A stretch of DNA of 64,000 nucleotides from Porodaedalea pini (Eukaryota; Basidiomycota; Agaricomycetes; Hymenochaetales; Hymenochaetaceae). The position numbers were made by a program, and so were the translations under genes. Where the stretch lies: positions 1 to 64,000 of the forward strand of contig NBAY01000110.1 of NCBI GenBank assembly GCA_002794775.1. Direction: 5' to 3'. A model generated the notes under the pieces. The model was not told the origin of the DNA and did no database searches. It worked only from the letters and a program-made list of their open reading frames with translations. Position 1 is the stretch's first letter; every line of letters starts with the position of its first letter. Positions 1 through 64,000 of this stretch are shown piece after piece.

Positions 1-928
1 AAGAGCTTCGGTGAAAATGGAACTGAGGCCATACAACTACTCACGCTTCTAGCTTGCTTCCAAATGCCGATATCGCCTGATACCCACTACTCGTCGCTCA
101 CGACCTCAAAAACGACGAGAACACTACCGCAAACACTCCTGAACCGTCACCGAAAAATTTCGGCCGCTTTGAACGTCTGAGTCGGCGCCCTCGACGCGGA
201 CGTATGTGCTCGCCGCACACAGCCTGCCTGCCAAGCACGATGTCGGCGTTGGCCTCAGCGTCACGGACGCTTCCTATGCGCGCGTCGTGCACGTCGTTAT
301 AAGATGAAGCCGATAGCTAAGGGGAAAAAACGGAGGAGTGACGTCCGAAAGGATGGTACGAAAGCAGCACTCGTGGAATTAGACTTTAGTACCCGTGAGA
401 AACGTTCTCCAGTTGCAGTGCTTACTTTGACCACGCTTCAGCTGGAGCGTTTTGCATCCATATGCATGTTGAAATCTTTGCTCTGGACAGCCATCACCAC
501 TATCTGTTCGTAGCCTCCCTAAATTCTACCATGCCATAAGTCTGTGCTTCAACCGCAGGAGGCATCATACCATCAACAAATCTCTGATCTCAATTCCCCA
601 TCAAGGAAGCTCAACTGTTCATGAACCCTAACATATGCTCGAATCCACCGCGAAGAGCGGACAATCTATAGTTTTAATGACAACAACTGGTTATGCTCAG
701 CGGAGCCAAAATCCTTCGCATCACACCACTCGCTCTTCAAACTTAAGGACGAATGATGCAGGGTGGGGAGTCGTGCAACTACCCGAAGCCCTCTTCTGCT
801 ATTTTTTAATTTCCGAACACAAGGAAGGCTGCTAGCGATCCAATACGTTATTCTGATGGCGAACTGGAAGTCCATGACAAGCTCATGGTATGCTATGTAT
901 TTCTGTTTTTTACATTGCGCGACGCCCT
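1..928. other. No supportable gene at the left edge
   Basis: Only short overlapping open frames on both strands, none with a recognisable motif or a convincing intron-exon pattern. The left edge may hold the downstream region of the minus-strand membrane protein gene that follows. Confidence 0.4.
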
Positions 929-1672
929 TCATCCCTCTCCTTGCATGTATGGGATTTGTGCAACTCCGATCACAAAATCGAAGTCCTCGCCCTCCAAAGC
1001 ATCAGAGACAGAGTGTTCTCTAGACACGCCAACTTCTTCTGCTATTCCTGTTGTGGTCGTAGCTTGAGTGAGGTGCGACCCTCGCGACCGAGAAGGCATC
1101 GCTATGATGATGGATACCCGAAGGACGCTATCCAACTGCATAATATTCGAATCTCCTGATTGCCTCTGCTGAGCAGGCGAGGGCTTCGTAATTGTATGCC
1201 CCTTTAGAACTGTGCATAGGTCGAAGGTGTTTTTTTGACGAAGGGGAGAGTGAAGGTGTCGGCCGCTGGGACGGTACGACAGAAAGCGGCTATTCAAGAA
1301 TTGGTTCCGAAGCCCATGGTCATAGCAGAAGAATGATAGACGCACTTGTGTAGTCTTCCACGACCACCCCTCAAGGATCCCCCGAGTGCAATTGACATGC
1401 ACGTCCCACAGATGGGGCACACGCTCTTCCGGCTTCAAGTGCATCCCTTCGTCTGAGGTTCCGTCCCTGCTCAACCGTGTCCTTCTTTCCATCTGTCTTT
1501 TCCACCGATAACCCAGAACAAGCGCAGCAATCACCACCAATCCAACGATGAAAAGCAAAGGCTTGAATGTGGTGTTGCTATTCGAACCTTCTGAACCGGG
1601 GCTGGAGCTGGAACCGCCTGTCAGAGCCCCAGAGCCGCCTAAAGTGCGAGCGAATTTCCCCCTTGCGAGCAT
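929..1672 (-). CDS. Probable single-pass membrane protein, 3' part of a spliced gene
   Basis: I do not recognise a named family. The frame shows a Gly/Ser-rich stretch, then one hydrophobic segment (about residues 36-56, TFKPLLFIVGLVVIAALVLG) followed at once by a basic stop-transfer patch (YRWKRQ). The tail ends with an Ala-Met-Pro-Ser and Glu/Val-rich stretch. This layout, a Ser-rich ectodomain, one helix and a short cytoplasmic tail, is common in small spliced Agaricomycete membrane proteins. The middle of the frame (about 1180-1390) is poor in such features and probably contains one or two introns; a GTGCGT donor and CCCAG acceptor can be read there. The ATG at 1672 may be internal, with ectodomain exons further upstream. 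Product and exact structure are inferred. Confidence 0.42.
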   Translation of the reverse strand: MLARGKFARTLGGSGALTGGSSSSPGSEGSNSNTTFKPLLFIVGLVVIAALVLGYRWKRQMERRTRLSRDGTSDEGMHLKPEERVPHLWDVHVNCTRGILEGWSWKTTQVRLSFFCYDHGLRNQFLNSRFLSYRPSGRHLHSPLRQKNTFDLCTVLKGHTITKPSPAQQRQSGDSNIMQLDSVLRVSIIIAMPSRSRGSHLTQATTTTGIAEEVGVSREHSVSDALEGEDFDFVIGVAQIPYMQGEG

Positions 1673-3000
1673 CGGCAGAAATGTGGACTCGGATGTTGAA
1701 CAGCAATGTCGCAGCTCGAATGAGATTTTGGTGCATCATGCAAATGTGCTTTCGAAAATTAAGTATGTTGCGACTATGCGGATCCGGCGAGTCAGAGGTC
1801 AACTGGGCCGCAGTATCTATATGACTCGACGTGACTCGACGGGCGCGATTTGATTTCCAGAAGCATAGAAAAAGCGTAGATCATCTATCCGGTGATTGCG
1901 GATTGTGGATTCTTGCATATCGCTAACTATTTGATGTTTTACGCCAGAGTGTCGCAATGCTGCGTTTGTTGCTTCGCAGCGGTCGCGCAATAGCATTTCT
2001 GATATGTTCCTACGCATATGGGAAACATACATGTGTAGCAGGTGAAGTTCGCCAACCAGTTTCCATGAGCTCAGAATGGAGTTTGGGTCAATGATAAAGG
2101 ACGATAAGTAGAGCTTAGGAGAAGTATCCACGGGGTCTTTCCGCCTTCTGCGTGCGAAGCTTATTCCAGCATTAGTATTTTTAGCTCGTCTCCAACGAGC
2201 ACAAGGTAGCCAATGTGCGCTTTCGTTAGGACTGTATTTCACCAGTCCAAGTGTTTGTCAATGGGATGGGTTGAAGTCCCGGTTGCAATCTAGAATTTTG
2301 TCTGGCCCGATAATCTAACATCTCGCGTTATGAAGTACAAATACATTAATGATGAAAAAAATTGACAATATGCAGAACCAACCCTGTCCTGATTTAGAGA
2401 GCGTGAAACGTCTATCACGGCCCTACCAGCTCTTATGTAGAGCCCTGGGCTGCATGACGAGAAATCGAGGAAAGCTCTATGAAAATAACAAATCAAAATA
2501 GTCAGTATCTTTAACGGACATGGACATAAGGAGGGCGGTACCTTTCCTTGGAGCAAAAATACAGATATACATATATATCACCGATGCCGTGTTGCACCTC
2601 TGCAGTTCCGCCTGAACGCGTTCCACTTCCTGAACTCTACGCATAATTGTTGCACGTTGAGTATTGCGTGCGCTCATTGAACCGAATGCCCTCCGAGCTT
2701 GAGCTTGACATCAGCTCCTCATGGTCGACTGCCTGTGCGACGAACGCCCTTAACGTCGATACCGTCGTTCGCCCACCACCGCTCACTTGATAAAGTCGTG
2801 GATTTTGGAGATTGAGCATAAGGCGGGGTATCAATATTAATGTCGTCGACATCCTGTCGTTTCCAACGGGGAAGAGAACTACATCACGAAAAAGTCGCGT
2901 CGCCTGTATAGTCTTGTATACCATGTAAGGTAATATAAGTCTGTTAGTCAGCTTGTTATGTCTTTGAGTCGAATACAAGTCTGCTACAAGAGTTTTTGTG
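1673..3000. other. Unassigned region with possible exon fragments
   Basis: Two minus-strand frames (1817-2242 and 2637-3008) are open but match nothing I know. The second ends with a stretch (STTLILIPRLMLNLQ, then a polar Ser-rich tail) that loosely resembles the last helix and tail of DUF6533-type proteins. No upstream helices are visible, so at most it is a relic. Confidence 0.25.
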
Positions 3001-3004
3001 CAAT

Positions 3005-3410
3005 ACAAGGTGTATACAAGATAGGCAGATAGTTACAAGAAAAAAAAATACTTTTATCATTTTGTATTCTAATTATATGTCCTCAGGAAGTCTACCATTT
3101 CAGCTGTAATGCATTTATTCTACTGATTATTTCTGACAATCAGGCCGGAAGGCTCTTCACAGGTTTATATGTTCGGTGTCAGCATGTCAGTCTGCATATC
3201 ACAAACTTATTAGGATACAAGGTAAATACAAGTTAGATAGATGCTTACAGGAAATGCGCATTTATTTTTCTTGTATTGTATGCCACTTATATGTCCTTCC
3301 AAAATCTAATGTCTAAACTGTGATGCAGTAATCATAGTGTTTTTGTCTGATAACAAGGCCAAAAGCCTGATCATCCACTTGTATTTCAGATACCAGCTCT
3401 TCAATCATTG
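3005..3410. repeat. Diverged tandem duplication, unit about 205 bp
   Basis: Two imperfect direct copies (about 3005-3205 and 3210-3410) share an ordered series of short matches. These include atacaagg...tacaag, a T/A-rich run, attatatgtcct, tctgayaa..aaggcc and aaggct/aaagcct. The block and its upstream flank are studded with TACAAG hexamers. No coding potential is seen. Confidence 0.55.
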
Positions 3411-3415
3411 TCTAA

Positions 3416-4018
3416 GATTTGCTCTGTTTTCATAAGAGATGCACATGTGAAGGGAGTTCAAGCTCGCACCACCCCTTTGGGACCGCCAATCCAGCACTGA
3501 AACTTGAGAGCCGAAAGGCTGAAGAGCGGATGATGAGACGAGACAATGGTATAATACGGAGAAAATACTTCACAGCACATGAAAGAATAAAAGTAACAAG
3601 AGTCGAGTCAATGAAGTAAAGAGAAGGAAAAAAGAGATCTGTGGAAGATACGAGCCGCAGTACAAAATTGAGGGGAGAAAAGGAAGAGGAGACCGTGTAT
3701 GGCGAATGAGCGAGTCGCGCTGCACGCATGGATGGATGAAATGAGACAGTTGGGTGTACGGTTGGAGGGAAAGGTGTAAGAGACGTATGTATTACTAGGA
3801 AATTAAGAAGAGAGGAGAGAAGAGAATACAAGGTGGAAGGCGCGCCGAAGCCGTACTGACAAGAGCAAAGACCTCTGCGATCGTGAGCAAGTGCATGACA
3901 ACCAGCGAAGAAAGGCCCTCAAGCTCTGCACAGTCCAACTCGGCGTAGCCCAGACCAGTAGCCCGCACCCATATCCTAAACATCCAGATCCATAAGTCGC
4001 GAAAGTCGTTGCACCAGC
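3416..4018. other. No supportable gene
   Basis: A hydrophobic minus-strand frame (3430-3831) is present, but it opposes purine-rich DNA and shows no family motif. I see no gene here. Confidence 0.4.
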
Positions 4019-5760
4019 CTATACATGACCACCGAGCCCGAGCCCAAGCCCAAGCCCGAGATCAACAGTCGTGAGGCTATCCAGCATGGACATCGACAGC
4101 GATGCCTGTCCCTGTCCGTCAATCCCGTTTCCGTATCCAATTCCGCCCATGCCGCTGATCACGGTCCCGTTCCCGGGAACGCCCATGAGAGCACCGGCGC
4201 ATACCACGCAACCGGGTCTGAGACGTCCATGGGGACGAGTCGGTGGCCCTTCGCTGCACCCAGGTCGGAACACACGACATCGCCTGCAAGCCACACGGCC
4301 GTAGGTATATCTGGCGGAGTTGCGACGGCCTCCGACCCGACGCTCGAGCTCGAGTCGGACGAATCGTTCGAGTCCGTGCTCTGTGCGGAACTCCACACAC
4401 CATTGGCACCGTTGTTGAAATTGTAGTTATAACTGTAGCTGCACAACGCCGCACTTGGCGTCTTGAGCGTTGATTCACCGAGAGCGGCGAATACGAAAGG
4501 CGCTGTATCGGCTCTTCGAGTGGGACAGGCGTCAGATCAGAAGGCAAGGGTGTCTGTGACGTAAATGCAGAAGAAAGCAATGTTTACTGTGCACTAAGCG
4601 CCGCGTGCTGGTGAGCTGAGATGGACCTGCAAACGAGAATGGCAACGATCCCCAGATAGCGGAGCGGCACGCTCCGCATTGCCACATCGTCTGGCAGTGT
4701 CGCAGCACGTCTAAGTGCTCTATTTGCCATGCCTGCCTTCGTCTGCGCACGGCCAAACTCCGGACTTGCGCCTGCATCCGACAAGGTGGACTCGGAAAGT
4801 GCATCGCGTTGCGCATTGCAGAAACCGGAGACGATCCAGATGCGATTGTATCCTTGCTTTTCATGTGTTGCATACTGCGCGAGTTCTCTTCCTGCGGCAG
4901 CGTTGAGCTCTTGCCGACCGAGAGACGCCACCCAAACGCATCGCCGAATGCACGTTCGCAGTGTCCAACTTCCCGCAGTGGGAGACTGGAGAGCTTTGCC
5001 CATCCACGAGTCGAATAGCATCGATCCTGTAAGAATTTTGATGCTAGAATGAGCGCAGCGAGGAAGATGCGCCGCGGGCAGAGGAGCGGCAAGGGAAGAG
5101 GTGCGGCGTGAGCTGTTTTGCCGGAATCTTGCGACGCTTGTCGTTAGACTGCCTTCGAGTCTGCATCTACTGAGTTAATGGAAGCGAAGCGTCCATCTGG
5201 AGGACTGTCGGCACACACTATGCGTCGAACGGGTCCATTGACATCAATTCCGTCGGAAGGCCGCAGAGGTTGGACGTGTCCAAAGAGGTATTCGCCTTCG
5301 ACGAGGCAGACGCCTCGTCTTCCTTCACGATCCTCTTATCCAACTCCGGCTCGCTTCTCACTCCCGTGCCGAGCCTCTCTTGCTCTCCTGCATGTTGCGC
5401 GTGAACGGTGGAGGACCTGTACGAATGTTTCGATCGGAACGAGGTCCTTCTTGGACACGACGGTTGCGGCATTGCTGCCGAAATTCTGGGCGAGAAAGGC
5501 AGACGGGAAAACGACTGACGTTGATGTTGAAGCGTGTGGTGGGTCGGATGGGGCATGGGGAAGAGGCGAGGAAAGCGTGATGGGTGAACAGGGCGAGGAA
5601 GTTGAACCAATTGAGGTTTTAGTGGTTGGCGTTGAGAGACGGGGGCTGTTTTGTCACCGCCGTGATATCTGTTTGAGTTGAAAAGACGACTGGGATGTTC
5701 TCGGGGAGCCAAATATCGGTCAGGCTTTTCACAGCTTGATCTAGAGTTGAGCACGTCAGT
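4019..5760 (-). pseudogene. Pcl5-like PHO85-type cyclin, decayed
   Basis: Fragments of one cyclin lie in order on the minus strand but in different frames. First comes QAVKSLTDIWLPENIP (about 5690-5740), then LVPIETFVQVLHRSRATC (about 5440), the start of the cyclin box, then SEPELDKRIVKEDEA (about 5310). The core cyclin-box helix follows as LLCPRRIFLAALILASKFLQ (about 5040-5090) and LSSLPLREVGHCERAF, and finally a Ser/Asp-rich tail ending near 4025. This order is that of fungal Pcl5-type cyclins, which bind a Pho85-like kinase. Breaks: a frame change directly after the HRSRATC motif with loss of the expected following helix, a stop at about 5550, a TAA about 60 codons before the core helix, a frame change after the WRLSVGK motif and others near the C-terminus. 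Some could be introns, but not all. Family call is firm; intactness is doubtful. Confidence 0.72.
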
Positions 5761-6228
5761 TAGGGAAACAGGACAAAACCAAATTATCTATTGACTTTGC
5801 GTGCGCGCCTCGGAAGGTTGCCGACAATTGGAATGCTTGACTCGCCGACCAAACGTAGTTTGCTTTTGCTGGGTGCGTCTTCGGGAGTTGGGGTCGTTTC
5901 AACGTTTGAGGCGCCGCTTGCTGCAGTGCTGAGAGTGGGTGCGGGGAGTGGGAGAAGGTGGAGACAGCGGGAGAGATAGTGTACACGAATGCAGCCGGGG
6001 TAATTAAAGAAGTGGATTCTTGAGAATTGGGATGCTGATGGTGTAGAAGGACACGCATCAGCTTAGCGGACTTAGAAAATGCGGACTTAGAAAACGCGTC
6101 GAGACGTGCTCGACGCGTCGTTGCACTTTGCTCTCTCCCACCACCATCGCCTGCCTCTCCCTCGGTCGCAAATCTGTCAAGCACATCAAAAGTAAGGCCA
6201 CATAGTCTTTGGGACATAACGAGCATGT
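5761..6228. other. Divergent intergenic region of the cyclin and HMG-box genes
   Basis: The two decayed genes start back to back here, so it should contain both promoters and 5' leaders. Minus-strand open frames cover it but show no family motif. Confidence 0.4.
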
Positions 6229-8023
6229 TAGTCAAAACGTAGCTCGAAACAGAGCTCAGATAAGCTCATGCCACTCAAATTGGTGAGTAGCCCCTGTATA
6301 CAGGCAGTTCGTCTAACTGGCCTCTACTCCACAAGTACTGGGACGGTCTCACGAAGCAACGCAAGAAGGAGCATGAATAGTTCTATCCTTGGTACGTCTA
6401 TCAGCCCACACGCACGATCAAGGAGAAGAATGGCAAGGCAGAGTCGACGGCGGGCGGGAAGGTGAAGAAGGAGAAGGATGGGAAGGAACGTCGTGACCGT
6501 ACCAAGTCGAGCAGCTGTGTGCACGGTTCCGGCGCGCGTGCCTACAACAGCTCCTTGTGCTCCACTACCAGCACCACCAGCACCACGAGTGCCCCCTCAT
6601 CTGCATCGACCGTCGATTCGGAAGATTTCAGCGAGCTCGACTCGCTCTCCGCCGACGGATCTCTCTATGGTCCATACGGCTATGCGAACGGCGGGTGCAG
6701 CAGCATGCGCGAAGTCGAGATGGTGAACCTTAGACTTCGACATGAGCGAATCGGAGGGATCGCAGGGCCAGGGTCAAAGTCAGACACTCTCGCTCCCGAT
6801 GAGCCTCTCGATGCCCTCGCTCTTTGGCGCATCTGGTTCTGGATCAAGAGCGAGCCTTGCGATCGACACGCGCAACGCTCTTGCGAGCTTCTCTCTCGAA
6901 TCCGGCCCGCTCAGCACGTCTTCCTACTCGCACCCGCACTACGGTGGACACGGGCATGGACACGGATACTCGCTTTCCGTGCAGATCCCGACTCAGACTG
7001 CCCAGAGCCTAGTTCCCGGACTACCTAGCTTTGTCCTCCAGCAGAACCGCCGTTCGACGAGCTCGCCGAGTACACCGGCCACCGACGATGCCAGCCGACC
7101 TCTGCCCGCCTGCGCCTCCCACAATCAAGATCCCGAGGCTGCTCGAGACAGCGCCTGGTTCGAACAGTAGCTCGGCGGTTGGCTCACCTGTGACGCATGA
7201 GGGCAGCGAAGGTGAGCAGCGGATGCAGATGAATGACCACGGCCAGCAAAGAGAGGAGGTATTTGGTGGGATGAACGGTTTCCGGTTCCCGAACTCGCAT
7301 CCGCAGTTGATGGTTAAGGTATGCCAGGGCAGGTCCCCGATTTCTCAACTGCTGGCGGCAAGATGCAGGTGTAATTTTCTGCTTTTCGTCGTAGCATGAC
7401 GATATGTCTGATCATTTCTTGTTGATCGTAAAGCATATTTCATGTTTCAGATCTACGACGAGCAGGTGCCTGTCGCCGCTAAACCCCGCCCTCGCGCACT
7501 CACGCAGCTCAGCATTCCTAACGAGTCTTCAACCTCCTCAGGCGGCCCGCTTTCCGCACCAACACCTCCTTCCTCCTCGTCCTCCTCGTCCTCGCGCCTC
7601 TTCTTCCCTGGTCAATTCTCTTCGCCAACTGGCCAATCGCCTGGCGGACAGTTTCAAGTGCCGGGTCAGTGCGCATTGCCGCACGGGCTGCCTGAGTCAC
7701 CAGATCCGCCAGTTGCTGGCGAGTGGGTCGACTACGGCCTGCTAGCGTGGGCGATGCAGACGCTGTGCGACGGCGACGAATCTGCCACACATTCCTCACA
7801 TGGTCAGAACCAGGAGACGCAGAGTCAGAATGTATTCGGCGAAATCGACATCGGACTGGAGATGGGGCTGCCGCCGTGGACGGGCTTCGGCTCAATGGGG
7901 TCGATGAGTCCCATGGGCTCGATGGGTGGTGGGATGGATGGGATGGGGCCGGACGATGAGCGAATGGACATGTACGCGATGCACTTCCGGTTCGAGGACC
8001 TGCTCGACTCGTCGCAGTTATAA
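6229..8023 (+). pseudogene. HMG-box protein gene, broken by one nonsense codon and two frameshifts
   Basis: An intron (donor GTGAGT after MPLKL, acceptor CTCCACAAG near 6333) joins the exons of an HMG-box third helix, with YWDGLTKQRKKEHE before and FYPWYVYQPTR after an in-frame TAG at 6378-6380, where a glutamine is expected (CAG to TAG). A basic linker (KVKKEKDGKERRDRTK) follows, then a long Ser/Thr-, Gly/His- and Met/Gly-rich tail ending in FEDLLDSSQL. The reading frame shifts by one near 6728 (an extra T in gtgaacctt) and again near 7085-7110. A second intron runs from about 7320 to 7449. Such proteins are sequence-specific or architectural DNA-binding factors; the target is unknown. The first part of the HMG box upstream of 6229 was not found. 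Tail composition is typical of an Agaricomycete transcription factor. Confidence 0.65.
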
Positions 8024-8557
8024 CCTGCGCCTCGCCTCGCCTGCGGACACCGTCAAACCTGGATTCTTTATTCTTCTTTTGCTCTTATCTATGATTTCGA
8101 CGCGGCTACGATTTTGAACAATTCAAATGTACAATAAATGATGCAATAGAAATACATTATTATTATATTATCTAAATGGTGTGATAATGAACCAGTAGAC
8201 TTTCAGTCTCGTATAACGACTTGCAGACCATATATAAGAACTCTACCAGACACAACAAGAACCACAAGTAAGATTATCCCATGTCATTTTGAAGCTGCGC
8301 CGTATTCTCTTCTATATTTTCTTCAGGGCCGGTCATTCTTGTATATTTCCGGCAAGTGACGATCAGTATGACCTAACTTGGCAAGGTCAATCAGACTTGC
8401 GGCAATCTTGCAGCAACTTGTAGCTTTGTATCAGATCGAAGCTGCGCCGTATTCAGTTGTACATAATTTAGAAAATATACATCTTCCACGGGCATATAAG
8501 CCCGTGCAAGATTTTAGACATTTTCGTGATGTACAATCAGCATTTGAGGAACCATTA
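8024..8557. other. 3' flank of the HMG-box relic
   Basis: AT-rich, with an AATAAA-like signal (acaataaatg near 8131). A 64-codon frame at 8378-8572 runs into the foldback element and is not credible as a gene. Confidence 0.4.
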
Positions 8558-9406
8558 CAGCCATTTTCATAAGTCCTACGACACGTGCATGTCACGTGAA
8601 ATGAGCCGCGTCAGAGCCAAAGTGTCGAAGAATTAGAATGAATGCCTATTTTCTCTGTGAATTCTGCACAGTACCTGCTCATTAAGTACTCAAAAAAAAG
8701 GCACGGTTCTCAGGAGAAGAAATATGTAAAATAGGGAGCAATAAATTGATTGTGTAGGCGGGTGGAGATCAAACAAGTGCAGCTGGTCTGTTCTCTCACC
8801 CATTTCCACTGAGATTCAAAAATTATGGCTCCCCTACATCTACCTATAAAATTCTTTTCTGTATCTGTAAATTAAGTATATGACTATACCAACATCTCCT
8901 GAAAGTTTGAAGCCAATCCATTCAGTATTCATGGTCCAGCAGCAAGATTTGTGTTCTACTCTGCAAGACCTGTTGTGAGAAAAGGAGGGTGGAAAGAGCT
9001 TGAAGTGGAACACAAATCTTGCTGCTGGACCATGAATACTGAATGGATTGGCTTCAAACTTTCAGGAGATGTTGGTATAGTCATATACTTAATTTACAGA
9101 TACAGAAAAGAATTTTATAGGTAGATGTAGGGGAGCCATAATTTTTGAATCTCAGTGGAAATGGGTGAGAGAACAGACCAGCTGCACTTGTTTGATCTCC
9201 ACCCGCCTACACAATCAATTTATTGCTCCCTATTTTACATATTTCTTCTCCTGAGAACCGTGCCTTTTTTTTGAGTACTTAATGAGCAGGTACTGTGCAG
9301 AATTCACAGAGAAAATAGGCATTCATTCTAATTCTTTGACACTTTGGCTCTGACGCGGCTCATTTCACGTGACATGCACGTGTCGCAGGACTTATGAAAA
9401 AGGCTG
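8558..9406. mobile_element. Foldback element related to the 16-kb mariner-type element
   Basis: Two nearly perfect inverted arms of 399 bp (8558-8956 and 9008-9406) flank a 51-bp spacer. The ends read CAGCCATTTTCATAAG / CTTATGAAAAAGGCTG and lie between TA dinucleotides (8556-8557 and 9407-9408), the Tc1/mariner target duplication. The arm sequence and even the spacer (tgcaagacctgttgtgag) match the outer 400-450 bp of the large element at 14645-30619. This is therefore a non-autonomous derivative made from one end of that family. No coding capacity. Confidence 0.9.
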
Positions 9407-9700
9407 TAATTGAAGGAAGCAATAAATTAACACGTTGGCGAAGGCTGTGCAAAAACCTCTAAGTTGGGGCTGTACAGCTGTAAGCATACGTGCTTCTTAA
9501 GCACTAGTACTAGTACTGTCTCTGGTGAGACTCACATATCCAACCTGGAGAAAAACTTAAAAGCAAGCAAGGAAAAGAGGGTATTAAGAAAGTTATCACA
9601 AAGAGAATGATTTGCGACACATTTATCAGAGCGAAGAAGCCATGTTGTCAAGTGGTCATCGGAACCAGAGTAAAATAAATATTACAACCCACAAATAATA
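9407..9700. other. Short spacer between two transposons
   Basis: AT-rich, contains a tandem actagt repeat near 9500; nothing else recognised. Confidence 0.4.
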
Positions 9701-9740
9701 AGGCCCCGTTCGGACATCACCATTTCTGGCCCGAGCGCAC

Positions 9741-10145
9741 TTCAGGTACCCCCTTTCTTGGGAGCTCTTAGTTCTAACTCTGACCAATTGAGTTGGAGCT
9801 AAGGGTATGTTTTTTCAAGTGCAATTCCTGAGCCTAGGATTTCCTGGCACAGGAATTACAGAATTAATTAGCATCTAGCATGGAGTGTCAGGGGGACTTA
9901 TTCTGGTATTTCCTGGATAGTTTCTGGCTAATTTCATCACACAAATAGATTAATTCCAGGCCAGAATACAGCCATTTCAATTAATATATATATGAATTTC
10001 CTGCATTTTAACCTAACTAAAGAATTGACCAACATTGAAATGAAGGGCATATGTTTAGAGTAGTATGAAAGGCCTGCTTTTGAATCAAACTTCTGTCTAT
10101 GTGCATAGGATTTGAATCACCTTAGAAGGCTCAACCTACTACTTG
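9741..10145. repeat. Left terminal inverted repeat of the KDZ-type element
   Basis: Starting at gcacttcaggtacccc it matches the reverse complement of 42110-42535 over about 400 bp, including tttcaagtgcaattcctgag and gcatggagtgtcaggggg. Similarity fades at the inner end. Confidence 0.85.
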
Positions 10146-10414
10146 TAAGCATACTATTATAGGCTTTCCACTGTGCAGCTTAACTCCTGAGTGCCCAGCT
10201 CTAACCTTTGCTTCAGACTTATATTAAATCAACTTAGTAATAACTCTGACTCAGACACTCATAATTTAATCCTCCACTAGTATTAACAACTCTCATATTC
10301 TTCTTTCCTTGTAAGTATGACTCAGACTGCCCAGTAAGTAGATCAGACTTGACTTATATATCCAATAGCTAGCTTTTCATAAACTAAATATCTGAAACAT
10401 CTGTTACTGCTGCA

Positions 10415-10873
10415 TCTCTAGTAATTCCTGATATGTTATCTCTAGGATTTCCTAACAATAACTGCCCTGGAATTCCTAGTCAGTTATACCTAGGAATTCC
10501 CAGAGATAACTGCCCTGGAATTCCTAGTCAGTTATACCTAGGAATTCTCAGAGATAACTGCTCTGTAATTCCTAGGCATAACTGACTAGGAATTCCTGAT
10601 CAATTATGACTGGGAATTCCTAGGGCTATTCACTCAGGAATTCCTAACAATAATTTGTCAGGAATTCCCCAGTAGTTATCTCTAGGAAATCCTAGAGATA
10701 AACAATCAGCAATTCCTGATTAATTATCTCTGGGAATTCCCAGAGACAATCAACTAGGAATTCCTAACAATAATTTGTCAGGAATTCCAGAGTGGTTATC
10801 TCTAGGAAATCCTAGAGATGATCAACCAGGAATTCCTGAGTGATTATCTCTGGGAATTCCTGAGTAATTATCA
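10415..10873. repeat. Left subterminal array of GGAATTCC palindromes
   Basis: About a dozen GGAATTC cores spaced roughly 30-38 bp apart, embedded in recurring ttatctctgggaattcc, aggaattcctaacaataa and gagataactgc units. The same core unit recurs at the other end of the element (41371-41714). I infer binding sites for the transposase, as known for subterminal repeats of other DNA transposons. Confidence 0.8.
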
Positions 10874-11900
10874 TTTTTGTTGCATTTCTGCTTCTCATCA
10901 TCTGTGAAACAAATTGGGCTGTATTTTGGCCACTTCAGATATCCTGTTGCTGATTCATTTGAGGCTGGCAGCACCAAATGCCTTCATTTCTGTCATGAGC
11001 ACCAGCTGGATATAGTAATTAGGATGATCTGCTATAACAGATCCATCTTGGGAACTCAATTGTCTCTGATCAAGCAGATGTGTAAAGATGGTAAGTTCAT
11101 GTCTAGTTTCACAAAAACAACTCTAAAAGAATATTTCTGTAGGCCTACTTTACTATGTGTATCTACTTGGTCCGTTTGTGTATTGTCCTGATTCATGCAA
11201 CATCACTGACTAGTCAGATCACCAAAACCAGCTTACTTGATTGTTAGCCTCCTCATAGACATTGCTGCTCTAGTAGGGCACATGTTTCCTCTCTCCCTTT
11301 ACCAACTTCACCAAGTAATGGTGATATTTTAATAGCCTGAGTTCTCCAACTGGTTGACAATGTGAGTTTGTTGCGACATAACAATCACATTGATGTTCTG
11401 ATTTTACTGATTGACATGCATCACAGTCCTCAACATGTCATCCACTGCCTACTCTGCATGCGTGCCCTATTGCATATCACATACACAGCATAAACCCTGA
11501 TTCAGAGGTCCCGACGACACAGGCCTCTTTGTCATTCGCCACACTAGATGAGCAGGCAATGTGATCTTCAGGCTTGGGAATGGCGTCGGGGTCAGGGTCA
11601 GGCTCTGACTCAGGGCCCTTGCACATTTTTATCCTTCACAATTGATACCCGCAGTCATAGCTAGTGTTGAAGTAGTGTTATTGAATATAAAGATGTGGAG
11701 ATGAGGTGGGAGATTGCAGATTTGTGAATGTGAGGGTGATGCGATTGAGCTGCAATTGCTATCATCTCAAGTGCTGCAAATAAAATTTGATATGCTTGAT
11801 GAAAAACCCGGATGGCAGAGTCTGGTTTATACGCTTCAACGAGGAAAGAGACACATATAACACGAGCAAGGCAGGATTTTCTTATAACAATCAGAACTAA
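10874..11900. other. Noncoding stretch inside the KDZ-type element
   Basis: One 104-codon plus frame (10877-11191) begins at the end of the palindrome array and has no recognisable motif or codon character. I see no gene before the minus-strand gene that ends at 11901. Confidence 0.4.
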
Positions 11901-14644
11901 TTATACATCGGCATAGATATCATAATTTTCATAATCATCAATAATTTCCATATCATCAGGAAGGTCTGTTTGTGGCCCCAAGGCATTTGCATGATAAGGA
12001 AGCCCAGTTGGTCGAGACAATGGATCCGTATTTGTATCAGATATGACTCGAGAGGGGTCTGTCACATATTGGACCTCTGTAACGAAGCTTGTACACTGTT
12101 GTAAAGTCACCAATGCACGGCCGGTGGTAGTCTTGATGATTGGATAGAGTCCAAGTGATGTGATTGGCTCAGAGAGTTCTATAGTGCTTGATTAAATATG
12201 GCGTGATAGGATTTGAAATCATAAGACGAACCTTTCTCTAGGTCAACAAAGCGCATCACTTTGAAGGAAGACTCGACATCACCTTTCTCAAGGGCATCCT
12301 GCTCGGCTAAAATTGGGTTGACAACTTTCTTGATTGCTTTCAGAGTCTTGAATGATTTCTGCGCAACCCTGAGGTTCATCCACAAAAATTTTGTACTGCT
12401 GTCCATGTTGGGCGCCATCTCAGAGTCAAGAATGTCGTCCAGAAAATCTATAATACCAATCTTGTTCTGCCATAAGAAAGGCAGAATTGGATCTTTGACT
12501 ATGAAAGGATGTTTCCCAGTTTTTGTGGTACCGTGATTCTTAAACAAAATAACTACAATGAATGAGAATATGTTAAATCATGATGCAGGAGTACGCACTG
12601 ATATCTTCTGTGATATATTGTGAGAATACCTTTCGGTAATCGCGTCTTTCCTCCATAGTTAGCATAAGAATAGGCCGATCTGTTTCAATGTCATTCAGCC
12701 CACGACGCTGTAAATCAACAGACCTATGACAAGCAGTTAGTTTGAAATTTGTGCATATCAGTTTCCTTTATTCAACTTGCCTGGTGCAGGTTTCCAAGTC
12801 CTTGGAAACATCCTTTGTTATGCGACTTGCAAGCTCTAGTACTTCCTGTGCAAGCTCGGTACCGGGGACGAATCCTCTGATTTTCTCAGCTTGTGCATTA
12901 CCAGATAGATTGGCCTGGAAGGCAACCCATAGTGTACGTGTTCGATGCCAATCTCGCTCTGCCTGAGAAGGCATGTTAGCAATGGAACAGAAAGAAGATA
13001 TTCAGTGAGACAAACCATCTTCATAAACTCGGACAAGCCTTGCCTGCAGATGGCCTCAAGATTTTTTGCCGTGTCGATGTCGATTTCATCGAGGGTTTTG
13101 CTGTATGCCTGAACTTCTTCGAATAGTCTCTCCCGTTCGTCGTCAGGCAAGTCAAGTGTTTTCTTATATGCATCATTCATCTCGGCTCTGTATGCATCAG
13201 GGTCATCTGTATGAACGATCATTAGTAGAAAGTATAAATTGCAAGAGAAGAATCTTACCTGTTCCTTTAGTATATGGGTGAATCTTATCCCTATAGTATT
13301 CTTTGTACTGGTTTGCAATGTTCGCACTGTGAGTTATTTTGCAGTTCACGCCGAGCCGCTCCAAGAATACCATAACATCTTTGTTTTCTTCCTTCGCAAG
13401 TGCCAGCATCTGATTGAAAAGCAAGCTAAACTTCGCCATTGCTTCTTTTGAAGGAGGTCCAGGTTTCAGCCTCTTTCAGTCGTCATTAGACTCTGGTGCA
13501 CTTGAAGAAGCATCGAACTTGCGTTTTTGTGAGCTCTTTGACATCGAGACTCAACGTTGTGTGCGAGATGATGGTGTTGCACGCCGTTTACCCTTCTTGT
13601 TTCTCCTATGAATGTTGTCTGCGTCAATTGTTTGGGACTGCATGTCTGACTCGCTCTCCGACTCCAACTCGTCATTCGGAGCTTCAAAGGCATCAGATGA
13701 ACCATCATCATTGTCGAACTCATCGTTCTCATTTTGCTCTATAATGGGTTGCTGACTGCGATGTCGAAGTGATCGAGACGTCGTTGAATGTAATGTAGGT
13801 TCTCTAGCGTCATTGTTGGATGACCCAGGAACAGCAGCGCACAGTGAGGGATCAGGGGCTGACTCGGTATTGAAGTGAGGCTCATCAGAATTTCCATTGT
13901 CGATAGCAACAGCAGTTGACTGAACAGTGGTATCTAAGCAAGTTTCAGTAAAACGGTGGATAAGAAAACAGAAACAGACTTACTCTGATGAATGCGTTCT
14001 GCTGATTGCAGTAAATCGGACCACACTTTAGGGTGAGCTTCTCTTATCTCATTGAAAGCAGTGAGAGCAGCAGTGGGTTGCGTGTCGATTTGGCCAGTAA
14101 CTGGCTGTCATACAGAAGGCAAAGCTGTTGTGACTCGAGGCGGACCTCGTACGCCTGGCCCTACAACTGCACCAGCCAAGGCGACCCTCTGGATGTTCAT
14201 TGGTAGAGTACTAGTACTTGTCGTAAGGTTCACTCTCAGTGGCAAGATGTGTTTGGGCATAAAATCTTCATTTTGGATTGTGTACGGCTGCTTTCTCGTT
14301 GTCCTCAGGCGTGAGAGATTAAAGGTATCGTTCTTCAGAGCCTCGGCACTCGGACGAACGACTGTGGATTGCTGCTGAACTTGTCATTAGGCCAGACATT
14401 TATATCACATATTTGTAGTATTGCATACCGAAATGATGAAATTTCCCTCGATATTGGTTCATGTCTCCTGTAAGCTTTCAATAGCATCTTCATGCTGATG
14501 GCCAATGCGCGAAACATCCCGCACCTAGCATTTACATGAGTTAGCTATGCAAACATAAGAAGAACTTTACTCACCTGTGGCTCTGTGGTTGGAGAATCAT
14601 TCTGACCATCATCATTTGCCATTCCATCAACAGCCGACTCATTA
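11901..14644 (-). pseudogene. 3' part of a KDZ-element passenger gene, unknown function
   Basis: I do not recognise the family. Minus-strand exons with short introns can be followed: an acidic linker near 13490-13930, then a helical part starting MAKFSLLFNQMLALAKEE (13439), a stretch with DDPDAYRAEMNDAYKKTL (about 13200), WHRTRTLWVAFQANLSGN (about 12900), FLWMNLRVAQKSFKTLKAIK (about 12380) and an acidic C-terminus DDYENYDIYADV ending at 11901. The 5' part lies at 30620-32168, because the mariner-type element is inserted in a coding exon. In-frame stops are also visible in the nearer exons (TGA near 14110; a TAG or splice ambiguity near 12180). The MAKFS methionine could instead start a separate gene. 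Confidence 0.45.
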
Positions 14645-15319
14645 CAGCCATTTTCATAAGTCCTGCGACACATGCATTTCACATGAAATGAGCCACGTCT
14701 GAGCCAAAACGTCGAAAAATAGAATAAATGTTGATTTTCTCTGTAAATTCTGCGCAGTACCTGCTCATTAAGTACTCAAAAAATAGGCATGGTTCTCAGG
14801 AGCAGAAATATGTAAAATAGGGAGCAATACATTGACTGTGTAGGTGGGTGGAGATCAAACAAGTGCAGCCAGTCTGTTCTCTCATACATTTCCACTGAGA
14901 TTCAAAAATTATGGCTCCCCTACATCTACCTATAAAATTCTTTCCCATGACTGTAAATTAAGTATATGACTATACCAACAGCTCCTGCAAGTCTGAAGCC
15001 AATCCATGCAGTATTCATGGTGCAGCAGCAAGGTTTGTGTTCCACTTTGAGCTCTTTCCACCTTCCTCTTCTCACAACAGGTCTTGCAGCATGGGCGAGA
15101 AGACCACTAAGATTATGATTCTTTTTGTGTAATTATCGGACACATAAAAGCCATCTTCCCTGCAAGTTTCCTGTCCATTCGCTTTGTGCTTCGACTGCTA
15201 CGCTCAAATTTCTGTGCATACTACCAACACCTGTGAGCACGTGAGCACGTGTTAGCCAAGCCACCGCCATGCAAACACGAAAGCCAACACTCTACTTCCT
15301 CCTCCTCTCAGGTCGTTCC

Positions 15320-16920
15320 ATGATGGTTTCAGGCAAGGCACTCTTGTTAGAACCTGAACTTTCACCTTTCCTTTATTTTCCCTTTTACCATTTCCTTTAT
15401 TATATTCGTCCTTTTCATTATATTTACCCATCTTACACAATCATTCCCACACTACCTTCATTCGTTCCATTCCCACTCGTTATGTAATGTTAGGTAATAT
15501 AGTCTCACGGTCGTCACTATATAAGGTCTCAGGAATCGCATGAACTCCTTGTTCTGCTTTTCCTCTTACCTCCGCGACGACCTAGGTGAGACTCGTCCCC
15601 CTTGTATTAGTTTAGACTTGTATTAATCCTCTTACCTCCGCGACGACCTAGCCTGAGTAAGCGTGTCCCGAGTCTACGCTCGAGTATAGCACGTCCCAGA
15701 CAACAGTCAGCCGAGGCCTGCCCAGTCCGAGTCGTCTCCCGGACTCCCGCCTAACAACTCTCAGATGATGCAAGACACATCATATTCAGACTGTATCAGT
15801 CACGACTCTTCACCGTGCATGACCTGGCCAGGGTAATAGATATCCATCAAGCAACAATCCACCGAACTGTTGCTCAACACGAGCGCATGGGGCATTTACG
15901 ACAGGAGGGCACGAGGACCGGAAGACCAAGGTTGCTTGATTATGCGGATACACAGGTGAGTGCATTTTTTGAATTGTAATGACTCGCTGCGGCTAACTGA
16001 ACTATAGTATCTCTTGAGCACGATAGAGCATCGCAAGGACCAGTACTTAGACGAGGTGAGGGAGGAGCTGGAAAGGGTAACAGGCAAGAAGGTTTCGGAC
16101 ACTACAGTATGGAGGTCTCTGCGCTGGGCTGGGTTCACTCTGAAGACGGTGCGGTGATGCTTATGGCTTCGCATCAGCAAACTTACTCTGCTCAAGATAT
16201 CGAAAAGGGCACTTGAACGCAGCGAGTCCGCTCGGCTCCGGTACACATTGAGAATGGGATCTCAATATGAGGCAGAACAGCTCGTCTTTGTCGACAAGAG
16301 TGCATGCAACCGACGTACCTTCTTGAGGAAGAAAGCATGGGCTTTGCAGGGTTATCAGGCATGTCGGAAAGTGATCTTTACACGGGGAAAAAGGTGCGAT
16401 GCTTACCTTTATGACTGCAGATCTGACTGCTTGCCTCTTCTAGGTATTTGATCTTGCCTGCAATCACTTCGACTGGCATGCTTGACTGTACAATACTGGA
16501 AGGATCCTTCAATGCCACCTCCTTCTCCGCATTTATCAGGGATCTCTTGGACCACATGCAACCTTGGCCGGCCCAAAACTCTGTCGTGGTGATGGACAAC
16601 TGCACAATCCACAAGTCACTGGAAATCTGCGAACTCATTGAGTCAAGGTCCATCTATTTTGACCTGTTGTGCTGCGACGCAGGGCTCTTACTGATCTGAC
16701 TCTGCACAGGGGCATGAAGCTGGAATTTCTCCCTGCGTATTCTCCGGACTTCAACCCGATCGAGCTGGCATTCTCTCTGCTGAAATCTCGACTTCGTCGG
16801 GTCAAATTCAGTGATGAGGAAACAGACGCTTCAGTATTCACGAAGCTTTACGGTGAAACCATGTCTATCAGTGCTGCGGACTGTCGTGCTTTCTATCATC
16901 ATTGCGGTTATCTCTGTTAG
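15320..16920 (+). pseudogene. Tc1/mariner-type DDE transposase, left copy, interrupted by a solo LTR
   Basis: The protein catalyses cut-and-paste transposition at TA. The likely start (ATGATGGTTTCAGG, 15320) is followed after seven to eight codons by the solo LTR. Beyond it come a helix-turn-helix region (FTVHDLARVIDIHQATIHR), then, across short introns (about 15956-16008, 16150-16197, 16650-16710), VFVDKSACNRRT with the first catalytic Asp, VVVMDNCTIHKS with the second and YSPDFNPIELAFS with the third acidic residue (Glu). It ends at 16920 (HHCGYLC). Order and motifs are those of the DDE_3 group. Removing the 412-bp LTR and one 5-bp duplication makes the frame continuous. As it stands, the normal start is separated from the body. 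Confidence 0.82.
15345..15756 (+). mobile_element. Solo LTR of the Ty3/gypsy family
   Basis: 412 bp from TGTTAGAACC to CCGCCTAACA, flanked by ACTCT on both sides (15340-15344 and 15757-15761). By eye it is identical to the two LTRs of the full element at 23680-29919 in opposite orientation. It contains TATATAAGG near 15520 and, about 30 bp on, GTTCTGCTTTT (15551-15561), the probable transcription start. Confidence 0.95.
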
Positions 16921-17055
16921 TGTCGGGTTTCTTCATCGAGTGGATACAGGCTTCCTTGTCACTGTCTCAACTGGTCCAACAATGTAATATATTCTGTCTA
17001 TATGATGTACGCATAACTACTGTTCCTTGATGTGAGAAACATCCTCCTGTGCATA

Positions 17056-18820
17056 TCAAACGATACGATTGAGTAACCCAATGCTTGCCTCCACTTGAGC
17101 ATCAATAACCATCTTCTCGAGCCTTCCAAATTCTAAGTAAGCCAAGTCATCCAAGCGTTTAACATCATTGGCCTCGAAAACAGGTAGCAGAGACCTGTAT
17201 TGGTAGTCATCGCGGCCTCTCTCCATGTCATCGTGCAATGATTCAATCCAATTCCGAACAGAAGGGTAATCGCGTGGCCTGCGCTCAGCTATCACCCGGT
17301 TATGCATTTCGTAGTGCTGGGCAATGACCGGCTGGTTGAAAGGTTGCATTGGCACTATAGTTGCCACTGTTCTGGCTGTCACAGGAGCACTGTTGGGGAG
17401 GGATGTTGTAGGCCCAGTTGCTATGTCAGAGCCGGTTCCTGCGCTGGCATTGTCAGCTGCTTTCCACTGCTTGTCCAATACTTTCAGTTGCCCCGGTACT
17501 TCGTCCACTTTGACTCCGGGAGTATTCTTATACTGGACAAAGTATGCTTTTAGTCCGGTGAGATTGTGCTTTGTCAATGGACTCACAATCAGTTTTGCAT
17601 GTTCAACAAGATGTTTGTTGGAATACATAAGATGGTCTTTTGACCCTCTTATTTTACCACAGAGCCTGCCATTGTGTTTATCGCATTTGAACGCTGCTGC
17701 GATTTGTGCCATAATCCGTTTGAGTGCAGCATCGTAAGCTTCCTTAGCACCGGTGACCCCTGAAGGAGTCGCATTCGTTCTAGTTGCACTTTGCTGTTTA
17801 TTGCTGTTCCCATTGTTCCCACGTGTATTCTTCACTGCATGTCAGGAACCACTTTATACATCAAATACTATAGACGAACCTGATTACTGAGATTCCGAAT
17901 GACAATTCCGGGGTTTTCGTTACCTCGTTTCTTCTTCTTTTCAGCTGCTTGATGCCTGTGAACTCGTTTGAACAGCGCGTCCAACTGGTCTTGTGTATCC
18001 AAATATTCTGGTTCGAGCTTTGTCCCAGACTTCACAGACCAGCAAGCTGTGTAACCAAGTTGGTCGAATGTAGAACGGCCCCGGGTGATTGAAACCGCTT
18101 CATTGATCAAATCAGCCAGCGACATCTTGGAGTTGATCTTCATGTCTCGCACGCCAGTACCGTCATGAATTTTTACCATGACTTCCAGTTCGGGCTTTTT
18201 CTCTGCAGCAGGTGTCGATGTGATCCATCCATAAGCTTTTGCATGTCCAAGGGAGGGAGTATTCCAGTCCACATACTCGCCAGCTATACTTTTCTTAGCC
18301 ACAGCCTTAGGCAACAATGAATGGAGGTTTCGTACCATCATCAAGATGGAAAGAACGCTCATCAGGCTTGTCAGGGGAGTCAGGAATTTCATCGAAGGCC
18401 GATCTGTCATCATCAAAACCCTGCGTTTCATTCATAGTGTCGTTCAAGCCAAGTCCTGAAGCCCGAACGACGTCCGCAATGGATATATCCCCCTGATCTT
18501 CAGGCGAATGCTCCTGTTCAACTGTATCCTTGTCATTGCCCTTCTTGCGTGGCTATGGGCATGAAAACCGGTCAGAGAGAGCATTTGCATCAAATTTCAC
18601 AACTCACAGTTCGGCGGGTCGGCTTTGCTGTTGTAGCATATTTCTTCCCACTCGATTTCGACTGCTTTTTTGCAGGAGTTTTGGGGACCTGATTGGGGAC
18701 TTCATTTTTCCTGGGGCGACCAACAGGGTGTTTCTTCATCTGCACAGCTAATTCCGCAGCTAGTTCTTCGCCGTCTTTGAGTTTTTTGGACTTCTTTCTG
18801 ACACGTTGAGGCGGCATCAT
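17056..18820 (-). CDS. Cargo gene 1: AT-hook / PB1-like / SAM-like protein, unknown function
   Basis: A spliced minus gene of at least four exons. Exon 1 (18590-18820) encodes a very basic N-terminus with an AT-hook-like core, HPVGRPRKN, suggesting nuclear DNA contact. The next exons are acidic (DDRSAFDEIPDSPD), then a compact domain with KISWP-less PB1-like features (ELEVMVKIHDGTGVRDMKI, then ACWSVKSGTKLEPEYLDTQ) and a basic HQAAEKKKKRG patch. The last exon (17056-17835) is hydrophilic and ends in a short helical domain (RDYPSVRNWIESLHDDMERG to LNRIV) resembling SAM-like folds seen in many Agaricomycete proteins of unknown role. The stop codon (17056-17058) lies inside the palindrome arm, so the original 3' end may have been lost. 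Domain labels are inference. Confidence 0.55.
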
Positions 18821-19197
18821 AGGGTCAGGAAAAGAAACGCAATTCGATTTCGCTTAGAGCATCGGATATTTTTGCTTACCGAATATTTTGGTACCTAAGC
18901 CTCCTGAAAGATGTCGGCGACCTCTACCTCCTTCATGACTATTGCTTTCATGCCGACTGAGCCATTGTGGACCAAGGTTGAAGGTAGGGAACTGGCTATC
19001 CCAATGCGGCAAGAATACAAAAGGAGGGTTCAGGGCATCAAAATGCACCGGTCTCATCTTTATCTCTCGTCCTTCTCCTCCCATCCCCATCAGTCTTGCT
19101 CTCCCGCCTCATCGCTCACCCCTATAAGTACCCATTGCTACGGAAGGACAAGCTGGACGGCATCCTATGGATCCTTCCAGTGACATAGTCATGGTTA

Positions 19198-21946
19198 ATG
19201 GTACGGAATAGATCGCCACGTTCTAAGTCTTTGGTGGCTTACAAACAGGCATTTTGTGTAGCACCCAGTGAAGTTCATGATCATGAAGACACCATGGAAG
19301 ACTCTGAGCAGTTGCAAGAGGTGCTATCTGGTAAGCATATGTCTTCCCTGGTAAGTTCCATGGGCCCTTCTGACGTGACGTCAGATGAAGTTTCTTCTGA
19401 AGGACCTGCAGAGAATGATTCAAAAGGAAAGGGAAAGGAAGTGGCTCGAGAGCGTTCAGGGGAGGAATCTAGTCATAGTAGCCGTAAGTACTATTTATAC
19501 AATTGCTGCGGGATCGTCCTGATGCATCTGTGCACTATTTTTCAGCGTCCGAAAGTGCAGCGCTAAAGAAGCAGCTCATTCAAGCGAAGGCATCACAGTC
19601 CTATGACAAAGTTGTGGTAATTGTGGAGGCAGCTGTTGCTAAGCATGGTCAGATTGAGGAAAAGTCAAAGCGGCATAAAAAACGTCTTCATGCCAGAAAA
19701 AATTATGATTCTCTCTTGGCTAGGATAACCCAACTCGAGTCACAAATCCACACAAGCGAGGCCACCGTGCTTTGAACTGTTCAAGATGTTGCTGCAGCCG
19801 ATGAGGCACGTTCTTCGGAGGCCCAGGTCGGCCTTCTTTTTGTCACGGATCGGGTTAATATGTTGGAGGAGAAAAATGAACAAAGCGAAATCAATGTGCG
19901 TCGAGTAGAAGATGAAATATGTGGTGTACTTAGTCTTCATACGGATGCTATTCTCGGGGTAAAGCTCCTTCTCTAGTATCACTCTACTTGATTCTCACAT
20001 TCTGATTTAGGAGCCTGAAGCGGCGGATAAGTTGCGCCTTCGAAAATTAATCGAGGAAGGAAAGATTATACTCCTTACGGGATTCAGTGTTGCGGAGCGT
20101 GTCCTGCAGATTCGCTACTGCTCGGGAAACACTTCAAATAATGAGGATGTCTGCAAGCCTAAAAGGATTCATTATTTCATCCCGATCGACCACCCTCGTA
20201 TTCAGGAAAACACAGTGTGTGACCCGTGGACATACGAACGGGTCTTGAGGGACCTTGTGCAGTGCGCTCAAACCCCAAAGGCAGGCCCTGGCGTGCCCTT
20301 CGAGGCATTCAAATCAATCGCCAATATAACGGAAAACCACGCATTCGATCTCGGGCAACTCTATCCGAAGTACGACAGAGAGAAGGTAATCCAAAACTTG
20401 CACGACTTGTTAGCTGCTTTTATGCGTGCTCATGAATGGCCAAGTTTCTGGGAGATGAACGCTTCGCTTTCCTTTGTTGTGAGGGTGGAACAGGCAGGAT
20501 ATGGAGATTGCAAACCTTTCTGCGACCGGGCCCAATACAACGATGCGGACACCCTTGTTCTGGCGGAAGTTATTAGGAGCAGACTTCCGCAGGCATCCGA
20601 GAAATCCACAGAGCTAAAGGGAAACCCGAGACTATGAGCAAAATCGAGAGTTTCACGGGCCACGAAGCGATGTGGATTTTCAATCAGTATCAGCAAAAGT
20701 CTAAAAAGAGTTGGCCTAAAAGAGGCTCTGCTCACTACTCCACGCACTCTTCCCAACTCTCCGACGTGGGCTCTACCCCTTGCGATACTGTATTGGGCAC
20801 GCAATTTGATTTGAAAAAGAGACTTACGCGCGATTCTGTCAACCGAATCGCATATGTACTTCGTCTTGCCTTCAGACAACGAAAAGAGGATGTGGATATC
20901 TTGTTTAGCGCTTCCCCGATACCACAACTGGAGGGACCGGAAAAATATGATTTTAAGTCGGCCAATAGTCGAATGAGAGAATATGCCGGTCTTGTTGTGG
21001 ATCCTTGTAATGAAGCAAGCTTGTCGTACGAAGAACTGGACGCCCGAGTACTTCTCGCAGAGGCCAGTGCGCCAGCGGGCAGTGTGAAGCACTCGCTATG
21101 CAGGAATTACAGGAATCTTAGGGTGTATATGCCTTTCATCAAGGACCTGTCTGCGCTATCGGCAGCTCTCAAGCTCTTGGAGGATGGAATTGCCAACATT
21201 CTATTGCGGGAAGATGCCTATGACTCACTCGTAGTTGCGTTACACGGAGGTGCCCATGATATGTCCGAGCCTGTGGAATCTTACGAAGCTGCAATAAAGG
21301 CATTGGAGGAGCGTGGCGTTTCGCAGGGGCAGTTTAAGGAGTGTGCTCCACATTTCAGAGCGATTTTGGCCGTCCAGCAGGGAATCAACATGCATAACAG
21401 TATCCCGACGGACCTATAAGCGTAGGGTTCCCCCTTCCACATGTGGACAATGCGGTGCGATCCAGTGAACGGGAATCCAGTGCATTGCAATCCTATCCGT
21501 CATCATCTGCAAAATCATTTCGCAAGCATCCCGCTGACGATCATGCCCTTACGACGAGGCCAGAGAAAAAAAAGAATCAATCGGATTACCCGCATGACGA
21601 AGGCCCCTCTAATTCGAAAGGAGGCATGGCTCGTGGAGACACGTCCCCGCCATCCCCCCTCACTTCGTCCTCGCTCCAGCCAGGCCCCTCTAATTTGTTT
21701 AATGCCGGAAGGGGAGGCACGGCTCATGGAAACACATCCCGGTCCCTCCTCACTTCGTCCTCGTCCCGGCCACCTCCCCCCGCTGACTGGCATCAGACTT
21801 ACAAGAACTACAGAAGAGAGGGTGGAAGAGAGGGTAGAAGCGACCAGAAACGGAGACACGACTACCACTCCGGAAGAGAGGATAGAGACTACCAGAGACG
21901 GGAATACAGCTACTCCAGAAGAGGGGGTAGACGTGGACATCACTGA
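19198..21946 (+). pseudogene. Cargo gene 2: coiled-coil protein with Arg-rich tail, probably broken
   Basis: Not a family I know. Divergent from cargo gene 1. Exon 1 (MVRNRSPRSKSLVAYKQ) is followed by an acidic/Ser segment, an intron (about 19483-19544), a strong coiled coil (SAALKKQLIQAKASQSYDK onward) and, after an in-frame TGA (19772-19774), more coil. An intron (about 19959-20011) leads to a compact region (IHYFIPIDHPRIQENTVC). At 20634 the frame changes by one (TGA of the first frame overlaps ATG of the next), and the second half (20634-21419, to IPTDL) continues. Another frame carries a Pro/Ser- then Arg/Tyr/His-rich tail (RREYSYSRRGGRRGHH) ending at 21946, RNA- or nucleic-acid-binding in character. 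One stop and one frame break suggest decay, although splicing could remove some. Confidence 0.45.
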
Positions 21947-22374
21947 GAGAGTTCCGGAAGAGTTGCTCTGACATCACGACGATGACCTCGAGGCGTCCAA
22001 GGTGGTCACTGGAGCAGCGGTAATGAGGAGGGACTCAAGCGTGGATCAAATCGGTCTGAACAATCAGACACATGCTCTCGCATAGCCTCAAATCCTTTTG
22101 TCTACTATTTCCTTTTGTATTCCTCCTACTAAGTCTTCTTTCATACAGAAATACCAGGGTTTTGTATGATTAGTTGTGTAGAATGTACATTTTATTTATT
22201 CAATGATTGAAGTTTACTGCTAGAAAGTGACCATGATGATGGAGTGCGTGATGTTCCGCACCGCTCAACTCATTGTCCATCGCTACGATAGCCTTTGGGC
22301 ATGGCAAGACTGCATATGGTCCAAGAGCGAAGGATGCAGAGGTCGAGACAAGTCTTGCATTACTCACTCACACT
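21947..22374. other. Spacer between cargo gene 2 and the right arm
   Basis: Probable 3' UTR and AT-rich spacer; no gene recognised. Confidence 0.4.
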
Positions 22375-23679
22375 GTTTGATATGCGCAGGAGGATGTTTC
22401 TCACATCAAGGAACAGTAGTTATGCGTACATCATATAGACAGAATATATTACATTGTTGGACCAGTTGAGACAGTGACAAGGAAGCCTGTATCCACTCGA
22501 TGAAGAAACCCGACACTAACAGAGATAACCGCAATGATGATAGAAAGCACGACAGTCCGCAGCACTGATAGACATGGTTTCACCGTAAAGCTTCGTGAAT
22601 ACTGAAGCGTCTGTTTCCTCATCACTGAATTTGACCCGACGAAGTCGAGATTTCAGCAGAGAGAATGCCAGCTCGATCGGGTTGAAGTCCGGAGAATACG
22701 CAGGGAGAAATTCCAGCTTCATGCCCCTGTGCAGAGTCAGATCAGTAAGAGCCCTGCGTCGCAGCACAACAGGTCAAAATAGATGGACCTTGACTCAATG
22801 AGTTCGCAGATTTCCAGTGACTTGTGGATTGTGCAGTTGTCCATCACCACGACAGAGTTTTGGGCCGGCCAAGGTTGCATGTGGTCCAAGAGATCCCTGA
22901 TAAATGCGGAGAAGGAGGTGGCATTGAAGGATCCTTCCAGTATTGTACAGTCAAGCATGCCAGTCGAAGTGATTGCAGGCAAGATCAAATACCTAGAAGA
23001 GGCAAGCAGTCAGATCTGCAGTCATAAAGGTAAGCATCGCACCTTTTTCCCCGTGTAAAGATCACTTTCCGACATGCCTGATAACCCTGCAAAGCCCATG
23101 CTTTCTTCCTCAAGAAGGTACGTCGGTTGCATGCACTCTTGTCGACAAAGACGAGCTGTTCTGCCTCATATTGAGATCCCATTCTCAATGTGTACCGGAG
23201 CCGAGCGGACTCGCTGCGTTCAAGTGCCCTTTTCGATATCTTGAGCAGAGTAAGTTTGCTGATGCGAAGCCATAAGCATCACCGCACCGTCTTCAGAGTG
23301 AACCCAGCCCAGCGCAGAGACCTCCATACTGTAGTGTCCGAAACCTTCTTGCCTGTTACCCTTTCCAGCTCCTCCCTCACCTCGTCTAAGTACTGGTCCT
23401 TGCGATGCTCTATCGTGCTCAAGAGATACTATAGTTCAGTTAGCCGCAGCGAGTCATTACAATTCAAAAAATGCACTCACCTGTGTATCCGCATAATCAA
23501 GCAACCTTGGTCTTCTGGTCCTCGTGCCCTCCTGTCGTAAATGCCCCATGCGCTCGTGTTGAGCAACAGTTCGGTGGATTGTTGCTTGATGGATATCTAT
23601 TACCCTGGCCAGGTCATGCACGGTGAAGAGTCGTGACTGATACAGTCTGAATATGATGTGTCTTGCATCATCTGAGAGT

Positions 23680-24091
23680 TGTTAGGCGGGAGTCCGGGAG
23701 ACGACTCGGACTGGGCAGGCCTCGGCTGACTGTTGTCTGGGACGTGCTATACTCGAGCGTAGACTCGGGACACGCTTACTCAGGCTAGGTCGTCGCGGAG
23801 GTAAGAGGATTAATACAAGTCTAAACTAATACAAGGGGGACGAGTCTCACCTAGGTCGTCGCGGAGGTAAGAGGAAAAGCAGAACAAGGAGTTCATGCGA
23901 TTCCTGAGACCTTATATAGTGACGACCGTGAGACTATATTACCTAACATTACATAACGAGTGGGAATGGAACGAATGAAGGTAGTGTGGGAATGATTGTG
24001 TAAGATGGGTAAATATAATGAAAAGGACGAATATAATAAAGGAAATGGTAAAAGGGAAAATAAAGGAAAGGTGAAAGTTCAGGTTCTAACA
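23680..24091 (-). repeat. 3' LTR of the gypsy element
   Basis: 412 bp, TGTTAG...CTAACA, identical by eye to 29508-29919. The pol stop codon (24092-24094) directly abuts its inner edge. Confidence 0.95.
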
Positions 24092-27000
24092 TTACCCCCC
24101 CTTCAAGGTTGGGCGTCCCGACCAACCATGATCGCGGTCGTCAGGCTCGGTGTCGACGAAGAGCGGACGGAGTCGTTGACGAGGGATGTCGAGTTTCCGA
24201 GGTGCACCGGGATGTTTGAGGTAGAACTCAGCGATCGCCTCCCTCGCGTTCTCGCCGAAGTCCGTCTCGGGCTGCCAAGTAGGTTCATTGTAGCCGACCC
24301 ACTTGACAAGGTACTGTAGTTTCCCTCGGTGCAGACGTGAGTCTAAGACTTCCTCGAGTTCGTATTCCTCCTCGTCGTCGACGATGTCTGGCGGCGGCGG
24401 CGGCGGTTGCTTCTGGCTTTCAAAGGACGGTTCGACGGCGGGTTTCAACAGGGCTTCGTTGAAGACAGGGTGGACCTTTTTCCATCGCTTCGGGAGTTTG
24501 AGCTTGTACGCGCTCGCTCCTACCTTGTCGACGATGTCAAAGGGGCCGTACCATTTATCTGCGAGTTTCTTCGTCGGCGAGTCCGTACTGATGTTTCGCC
24601 CGTCAAGGAAGACTTTGTCTCCAGCCTTGTACTCCACCGAAGCTCCTGCTGTCCGGTCATGGTAGCGCTTCATGTCCTCTGCTGCCTTGACTAGATTGTC
24701 CTTAGCAACGCGATGAGTCTCCTTGATGTGCTTGGCGAATTCTTCCGCCGACATGTTGGCAGAGGAAGTTCGTACGGTGTCGAAGCTTATAGGGTGACGT
24801 CCGGTGTTTGCGTAGAAGGGTGACATCCTTGTCGCTGAATGTTCGCGGTTGTTGTAGGCGAACTCTGCGAGGGGGAGCCAGTCCTTCCAGTCCGATTGCC
24901 GATGATCGACGAAGAGCCGGAGGTACTGTTCAAGCTCTTGATTGACGCGTTCCGTCTGACCGTCCGTTTGTGGGTGGTATGCCGTTGACGGGTTGCCTTC
25001 GATGTGTAGGAGTTTGTATAGCTCCTTCATCATCGACGCATCGAACTGTGTGCCTCGGTCGTGGATGATCTTCTTCGGTAGGCCATGGAGGCGGAAGATG
25101 TGGTCTCGGTATAACTGAGCCATGCCTTCCGCTGACAGTTTCGTCGTCGTCGGGATGGCATGCATCTGTTTTGAGAATCTGTCCACGAAGACGCAGATTG
25201 CATTGTGTCCCTTAGAGTCCGGGAGTTCTCCGATTAGGTCGACCGTGACGATCTCCCAGGGACCTTCAGGGATCGCGTTAGGATGAAGCGGTCTCGACCT
25301 CGACGTTCTTAAGGCTTTCGTTCGTTGGCAACGGTTGCATCCTCGGACGTATGTTCGGACATCGGAGAACATTGACGCCCACCAGAAGTCTGGACGTACC
25401 AGTTCGACCGTCTTCGACGATCCAGGATGTCCTGCCAGGGTCGAGTCGTGGTACTCCCGCAATACCGCTTCCTTCATCGTCGACGGCACGTACACCTTGC
25501 CTTTCATCCGCCACAACCCATCGACCTTCACCATATTCGTCGGCCTCTCCGACTCGTCTTGCGCTCTCTGCGCCTCACCCACTCGTTCCAACATTTCATC
25601 ACGCGACGTCCTTACCACCCCACGGTTCAGCCATTTCTCCTTGATGAACACGACGCCGTCATTGTCATCCTTGCCCTGATCATAGCCCGCCTTGCGTGAC
25701 AGCAAGTCGGCCTTGCCCATCGTCTTCCCCGACTTGTGTTCGAGGTGGAAGTCGAATTCCTCGAGTTCGGTTCGCCAGCGAGCTTGACGATAGCTCAGCT
25801 TCTGCGCTGACCTGAAGTAGGTGAGGTTGGCGTGGTCGGACCAGATTTCAATTTTGTGGCGAGCGCCAAGGAGGTATTGCCGCCACTCCTTGAGCGCCGA
25901 AACGATCGCGAGCATCTCCTTGTCGTAGATCTCGTAGTTTCGTTCCGCCGGTTCAAGTGCCTCTGACCTGTAGGCGATCACCCTCCACTTCCCTTCCTGC
26001 TTCTGCAACAACACACCACCGAGCGCAAAGTTCGACGAGTCCGCCTCTACGCGGAAAGGGCCCTCGTCATTGGCGATGGCTAGGACTGGAGGTGAGCAGA
26101 GACGTCGTCTCAGCTCCTCGAACGCTTCCTGCTGTTCGGTCTCCCATACCCAGTCCTTCTTGCCCGTTAACGACGTCAACGGTCGGACCACCTTACTGTA
26201 GTCCTTAATAAACCGTCTCAGCCAGTTTCCCATGCCGAGGAACTGTTGCAGCTCCTTGAGGTTCCGTGGGACTGGCCAGTTCGCAATCGCCTCCGTCTTT
26301 GCCGGGTCAGCCCTGATCTCTCCATTGCTGATGATGTGGCCGAGGTATTTGACGACCTTGGCGTCAAACTCGCACTTCTCCGGCTTTAGGTACAGGCCAT
26401 TCTCTCGGAGGATCTGGAGTACGCGCCTCGACGTGTCGATATGCTCCTCAATGGTTTCCGAGAGGATCAGGATGTCGTCGAGGTATACGATGATCAAGTT
26501 CGCGTAGATTAGGTCCTTAAAGATGTGGTTGACAAAGGCCTGGAACGTGGCCGGCGCGTTGCAAAGGCCAAAAAACATGACCGTCGGTTCGAAGAGGCCC
26601 ATGTTCGTGCGAAACGCTGCTTTCCATTCGTCACCCTCGCGGATCCGGATATTGTAGTACCCCCAGCGAAGGTCAAGCTTAGTGATGTATTTCGCTTTCT
26701 TGACCTTGTCGACGAGTTCGTCAATGAGAGGGAGGGGATACTTGTTCTTGATCGTACCGTCATTGAGCTTACGGTAATCCTGGATGGGGCGTAGCGATTT
26801 GTCGGCCTTCTTAATGAAGAAGAAGGGCGACGCCATGGGCGATATCGATCGTCGAATGCGACCCGACTTCAGGTTTTCATCAAGGAAGTCCTTGAGTGAC
26901 TGCTGCTCAGTCGGCATGAGCGGGTAGATCTTACAGTCGCTCGGTTTGAAGTCGGGCTTCAAGTCGATGACATGGTCCCAGGGTCGGTGTTCCGGCAGTT

Positions 27001-27586
27001 TCTCGAAACCTTTTTCGCTGAAAACGTCGGCGTAGTCGTTGAGGTATGCGGGCCAGGACGTCTTGTCCATTCGCATCTCACTCACCCTCCTCATTTGCTC
27101 CACCACCTTCTTCACCTCGCCTAGGTCCTCCACCGGCTCCCTCTCGATCGCACATTCTTCCGGACAGCGGGTGAATTCGATCGAGCCCGTTTTCCAGTTG
27201 ACCTCCGGATTGTGACGTCGAAGCCAGTCGTACCCCAGGAAGATGTTTGATGACGCTAGGGACGTTACTGCGAGGACGATTTTCTCCCGATGACGGCCGA
27301 TCATGAGTTCGACGTCAACGTACTCCTCGATCAATCCGGCCTCATTGTGCGTGCCATCGGCGTTCAGCACCGCGAGGGGTCGAATGTAGCGTTTCGTTTC
27401 CAACCCGTACCTCTCGACGAACCTGACGTCGATGCAGGATCCCGTGCATCCCGAATCCACAAGGGCATGCGCATCTACCTCTCTCGCCTCACCAGCTATT
27501 TCATGCTCGACGGTCAGGAGAAGGTCCAGCTGGCGTCCGCCAGTTCCTCTCATGAACAGTTGTTCGTATTCTTCATTCTTGTTCAC
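24092..27586 (-). CDS. pol: Ty3/gypsy Pol polyprotein (PR-RT-RH-INT-chromodomain)
   Basis: 1,164 codons without a stop. Domains in order: aspartic protease (LVDSGCTGSCID, about residues 42-53); reverse transcriptase with YLDDILILS (about 365-373); RNase H (FALGGVLLQKQEGKW to ADLLSR); integrase with an HHCC zinc finger (YHDSTLAGHPGSSKT, CNRCQRTK) and the DDE core (TVDLIGELPDSKG, HDRGTQFDAS, AYHPQTDGQTERVNQELEQY); and a chromodomain near the C-terminus (YLVKWVGYNEPTWQPE), which in chromoviruses guides integration to modified histones. The frame is also open upstream of 27586 and overlaps the end of gag in a different frame, so expression probably needs ribosomal frameshifting near 27718-27730. 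All key catalytic residues are present. Confidence 0.95.
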   Translation of the reverse strand: MNKNEEYEQLFMRGTGGRQLDLLLTVEHEIAGEAREVDAHALVDSGCTGSCIDVRFVERYGLETKRYIRPLAVLNADGTHNEAGLIEEYVDVELMIGRHREKIVLAVTSLASSNIFLGYDWLRRHNPEVNWKTGSIEFTRCPEECAIEREPVEDLGEVKKVVEQMRRVSEMRMDKTSWPAYLNDYADVFSEKGFEKLPEHRPWDHVIDLKPDFKPSDCKIYPLMPTEQQSLKDFLDENLKSGRIRRSISPMASPFFFIKKADKSLRPIQDYRKLNDGTIKNKYPLPLIDELVDKVKKAKYITKLDLRWGYYNIRIREGDEWKAAFRTNMGLFEPTVMFFGLCNAPATFQAFVNHIFKDLIYANLIIVYLDDILILSETIEEHIDTSRRVLQILRENGLYLKPEKCEFDAKVVKYLGHIISNGEIRADPAKTEAIANWPVPRNLKELQQFLGMGNWLRRFIKDYSKVVRPLTSLTGKKDWVWETEQQEAFEELRRRLCSPPVLAIANDEGPFRVEADSSNFALGGVLLQKQEGKWRVIAYRSEALEPAERNYEIYDKEMLAIVSALKEWRQYLLGARHKIEIWSDHANLTYFRSAQKLSYRQARWRTELEEFDFHLEHKSGKTMGKADLLSRKAGYDQGKDDNDGVVFIKEKWLNRGVVRTSRDEMLERVGEAQRAQDESERPTNMVKVDGLWRMKGKVYVPSTMKEAVLREYHDSTLAGHPGSSKTVELVRPDFWWASMFSDVRTYVRGCNRCQRTKALRTSRSRPLHPNAIPEGPWEIVTVDLIGELPDSKGHNAICVFVDRFSKQMHAIPTTTKLSAEGMAQLYRDHIFRLHGLPKKIIHDRGTQFDASMMKELYKLLHIEGNPSTAYHPQTDGQTERVNQELEQYLRLFVDHRQSDWKDWLPLAEFAYNNREHSATRMSPFYANTGRHPISFDTVRTSSANMSAEEFAKHIKETHRVAKDNLVKAAEDMKRYHDRTAGASVEYKAGDKVFLDGRNISTDSPTKKLADKWYGPFDIVDKVGASAYKLKLPKRWKKVHPVFNEALLKPAVEPSFESQKQPPPPPPDIVDDEEEYELEEVLDSRLHRGKLQYLVKWVGYNEPTWQPETDFGENAREAIAEFYLKHPGAPRKLDIPRQRLRPLFVDTEPDDRDHGWSGRPTLKGG

Positions 27587-27717
27587 ACCGGTGGAGACTT
27601 CGTAATCGGGAAAACCATCGACGTTGTTCGCATCTACGTATTGTACAAACGGTTGGTTATATTTTAGCGGATCCGGATTCGAAGTCTCTTGTTCTTCTCG
27701 GTCAGTCGCCCCGATGG

Positions 27718-28797
27718 CTACGCCTGACCATTCGCAAAACCCTGCGAGTCGACGACCTCTTCGTTATCGCCTTCTTCCTCCACATAGTCCTCCACCGTCG
27801 ACCTCCGAGTGTCTACGACTTCCTCGAAGGCCGACTCCTTCATCGCTCCGAGCTCGTCGGCAAGGACACGACGTTCGCCTGGCGCCATCAGTTCCAGCAT
27901 GCGCTGGATGATCGGTTTCGCCTGTGGGCACTTGTCTTTAAAGTGGCCCAGCCCACCACAGATCCAGCACGCACGTCGTCGTTGTGCCTCGTTCATCGAG
28001 ACGTCCATCGGTTGACCAGCGCCTCCAAAGGTGACGCCGGTCGCATCGCGTCTGTCGACGTGTGGGGCCGCTACCTGACGGCGAGCTGGGGGCGCTTGTT
28101 GTGGTAGGCGAGGAGGGGGAAGAAAGGCGCGTCCTCATTGGATAGCGCGAATCTGCTGTTCGCCGCGGTCTATTTCAATCGCCTTGTTCTTCCAATCCTC
28201 GTATTTCGTTGGGACTGGTGTCGACCTTAGCACTCCACGGACCACCTCGATGTTCATCGCCCGCTTGAGGCGATCGCAGATGACGCTGTCGTCTTTCAAC
28301 TCGGCGCGCTTAATTATCACGTCGAACTTCTGGAAGAACTCGTCCGCGGTTAGGTCCTTCTGAACCTTATCTCGGAAATCCTTCAGCGCTTTCTCCTTGC
28401 GATTCGGGTCGTCGAACGAGGCGTCGAGTCGTTCCTGGAATCTTTCCCAGCTGTCGGTGAAGGTGACGATCCCTGACGTTGTCGACTCCTCGACGTAGTT
28501 TTGCGCCCACGTTGCCGCATTACCACCCTTCAGGTAGGAGAGAGCTACATAAATCTTACTCTCTGACGTAGGGTATCGACTTGGATTTGCGGATACAAAA
28601 AGGAGGACTTCACGTCTGAAGTCGAGGTAATCGTCGCCACCAGTGAATTCTCGTGGCCGGGCGACATCTATGTTGGGGGTCGGGGGGTTAGCGGCCGCGA
28701 CCGGTGCTGGGGCGTTGTTCGCCTGATGGGCGAAGGCATTCGCAACGATGGCCGCGATCTGCGCCATTTGCTGTTGGCTGAAACCTTCTGCTGACAT
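27718..28797 (-). pseudogene. gag: Gag of the gypsy element, with an internal TGA
   Basis: The first 220 codons (28797-28135) encode a helical capsid-type region (REFTGGDDYLDFRREVLLFV, ATWAQNYVEES, FQERLDASFDDPNRKEKALK). An in-frame TGA (28135-28137) follows AIQ. The same frame then resumes and contains a perfect CX2CX4HX4C zinc knuckle, CWICGGLGHFKDKC, before stopping at 27718. The reading frame is continuous across the TGA, so one C-to-T change (CGA to TGA) would explain it. Gag made from this copy would lack its RNA-binding part unless the stop is read through. Confidence 0.88.
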
Positions 28798-29495
28798 CGC
28801 GGGTTCGGGTGCGGGTGTCGAAGGTTCTGGAGGAGTCGGCGGTGAGGGGTCTCTGTTGGTTTCGCGGTAAGGACCTGGGGTCGGTGGTAGGTTGACCGTA
28901 GACGTTGACAGTGCAGGTGACGACGGAGCGGCTGGGGGCCACCTTGCTCTCCTCCCTCGTTCGTCTGATGAATACCAGCTGCGCCGGATTTCACTCCACC
29001 AGATGTCGTGAGTGACGCCGCTATTATTGGTCGCGACGTAGCCTGGTCGGTCTGGATCCCAACGGGCTGAAGCAGGAAGGGCCCGTTGCTGTTCGTCGGT
29101 GAGATCTATCTTGACGTTGGCGGAGGGATAGGGATCGGTTGCGCGTTCGATCCGGGGTTACGCCAACGTTGAGCGGGTTCGTCAGCGAAGTTGATGACGA
29201 GGCGGTAGGATCCGAGTGAGATTACAAACGAGATTGTCGTCGAAGTTTGGACTCGTCTTGTTACCCACGTCCACGTTAGGTGCGTGCTCCACCAGAGGCT
29301 AATTCATAGAGCCAGGGTCGGAAAATGTCGGTTGATATATTTACGTAATACACGAACGTCCGAAAACGTCCGGGCAGGGTTGAGGGTTGTCGTTTAGGGG
29401 GTTTACACGTCAAGTCCGTCGAGGGGAACGCTCCTCTAGACCGAGTGAAGGCGAGTCGACAGCGACGACTTACGCTGGGGATGAGCCTGGGTGAG

Positions 29496-29506
29496 GTTCT
29501 GCTTTT
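29496..29506 (-). promoter_or_regulatory. Self-complementary primer binding site
   Basis: One base inside the 5' LTR, the minus strand reads AAAAGCAGAAC. This is the exact complement of GTTCTGCTTTT within the LTR (29703-29713), about 30 bp after the TATATA box, that is, the expected first 11 bases of the transcript. Self-priming from the RNA 5' end with an 11-base pairing is the mechanism known from fission yeast Tf1 and related chromoviruses. Confidence 0.75.
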
Positions 29507-29507
29507 A

Positions 29508-29919
29508 TGTTAGGCGGGAGTCCGGGAGACGACTCGGACTGGGCAGGCCTCGGCTGACTGTTGTCTGGGACGTGCTATACTCGAGCGTAGACTCGGGACA
29601 CGCTTACTCAGGCTAGGTCGTCGCGGAGGTAAGAGGATTAATACAAGTCTAAACTAATACAAGGGGGACGAGTCTCACCTAGGTCGTCGCGGAGGTAAGA
29701 GGAAAAGCAGAACAAGGAGTTCATGCGATTCCTGAGACCTTATATAGTGACGACCGTGAGACTATATTACCTAACATTACATAACGAGTGGGAATGGAAC
29801 GAATGAAGGTAGTGTGGGAATGATTGTGTAAGATGGGTAAATATAATGAAAAGGACGAATATAATAAAGGAAATGGTAAAAGGGAAAATAAAGGAAAGGT
29901 GAAAGTTCAGGTTCTAACA
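29508..29919 (-). repeat. 5' LTR of the gypsy element
   Basis: 412 bp with TATATA (29741-29746) and the start-site motif at 29703-29713; flanked outside by AGAGT. Identical by eye to the 3' LTR and the solo LTR at 15345-15756. Confidence 0.95.
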
Positions 29920-30619
29920 AGAGTGCCTTGCCTGAAACCATCATGGAACGACCTGAGAGGAGGAGGAAGTAGAGTGTTGGCTTTCGTGTTTGCATGGCGG
30001 TGGCTTGGCTAACACGTGCTCACGTGCTCACAGGTGTTGGTAGTATGCACAGAAATTTGAGCGTAGCAGTCGAAGCACAAAGCGAATGGACAGGAAACTT
30101 GCAGGGAAGATGGCTTTTATGTGTCCGATAATTACACAAAAAGAATCATAATCTTAGTGGTCTTCTCGCCCATGCTGCAAGACCTGTTGTGAGAAGAGGA
30201 AGGTGGAAAGAGCTCAAAGTGGAACACAAACCTTGCTGCTGCACCATGAATACTGCATGGATTGGCTTCAGACTTGCAGGAGCTGTTGGTATAGTCATAT
30301 ACTTAATTTACAGTCATGGGAAAGAATTTTATAGGTAGATGTAGGGGAGCCATAATTTTTGAATCTCAGTGGAAATGTATGAGAGAACAGACTGGCTGCA
30401 CTTGTTTGATCTCCACCCACCTACACAGTCAATGTATTGCTCCCTATTTTACATATTTCTGCTCCTGAGAACCATGCCTATTTTTTGAGTACTTAATGAG
30501 CAGGTACTGCGCAGAATTTACAGAGAAAATCAACATTTATTCTATTTTTCGACGTTTTGGCTCAGACGTGGCTCATTTCATGTGAAATGCATGTGTCGCA
30601 GGACTTATGAAAATGGCTG

Positions 30620-32168
30620 TAACGGTACCCTGTAACTTTTCAACTTGTAGGATTGCCATCAGATATCTCTGTTTAGTGTCCTCAACCCTTTCGTCAGCTT
30701 CTCTGCTTGGCTTTTCTCGCTGAATATTACGAGCGGAGGTAAGAGCTTTCAAGGCCAAATGATGCTTGACTTCAGCAATACGAAGTTCTTCATTACGGTC
30801 CTGCTTCGACTCAACGTGATGAGTCTCACGCGGCTCGCTATCTACGGCATTAGAATCAGCTCCCTCATGATGCTGTTCAATGGCCATTATGGGAGAGGGT
30901 GGCTCAGAGTCCACATGAAGCCACTGTGGTTTGGGAGTACTCTTACCATCGCCAGGAGCCTAGAAATTCATTTAGAAACCAAAAAACAAGATTGGATTTA
31001 ACACGTACATGGAGCTTGCTGTTACTGGCATCAACATCAACCTCAAGCTTACGCAAAGACACTTTTGCTCTTAGAACAGATTCGCGGGCCGCCTTGACTA
31101 GTTCCTCCTGCCTCGAATACTCACTAACAGCTGCTTCATGAACAAATCTCGCTGACTCGCGTTGTTCCTGGCTCAACACATCATCAAGAGGCACAGCAAC
31201 TGTCACCTGAAGTTTGTCCAAATAGCCGTTTCGGTACTTGGTGAGCCAGAGAACTTCGGCCTCCAACGTATGCAAAACTTCTCGACTGTGTAGTCGATCA
31301 GACTCGATATTTTTGTGATGCCGGGTCTGAAACACTTCCTGTTTGTCTTGGACAGACTGCGATTCAATTCCTTTGGGTTCGTCTTCGGCAGAATGTAAAA
31401 TCTTTTATAATTGAGCATTGGAAGATGAAGGTCAAATAATTAACTTACATTCTCTGTTGTATTACCATCTCTTTGCATCAACGTCTCTTCTACCTCCCCC
31501 TTCGACTCCCCTCTCCCTTTCTTCTTTCACCTGGTTCCCTTCTTCTTCGGCTTCTCAGTGCTAGACTCACCGTTCTGTGTGCCTAATAAGTGATGCAATT
31601 ACTCTTCTAAGTAAATAGGCCCACCTTCTCCACGAGCGCTTTCTTCTTCAACTGTCACTCTTGCTTTGTAGGAGATGCTTGATGAGGCGCCTGTGTGACC
31701 TCAATATTTCCTTTCTCAGAGTGAGATAAGCGCCCAATAAATGATTGAAAGTACTTACCACCGAGCCTAGCAGACCGATGCATGCCAACAACCATGCTAT
31801 TTGTGAAGGGCGGCTTTCAAAGAAGATGCTTAAGAGAGAAAATATGTTGAGATGAGATTTCACGCTTCTCGTCAAGGACATTAAATAGTATTGTAAGAAC
31901 CGAGTGGCTTATCATGCAGAACTTCACCCTTCGGCCACGAAATCTTAACGAGCCGTGGCATTCGGGTCTCAAATGTGGCCTCCATTCTTGACTTAAGACC
32001 TTCGCATAACTTGGCCGTCTCACTGTTTTTAAACACCGCATTGTAAAAAAAAACAATGTCAGAATTGGAAAAAAATAAAGTAAGTAGTAGGACAGGCATG
32101 CATACCGGTAACTTGCACACATGTGCAGGATCGAAGATCTCACGCACTTGTCGCCTGGAGTAGTACAT
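30620..32168 (-). pseudogene. 5' part of the split KDZ-element passenger gene, unknown function
   Basis: Upstream half of the gene whose 3' half is at 11901-14644. Likely start at 32168 (MYYSRRQVREIFDPAHVCKL) with several introns; later exons include ETAKLCEGLKSRMEATFETR, FESRPSQIAWLLACIGLLG and a long helical, heptad-rich region (31335-31000, LHTLEAEVLWLTKYRNGYL). The last exon here (30914 down to 30622) is Glu/His-rich and ends in ILQVEKLQGT directly at the mariner-type insertion. If the element and one TA are removed, the frame runs on without interruption into ESAVDGMANDDGQND at 14641. Role unknown; the coiled-coil character suggests a structural or interaction protein. Confidence 0.5.
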
Positions 32169-32240
32169 AGTAATAAATTAGGTGCAAATTTATCATACAA
32201 TGGTGGCTACGAGGTTCCTAATCTGATACGGCCGTCTAAG

Positions 32241-35230
32241 TTACTCTATTTTTTCCACCAGGGTCATGTTAGAGATGCTTTCATTCCATGATTTTTTTTC
32301 CGAGTCCATCACTACGACATTTGTCTTATCCTTTGAGAACTTCTTGATGGTAACGATCCTCCTGTGTAACTCAGGGTTGCCGTGAACAATGAGTGCTGGA
32401 GCACCTTTTTTGGGCTTTTGCACCCTGATGTCCTTCACGTATGTGTCGCGCAAACTCGAGTTCGTCATTTGTCGATGGTCCTTAAGCATAGCACGAAGGC
32501 GGCAAAGTCTGTGTACGTTGTCATTCTCGCATTGAAAATGGTCCACGACACTTCCGGGAACAGTCCAGTTATCAAGCATCGATTGGCCTACGTGAAAGTG
32601 AATTTTGTACTCGGAGTACAGCGTTTGCACGTTGGGATGTATAAGCCACATGCCGGGTCCAGAAAAATCTAACAGAAAATGAGTAAGATCTTAAACATGT
32701 TCGATCAACACGCACCAGTAAGGGGGGCGAGAGGCAGTGGCCAGGTCTGTGGCTCCTCGACAGGTGCCGGTAGCGGATCCTCAGTTCCAAAGTCGGCCGT
32801 GAAGCTCCTCAAATCTTCGAGGAGTGCTGGATCAGGAGGGGGAGTTGCCGCACGGGCTGTCGAAGTCGACGCATGCCGACGAGTGCTGCCTTCGTTCAGG
32901 GATTTGAACTTGGTGGTCAAGCTTGCTCGTTGCTTCTTGGACAGCAGATGGTCGAGATCCAAGCAAAAGGCATTGTCACCACTAAGTAGGATACATCAAT
33001 AATCAGTTGATCTACTCCCTCCAAAAAAAAAAAAAAAAAGTACACTGCAACAAGATCTTTTAGGTCGATGACTTGCTCCAGTGCGCTTCTTGATACATTA
33101 AAGGTACCGTCAATCGAAATAGTCACGGTCGGTTTAGTCGGGTTCGTGCTGAGTACGTAGCCGAACCGGCCCTTCCAGTCCTTGTTGTTAATAATGAAGA
33201 CGCGAAGGTGCTGGTAATGATCACGGAATCGACGTAGTTCCTCGCTGGTTTGTGGATGGACAACACTTTTGCCATCCTCAGCCAATTGATAAATTTCTTT
33301 TTTGGCAGCCTCGACAAAGTCAGGCTGCAGTCAATCCATGCGTTCAGTGAACTATTCAAAACACGAATGAGAGAAATTTTGATCCTAAAGAAAACAAATA
33401 CATACCTCATCCGAAACGACGAGGTTTTTCAACTCGTCTTCAGTCACGAAAACCAGGGTTGCAACCTCCTTGTTGATCGAGATTACCTGGGCCTTTCATC
33501 CGACATGCTGACCACTCGATATGATGCACCAATGACTTTGGAGGAGTTGTGCGATGTGTTTCTCGACTCCAGAATGAGTCATGTCAGTGTATACAGTTTG
33601 GACCCATTTTGCTCTGACGGTAATCTAAAAAAATCTTCAGTAAGTAGATCTTGAAATGAGGAAACACGCACCGTAGAATACAAGACTGTAATGAATGTAA
33701 CTTCTTTTTCATCCTCTGAGACAGTCTGTACCATTCCACTTTCGCCGGCGAACAGACCAACAACAACACGGACATTCATGCCTGGTTCTAGTACTCTACG
33801 AATGTCCAATACAGCATATTCTATCGTAGTATACTGTACACGGCTGGAGTTGTCTACTACATTAACTACAGGAACATAGTCCGTCGAGAGAGAACCAATT
33901 GTCCTTTTTTCCACCACTTCCCTTTCCTTGCCCTTTTCCTTCACCTTTTTCCTCTCCTCAACCGTGGTATAGTCCATTACTGAGTGTCTGTTGTTTGTGA
34001 CATCACCTGAGACACCGCCTAAAATGTCCCCAGAGGTATCTATCGTATGCGTCGACGAAACGGCATATCTCGAGATGTTGCCTACAGTCCTGATCAAACC
34101 AGTTGACAGGCTGCAGATTTTATTGCCACTTTGAAGGAAAGGTTCGCCTTGATCCAAGTCTCCGAAAGATGCCTCCGTATGAGTGAAAAGTCCAATATCC
34201 TGTAAATAAATTGATGCCTTTCTAATGTAGTGTACGCTAGGACATGTCAGCTCAAGCAGTCCGTTTTTGTACTTACGACGCCAGAAAGTATATGTTGTCG
34301 AGTCGAGTTTCTTCACTTTTTCACCCCTGAAATTTTCAGGGGAGAAAAGCGCGGGCTCCAGACGAGCAGACGAGTTCTTGTCGGTTGCAAGTCGAGGCAC
34401 GACTGCCACTACGATACGGTCATCTTGAGTCCTCGACTCTCTGACGCGGCCCGTATCACCCTTGTACAGACCGCGCTGGATGATGATCCATTTGCCGACT
34501 TCAAATCTCTCGAGGGATACACCTTCGTTGCACATTCTGAGCACCTTGGTGGTTTTGTCCTTGTCCCATATACAAACAACCGTTGACAAATTTCGATGCG
34601 CCAGCCAAGATTTTGCGTAGTTTACCTCGCCGAGTGTCGGCGCGATCGCATAGATTCGACCAGGAAACGCTGGCAGAGAGAAAGCGCAAGGTTGTTCAGG
34701 AGGGCACAGAAGTCCTTGTTGAACCCATGAAGCCTCGGTTTCACGAAGAAAGTCGTCTAATAGTTTTGCTTCTCTGAGTTCATGGCCGAGCTAAGAATAC
34801 ATAAGCGGAGTATGATACTTTGTCGAATGGATTCACTCACTCGGACGCGTATCATGTATAGGTTACTGTCCGTACCACCTATTGTCATCAACATACGATC
34901 CGTATGTCTTTCCAGATGTCCAGAGTCCGAGGTCTCCTCGTACAATTTGAGCTGCTCTTTAATTCCTCGAAGTATGGTCTGAACGTCATCCTGCTCGGCA
35001 ATATCATATAGAGAGGGCCGCTGACACATTCCTGTGCTCGATGTTCCTTCGCCGAGGTCGTCAATAAAATCGGCCTCTGTAAGTAACAATTGTCAGTTAT
35101 ACACCTTCGCACAGCTAAGAATCACAGTACCTTCCTCCAAGAATGCTTCATCATTCTCGTCCTCATCGAAATCTTGCACCTCCAGGTCTAGATATCGCAC
35201 TACATCTCCATCTTGCAGTCGTTTCGGCAT
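32241..35230 (-). pseudogene. Spt5-like (NGN/KOW) gene carried by the KDZ-type element
   Basis: Start at 35230 (MPKRLQDGDVVRYLDLEVQ), acidic N-terminus, then an NGN-like part (DSNLYMIRVR, intron, LGHELREAKLL, RIYAIAPTLGEVNYAKSWLA). A first KOW motif follows, FEVGKWIIIQRGLYKGDTGR (about 34490), and a second, LEPGMNVRVVVGLFAGESG (about 33760). Further exons hold INKEVATLVFVTEDELKNLV and INNKDWKGRFGYVLSTNP, and a C-terminal part ends at 32241 with KKGAPALIVHGNPELHRRIV. True Spt5 partners Spt4 on elongating RNA polymerase; these shorter paralogues are a recognisable Agaricomycete group of unknown role. In the frame I followed there are in-frame TGAs at 33496-33498 and 33331-33333, so this copy is probably dead, unless those bases lie in introns. 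Confidence 0.68.
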
Positions 35231-37281
35231 TCTACAACTCACTTTAGTTCAATTTACTGCGTACACGAACTCCTCTCCTCACCTTGGGAGCAGGTGGTCT
35301 TTTCGACTGATTTATCAATTGATTTTTTTTCGCTTCCTTTTTTTTCCTTTTGGCATGCTCAGAACTACAATCTAAGGACAGTCTACTAGAAAAATATACA
35401 AGTTTTTTTTCTAAAGTAGTTACTTGCTTATAATAGAGAGAGTACGACTACGAAGAGGTATAGGACCACGAAACAGACCGGGAATGAGAAGGGCTCACCT
35501 TACTTATTGAAAGCGGCGTTCACTGGAGAGAGGAACGCGCTTCACGGCGTTGGAATGTGAGCCTGAGCGAGTGATAGCAGTTGAGTGAAGAGCGTGCGTG
35601 GAGAATTGAAAGACTGACCTTACCAGTGGACTGCTGCATGCCAATGGGGAGGCTGATGGCGCAGCTGATGTCGTTGATAACGTACCGATGTATGTCCTGG
35701 GACCTCAGCTGGGAGCAAGGAAGGCGGCTGGGATAACGGAGGAGATGGTGACGGAGATCATGCGCGCTGTACCGGGTGAGCTAGAGGTCAGTGTGCTCGC
35801 TGCGTGTGACGGCAAGCAAGCGGTGATGGGGGTAAGAAGGAAAGGCTGAAAGGTGTTCTAAAAATAAATGCATTGCTAATGTACAGTGATTAGCGCATGT
35901 GAACGAAATGCCTGGAGTTGCAGAATACCTAAATGAGGAAGCTTAGTGCCACTCGCCTGATCGCTGCATATCTAACTCCGCTGCCGCTTTCGGTACACCT
36001 TCCTAACTCTCTTCTGACCACCATGTCCTCTGCAGTCCGCCGTACGCACCGACGTCCCGCCTCCAATCTTCGAGCTGCCTCATCTATGCCTATGCGACAA
36101 CTTACACGATGGACAGAAATTCCGCGAAAGAGCATGCTCAAACAGGTTTGTAATGAGTTTGGCATCAGTCTCCTTCGCCATATAGCAGAGCTGATTTCCA
36201 CCTGCTCAATTGTGATCTCGAGTTGCATGCCATTGTCGCTGACTTGGCTGAAAATTTTTATCCTTGTAAGTGGATGCGCTGGTTTGACCTCAGAGACACT
36301 CACAGTTACGATCGGGCTCGCACCTCTCATGGCCATGCCAAGAACGCCGAATATGACTCTCGTGGGCATCTGTCCCACGCCTCCATCTACGTCCATAGCA
36401 AAGACACCCTCCTCGCTCTGTCAAAAATTTGCTTGTGACAAGGGCCATCCTCAAGCCACATCCACAGCATCTTCACCTCGCTCTCAGATGCCTGCCCCTG
36501 CCGCTCTTGAAGCTACATTCACGATGTAGTTACCTTGCTCTCGGCCATCAACTGTACTGCTCCTCAAGCTCAGATGCACCGCATTTGAGTTTTGGGAGGT
36601 GCAATTGGTGTCAGAATTGTGAGCGAGCAAAGGGTCAGTGCTCCTCTTCCGTCCATTTATGCATTTCGTCCTCCAGACATTACCATCTCAACTCACCGGT
36701 GCCATCTTCATCGTAAGTCCCTCCGTTGCTGCCGCATCCCTGTCAAATTCTTGACATTCTGAGCCTCCATCTTCACGCTGCACGTCTCTGACCACGCTTC
36801 TTTCTATAGCTTTCATCTCTTAACCCCCAACTACAGCCAGGCACGATCAGTTGAAGTTCATGGTTTCTCAGAGAAATGTGCTGAGGATGAAGATCGACAT
36901 GGATCCTAATTATCTTGACCATGTAAAGTAGTTAGAGTATATACTGTACGATTATGGATGAAAGAGATGCATGCCAGCTATGATTTGTTCGTTATGAAAG
37001 GATGCGGCTCGAAGCATGAGTGTGGCGAAAGGCAACTTCGAATGGAATGGAGAAACGTGAGAGAATAGAATTCACGCAGGTGCATTGTACTTGTAGGTTT
37101 TGCTCATTCGGTGGCTTAATGAAAATATGTGTCCAGAAGCGAGGCCACAAAACTTTTTGTTTAGCATGTGTGAGCCCTTTCATTTCTCTTGTCTTAGCGA
37201 AGGCCACTGAAGCATATTTTGGGTGGCACAGAATGCAATCGTGAAGTCTTGTCTTACCATCCCTCTCTCGTCTCACTAGGC
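35231..37281. other. Region between the Spt5-like and KDZ genes, upstream exons uncertain
   Basis: Divergent intergenic region plus possible 5' exons of the KDZ gene or a small separate gene. A plus frame from about 36023 (MSSAVRRTHRRPASN) and another reading CKWMRWFDLRDTHSYDRA are open, and a Cys cluster (CNWCQNCERAKGQC, about 36597-36640) could be a zinc-binding site. I could not join these into one model. Confidence 0.35.
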
Positions 37282-40200
37282 ATGGGCGGACAGTCTGCCA
37301 AGCGGCGCGCAGAGTTGGCAGCGCTCATAAACAATCCGACATCCTCAAATCTCATCCCAGGCCCACCAGCTTCACAATTCTTGAGAAGACATCTCGCTCG
37401 ATGAACGCAGCATTACGAAATCAACAGCCCGTAGTTTACCTACCCTACAGCCGGACGCTCGTACAAGCCCCCGGATTGTGTCCTTCTCATGCACCAAGCC
37501 TGTCCCGACGCGAGCCCTCACCTTCTGCCAACTACGAAAAACTACGACAAACCCATAGATCGAAATGACAATTCATTCGATGTTGCGCCTGCCTTCCTGA
37601 CCTCTCGACTCTCCCTATAGATCCAGCCCTTTCAAGATTTTGGTGAAAACGACTCAGACAGCACCAGCGATGGACTAGAGATGTAATACCAAGCCTCATA
37701 GATCCATATCTCGATGTTCTGCATTGTTCGGAGTCCCTTTCGACTCCCAGTCTCATCAATACCTTCTACCTATATGTGTCAGGGAATGCGAATGATCCTT
37801 GATATTCTATGTATTTCATTTACTGGTAAGACAAACATTACTTACATGAGATCAAAAGCTGATTCTGTTGTCAGTAGGTCTGGAAAAATTGAGTATCGAG
37901 GCTTGCGCTTGCAGATCAGCACCCCTCCAGCTGCTAGAAAGAGGCTTCTTTGGCTGCACTCCATGCTTTCCTACACTAGCTGTTAGTTTGAATGTCCTTG
38001 ATTTCTGTTTAGAGTTGTTCTTGCAGATCCCGCTGAATCAGATGGCTTTGTCCAGTACTTTTGAGGTGTTCCTACGAAACCGTGGCTATCTAATTGAATC
38101 TTCCGTGCGTACCCATGTAGCGTTCACCTGGTGCTATAATTTACTTCATTTTCAAGGACTCTCTTCGAAAGCAATTTGGTAAATGTTTACAATGGTTCGG
38201 CGCTCTGCGTAATGTGACACAGGCATACATAGATACAGCCATAACGTCAAGAACGAGCAGCAATTTGTTTGTGCCATGTAACGAGGATGACGCTTCTGAC
38301 TCGCACCACTCGACTTCTTTGCCTAGCTCGCCTTGTCCAAGGAATAACATGCCGTTGAACGATGGCAAGCTTATCAACTTAGATAACAAAGGTATATAAA
38401 TTCATTTACGAAATGTACATTTTGGTACTAATTATAACTTTGTAGAGGTTGTTGACGAGCAGAGTTGTCGAATTGAAGGTGATGGTGGCGATGGTATGCA
38501 AAGCTCGCTGCTTTCTCTTGTATCTATCGCTGACATATTTGATTTTCACGTATCTGCGGTGCTGCTGAAGTCGTGCCTCTGAACGAGGAAACTGACTTAC
38601 GACTACCATTGCCTTATCTCCAAGAACATTGTCCAGCCTGCTTTGGGGGTTCTAGCTGGAAGCATGACCCTTTGCTAGCGTATGTACTTATAATCTAAGA
38701 AATTGGCTATGGATACTAAAATGTATGTAGTGCTGATTTTTTTGTCTGTATCGACACATGCTTCCAGCAGAAGAGAGGAAAGACCGATCGAGGCGTGCCA
38801 ACCTGTACATCCCAAGACGGTCTTTTTGTCTGAACATGAAGTTATGGCCATGGAGGCTGAAGTCGCTCGCCTTCGTCCCGAATGCACCAAGCGCGACCAA
38901 AATGGAGCGTTAGTAGAGCACGAACCCCCCTCGGATAAACAATCCCTCAAAGTTTCAGACGAAATATTAGATGAATGTAAATTGTCATTCAAAGCAGGCA
39001 GACGATCGGCGACAGAAAGCAAGCACGAAGTTTTTCCTTGATACTGGACTGATGGCTCTCCTCTGTCGTCACGATCGTGTCCTGTGGCTCGTCAACATGC
39101 AATCTGCTGGCGAGAAGCAGCATTACGCTCTTGCTTTGCTGCATGCGCTTTTCCAGCACATACCCATTGACGCGATTGTGGGTGTCCTATATGACGTAGG
39201 ATGTCAACTACATCGGAGTGTCGTCAAGTGGGGTTTTCTCGCCGAATATGCAGAACGAATGATTTTCGCTATCTCTGTCTTTCATGCATATGGGCATCAA
39301 TGGCCCTGTCAGATTGTTTATCATCCTCGGAAGTGTGATGGGTTTGGGCTGACGGATGGGGAGGGTTGTGAGCGTTTCTGGAGTTCAATAAAGCATTTAA
39401 TTCCAACTTTGTGCATAAGTGGCGTAGGTGCCAAAAACATGTTAATTGTTAATTCATGTACTAATTTGTCTTCTTAGTTTTACCAGAGGCTGCACGTCAT
39501 AGATTCTCAGGTTCAGTTTCTAAGTGCAAACAATCTCCTCAAGCTCGGCTCATGGTTGGCCAAGCGGAACCGAGACTGCCACGAGCGTCTACAAGAAGCC
39601 GAGAAGAAATTAGAGGAGATCGACATCTCAGAAGAGGAACTCGCTGATGAGTGGAAGGTGCAAGTTAAGCACCAATCCACAGCACTCCCACGTAAGTCCT
39701 TTTTCGTAGATCCAAGATTAGGAGCTTAGAGTTCTTTAGGTCAGTCAAAATCTGCGGGGCGAAATGCAATAGAAGACATCGTAAATCTCAAGTCCCGCTG
39801 CGATGCTATCCTACAGAGGATCCACTCATTACATTTGAGTATTGAAAAAGAAAGGTATATTGATATTAACGCCATCAATGAGTCCCTTAAGGTCCTAGAG
39901 TCCTCGCATGCACGTCTACTTGGTGAGGTAAATGCCAAGACAAATATCCTCGGTGTTGAAGAGCAGGAGAAACTACTGTCTGTCAAGAATTGATCTTTCA
40001 TCAATGATCGTATGAATGCTCGAGCATTACATTCACGTCTTCGAACAAAACTTCAATACCGTAAATTTGAACTTCAAAATTTGGAGAGGCCCTATCACAT
40101 GCAACATTCGTCATCAGGAGGTAAAGTATCTTGCTGTATGTTTGCATTATTTACACCTTTCATGCCCTATCTACAGAGTATAAAAAATCTGAGCTCATTG

Positions 40201-41082
40201 AGTCACAATTGAAGCGGCGAGAGCCAGGGATTATTCAGCTTGCAAAAGCGTACAATTCATTATGCGAAAAAATCCAGAAATCTGCTCCTCCTGGTGCAAA
40301 CTGTCCAACTCCTGTTGAGATCACTGGTTTGTTCGATCTCAATGTCGATAGCGATATTTGGCAGGAGGATGGGGTGTTTGATCTAGATGACGAGGCCATG
40401 CCTCGTTGGATGGGTGACGAAATAGTTAGGAAAGGGATCCGCTCATACCTTGATGCAAAGAGATGCCGGGAAGAGCTTCAGCGTCTCACCAAAGAGAAGG
40501 CTGCTCTACAGGAATGGTTTCGTGATGTTTGGGAACGTACAACTGGTGCACTACAGTCCACTTGTGAGTCTTTTCCCTTAAACCTCACTTCCGTATTATT
40601 TAATGTATTTCTTAGATTCTCAGTCTGGTCTGGCATATGCTCTTCATGCTCGACAGCATGAGCTTCTAGCTCTCTATATCGAATGGGAAAGCCAGCTACA
40701 AAGTATTCCAGAACCAAATCTGACTTACAATACTTGATGGGGTCCAACTACAGAAGAAATTATGGAGTTCAAGAGACATAAAGAAAAGCTCAAGATTCAT
40801 ACAGTTCCGCCTCTTCGCTCATCATTCATCTTTGCAGATGGTCAGGGGGAAGACAATGAAGACTCTGACAATGACTCTGATTTAGACCATGATGGCACCG
40901 AACATGGCGAACTCTTAGAGCTAGCAGAGCAGATCGAAAATGATTTTGGCAGTGGTTTAGTTTTGGACATACAGCGAGAAGATGCTGCTACGATGATTGA
41001 TGGAAACAACCTTTTGCTGCCGACTTCGCCATCAAAAAAGTCTCAGATTGATGATCTTGTATACCCACTATCTTGTATTTAG
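37282..41082 (+). pseudogene. CxC1-associated KDZ transposase, inactivated
   Basis: KDZ (Kyakuja-Dileera-Zisupton) transposases move large DNA transposons. In order: N-terminal GPPASQFLRRHL (about 37380); the CxC1 region with LEKLSIEACACRSAPLQLL (about 37875) and HCPACFGGSSWKHDP (about 38625-38670); the catalytic domain with FLDTGLMALLCRHDRVLWL (39039), VGVLYDVGCQLHRSVVKWGF, FHAYGHQWPCQIVYHPRK and LTDGEGCERFWSSIKHLIP (39350-39410); then a long helical tail (KLQYRKFELQNLERPY, LKRREPGIIQLAKAYNSLC, ALQEWFRDVWERTTGAL) to an acidic end at 41082. Breaks: a one-base frame change at about 38996 (aagcaggcag), in-frame TGA at 39991-39993 and 40735-40737, and a TGA after RRHLAR near 37402. Everything else follows the family length and order. 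Confidence 0.88.
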
Positions 41083-41370
41083 ACAATTGAAATGATGTAA
41101 ACTTCAAATGCATAGACAACACCAGAGCTTTGCTATTTCACATCTTAACAATGATACTTCACACTTATGGAGCCTATCAGACAAAATAAAGTCAACTTGC
41201 AGTTTTAGATTGACTCAATGTCAAATCAGTATTTTTTGTCACCTTCCGTTCAGAGATCAAAATAAATATAACCCAGCATGAGACATGCTGTACTTATAAT
41301 TACTTGATGACTTTAAAGTTGCATAATGGAATACAGGCAAAGTTCAAGTGTTTTCTTTTGCTATTTTCTT

Positions 41371-41714
41371 AGGTATTCTTACATATGTTATCTTGGGAAT
41401 TCCTGCATATGTTATCTCAGGAATTTCTGCATATGTTATCTCAGGAATTCCTGTATACATTATCTTGGAATTCTTGCATATATTATCTCAGGAATTCCTA
41501 CATATGTTATCTCAGGAATTCCCACATATGTTATCTTGGGAATTCCTGCATATATTATCTTGGAATTCCTGTATACATTATCTTGGGAATTCCTGCATAT
41601 GTTATCTCAGGAATTCCTGTATACATTATCTTGGAATTCTTGCATATATTATCTCAGGAATTCCTGCATACATTATCTTGGGAATTCCTACATATATTAT
41701 CTCAGGGATTCCCC
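41371..41714. repeat. Right subterminal array of GGAATTCC palindromes
   Basis: About a dozen units, mostly 26-27 bp, of the form ttatctcaggaattcctgcatatg, alternating with ttatcttgggaattcc. The core ttatct(c/t)nggaattcc is shared with the left array at 10415-10873. The regular unit keeps all three frames open and yields repetitive hydrophobic translations that are not genes. Confidence 0.82.
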
Positions 41715-42109
41715 ATGATAATACAGTGCAATACAGTATATACACTCTCTTATATGCAAATTCAGCCTTTAGAAAGCACTAAGTATACTAGATAGACAGG
41801 ACAAAAATCTCAGTGATTTTATCAGAGAAAAAAGAATACATGAATAGAGAGATATACTTATTTTTAATACTCAAGATTCAAAGATAAATAAACAAATATG
41901 AGATTCACAGATATCTGGGTATCAAGTGGACAGAAAGTCTGTGATAAAGTAGAGAAACTAACTTAAAAGTAGTCAAGCTCAAGGAATATTCAAAATTATA
42001 TATAATGCTTAATCCAATGGTCCATGGTCTAAGTGCTCAAGTAGTTAAATTAATACATGGATGTGACCCTAATACTCAAGACTTTGAAGCAAATAACAGG
42101 AGGCTGGCA
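41715..42109. other. Noncoding AT-rich spacer
   Basis: Between the palindrome array and the right terminal repeat; no gene seen. Confidence 0.4.
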
Positions 42110-42535
42110 CTGGCAAGCTTTGAAGAAGTAGTCCAAGCTTCTAATCCAATCCTGTGCATGTATCTGAATTTGGATTTCAAGGGAAGCAGTTTTATACCAT
42201 TTTAAACATGTGCCCTTCATTTCAATGCCAGTTGATTCTTTAGTTAGGTTAAAATGCAGGAAATTCATATATATATATTAATTGAAATGGCTGTATTTTG
42301 GCCTGGAATTAATCTATTTGTGTGATGAAATTAGCCAGAAACTATCCAGGAAATACCAGAATAAGTCCCCCTGACACTCCATGCTAGATGCTAATTAATT
42401 CTGTAATTCCTGTGCCAGGAAATCCTAGGCTCAGGAATTGCACTTGAAAAAACATACCCTTAGCTCCAACTCAATTGGTCAGAGTTAGAACTAAGAGCTC
42501 CCAGAAAAGGGGGTACCTGAAGTGCCGAGCGACGC
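42110..42535. repeat. Right terminal inverted repeat of the KDZ-type element
   Basis: Reverse complement of 9741-10145 with scattered substitutions; the match ends near ggtacctgaagtgc (about 42511-42524). Confidence 0.85.
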
Positions 42536-43345
42536 GAGAAAGCCAAGGTCATGGGAAAAAGGTAGTCACATGTAGTCACATTATGTCATAGTTACTCCCT
42601 TTGGCCTGAAAGCACCGGATGCCATGCATTAATATTCGTCGTCCTGCTTGAAGCTCAGCTATCACAACAGTCGAACCTGTGTATAAGCATTAATATTGGC
42701 CTCGGTGGACATGTCAGCCAATGCTTATACACAGGAATACTTGTCCACATTATTGCATAATAAACAAATAAAGTTATTTCCATTTATGGAATGCTGTCTC
42801 ATGCAATCCAATGTCAAGACCCATGCATGTGGGTGAAGACATTTACATTATTCTCAGCTGTTAAATAGCTGCAAAGGACACTCTGTAGGGCCTATGGGGT
42901 TGCAGTTGGCATGCACAAGAGTTGGGTGCAGAGGCAGGCATGCAATGGCCGCTCACAAAAGCATGAAAAATAATTACATAAATAAGATTGTAACGTGAGT
43001 GACAAAAAATAAAGACTGAGCCATGGTTACCAGGTGCAAATCATGCGTGTGGTCTCCAGAAATTGTGGGGAAAGACAGGACCCCTGGCAATGCTAGCAGA
43101 GGCCTGGGTCCACAATCCGGATAATTTTGGATGCATTTTTGGGACAAAATTTTTCAAAAAAGACTCCAATTGCGCTGAAATGTGCAAAACCGGGCTCAGA
43201 TAGCGTGGGAAAATAAAAAAAATCCGGATAAAAGACCTCCCTCCTCAGACAGGCCTCAATTGGTATTGCCAGGGGTCCTGGAAAGACTCGGCCTTCAAAT
43301 TTTGTGGGAGGCCAGGCCAAAAGTGGCAATGTCCGAATGGGGCCT
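42536..43345. other. About 800 bp outside the right repeat, ending in a KDZ-like terminus
   Basis: No gene. Ends with atgtccgaatggggcct, the inverted counterpart of aggccccgttcggacat at 9701. It is either the true right end of the large element with extra sequence in between, or the end of another KDZ relic. Confidence 0.45.
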
Positions 43346-43755
43346 AAGTGGTAATTTGATTGGACTGAAGTATAGAGGAAATGGGTAGCAGGCTTACCGT
43401 CATGGATAAGGACGTAGAAAAGTCTGCAGTTCTCTAGTCTTCTGATTACGATGGCTTTATGGACAGTGAGGACCACAATGACAGTGTCAAAAAAGCAACA
43501 GGCTCCCCCATGTTCCAGACAACCCTTAGATGGCACAAGTTATTGTGCGCCGTTCTCACAATGCGAGAGGACTACTTTGACTTATTGACTCTTCTAGAGT
43601 CATGTGAAAGGAAATTTTCGCACATTCGGAAACACCGATCAAGGCAGATCAGCATCGACCATACACGTGATTACGTGGTCACCTGATCTTGACGGATACT
43701 TGCCCAGGCAAAAATCCGTCAGTCACAGTCATGCTACACCATCACATCTTGTGAC
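43346..43755. other. No supportable gene
   Basis: Short plus frames only; nothing recognised. Confidence 0.35.
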
Positions 43756-44403
43756 ATGGCACATAAACATCAAGAAAGCAAAGGACAACCAATGGAGGTT
43801 GATCCCCAATGCACCAAGTGCATGCTACTACAGAATGTAGCACAGAAGGTCCCAGAACTCCTAAAGACAATAGGATTAATGGACCAGGACGTCACATTAC
43901 GAGCACACAAGTGGGAAGGCCAATCCCCATACTTTGAAACAGGACAGGCAATCTACTACCGAGATGCCAAGACATATAAAGTCCACATCAGTAAAGAAGA
44001 ACGTGGCATGGAAAACTACAAATGGGATACAGTCATCCAATACAATAAGGAGCCACACGAAGAATGCAGGAACTGCAAGATGATGATACGAATACCTACC
44101 CCGAGTCCAGTACAAGGGAATGACATACCAATACATATAACAACAGCACTCAAGCACTGTTGGGCATACCTCAGGGACATAAAGCATCAAGGCACGATTA
44201 CACTATACGAATTTGAGCACGTGTCACGAAGACGAACATTCAAGATCACTCTAGCCCTAGGACCACATGACCCACCATTCACAATGGAGACATGTCTCGG
44301 CGGAGCAGCCTTATCACCGAGTGGACCTGACACTGAATGGCGATCCAAGAATAACCCATGGGTCCACATGGTTATCCCCAATGGATTTGAATGGGAGGAA
44401 TGA
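43756..44403 (+). CDS. Hypothetical 215-residue protein
   Basis: Not recognised. A continuous plus frame from MAHKHQESKGQPMEVDP to IPNGFEWEE with balanced composition and no membrane segment. Two Cys pairs (CTKCMLL near residue 20 and ECRNCKMM near residue 105) could bind a metal. The sequence after it has a TATA box and a C/A-rich leader resembling an LTR (around 44770-45100), so it may belong to a retroelement or be its passenger. No intron is needed. Expression is uncertain. Confidence 0.4.
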   Translation: MAHKHQESKGQPMEVDPQCTKCMLLQNVAQKVPELLKTIGLMDQDVTLRAHKWEGQSPYFETGQAIYYRDAKTYKVHISKEERGMENYKWDTVIQYNKEPHEECRNCKMMIRIPTPSPVQGNDIPIHITTALKHCWAYLRDIKHQGTITLYEFEHVSRRRTFKITLALGPHDPPFTMETCLGGAALSPSGPDTEWRSKNNPWVHMVIPNGFEWEE

Positions 44404-45834
44404 CCACCCGGAGCGCAGCAATGCAACCCGATAGGCTATGCAGTGCCACGACCGAGGAAGACAGTTTGAGAAGCAGGGAAGTAAAGCCCCGATATAGAAG
44501 CACACGGGAGAAGCAGGAAGTTAATTAAACCGAAGCATGTGGAGAACGTGGGAGCCCGACTACTGAATCAGTGATGTACTCACCCGAGCGCGCGGGTCAT
44601 GACATCACGTGACTCACACCACAGTCTAAATTGCAGAATGCAAGAAGACCATTGGAGGGGATACATGTGCACACATCCCCACCGCAGCAGCCAAGTGCTG
44701 CGGCCACCTGAAACATAGGAAGGAGACGGAAGGGCATCTGGTTGGACAGAACATAAAGAAATTAGAAATTCAGTAGGCTATATAAGGCCGAGTAACTAGC
44801 ACCCCAGATCCCCATTCTCTATCGCTTTTACAGTACAGTTTTAGCTACCTGCATAGCTATCTTCTTACCCCTACCTCTACATCTATAACTACCACTGTGT
44901 AATATCCTCCTTGGTTGAATAACGAGTCCGCCCCATACTGGGTTGAGGATTTGTCCCAAGTTGAATAAGGATTGACTTTGATTGAGTAGACCCTTGGCTA
45001 CGCCACACTTAGAAGGTTCCTCTCATTGTCCACAGAACCAAGTCTGGTTGAGTGCATCTCGGCTACACCAAGCCTTGCAGTTTGCCTCCTAGACAACATC
45101 GCAGCATAACCGAACGTCTCTCAACCCTCTAGGGCATTACCTCCCCTATCTGCTGTAACTAAGTGCTTTCAATACCAACCTCAGGTTCCACCTGATAAGG
45201 GCAGCGAAGGAGAAGCTGGTTATGGGATCGGTCGAAGATAAGTAAAGTCGTCTCGGTAATACACCACTCAGAGGACCATACAGTCCAGAAGGCAACACCT
45301 TCGTGGTTAAAGAATTGGAATATTCGCCCGACCCTAACATCATGTCAGTTCTTGATAGCATTTAAGCAGAGAATACATTACAAACAATTCGCAGGAGATT
45401 AGTGGATGACATCCTAGAAAGGACAACAGGTCATACGGCTCCAACAAGGTCAGAGAGCGGCCAAGGATGGACCACTTTAGCATACATTCATTTGGTCAAT
45501 TGTCTCCGAAGGAAGGTAGCATATAGGACTCACAACTGCAAAACAGAAGAGTATAAATGCAAGAATCACCATCACTATTACCACCTTCAAATTCAGTTCA
45601 TACAGTGCATAAGTCCAAAGGATAACAATGACTAAATGGAGAATTGGTTAATGAGTATTTCGGGCAAGATTCGACCTAATGAAGACATACTCGCAACGAT
45701 GAGTTGTACAGTGATCGAGAAAAATTGATGATACTTCTGTAAGTTATTGCATCTATAGTCCCTCTCCGTTAATAAGCTCTTCTATATGTTGATCTTGCGT
45801 ACCCCTTAGTACAGGTAATGTAATGTGAGACTTG
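44404..45834. other. LTR-like promoter stretch and unassigned DNA
   Basis: ggctatataaggccgagt near 44780 followed by a pyrimidine-rich leader and repeated gttgaataa / ggttgag motifs (44930-45060) looks like the middle of an LTR. I cannot find TG...CA borders or a partner copy. Confidence 0.3.
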
Positions 45835-46277
45835 TCACTTGCTGGCGCGTCCTTTATCATTTATTAAAATAGAAGGAATTGGAACGTACCATCCAAGACC
45901 AGTTAACATAGCTCTGCAGAATAACAGGCATGCTGCCAATAATAGAAACGTAATGAAGAAAAGGACCGTAACCGAGTTGGTCTTTCTGCCCCAGACAAAT
46001 CTAACCTCATCACCTACATTCAAGAAATAATTGTAATAAAGAATCGCTGAGAGAGTGAAGGATTTTATATATCGTTGCTCAGACGGCGAGGGCCGTGCGG
46101 AAACTCACTGAAGGCCACCAGGCTTAGAACATAATTTGCATTTCTTCTAAGAATGAGAGTTCCTCTGATGAGCAAGTGTTGAAACGGAAAGGAAGAGGCG
46201 ACGGGGCAGAGTTTTGGTACGCACATTTGGTAAACGATGCTCACAGGGCTCTCCATGTCCGTGACAGTATCTGTCAT
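45835..46277 (-). pseudogene. DUF6533-like membrane protein, 5' part, probably broken
   Basis: Start at 46277 (MTDTVTDMESPVSIVYQM), an intron, NANYVLSLVAF, an intron, then NVGDEVRFVWGRKTNSVTVL. The spacing of an N-terminal Tyr-rich helix and a D-E-V-x-x-x-W core before the next helix is that of the DUF6533 group of basidiomycete multi-pass proteins. The helix expected to start with an Arg-Tyr pair (YVSIIGSMPVILQS) is present but in another frame, so a one-base change lies near 45950. No downstream helices were found. Confidence 0.42.
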
Positions 46278-47928
46278 CTATAGGCACACTCTGCTACTAC
46301 GTGCATGATTCCTTTTATGAGAAACTGTACGTTCGAGGGAGACGATGAATCAAAAAAGCAGGTTTGCACGAGGGTTCTCCTTCTCTGCTTTTTGAATACC
46401 CGACCATCATTGCTGATCCTCGGGAAACCCCCTGTTGAAGATGCGGGATTGGACGGCTGAGGGATTGAAAATTTCTCTGTATGTGTTGCATTTTAGGTGT
46501 CCATACTACAAGGCGCAGGAGGAATACTGCAAGCATTCATCTCGGACCCCGTGTGCTGCCACGGACAGCTCGGAAGCTATCATGCCAAGAGGATGGGAAC
46601 GCACTGACATCAAGACGAATCCTTAGCGCCCATTCGTCTCATGTCATAGTAACCCAGAATGGCACGGAGCTCACATGTTTACTTGGATCAGTTTCGGTCA
46701 TCGCGCAGGGATCGCGCGGCTGAATAGTAGAGTCATTAGTAGACTATTAAAAGGATGCCTGAAAAGCAGTGAGATTGACAAGAACAGATGGACAGTATGC
46801 GAATCCGCTCACCTCGGCATACATACATTATGGCACAGCCTCTCGTAGATGTACGATCGGTGTCTGCGTGAGATGGGGGGTTTGAAGGAATAAATGACAG
46901 TTCCTCCTTTCTCTTAGATAGGATGAGCGATGGCTCACGCATGGAGCTATTCTTGATTCCAGTGAGAAATATTCTTGAAGATGCGGGATTGATCAATTAA
47001 AGATTGAGAATGACTATGCATTTGCTATACTGTATTCACGAGCGCCTAAGTTTCAAAATGAAATACAGGATGATTCATAAGGGGTACGAACAAATCAGAC
47101 GCGACCGCAGCAAGTAACTTGAGACATAGAACTATCTGTCAAGATGAGGATCACTCAGCGTCCTTGTTTCTGATCGTGGACATTGATTAGAAACACTCGG
47201 GGAGGGGCGAGGGTGTCAAGGAAGTAATGTTACTTTTGATCCGTTCCGTGTATCGCGCTTGTAATACATCGTTGTGTAGGTTATTTATCAAGTCGCTGCG
47301 AGTCTGGACCTATGTGAGGTCGCTCAGTGACAAATATTGGGAGCCGGGAAGAGCCCGTGTTCCGGAGACCATGCGATTGATTTGGCCCACGGGGACCCGG
47401 AGAAGGGGCTGAGGTTGAGGGCGAAGACCGTGGAAAAGTGCTGGGGGAGACAACAGTGAGATATGAAAGGGTTGAAAGCTTTTCTCTCATAATGGTCGAG
47501 AATGGTCACCTTGAACTTTGAAGAAGCACATCAAGCCACAGATGTAAGACCAAGAAGCGCTCAGTCATGCCCCATAAGAAATCTCCCGAAAATCCGGGTC
47601 ATAAACAGCTTGAGGGAAGCAAGTACTAGTGCTGTCTGCCGAGCAGAGAAATAGGCCTATTTCCAGATGGCTCAAGTTCTCGTAGTACTAGAACTTATAT
47701 TGTCGACAGTAGGCGTATTTTCACGTGGTCAATGCCTTTTTGGGTAATGCATCCTTTTGCGCGTTGCGAGTTGTCTCTCTCACTTTCCAACGACGACGGC
47801 AGCTTCAAGGTGTCAAAGCACACTGCACGACACTAGCAGGTCCTTCGTACAGTGTAGTCCAACGATTGTGACTGATATTTGACTGGTTTCCTCAGGAAAA
47901 ATCGCCTTGGTCGTCCGTATCATCCAAG
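46278..47928. other. Intergenic, no supportable gene
   Basis: Contains two copies of gaagatgcgggattg (46437 and 46977) about 540 bp apart, and the 5' region of the SRRM1-like gene. Open frames are short and patternless. Confidence 0.4.
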
Positions 47929-49752
47929 ATGGCAGACGCTGGTGAGGACGGACATGTACCTTGCGTACGAGTTCACTTTTGTTGACTTACAATGCTTCCT
48001 TCTGCTTACATCGAACAGGCTTTTTCAAGGGTACCTCGACAGATCAGGACCGTCGGTTCTCTGACAAGGAGATGAAGCTTCTTAAAACACTCAAGTTCCC
48101 GCCTGAATTCAGTGAAAAGGTAGTCTTTCTCCACAAATCTATGCATCTTAACAACACTATTCGACTCAAACTATTTTCATTACTGTTTCTGTAGGTTGAT
48201 ATGCGAAAAGTTAACCTGCAGGTTATGCGTCCTTGGATAGCAAATAAGGTGACTGAGCTGGTTGGATTTGAAGATGAAGTCGTTGTCGAGTATGCTATGG
48301 GCTTATTAGAAGATCCATCTCAACCGGTATGTTGTTGCAATCGCTGTCTTTCAAGTATTACTCTGACTGAAACTCTCGGTTGCTGTCCTTAGATGCCTGA
48401 CCCACGAAAAATGCAGATTAATCTGACAGGATTTCTTACTGGCAAGACAGCAGAATTTATGATTGCGTTGTGGAATCTTCTTTTGGAAGGACAGGCCTCA
48501 CCTGGGGGCATTCCGAAGACGTTTGTAGAGGAAAAGAAAGAAGAGATGCGTCGTGCGCGCGAGAAGGATACCCGTGCTTTAGATGAAGGGGACCGCAGGG
48601 CACGGCTGGATGAGATCAGGGAGCGCGAAAGATCTGAGCGAGGCGGAGGTGGTAGGGGCCGTGGGAGAGGTCGGGGTGGTAGAGGCAGAGGCGGTGGGTT
48701 TGATGAGAGTAGATCAGGCAGAGCTCGCGACAACGGTTGGGGAGCTCGAGGCGGAGGGGTATGTCCTTCATCTGCTTCTGCTTCTGCGGACTCTGAACCT
48801 CTATTCACCTGTATTATAGCGTCCGCGTTTTCGTTCTCGAACCAGATCCCGTTCACCTCTCTCTGGACGCAGACGCTCGCTTACTCCGCCGTTCCGTCGA
48901 CCAGGACGCTCTCCAACTCCTCCGTCTCGTGGCCGATCCCCATCTCGCACTCCGACCTTAAGGGAAGGGGCACAGAAAGATTCGCGTTCTCGCTCTTATT
49001 CCCCTCTCAGGAGACGATCATCAAGATCTCGTTCCTACAGTCCGCCCCCGCGTAGACGCCGTCCGCGCTCGCCATCTTACTCTCCACCCCCGCGTCGGCG
49101 CTCCTCCCCGCCACGCAGAGGATCACCACCCCGGCGCCGTGGACGAGACAGTCGCAGTCCACCACCTCGACGCAGGCGAATGTCACCGCCCGCCCGATCG
49201 CACTCTCGCAAGCGGGGCTTTCAAAGATCTCCACCGCCTCATCTTCGCCGCGACAGACGTGGAGGTGCAGGTAGTACATCGAACTTTAGCAGGAGTCGGA
49301 GCCGCTCTCACAGTCCGCTGCCGAAGCGTCGTCGTGGGAGCGTCTCACCCTCACGCTCCGAAACTCCTCCGCGGCGTGGGGATCGACCTCGCAGGAGTGA
49401 AATGCAACGACCCGACAGTAGGGAACGTAGCCGGAGCATGAGTGTCGACAGGCGACGCCGCTCACAGAGCCCGAGGCATAGTATGAGTTTGAGGGGCTCA
49501 CCCGGAGGCTATAAAAGAATGGTTGTTGACGAGGCTCCGCGAGACGAGCTCAAGATCAAAGGGCAGGCGGATATAGATAAAAATAAGGTAAGCTGACATT
49601 CCATGCGACTCGCTCATTGCTCTCTCTTATTGTATTGTTCACAGGGTTTGGATGATAAAATTGATCTGGCGCGGCGCGAGAGCGAGCTGAAGGAGAAGGC
49701 TTTGCGGAACAAGGTGGTTAGAACAAGGAAAGCGAGCACGCCGGGGTTTTGA
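47929..49752 (+). CDS. SRRM1-like splicing coactivator with PWI domain
   Basis: Six exons (47929-47941, 48019-48119, 48195-48326, 48393-48758, 48820-49587, 49645-49752) give 495 residues with clean GT-AG borders. The N-terminal PWI domain (about residues 20-130) binds nucleic acid and shows VNLQVMRPWIANKVTELVGF and MQINLTGFLTGKTAEFMIAL. A helical linker and a Gly/Arg stretch (about 175-205) lead to a long RS/RP domain (SRSRSYSPLRRR, SPPPRRRR repeats) and an acidic-basic helical C-terminus. SRRM1 (SRm160) proteins act in the nucleus at the spliceosome and exon junction complex. The gene looks intact, in contrast to most of the window. Start chosen because MADAGFFKGTS is the conserved opening of the family and the exon 1 donor is in phase. 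Confidence 0.9.
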
Positions 49753-50576
49753 AGAACATCACGATGAGCGATAGTCTTATGACATCTATTTCGTATGCTG
49801 ACATCATCTTTTCAACCTTTCCTTCTTTATTCTCCCGATATTTTTGCAGATTACCGGATTTCTGAGGCAGACAAAAAATAAAATAAAAAGCTCTTGGTAT
49901 TTAACCTTTTCTTGTCATGTATTGTCGTAGAGGCCATCAGGCTAAAAACATTTGTGTTTCTTCGGTAATAGGATGGACGCGCCTTGGTCCTTCATTTGTA
50001 TTTGATTTCGTAGTTCGCACGTCGACCAAATTCCGGTGTACATTCCTGAGCCCAAGTCTCAGATGGAACTAGTATCAACCTGTCACTTTCCTGCTTCTGA
50101 GCCTGCTACTGATGAACGCTGAGTTCGATGCGCAGGCAAAACCACACCTCACGAAACGTGATTAGCCGTGGCTTATCATAGCCACCCGCGAGACGGCTTA
50201 TTCACGGACTTTACTCTGGCTGTTTCTCGCTGGCGCAAGGCACGCTCTTGAATGTCGGAAGATAGTAAGTAGTATGCTCGGCGTGAACGCTCTGACCTGG
50301 GAGTCCCGTGGTATTCCAGGCATCGTTGTCTCTATTCTACAGAAGATTGGCTATTTTCGTCTTCTCTGGTACGACGGGTGCGCACAAAGTCGGGTTAACT
50401 GGTTCCCCCGCATACGAATCTTGAAGTCATTTTACGGTATCTAATGACAAGAGCGTGTTATCACATCTGAACTGAATGAAGATCCGTTCTAAATAAAGTC
50501 AAACCAAATGATATAAAACGGTGAACAGCAAGTGGCTGGCATACGTCAAGACCAGCTGGTTCCGATAGACCTCAAG
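49753..50576. other. Intergenic, promoter of the AA9 gene
   Basis: 3' UTR of the SRRM1-like gene, then the upstream region of the monooxygenase gene; no other gene seen. Confidence 0.5.
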
Positions 50577-51958
50577 ATGCTGACCTCTTTCGCGACACTC
50601 GCCTCTGTCTTTGTGTCGGCTGCGGCGCATGCCACCTTCCAAGAGATGTGGGTCAACGACGTTGACCAGGGTTCGTGGTGTGTCAGGACTCCCCAATCAA
50701 ACTCTCCAGTCACTTCGGTGACCAGCACGGTACATATTCCTCTAACAGCACGGCTGGCTTGCACTCAATAAAGGAAAAATTTATAGGATCTCGCTTGCAA
50801 TGTCAATGCTCAACCGAGCTCCGGTCTTTGTAGTGTGGAACGTGCGTATATTCCGTCTCTAATTCTGTCAGATCTCTCAGCTCAACGCTCATTTAGCGGG
50901 CGATTCTGTCACTGTCGAGATGCACCAGCAGCCGGGCGACCGGTCCTGTGCGGATGAGGCCATTGGTGGAGATCATTGGGGTCCAGTCCAAGTCTACATG
51001 GCGCAGGTCTCTGACGCTACGACTGCAGTCGGTTCGTCTGCTGGCTGGTTCAAGGTTTCTGAAATGGGTTTGCCATCCAATAACCCGGAGTACTGGGCGA
51101 CTGAGGTCCTTAACGACAACTGTGGACACTACACCTTCACTGTTCCTGATATCGCGCCTGGCCAATATCTCCTTCGCGCCGAGGTCATCGGTAAGTCGCA
51201 TGGTCCTCTTCGAAGTTATAAAAGAAAAATACGCTTACGTGTACACCTTAAAGCCCTCCACGTGGCTAGCACTGTTGGTGGTGCTCAGTTTTACATGTCT
51301 TGCTTCCAGCTCGACGTTGGCGGATCTGGCACAGCTAGCCCGTCGACAGTAAACATCCCTGGAGTCTACGGCGCCTCTGATCCTGTTAGAGTGTTTCACC
51401 TTAACAAACATTAGAACATTTCTGATTTTTATTCCCCCCTTGCTAAACAGGGTATCCTCATCGACATCTACACCTCTCCTACGGCCTACACGAGTAAGTA
51501 TTGTTCTTGGTTTAAAATTGTGGACTTCTAATTATCCGTCCATAGTTCCTGGCCCCACGCCGTACGGAACGACTTCGCCGACTGTCGCCACTACGGCTTG
51601 GCCAACTGTCGCGACATGGAACACTGCAGAGCAGCCCTCTACCGTCCCGACGACGGCGCCTCCGAACGCAGGGACTGCGCCAAGCCAGACTGCCTCAATT
51701 CCGGCAGCTCCGACCACCAGCGCCTCGGTCGCAACGACCGTCTCGGCGACGAGCTCTAGTGCGAGTGCGAGTTCCACTGCTGTCGGCACTGTACAGAAGT
51801 ATGGCCAGTGCGGTGGCATCGGCTGGACAGGGGCTACCGGATGCGTTGCGGGTACAACATGCACCGACGTCAATGACGTGAGTGTTGACATGTTCATGCT
51901 TTCAGCCTCAACACAGCTTAACCATTTACTCGCCTAGTACTACTACCAATGCCTGTGA
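50577..51958 (+). CDS. AA9 lytic polysaccharide monooxygenase with C-terminal CBM1
   Basis: Seven exons (50577-50729, 50787-50841, 50897-51190, 51254-51384, 51451-51493, 51546-51877, 51938-51958) code for 342 residues. A 17-residue signal peptide (MLTSFATLASVFVSAAA) is followed by His18, the mature N-terminus and first copper ligand (HATFQEMWV). His96 (GGDHWGPV) completes the histidine brace, and Gln179 and Tyr181 (GGAQFYMSC) are the usual second-sphere and axial residues. A Ser/Thr/Ala-rich linker leads to a CBM1 cellulose-binding domain (residues 309-342, YGQCGGIGWTGATGC). The enzyme is secreted and cleaves cellulose oxidatively using copper, a reductant and H2O2 or O2. All expected residues are present; it looks functional. 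Confidence 0.93.
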
Positions 51959-53175
51959 ATAAGACTGTGATGAGCAGCCATCTCTTCTCGTTATGCGTGA
52001 GGTGGTGGAGGAGCTGTACACCAGAGCTAAAATGTTATTCATCATATAAGTATATAGTTTTACACTGTATAAGAAGTTTCGCAACCTGGGGTACGAGTGT
52101 GGTTGGCTCAAAAGCCCGAGCTTATCAGCCTCAAATTAATTTAGATCCTCGTTTTAAAAATACTAAACAAATGTTATTGGACTGGTATAGATATTAAGTT
52201 AAGTATATCCAAATTTTGCACTTTATGGACGGCTAACTATGTATGCAAAAAATGCGGCATTGTTCTACTCGTGAAAGTCTCTACTTGGAAGCAAGTGTAT
52301 TATTCCTCTACCTGGGTATGCAGCAGACCTCTGAAGACCTGTGTACGTCATCTACTTCCACTGGTCCTGTAAAACAATAAATTCAGTCTCGTGTGGTATA
52401 AGACTCTTCTGTATTGTAAGTACCTGTAAAACAATAAACTACATGATAACGGTAAGGTACTGGTAAAAGAATCAAAGTAAAAGAAATGCTCACCTCAGTC
52501 TCGTGTGGTATAAGACTGAGGTGGCAACGAGACGAACATTTGGACTATATGCTACGACGATCCATTACTAAACTAAGCGACGTCGATCACTACTCTCAAC
52601 AGGTCCATAACGCCAGAATAAATGGTAACGCACGCTGTCGATGGAAAAAGCTTGAACATATTTTCAATTGCTATGTATGTGTCTTGCATGTTGGCTTCCG
52701 AAGTTTCATTATTTGCTCACGACTTTGTTCATGTCTCTGTAGAGGACAAGCGAAGTCAATATCAATGCCCAGATAATAGATATTGTATCACCAAGCATAG
52801 CTAGCCTTATAAATGAGATTTATCTCGGGTACATCCCTCAGAAGCTATATCTACTCTTGGCTGAACCCACGAAACAAAAAGAATCTTTGTCCGTCGATAA
52901 ATAAACATATCACTTCGCAGCTGCTACTACCATCGTTAACATGAAACCTGCCACGAGCGCGCACAAAATTTCCCAGGACTTGCGGTCAGTTCGCTATTTG
53001 AAACGAGATTTCTACAGTTTACTCCCTGAATCAAAACCTGATCAGCTGAATCGATTATCTGTGCGTTCGGATTTTACCATTGTACCTTGGTGCGAAAGCG
53101 ACTCAAAAGGATACACTGATTGTATCGTCAGACTTGAAACAGCATAGAAGTAAAGTGCACTCACCTATGAGGATG
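51959..53175. other. Intergenic, small direct repeat
   Basis: Contains two copies of cagtctcgtgtggtataaga (52384 and 52497) and a repeated cctgtaaaacaataaa. No gene recognised. Confidence 0.45.
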
Positions 53176-54914
53176 TTATGACGTGTAAGCGCGGAACTCG
53201 ATGACCTGCTGCCATTCTGACGACTGTTCTTCAACGTGTACATGCTGAGGGCCAAGAATAGTAGACGGCTTTGAATCTTCCGACCACTGAACAGTGAGTG
53301 CTCTCTCCGAAAAGTGCTCGATTAAATTGACCAGCAGTTTTTGGCTCATGATTCCCATCAATGACATGGAGAAGCCACACGGTATCATGATATAGTCCAC
53401 CTGAAACGAACAACCGTTTACTTGTTCCTGAAAAAGAAAAACGGAGAGCATGGAAGACTCACGCCCTTGACATCCCATATGATCCAATTCGCGACATATA
53501 CGATAAAAACACTGTGGGGTTTGTGAGTGTATTCAATTTCCTCATGGTCAAAGGACAAAGTAACACATGTACATACACAAAAAAGTACATGATCGAGTCT
53601 CTCACCAACAGATTCATTATTCGGTTTTGCGACCCTAATCCGTGACTTCTGAAGCTTTGTATTGCTTTGTTAAGAGCAAGCGCAAATAGCAGTACTTCGT
53701 TGAGAGTCCGTGGTGCCCAGTATGCCTTGTACCAGTTGGGCATGCTAATAGTAGCACATATATGCATGTAGGAACCCGGCCCGATGTCGACGAACTCCGC
53801 TGAACGTTCAAAGTGGTGAGACTAAAGTTCAGATAAAGAAACTGTGAGATTCGAAAAGACTCGCCGGTCTGGCCTTTAAACGCAAAGACAGCTATTATAA
53901 TATCTGCCAAGAGTACACAGAATAGAGAGGCGGAGAGCAAAGCGAACATTTTACGGCTCTTGTTGTACATTGCGTAGATCCGGATTTGTAGGGCGACTTT
54001 CAAGGAGAAGGTGGTAAGTAGTTGTCGGTCCAGAGGGCTTTAATGACATACATTCAATACAAATTGTGAGTATAATTCCCATTAACAAGTAGAATCGCAG
54101 CCAAGCTTGACCTAGGTTTTAAATCAGGCTTCTGCTGACCTGATTTGCGTTAAAAAAAAGCTCACATCTGCGAAGGATAGGTTATCATTATCGATGTGTC
54201 AGTCTATAAGCACAAGAGAGCGACCCACAACTGCTCGGAAAAAGAAACGAAGTCAAAACACATTAGTCGAACGAGACTGAGACGAGGGGATGTACATACC
54301 TCGCTAGAGGCCTGCGGTAGGAATAGAACTGTTTGCAACCCTTCATCAGATCAATTTTAGTAGACGATCATCTATATACATACCAATGGTTGTCGCTCTA
54401 CAAATCACAGTTCAGAGTGCGATAACAATATATGCGGCAGGGCGACTCACATCATCACAAATAGCGTGCAATACCGTATCTGAACCGTTTGTTTCAGAGA
54501 AAGAAACCTAGTGCCAAGATACCGCTTACCGCGAAAAAAAGAAGCCTTCCTAGTGTGCCGATTCTGGATTTCTGTACTGAGCTGTTAAAATATCTTCTCG
54601 TCTGGAGAAACCCCTTGCTTACCCACATGAACTCGACCTCGCGATCGTAGGTCGTCACTGTACATTAGAAGGCAATGGTCTCCTAGAAGTGTCGGTTACG
54701 TTGGTAACGGACTTACACATATCATAGACGTAGAGGACAGTAGTGGATACTGAGTGAACCACAATGTTGATTAGTCTACAGCCCGTATGCAATTGAAGAA
54801 AGAGTGCGAACAGAAGCACATCTTGGTTAGCTTTATGATCGTAATCGTTGCTATCGCAGTCTCAAGGGCATCGTCGAGACCTGCAGACGCATCTCCAACG
54901 GTAGTGCCAGCCAT
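53176..54914 (-). CDS. DUF6533 multi-pass membrane protein
   Basis: Spliced minus gene. Start at 54914 (MAGTTVGDASAGLDDALETA). Early exons give INIVVHSVSTTVLYVYDM, then VTTYDREVEFMW, the DUF6533 core, and LLFFAVRYCTLFVM. Later exons give QIRIYAMYNKSRKMFALLSA and LADIIIAVFAFKGQTG (about 53880-54000), then DSIMYFF joined by a short intron to VFIVYVANWIIWDV, and a polar tail ending at 53176 (EFRAYTS). The series of hydrophobic segments fits seven helices. The role of this large basidiomycete family is unknown; a receptor-like topology is often supposed. Several exon borders are estimated; one early exon (about 54790-54840) is unclear. Confidence 0.7.
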
Positions 54915-55716
54915 AGGCGAGGAAGATTGTAAGAGATGGAATGGAACTCGGTGACCTAAATCGAAGTCCTTACTTCAGGTATTTATCTAAAACATGTCTC
55001 CGAACAGACCTTTCTCTTTGTAAATGCCATCTTGATCATATCAACACAGCCAGCATGATCTGCGAAGAACTTGGCCCTGGCGAGTGAGTCACTGAGAGGT
55101 ACACATCTGATAATGGCAAAACTGAGAGTTACCTTTTCTGAGAGCAACACATCCCACAGCTACTCCTCCCTTCTCGAAGAATATGTTAAGATGATGGACG
55201 AAGGACTGTATCAATCCACGCTGGTTACTTGTGCGGTTATTAGTAAGAACTTCAACTTCCGAAGAAGTAGAAAGTGGCATGCAGATGGTGCGTCGTCTAC
55301 GGAACTAACAGCTTCGGGTGACTCTTACTTGAAACCCGGTTTTTTTGGATTCCCCGTCCCCAGTGCTATTGTGTGAGTTGTACGAGACTACCTAGAGGGT
55401 TCTGCCCACCGCCGGGGTGTAGGGACTGGTATGGATGACCTGATCCGTAATCCGCACCCCGCGGATGAAATACCCACAGTTACCGCGGTTGGGCACAAGC
55501 AGTACTAGTGACTCCTTGCCTAAATGGGCATGAATAGTTCTTATGTCACCCATCTGTACCTTTGGTGGTTTACTCTATGGCTTTCACACGACCACAGAGG
55601 CAAAAATCATTGATATTTTCACATCAGTTGCGATTCATCCGCCTTCCGTAGGAATCTGTATCCGCAGATGTGCTATTTGCGGTATGGATGTGGATGACTA
55701 TGGACAGTAAGTACTA
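54915..55716. other. Intergenic, no supportable gene
   Basis: A 101-codon plus frame at 55071-55376 has no recognisable features. Confidence 0.4.
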
Positions 55717-55997
55717 CAGGTGGTTCCGAAAAGTGTTCGGCCCCCCCGTTTTTGGAATCGATCGACATGGCCTAAGCAGGAAGGTGATTTGCATGATCAA
55801 ATCCTCCATCTCATGCATTCTGTCATCTGTCTCCTCATCCTTCGAGCAAAATCAGTCTGGAAAAAATTATACAGGTATCCATTATATACATACACTCAAT
55901 TTACACTATTTCCTGTTAAATAATAGGAGAATTGTGTATATTCAATGACCAGTGTTTTCTCCCTCACACTAGTTACCTTCCTGCTTAGGCCACATCA

Positions 55998-56961
55998 TGT
56001 TGGAATAGCAAGCCGGTGGAACCCTGATTCGGCTAACGCAAGGCGACTCTCTGTTCCAAGACTCGGTGCCTCAAATTCTCAGTTACCTGAACCGAGATGC
56101 TGATCCCGCACTTGCGAGACACGGAAGATCAACGTCCGCTCCACACAGAATGAACGGAACTGTTAGGACTTGAACTTTTACCTTTTCTTTTATTTTCCTT
56201 TTACCATTTCTTTTCTTTTAACTGCTCCTTTTCATTATATTTAATCGTCTTTTCAATCATTTCCCACACTCCCTCCACATGACCTTCATTTGTTCCATTC
56301 TGTTTGTTTATGTAACATTAGATAATATAGTCTCATGGTCGCCACTATATAAGGTCTCAGGAATTGCATGAACTCCTTGTTCTGCTTTTCCTCTTACCTC
56401 CGCGACGACCTAGGTGAGACTCGTCCCCCTTGTATTAGTTTAGACTTGTATTAATCCTCTTACCTCTGCGACGACCTAGCCTGAGTACAGCGTGTCCCGA
56501 GTCCCTGCTTGAGTATAGCATGTCCCAGACGACAGTCAGCCGAGGCCTGCCCAGTCCGAGTTGTCTCCCAGACTCCCGCCTAACAGGAACCACTACAATA
56601 CATGAAATTTCTGATGGACGATGCTACAGACATATGAACTATTGGTTAAGATATGTCTCACTTATTTCATTTGATACTCGCTACCCGAAACAAGCAGCGG
56701 CTCACTGAGAGTCCTAAAAACATATAAATAGTTGTATTATATTGTATTATCACCTCAGATGTTCGCAATCGCGCAAACAACTGAGGTGAGTTATTTTCTA
56801 CTTTACTTTTGCTATAATGTACAATACTTACACGCTATTCACCTGTAGTATACTTACTTTGTGTTAGGTGAATATTATAGATGTTCGCAATTGCGCAAAC
56901 GACTGAGTATACTTACTTTGTGTTAGGTATTCATTGCGTGCTCGTCTCACCAAAACCTACA
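55998..56961 (+). repeat. 5' LTR of the copia element, holding a gypsy solo LTR
   Basis: Matches 61671-62204 apart from the 425-bp gypsy LTR and its duplicated GGAAC. Contains paired gatgttcgcaat(c/t)gcgcaaac motifs. Confidence 0.93.
56161..56585 (+). mobile_element. Solo LTR, diverged member of the gypsy family
   Basis: TGTTAGGACTTGAAC to CCCGCCTAACA, flanked by GGAAC on both sides (56156-56160, 56586-56590). Clearly related to the 412-bp LTR at 15345-15756 but with many substitutions and small indels, hence an older insertion of the same family. Confidence 0.93.
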
Positions 56962-56973
56962 AGGTTATGAGCC
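56962..56973 (+). promoter_or_regulatory. Copia primer binding site, half-tRNA type
   Basis: aggttatgagcc directly follows the 5' LTR. ggttatgagcc is the complement of the anticodon arm of initiator tRNA-Met (ggctcataacc), as used by copia-type elements that prime from a tRNA fragment. Confidence 0.65.
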
Positions 56974-57032
56974 TTGAGTTCAACACTGCGTAACTCCGCT
57001 TTACCTTTGTTATTCAAGCTACTACCTTCGTG

Positions 57033-60000
57033 ATGTCGAATTCCATGTATGATACTTTGCCGGTGACAATTCCGAGGCTAGAAGCTGGCAGAGAAAACTG
57101 GATCATCTTTCTTTATTGTTTCGAAGTTGCTATGAAATCGAAGAAGAAATGGGCACACTTTATGGGCACCTCAAAGCGTCCGGAAACCCCATATGTCACT
57201 TCAATTCCTCCAATGGATCCAAATGACCCAGCGGCCATAGAAGTGGTGGCAACTGCCACAAGGAACACAATTGAAGCAGCAGGAAATGATCTGGATCTCT
57301 TATGCTGTCAGGAAGAATGGGATGATACAGAGGCCATGGCTGAGTACCTCCTAACCCCAAAATGCCCAGATACTACATTGGTTAATATTCAATGTTACCC
57401 AATGGTAGCCCAGTGATGGACAGCTATAGTGCGGGAGTACACAGATAAGTCAATGTATGTGCAAACTTCACTACGCACCGAATTTCTGGAGTTGAAATGC
57501 CCCTGCGGCGCGGATGTTTGAGAGTTCTTGGGAAAGCTGCATCAGAAACGCCAGTCACTCACTCAATCTGGCGTAGAACTAGACGATCAAGACTTTAGGT
57601 CAACAATAATCACCTCTCTGCCTGCAGAACTAGGAAAGTTTGCTTCGATCCAACTCACCTCATCAGAGGTTACTGCTCGGAACATGGCAGCCATTACAGG
57701 AGTGCAGCTCACCCCTGAACAACTACGTATCTTCAGCAGTATAGATCCGGACGTCCTAATTCATATTATTTCTGATGAAGCAGACCGGGAAAAACGTGCT
57801 TGCCAATCAAATCAGTCGGACAATTTTCGCTCCAGAGGAAAAGAGCACGATGAAGCTCTGGCCACAACCCCAAACAATCTAAAGAAAAAGATTTGTTGCT
57901 ATAACTGCCAAAAGCTGGGTAGTCATATAGCAAAAGACTGTTGCTCACCAAAGAAAGAGCCAGAAAACCCGAAACCCAAATCAAAAAGCAATGAGAAGAA
58001 ACCCCCTGCAACTAAAGAATTGGTGAATGCAGTCATCAACTCCGAATCAGATGACGACTGGGCACTGGCCTGCACTGATACCCTGCTGTAGGATGCTCCA
58101 GATAAAGCTTTGAGTGGGTATATGCATAACGTGTCGAAATTCACCGAGCACAACCATACTGAAACCTATGGTATGGAAGACTGGTTAGAGGATGATAGCA
58201 AAATCATAGCAAAGGTATCTGACTTACCTGATCCGAAAGACGGAATGCACCGCACCATCCTCGACTCAGGATGCACAAAGCATATAACTTCCTACAAACA
58301 GGATTTTACAGTTTTCAAAAATATATCTCCGAAAAGCCTCTCCACTGCAAATAACGAAGCCTTTCACGCAACTGGTCTTGGAGAATTAATCATGGAGTTA
58401 CCAAACAGAACAGGAACAACTCACTTGAAACTCGAAAACGTCCTCTATTCATCGGAAGTGGGTTATACTCAAATATCTGTAGGTGCACTTGATAAGGCCA
58501 GTTACACAACTACCTTTGGAGACCAAAAGTGTACCATTCGAAATAGCAAAGGAATCCAGATCAGTGAAATTCCACGCTCCAAGATGGGCCTGTATCGTTT
58601 CACCTACAACAGAAGCGAGGAAAGCGAAGCCGAATCTGTCAATATAGCAGAAGAGGCAGTTTCCATCGAGGACCTACATGCTAGAATGGGTCACATAACT
58701 CCCAATACCACAAAGCGGCTTGTTGAAAAAGGCCTGGTAATGGGTATATGACTGGATGATTCAAAACTTATGTCTACCTTCTGTGATTCTTGTATCTACG
58801 GGCAAGTGGTCCACAAGTCAATTGCTCGTGTACAAGAAAGTTCAAATGCCTCACAATTTGGCACGGAAGTCCATACGGATGTTTGGGGACCATCTCCGGT
58901 CCGTTCAATAAACAGAAAACATTACTATGTGTCATTTACAGACGATGCGACTAGACTCACCTCCATTTATCTGCTGAAAGCTAAAAGTGAAGTTTTGAGT
59001 GCATACAAGGAGTTTGACAGTTGGTGCAACCTACAACATAATACCAACGTCAAAATACTCCACTCAGATCGAGGAGGCGAATACACTGGAAAGGAATTTG
59101 CTGCCTACCTCAAACATAGAGGAACTGAACAAAAACTCACCATACACAACACTCCAGAGCACAATGGTATCGCCAAATGCCTCAACTGAATGCTTCTCGA
59201 ATGTGTACGCTCCATGCTACATGCTAGCAGCCTCCCAAAGTTTCTGTGGGCCGAGTGTATTAAACATGCCATCTGGCTGAAAAATTGCTCACCCTCGAAA
59301 GTACTTGGTGGAAAAACTCCCTATGAAGCACTAAACGGCCGTAAACCAAACTTGAAGGGACTACACAAATGGGGATCTCATGTCTGGGTACATGATATGT
59401 TGCAACCAAAGCTCTTGCCTAGAGCACACAAAGGCTGCTGGGTTGGCTATGACTTTACCTCGAATGGCTCCCATGTTTATTGGCCTCAAACCCACATGGT
59501 AATGGTCGAGCGAAGCATATACTTTACTCCAACTAACCTCCGTGGTGAAGAGAGACCTGATTTCGATGACAATATCAAAAATCTTGAAAAAGACAAGAAA
59601 AATAATAAAATGTCGATAGACTCACCACAATTGCACTCATCAATGCTGGATATGACAATTCCTACACTGGAACCAACACCACAGGTTCCAGAAAACGCAC
59701 CAGAGCTGATTGATATGCCAGATAATGCAACTGCGGAGACACCTGATCTGCAACCTGAGACACTACCTGCTGTGGACCAAGTCGAGCGTCGCTCACAGCG
59801 TATTCGCAAACCCTCTGCCTACCTTCAACATATCTGTGCTGGTGAAGGAGTGGCGACCTATATGCATCGAGATGACCCTGTACCTCACGGCATGAGAATG
59901 AATGTGATCGAAGAAGAAAGAGAGGAAGCAAACCTGCTCATCGAAGACTACGATCAAGAATACATACTCGAAGCTGCAGTTAGTGAGGAGGAGGGAATAG

Positions 60001-61663
60001 AGCCATGAACACTTGTAGAAGCAATGAGGCTACCAGAGTGGGGAGAATGGGAGAAGGTGATCGAGGAGGAGCTAAATACGCTCCATGCGGCTGGTACATG
60101 GGTACATGAAAAACCTCCTGTTGGCACCAATATTGTAGGATCCAAATGGGTATTCAAGATCAAAAAGGATGTGGCCAGAAACATTGTATGCAGAAAGGCA
60201 CACCTTGTCACTCAAGGATTCAGCCAAGTCCCAGGAATAGATTACTTCGACATATACGCACCAGTAGCCAAACTTGCAACCATTCGAACGGTCTTAGCAA
60301 TGGCTGCGTGCATGAATCTTGAGCTGGAACAAATAGACATCAAAGGTGCCTACCTAAATGGAGATCTTGACAATGACGAAGTCATATATATGCGCCAACC
60401 TCCAGGATATTTGATGGCCAACAAGGAAGGAACAGTTTTGAGACTCAAACGACCGCTATATGGGTTGAAACAAGCAGGCCAAAAATGGTATAAGAAACTC
60501 ACTTGGATATTCATCAATCAGCTCAGACTTACGTGGTGCGATGTCGATTAAGGAGCCTTCTTTCGGCATGGCGAACATGGGGTAATTGTGATTGTCGTCC
60601 ATGTGGATGACTGCACTATCGCCACCTCAGAGTGGAAGCAAATCTCTAAACTCAAAGGCTGTCTATCTAGCTTCGTTGAAACCACTGATTTGGGACCTGC
60701 ACACTGGCTACTAGGCATCGAGATAAAACGCAATCGCGATCACAAGACAATATGCTTATCCCAGGCCGCATACATAGACACTATACTACAGCGATTCAAT
60801 TTCAATGAGCTAAAGACTGTATCGACACCTATGGATCCGAATATCCACTTACATAGCTCACAAGCTCTGTCAACAGCCCAAGATCATGCTGTAATGCACA
60901 ATGCTCCATATCGAGAGGCAGTAGGATCTCTAATGTATGCAGCAATGGCTACAAGACCTGATATCGCCTTCGCTGTTACACTATTGTCTCGATTCTCAAT
61001 AAACCCAGGACTGATCCATTGGGAGGTGGTAAAACACATTTTTCATTATCTCAAAGGTACGAGAAACCTTTGGCTCACTTACAGAGGGGTGAAGGAAGGA
61101 TCACTGAAGGGTTACGGAGACACGGATGGAAGTATGCAGGAGGACAGGCACGCAATTTCAGGTAATGCTTTCTTAATCGATGGCGGGGCCGTCTCCTGGT
61201 ATTCTAAATGACAGGAGATTATTTCTCTATCTACAACCAAGAGTGAATACGTCGCTGCAACACACGCAGCAAAGGAAGCTTTGTGGCTCCGTCAACTTAT
61301 ATCTCAAATTTTCGAACCGATAAAAAGGACCAACACCCACTCCACCCCAGGTCACATGACCCCTGACACTTCCCAATGTCCGGTGACCCCCCTACACACC
61401 CCCGGCACAACAGCCAGGCAGGACCAACACCCATATTCTCGGACAACCAATCTGCAATCGCTCTTACAAAAGACCACCAATTTCACGCACGCACAAAACA
61501 TATTGATATTTGTTACCACTTCCTTCGTTGGGTATGCGAAAATGGTACAATCCACTTGGTTTACTGCCCTACAGCCGACATGATAGCCAACACGCTCACA
61601 AAAGCTTTACCGTTGCTTAAAGTCAAACACTTCACCGCCGAACTCGGGCTCCGTACGGCTTGA
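57033..61663 (+). pseudogene. Copia Gag-Pol polyprotein with eight in-frame stops
   Basis: One frame from MSNSMYDTLPVTIPRLEAG holds gag with a Cys-His knuckle (CYNCQKLGSHIAKDC), protease (TILDSGCTKHIT), the integrase zinc finger (LHARMGHITPNTTKR, CDSCIYGQ), the integrase core (VHTDVWGPSPV, LHSDRGGEYTGKEF, NTPEHNGIA), reverse transcriptase (QIDIKGAYLNGDL, VVHVDDCTIA) and RNase H (TKSEYVAATHAAKEALWLR). Stops lie at 57414, 57519, 58089, 58749, 59187, 60006, 60549 and 61209. An insertion of about 95 bp between 13-14-bp direct repeats (61326 and 61420) then shifts the frame before SDNQSAIALTKDHQ. No other frameshift is needed. The element cannot make its proteins. Confidence 0.92.
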
Positions 61664-61670
61664 AGGGGAG

Positions 61671-62204
61671 TGTTGGAATAGCAAGCCAGCGGAACCCTGA
61701 TTCGGCTAACGCTAGGCGACTCTCCATTCCGAGACTCGGTGCCTTGAATTCTCAGTTACCCAAACCGAGACGCTGATCCCATGCTTGCGAGACATGGAAG
61801 ATTGATGTCCGCTCCACATGGAACGAACGGAACCACCACAATACACAAAATTTCTGACGGACGATGCTATGGACATATGAACTATTGGTTAAGATATGTC
61901 TCACTTATTTCATTTGATACTCGCTACCCGAAACAAGCAGCGGCTCACTGAGAGTCCTAAAAACATATAAATAGTTGTATTATATTGTATTATCACCTCA
62001 GATGTTCGCAATCGCGCAAACAACTGAGGTGAGTTATTTTCTACTTTACTTTTGCTATAATGTACAATACTTACACGCTATTCACCTGTAGTATACTTAC
62101 TTTGTGTTAGGTGAATATTATAGATGTTCGCAATTGCGCAAACGACTGAGTATACTTACTTTGTGTTAGGTATTCATTGCGCGCTCGTCTCACCAAAACC
62201 TACA
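61671..62204 (+). repeat. 3' LTR of the copia element
   Basis: 534 bp. Compared with the 5' LTR, almost all differences are transitions in the first 230 bp; the rest is nearly identical. Confidence 0.93.
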
Positions 62205-62284
62205 CATCGATCAATTCTGAAAATGGGGGGGCTGAACACTTTTTGGAACCACCTGTAGTCCCTACCGGGGTGTGAAGAAGTTAC

Positions 62285-63360
62285 TGCCCTTTTCAGAAGT
62301 ATTGTCACACATGATTTCACTGATTTTCGTGCCACAAGAGCCTCAAAACACAAACATTTTCATATCTCAACCAAAAGTTGACATTTTTGTGTCATCTAAG
62401 TTGCTAAATTCATTTTTTTATCTCATCTTTCATATTTCAACAAGAGTGATAACAAATAGTCAAAATTTGAGTCCAAAACAGTGAAAATGCTGTTTTTGAA
62501 CCCATTTCCCTTGTTCATTTTTTCCTGCATTCAGATTTCACTGTACAGTGCTCCAGACCAGCCCAGAATTACAGTATTAGTATATTATGAATTTACAGAC
62601 TGATTTTGAGATGTATTGTGAGGTAGATGTCCTGAATTGGTGCATGCCTAAAACACACAAATCCCCTCTGTTTCTGCAAGTCCCCCAGCCCCCAGGAAAA
62701 ATTCTTCTCAACTAATTTCATGCATGTAAATTCATTCAAAGTGTATTGGAACAGATTTGAGCAGCATCCAGGGCTCTAGCATCAACCAGTGAGCTGAATT
62801 GAGTACCAGATTCTGACTGTATGCACTATTCTTGTGAACATATCCCTGATTCATGAAGGAAGCCTGTATCCATGGATGCTGCTCAAATCTGTTCCAATAC
62901 ACTTTGAATGAATTTACATGCATGAAATTAGTTGAGAAGAATTTTTCCTGGGGGCTGGGGGACTTGCAGAAACAGAGGGGATTTGTGTGTTTTAGGCATG
63001 CACCAATTCAGGACATCTACCTCACAATACATCTCAAAATCAGTCTGTAAATTCATAATATACTAATACTGTAATTCTGGGCTGGTCTGGAGCACTGTAC
63101 AGTGAAATCTGAATGCAGGAAAAAATGAACAAGGGAAATGGGTTCAAAAACAGCATTTTCACTGTTTTGGACTCAAATTTTGACTATTTGTTATCACTCT
63201 TGTTGAAATATGAAAGATGAGATTAAAAAAATGAATTTAGCAACTTAGATGATGCAAAAATGTCAACTTTTGGTTGAGATATGAAAATGTTTGTGTTTTG
63301 AGGCTCTTGTGGCACGAAAATCAGTGAAATCACGTGTGACAATACTTCTGCAAAGGGCAG
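62285..63360. mobile_element. Foldback element, second family
   Basis: Inverted arms of about 485 bp (62285-62769 and 62874-63360) around a 104-bp spacer, bounded by TA (62283-62284 and 63361-63362). Ends CTGCCCTTTTCAGAAG / CTTCTGCAAAGGGCAG. Not related in sequence to the foldback at 8558-9406. No coding capacity; structure and TA duplication suggest a mariner-type non-autonomous element. Confidence 0.88.
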
Positions 63361-63362
63361 TA

Positions 63363-64000
63363 ATGCGCTGCGCCCTCGAAGAGCATGAAGCATCGAATAC
63401 TAAAGGACTAACGATAACGCGCTTCACTTTGTGTTACGTCCTCGTTTCAAAAAAACATAAGTTTAGAGGATCCCTCATATCTTGCTTGCCTGGTGAACTC
63501 GGAGTCGGGGGAACGGGGGAAAGGGTTAGGTTCTCCGATTTAGTCAATGACTCGAGAACTCTCGGGAGCTCTGCGTGGAAGACGCCATTGGCGTTTCGCG
63601 TAGGCATATGTGGACTCTGGCGGAACACGGAATAAATAATGAATGGTACATACAGGACTCACAGGTTCAATCAAATTCAAATGCAGCAAGAAATTGATAT
63701 AGTGCACTAGCAGATCAAGCGCAGCAAAATCAGGTGCACCTGTGCAATTGAATGCGCCTCGGAGTCTGAACGGGTCAAAATGGTTGGCTTGGCCAGCTGT
63801 TGCGCACTCGTATACTAGTATGTTGCCCAGCAGTTGGCATCCGGGTTATGGCTCTGCTTTGAATTCTGAATGATTCCCGCGTGCGCTCGGGAGTGAGGCG
63901 CGATTTGTTCTCGAGATGCATATTCAATAAGTGTATCAGCTAGATAGATGCGTATATTAGGATTGCGAACATAACATTGAGCCTGACGGCGGTTATCTTC
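63363..64000. other. No supportable gene at the right edge
   Basis: The only longer frame (to 63635) starts inside the foldback arm and shows no motif. Confidence 0.4.

Follow-up and report, generated by a model that had tools for sequence, protein, structure and literature searches.

Tc1/mariner elements usually measure 1–3 kb and carry one transposase gene, which is the usual but not an essential condition. Among their relatives, the Tec and TBE elements of ciliates possess several genes and long inverted repeats, whereby there is one transposase per element, which is not known to be present in both repeats, and the extra genes are of other kinds. Long terminal inverted repeats that are more alike within one element than expected are also found in Foldback/Galileo and Mu-type elements. 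To our knowledge, these belong to other transposase superfamilies and their repeats do not each hold a whole transposase gene. In the bacterial composite transposons Tn5 and Tn10, both arms are complete insertion sequences in their own right, each with an inner and an outer end. KDZ elements and Starships are large fungal transposons with several conserved accessory genes and other transposases or recombinases.

The element described here is located in a 64,000-nucleotide stretch of the Porodaedalea pini genome (contig NBAY01000110.1, positions 1 to 64,000; referred to as the window). It resembles Tc1/mariner elements, and here the Tc1-like DD34E type, in its DDE_3 transposase with candidate N-terminal helix-turn-helix matches, in its TA duplication, and in its inverted terminal repeats, but differs from them in its size of 9.3 kb, in the presence of a transposase in each inverted repeat and thus two per copy, in its two further genes, and in its preference for TTAA. 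Long repeats and several genes are shared with Tec/TBE, whereas a transposase in both repeats is not known from them. Likewise, long and similar repeats are shared with Foldback/Galileo and Mu-type elements, but each repeat contains a whole transposase gene here; very long inverted repeats that are able to fold back are present, which describes the shape of the element and not its family. As in Tn5/Tn10, two inverted transposase-bearing arms surround other genes, but no inner end was detected and the internal genes are fixed. In size and conserved genes the element is comparable to KDZ elements and Starships, whereas neither the KDZ transposase and its partners nor the tyrosine recombinase captain had a Pfam match in the transposase, gene 1, or the long gene-2 exon. 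Overall, it is very probable that the locus represents one copy of a family of Tc1/mariner-type transposons with 2-kb terminal inverted repeats that contain the whole transposase gene, with two accessory genes, and with arms that are homogenised, most likely by gene conversion. As the whole gene is part of the terminal inverted repeat, there are two transposase genes per copy.

Structure and Target Site of the Element

The arm coordinates in the window were derived by hand from alignments and the gene models were built by hand from genomic sequence, whereby the transposase model was taken from copy C148 and the DDE_3 assignment from Pfam. The element comprises the following features:

14645..30619, no strand: whole element, 15,975 bp including retroelement sequence; family members elsewhere in the genome
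14645..17061, plus strand: left arm, 2,000-bp terminal inverted repeat plus a solo LTR and 5-bp target duplication (417 bp)
15269..16920, plus strand: left transposase gene, five exons, DDE_3; exon 1 split by the solo LTR at about codon 25
15345..15756, no strand: solo LTR, 412 bp, identical to both gypsy LTRs of the other arm; target duplication ACTCT
17017..18817, minus strand: gene 1, 529-aa model in copy C148, five exons; 3' end extends into the left arm
19198..21946, plus strand: gene 2, model of about 893 aa, three exons; Arg/Ser-rich tail with 45-bp repeats
22375..30619, minus strand: right arm, inverted copy of the 2,000 bp of the left arm with a full Ty3/gypsy element inside
22516..29995, minus strand: right transposase gene, model identical to the left one; exon 1 interrupted by the gypsy element
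23680..29919, minus strand: Ty3/gypsy retroelement with RT, RNase H, integrase, and chromodomain, mirroring the solo LTR in position

The first-pass annotation had described a TA-flanked palindrome at 14645–30619 with arms of exactly 2,000 bp and a 5.3-kb centre with two divergent genes, and all of this is borne out. The TA duplicate is present at 14643–14644 and 30620–30621 in a TTA/TAA context, and the element itself reads CAGCC...GGCTG, preceded by tta and followed by taa. The end bases of both arms are identical, and thus terminal inverted repeats as in Tc1/mariner elements are present. The outer part of the arms matches to 100% across 1,115 aligned bases and the inner part to 99.09% in a 1,759-base alignment. 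In the comparison of 13 copies, the left/right differences that are fixed in nearly all copies start at arm base 2,001, which sets the arm length to exactly 2,000 bp. The 5.3-kb centre with its two divergent genes was seen in the window copy.

TA flanks were present at all 45 distinct ends in the fetched sequence, in 42 cases as TTA. The comparison with empty sites, which had been proposed together with the annotation for other strains, yielded two such sites, one of them inside the window, and both show an insertion into TTAA with duplication of TA; the alternative reading, without duplication but with one extra base per end, results in identical letters. The site within the window (52180..52240, plus strand) is the empty site for copy C148, with TTAA intact where this copy inserted.

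The model protein matches PF13358 (DDE_3) with an E value of 1e-30 at residues 165–308, and a hand count on it gave the D-D spacing and 34 residues before the E. At the N-terminus several helix-turn-helix families match in Pfam, whereby HTH_33 and HTH_Tnp_Tc3_2 are just or clearly below the cut-offs. Against PDB, the transposase yielded nothing at E 0.1, and in IMG/VR there were two pattern matches to it without any relative. Between families 1 and 2, pS is 0.79 and pN 0.20 for the transposase. The suggestion that each arm has its own DDE transposase is correct insofar as the gene is present in each arm; however, the LTR or the gypsy element sits at about codon 25 of both genes, so that neither is intact in the window. 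An intact transposase would bind the outer ends, excise the element in a cut-and-paste manner, and insert it at TTAA, thereby duplicating TA.

Distribution in the Genome

Further copies with matching ends and arms, which the first-pass annotation had suggested to look for in related genomes, are present in this genome. Its size, its short introns, and the chromodomain gypsy fit a fungal genome. The comparison set consisted of 13 full-length copies from this one 53-Mb genome, which have common ends and gene order, two inverted 2,000-bp arms each with a five-exon DDE_3 transposase gene, and two fixed, divergent genes between them. Genome-wide, there are 49 convergent transposase pairs that belong to three diverged families, in agreement with a multi-copy Tc1/mariner-type palindrome that has a transposase in each arm and two internal genes. 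Neighbouring matches of the same group less than 45 kb apart were convergent (plus, then minus) in 49 cases, divergent in 4, both minus in 3, and both plus in none, which excludes chance as the origin of the paired layout. Bit scores were equal in both members of 31 of the 49 convergent pairs, and 37 of 135 transposase matches were left unpaired. In the other families, the C100 element is 8,663 bp long and its arms of 2,233 bp differ at 3 bases, and the arms of the C141 copy are 99.3% alike but show about 88% to C100. As a control, the genome was searched for Pfam DDE_3, with 150 of 304 candidates scored; this gave about 25 other transposase loci (counted by eye), with one possible convergent pair within 45 kb (C64:138240/168409). 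In the hand-made models, at least one of the transposase, gene 1, and gene 2 contains a stop or gap in each of the 13 copies, and within the family to which the window copy belongs the copies show weak constraint (shared pN/pS 0.47–0.62, stops present).

Internal Genes

In the window copy, gene 1 has one in-frame stop, and gene 2 has one stop and gaps. Neither gene gave a Pfam match over the cut-offs. Gene 1 contains a GRPRK motif that, judged by eye, resembles an AT-hook; it had a single PDB match (E 0.96) and one weak IMG/VR match, the latter in a stretch that is now modelled largely as intron, and AlphaFold, run on the single sequence of a gene-1 exon, gave a model with a mean pLDDT of 45.5. 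For gene 2 nothing was found in IMG/VR, and homology of gene 2 between families was not detected. Comparison of families 1 and 2 yielded a pS of 0.88 and a pN of 0.38 for gene 1, which at the sequence level indicates that this gene is under purifying selection between two of the three families. The two divergent genes belong to the element, probably as accessory genes. It might even be that the palindrome itself is an adaptation, in that the lineage keeps two mirrored transposases since conversion mends one from the other, and that movement or upkeep of the structure requires the two accessory proteins; we regard this as speculative and rather unlikely.

Origin of the Layout and Similarity of the Arms

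The first-pass annotation had regarded the element as the mariner counterpart of a composite transposon and as a possible way to capture genes. That two independent inverted mariner elements captured the DNA between them would fit the presence of non-transposase genes between two inverted transposase copies. However, outer-end-like sequence was not found at the inner arm edge or inside the element, where a scan of the interior within 4 edits gave only one weak, chance-like match at 4158. Moreover, a gene 1 homologue is enclosed by all 49 convergent pairs across the three families that have this layout in common, and a second gene was found in 47 of the pairs, divergent to gene 1 in each of the 47. 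With no inner ends seen in the arms and with internal genes that are fixed and not swapped, the element is not a composite transposon, and neither claim is supported; we consider such an origin highly improbable. Instead, gene 1 and the second gene look like core accessory genes of the element and not like changing cargo. Still less probable is that the assembler duplicated one arm. Long inverted repeats are hard to assemble and the layout was judged from the assembly, but the 49 pairs are spread over many contigs, the 13 full copies have intact TA flanks, and the arm contents differ in the window copy and in C35, with a full gypsy element versus a solo LTR.

In the tree, the two arms of a copy are sisters for all 13 copies, and a topology that groups all left and all right arms was rejected (p-AU 1e-72). 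Alleles private to one copy occurred 62 times in both arms and 20 times in one arm among the 13 copies. Among 14 copies, two arm insertions were seen, namely in the window copy and in C35; each is a gypsy insertion that is mirrored, has an identical target duplication in either arm, and interrupts the transposase, with identical or near-identical LTRs, and in the window all three LTRs are identical. The arms thus evolve in concert, for which gene conversion is the most likely cause. It could also be that a RIP-like C-to-T mutator strikes the same sites in both arms, as C-to-T or G-to-A accounts for 50 of the 62 shared private changes and 13 of the 20 one-arm changes, and the fitted kappa is 73. 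However, other kinds of change are likewise more often shared (12 versus 7 in one arm), and parallel mutation does not account for gypsy insertions that are mirrored and share their target duplication, so that its probability is very small. Somewhat less remote, although still improbable, is that each transposition, by the copying mode of the element, renders the arms identical once, and that they then diverge without conversion in place. Copies differ between their arms at 0 to 22 positions per 2,000 bp, which is what insertion ages would give, and the mirrored gypsies may stem from a gypsy-bearing copy that moved. On the other hand, the occurrence of two such mirrored insertions within single copies points to copying in place, and so does the crowding of left/right differences at the arm edges, with 15 of 80 in the outer 70 bp (p 2e-4) and 10 of 80 in the inner 15 bp (p 2e-5), both above the diversity-based expectation. 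Conversion tracts that fade towards the ends of homology would give such crowding; the edge regions are also more variable between copies, and part of the signal is therefore mutation.

Gene conversion between the inverted arms in place would homogenise the arms of each copy and keep both transposase genes alike, yet it would also spread damage. In the window copy, one gypsy insertion would have been copied into the other arm, thereby breaking both transposases, and one of the two gypsy elements would later have been reduced to the solo LTR. Should the layout have the age that the three families suggest, it would represent a stable duplicate carriage of a transposon enzyme whose copies are kept alike, similar to the palindromes of the Y chromosome. 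The 49 pairs in one genome provide many replicate palindromes for measuring how fast arm-to-arm conversion proceeds, how long its tracts are, and which side effects it has, including cases in which conversion spreads a disabling insertion.

One further member of the same family is present in the window:

8558..9406, no strand: short non-autonomous palindrome that matches the outer 449 bp of the arm at about 90% and is flanked by TTA/TAA

Structure of the Element in the Window

The genome that holds the window comprises 53.3 Mb in 201 contigs, and the window lies on contig C110 (handles of this type denote contigs of the same genome and the element copies on them). The following features were recorded:

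8558–9406: short palindrome, 849 bp, near-perfect, between TTA and TAA, with about 90% identity to the outer arm
10413–10872 and 41362–41713: two related blocks of tandem repeats
14645–30619: whole element, flanked by tta and taa
within the element: retroelement inserts, a solo LTR in the left arm and a full Ty3/gypsy element in the right arm
within the centre, minus strand: gene 1, modelled in copy C148 at 529 aa
within the centre, plus strand: gene 2, about 893 aa
55998–56961 and 61671–62204: dispersed direct repeats
62284–63360: palindrome, 1,077 bp, arms 93.6% alike, ends CTGCCC...GGGCAG in TTA/TAA

The first-pass annotation had described TA-flanked ends, two inverted arms of 2,000 bp beyond the retroelement sequence, a DDE transposase in each arm and 5.3 kb with two divergent genes between them, all of which was borne out. 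The termini are CAGCCATTTTCATAAGTCC in inverted orientation, both arms measure 2,000 bp once the solo LTR (left) and the Ty3/gypsy element (right) are subtracted, and fixed or nearly fixed left/right differences start at base 2,001 when 13 full copies are compared. Each arm bears an inward-oriented, five-exon transposase gene of 340 aa with a DDE_3 domain (E 1e-30); the 5.3-kb centre holds gene 1 and gene 2, which diverge from a shared middle.

Copies in the Genome and Their Target Sites

Further copies with the same ends and arms, which the first-pass annotation had suggested looking for in related genomes, occur in the same genome. A DNA search yielded at least 48 matches to the outer part of the arm (40 of 2,280 candidates scored); 14 complete copies were retrieved and 13 fully aligned, C35 being handled separately because of its inserts. 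With one transposase exon as protein query, 135 matches were obtained, 98 of which form, by position, 49 convergent pairs less than 45 kb apart (mis-joining is possible for the few that are 25–41 kb wide), while 37 have no pair. Thirty pairs belong to the window's family (family 1) and 19 to relatives at 56–70% identity. All 49 enclose a gene-1 match, and 13 of 65 gene-1 matches lie outside pairs. Using family-1 or family-2 queries, a second gene was present in 47 pairs, divergent from gene 1 in every case; with both queries it was not found in the two family-3 pairs. Three relatives with 57–85% identity in the transposase exon (C71:16477, C24:37598 and C19:403691) have no partner within 45 kb and are possible single-transposase relatives.

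TA flanks were present at all 45 distinct ends in the retrieved sequence (TTA 42, CTA 3). Empty-site comparison could be done inside this genome, with an intact TTAA for two copies. The empty counterpart of the C148 site lies at window 52180–52240 and reads GATATTAAGTTAAG; a second palindromic insertion is found in C148 at the adjacent TTAA. Nested in a relative's terminal repeat, the C12 copy (L022/L023) serves as an empty-site control: other copies of this relative keep an uninterrupted TTAA. Gene 2 of the C12 copy has an expanded 45-bp repeat.

In the window copy, both transposases are interrupted near codon 25. With inserts set aside, transposase frames lack stops or gaps in both arms of C148, C26 and the window copy, as does gene 1 in C28 and C12 and gene 2 in C46 and C26; none of 13 copies is open for transposase, gene 1 and gene 2 together. 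Constraint among copies is weak (shared pN/pS 0.47–0.62).

Two rearranged loci were also seen. At C28:89643–108691, two half-elements of the window's family point apart at a spacing of about 11 kb, and at C105:15692–21977 and 92126–95151, element pieces joining at the same internal base lie 70 kb apart in swapped order, owing to either a rearrangement or an assembly join.

Concerted Evolution of the Arms

Between the two arms of a copy, 0 to 22 of the 2,000 bases are different, two copies having identical arms, and divergence between copies is about 2.3% in the arms and 3.4% in the centre. In the tree, arms of the same copy are sisters in all 13 copies (support 97–100 for 12, no value for C148), and a tree grouping all left arms and all right arms was rejected (p-AU 1e-72); by raw nearest neighbour, own-arm pairing holds in 12 of 13, the exception being C39. 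Of the alleles private to a single copy, 62 are shared by both arms and 20 are confined to one. Two arm insertions were seen among the 14 copies. Each has a mirror-image counterpart in the opposite arm, where the 5-bp duplication is the same: the window copy has a gypsy element in the right arm and a solo LTR in the left, all LTRs being identical, and C35 has, at a different site, a gypsy element in the left arm and a solo LTR in the right that is 100% and 99.8% identical to the gypsy's LTRs. Other copies carry five long insertions, every one of them within the centre. Left/right differences are concentrated at both arm edges, in excess of the higher diversity there. Sister arms, shared private alleles, mirrored insertions and edge crowding are read as gene conversion between the arms in place. 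Alternatively, the arms may be homogenised at transposition.

The arms of the 13 copies also show a strong surplus of C-to-T plus G-to-A changes (kappa 73), resembling repeat-targeted or methylation-driven mutation.

Comparison With Other Elements

The element had been proposed as the mariner counterpart of a composite transposon. This reading fails, since no outer-end-like sequence was found at the inner arm edge and the internal genes are constant. Tc1/mariner elements carrying extra genes are known from ciliates, and long homogenised terminal repeats from other transposon superfamilies; we know of no Tc1/mariner lineage with a transposase in both terminal repeats. Other DDE_3 transposases in this genome are mostly single (about 25 loci, counted by eye, and one possible pair among the 150 of 304 candidates scored).

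In the family-2 copy read directly (C100:22124–30786; 8,663 bp, ends CTGCCCC..., flanks TTA/TAA), each arm measures 2,233 bp and the two differ at 3 bases. Another copy, rearranged, lies on C141; it is about 88% identical to C100, although its own arms are 99.3% alike. A third family, at 53% identity to family 2, was set apart by a second query and comprises the pairs C150:15234/26976 and C4:1454922/1460386. Gene 1 is homologous across families 1 and 2 (40% and 35% over two exons); their second genes have no significant similarity, so that a common origin is not demonstrated. Silent sites between the two families are saturated, with pS 0.79 and pN 0.20 over 67 transposase codons and pS 0.88 and pN 0.38 over 142 gene-1 codons; constraint on both genes is clear from these values.

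The palindrome at window 8558–9406 is a short non-autonomous derivative of family 1. The ends of that at 62284–63360 resemble those of family 2, of which it is a short derivative, and a 97% copy of it is inserted next to the C148 element. One of the dispersed direct repeats lies beside a sequence related to the gypsy LTR at 87% (window 56161–56585).
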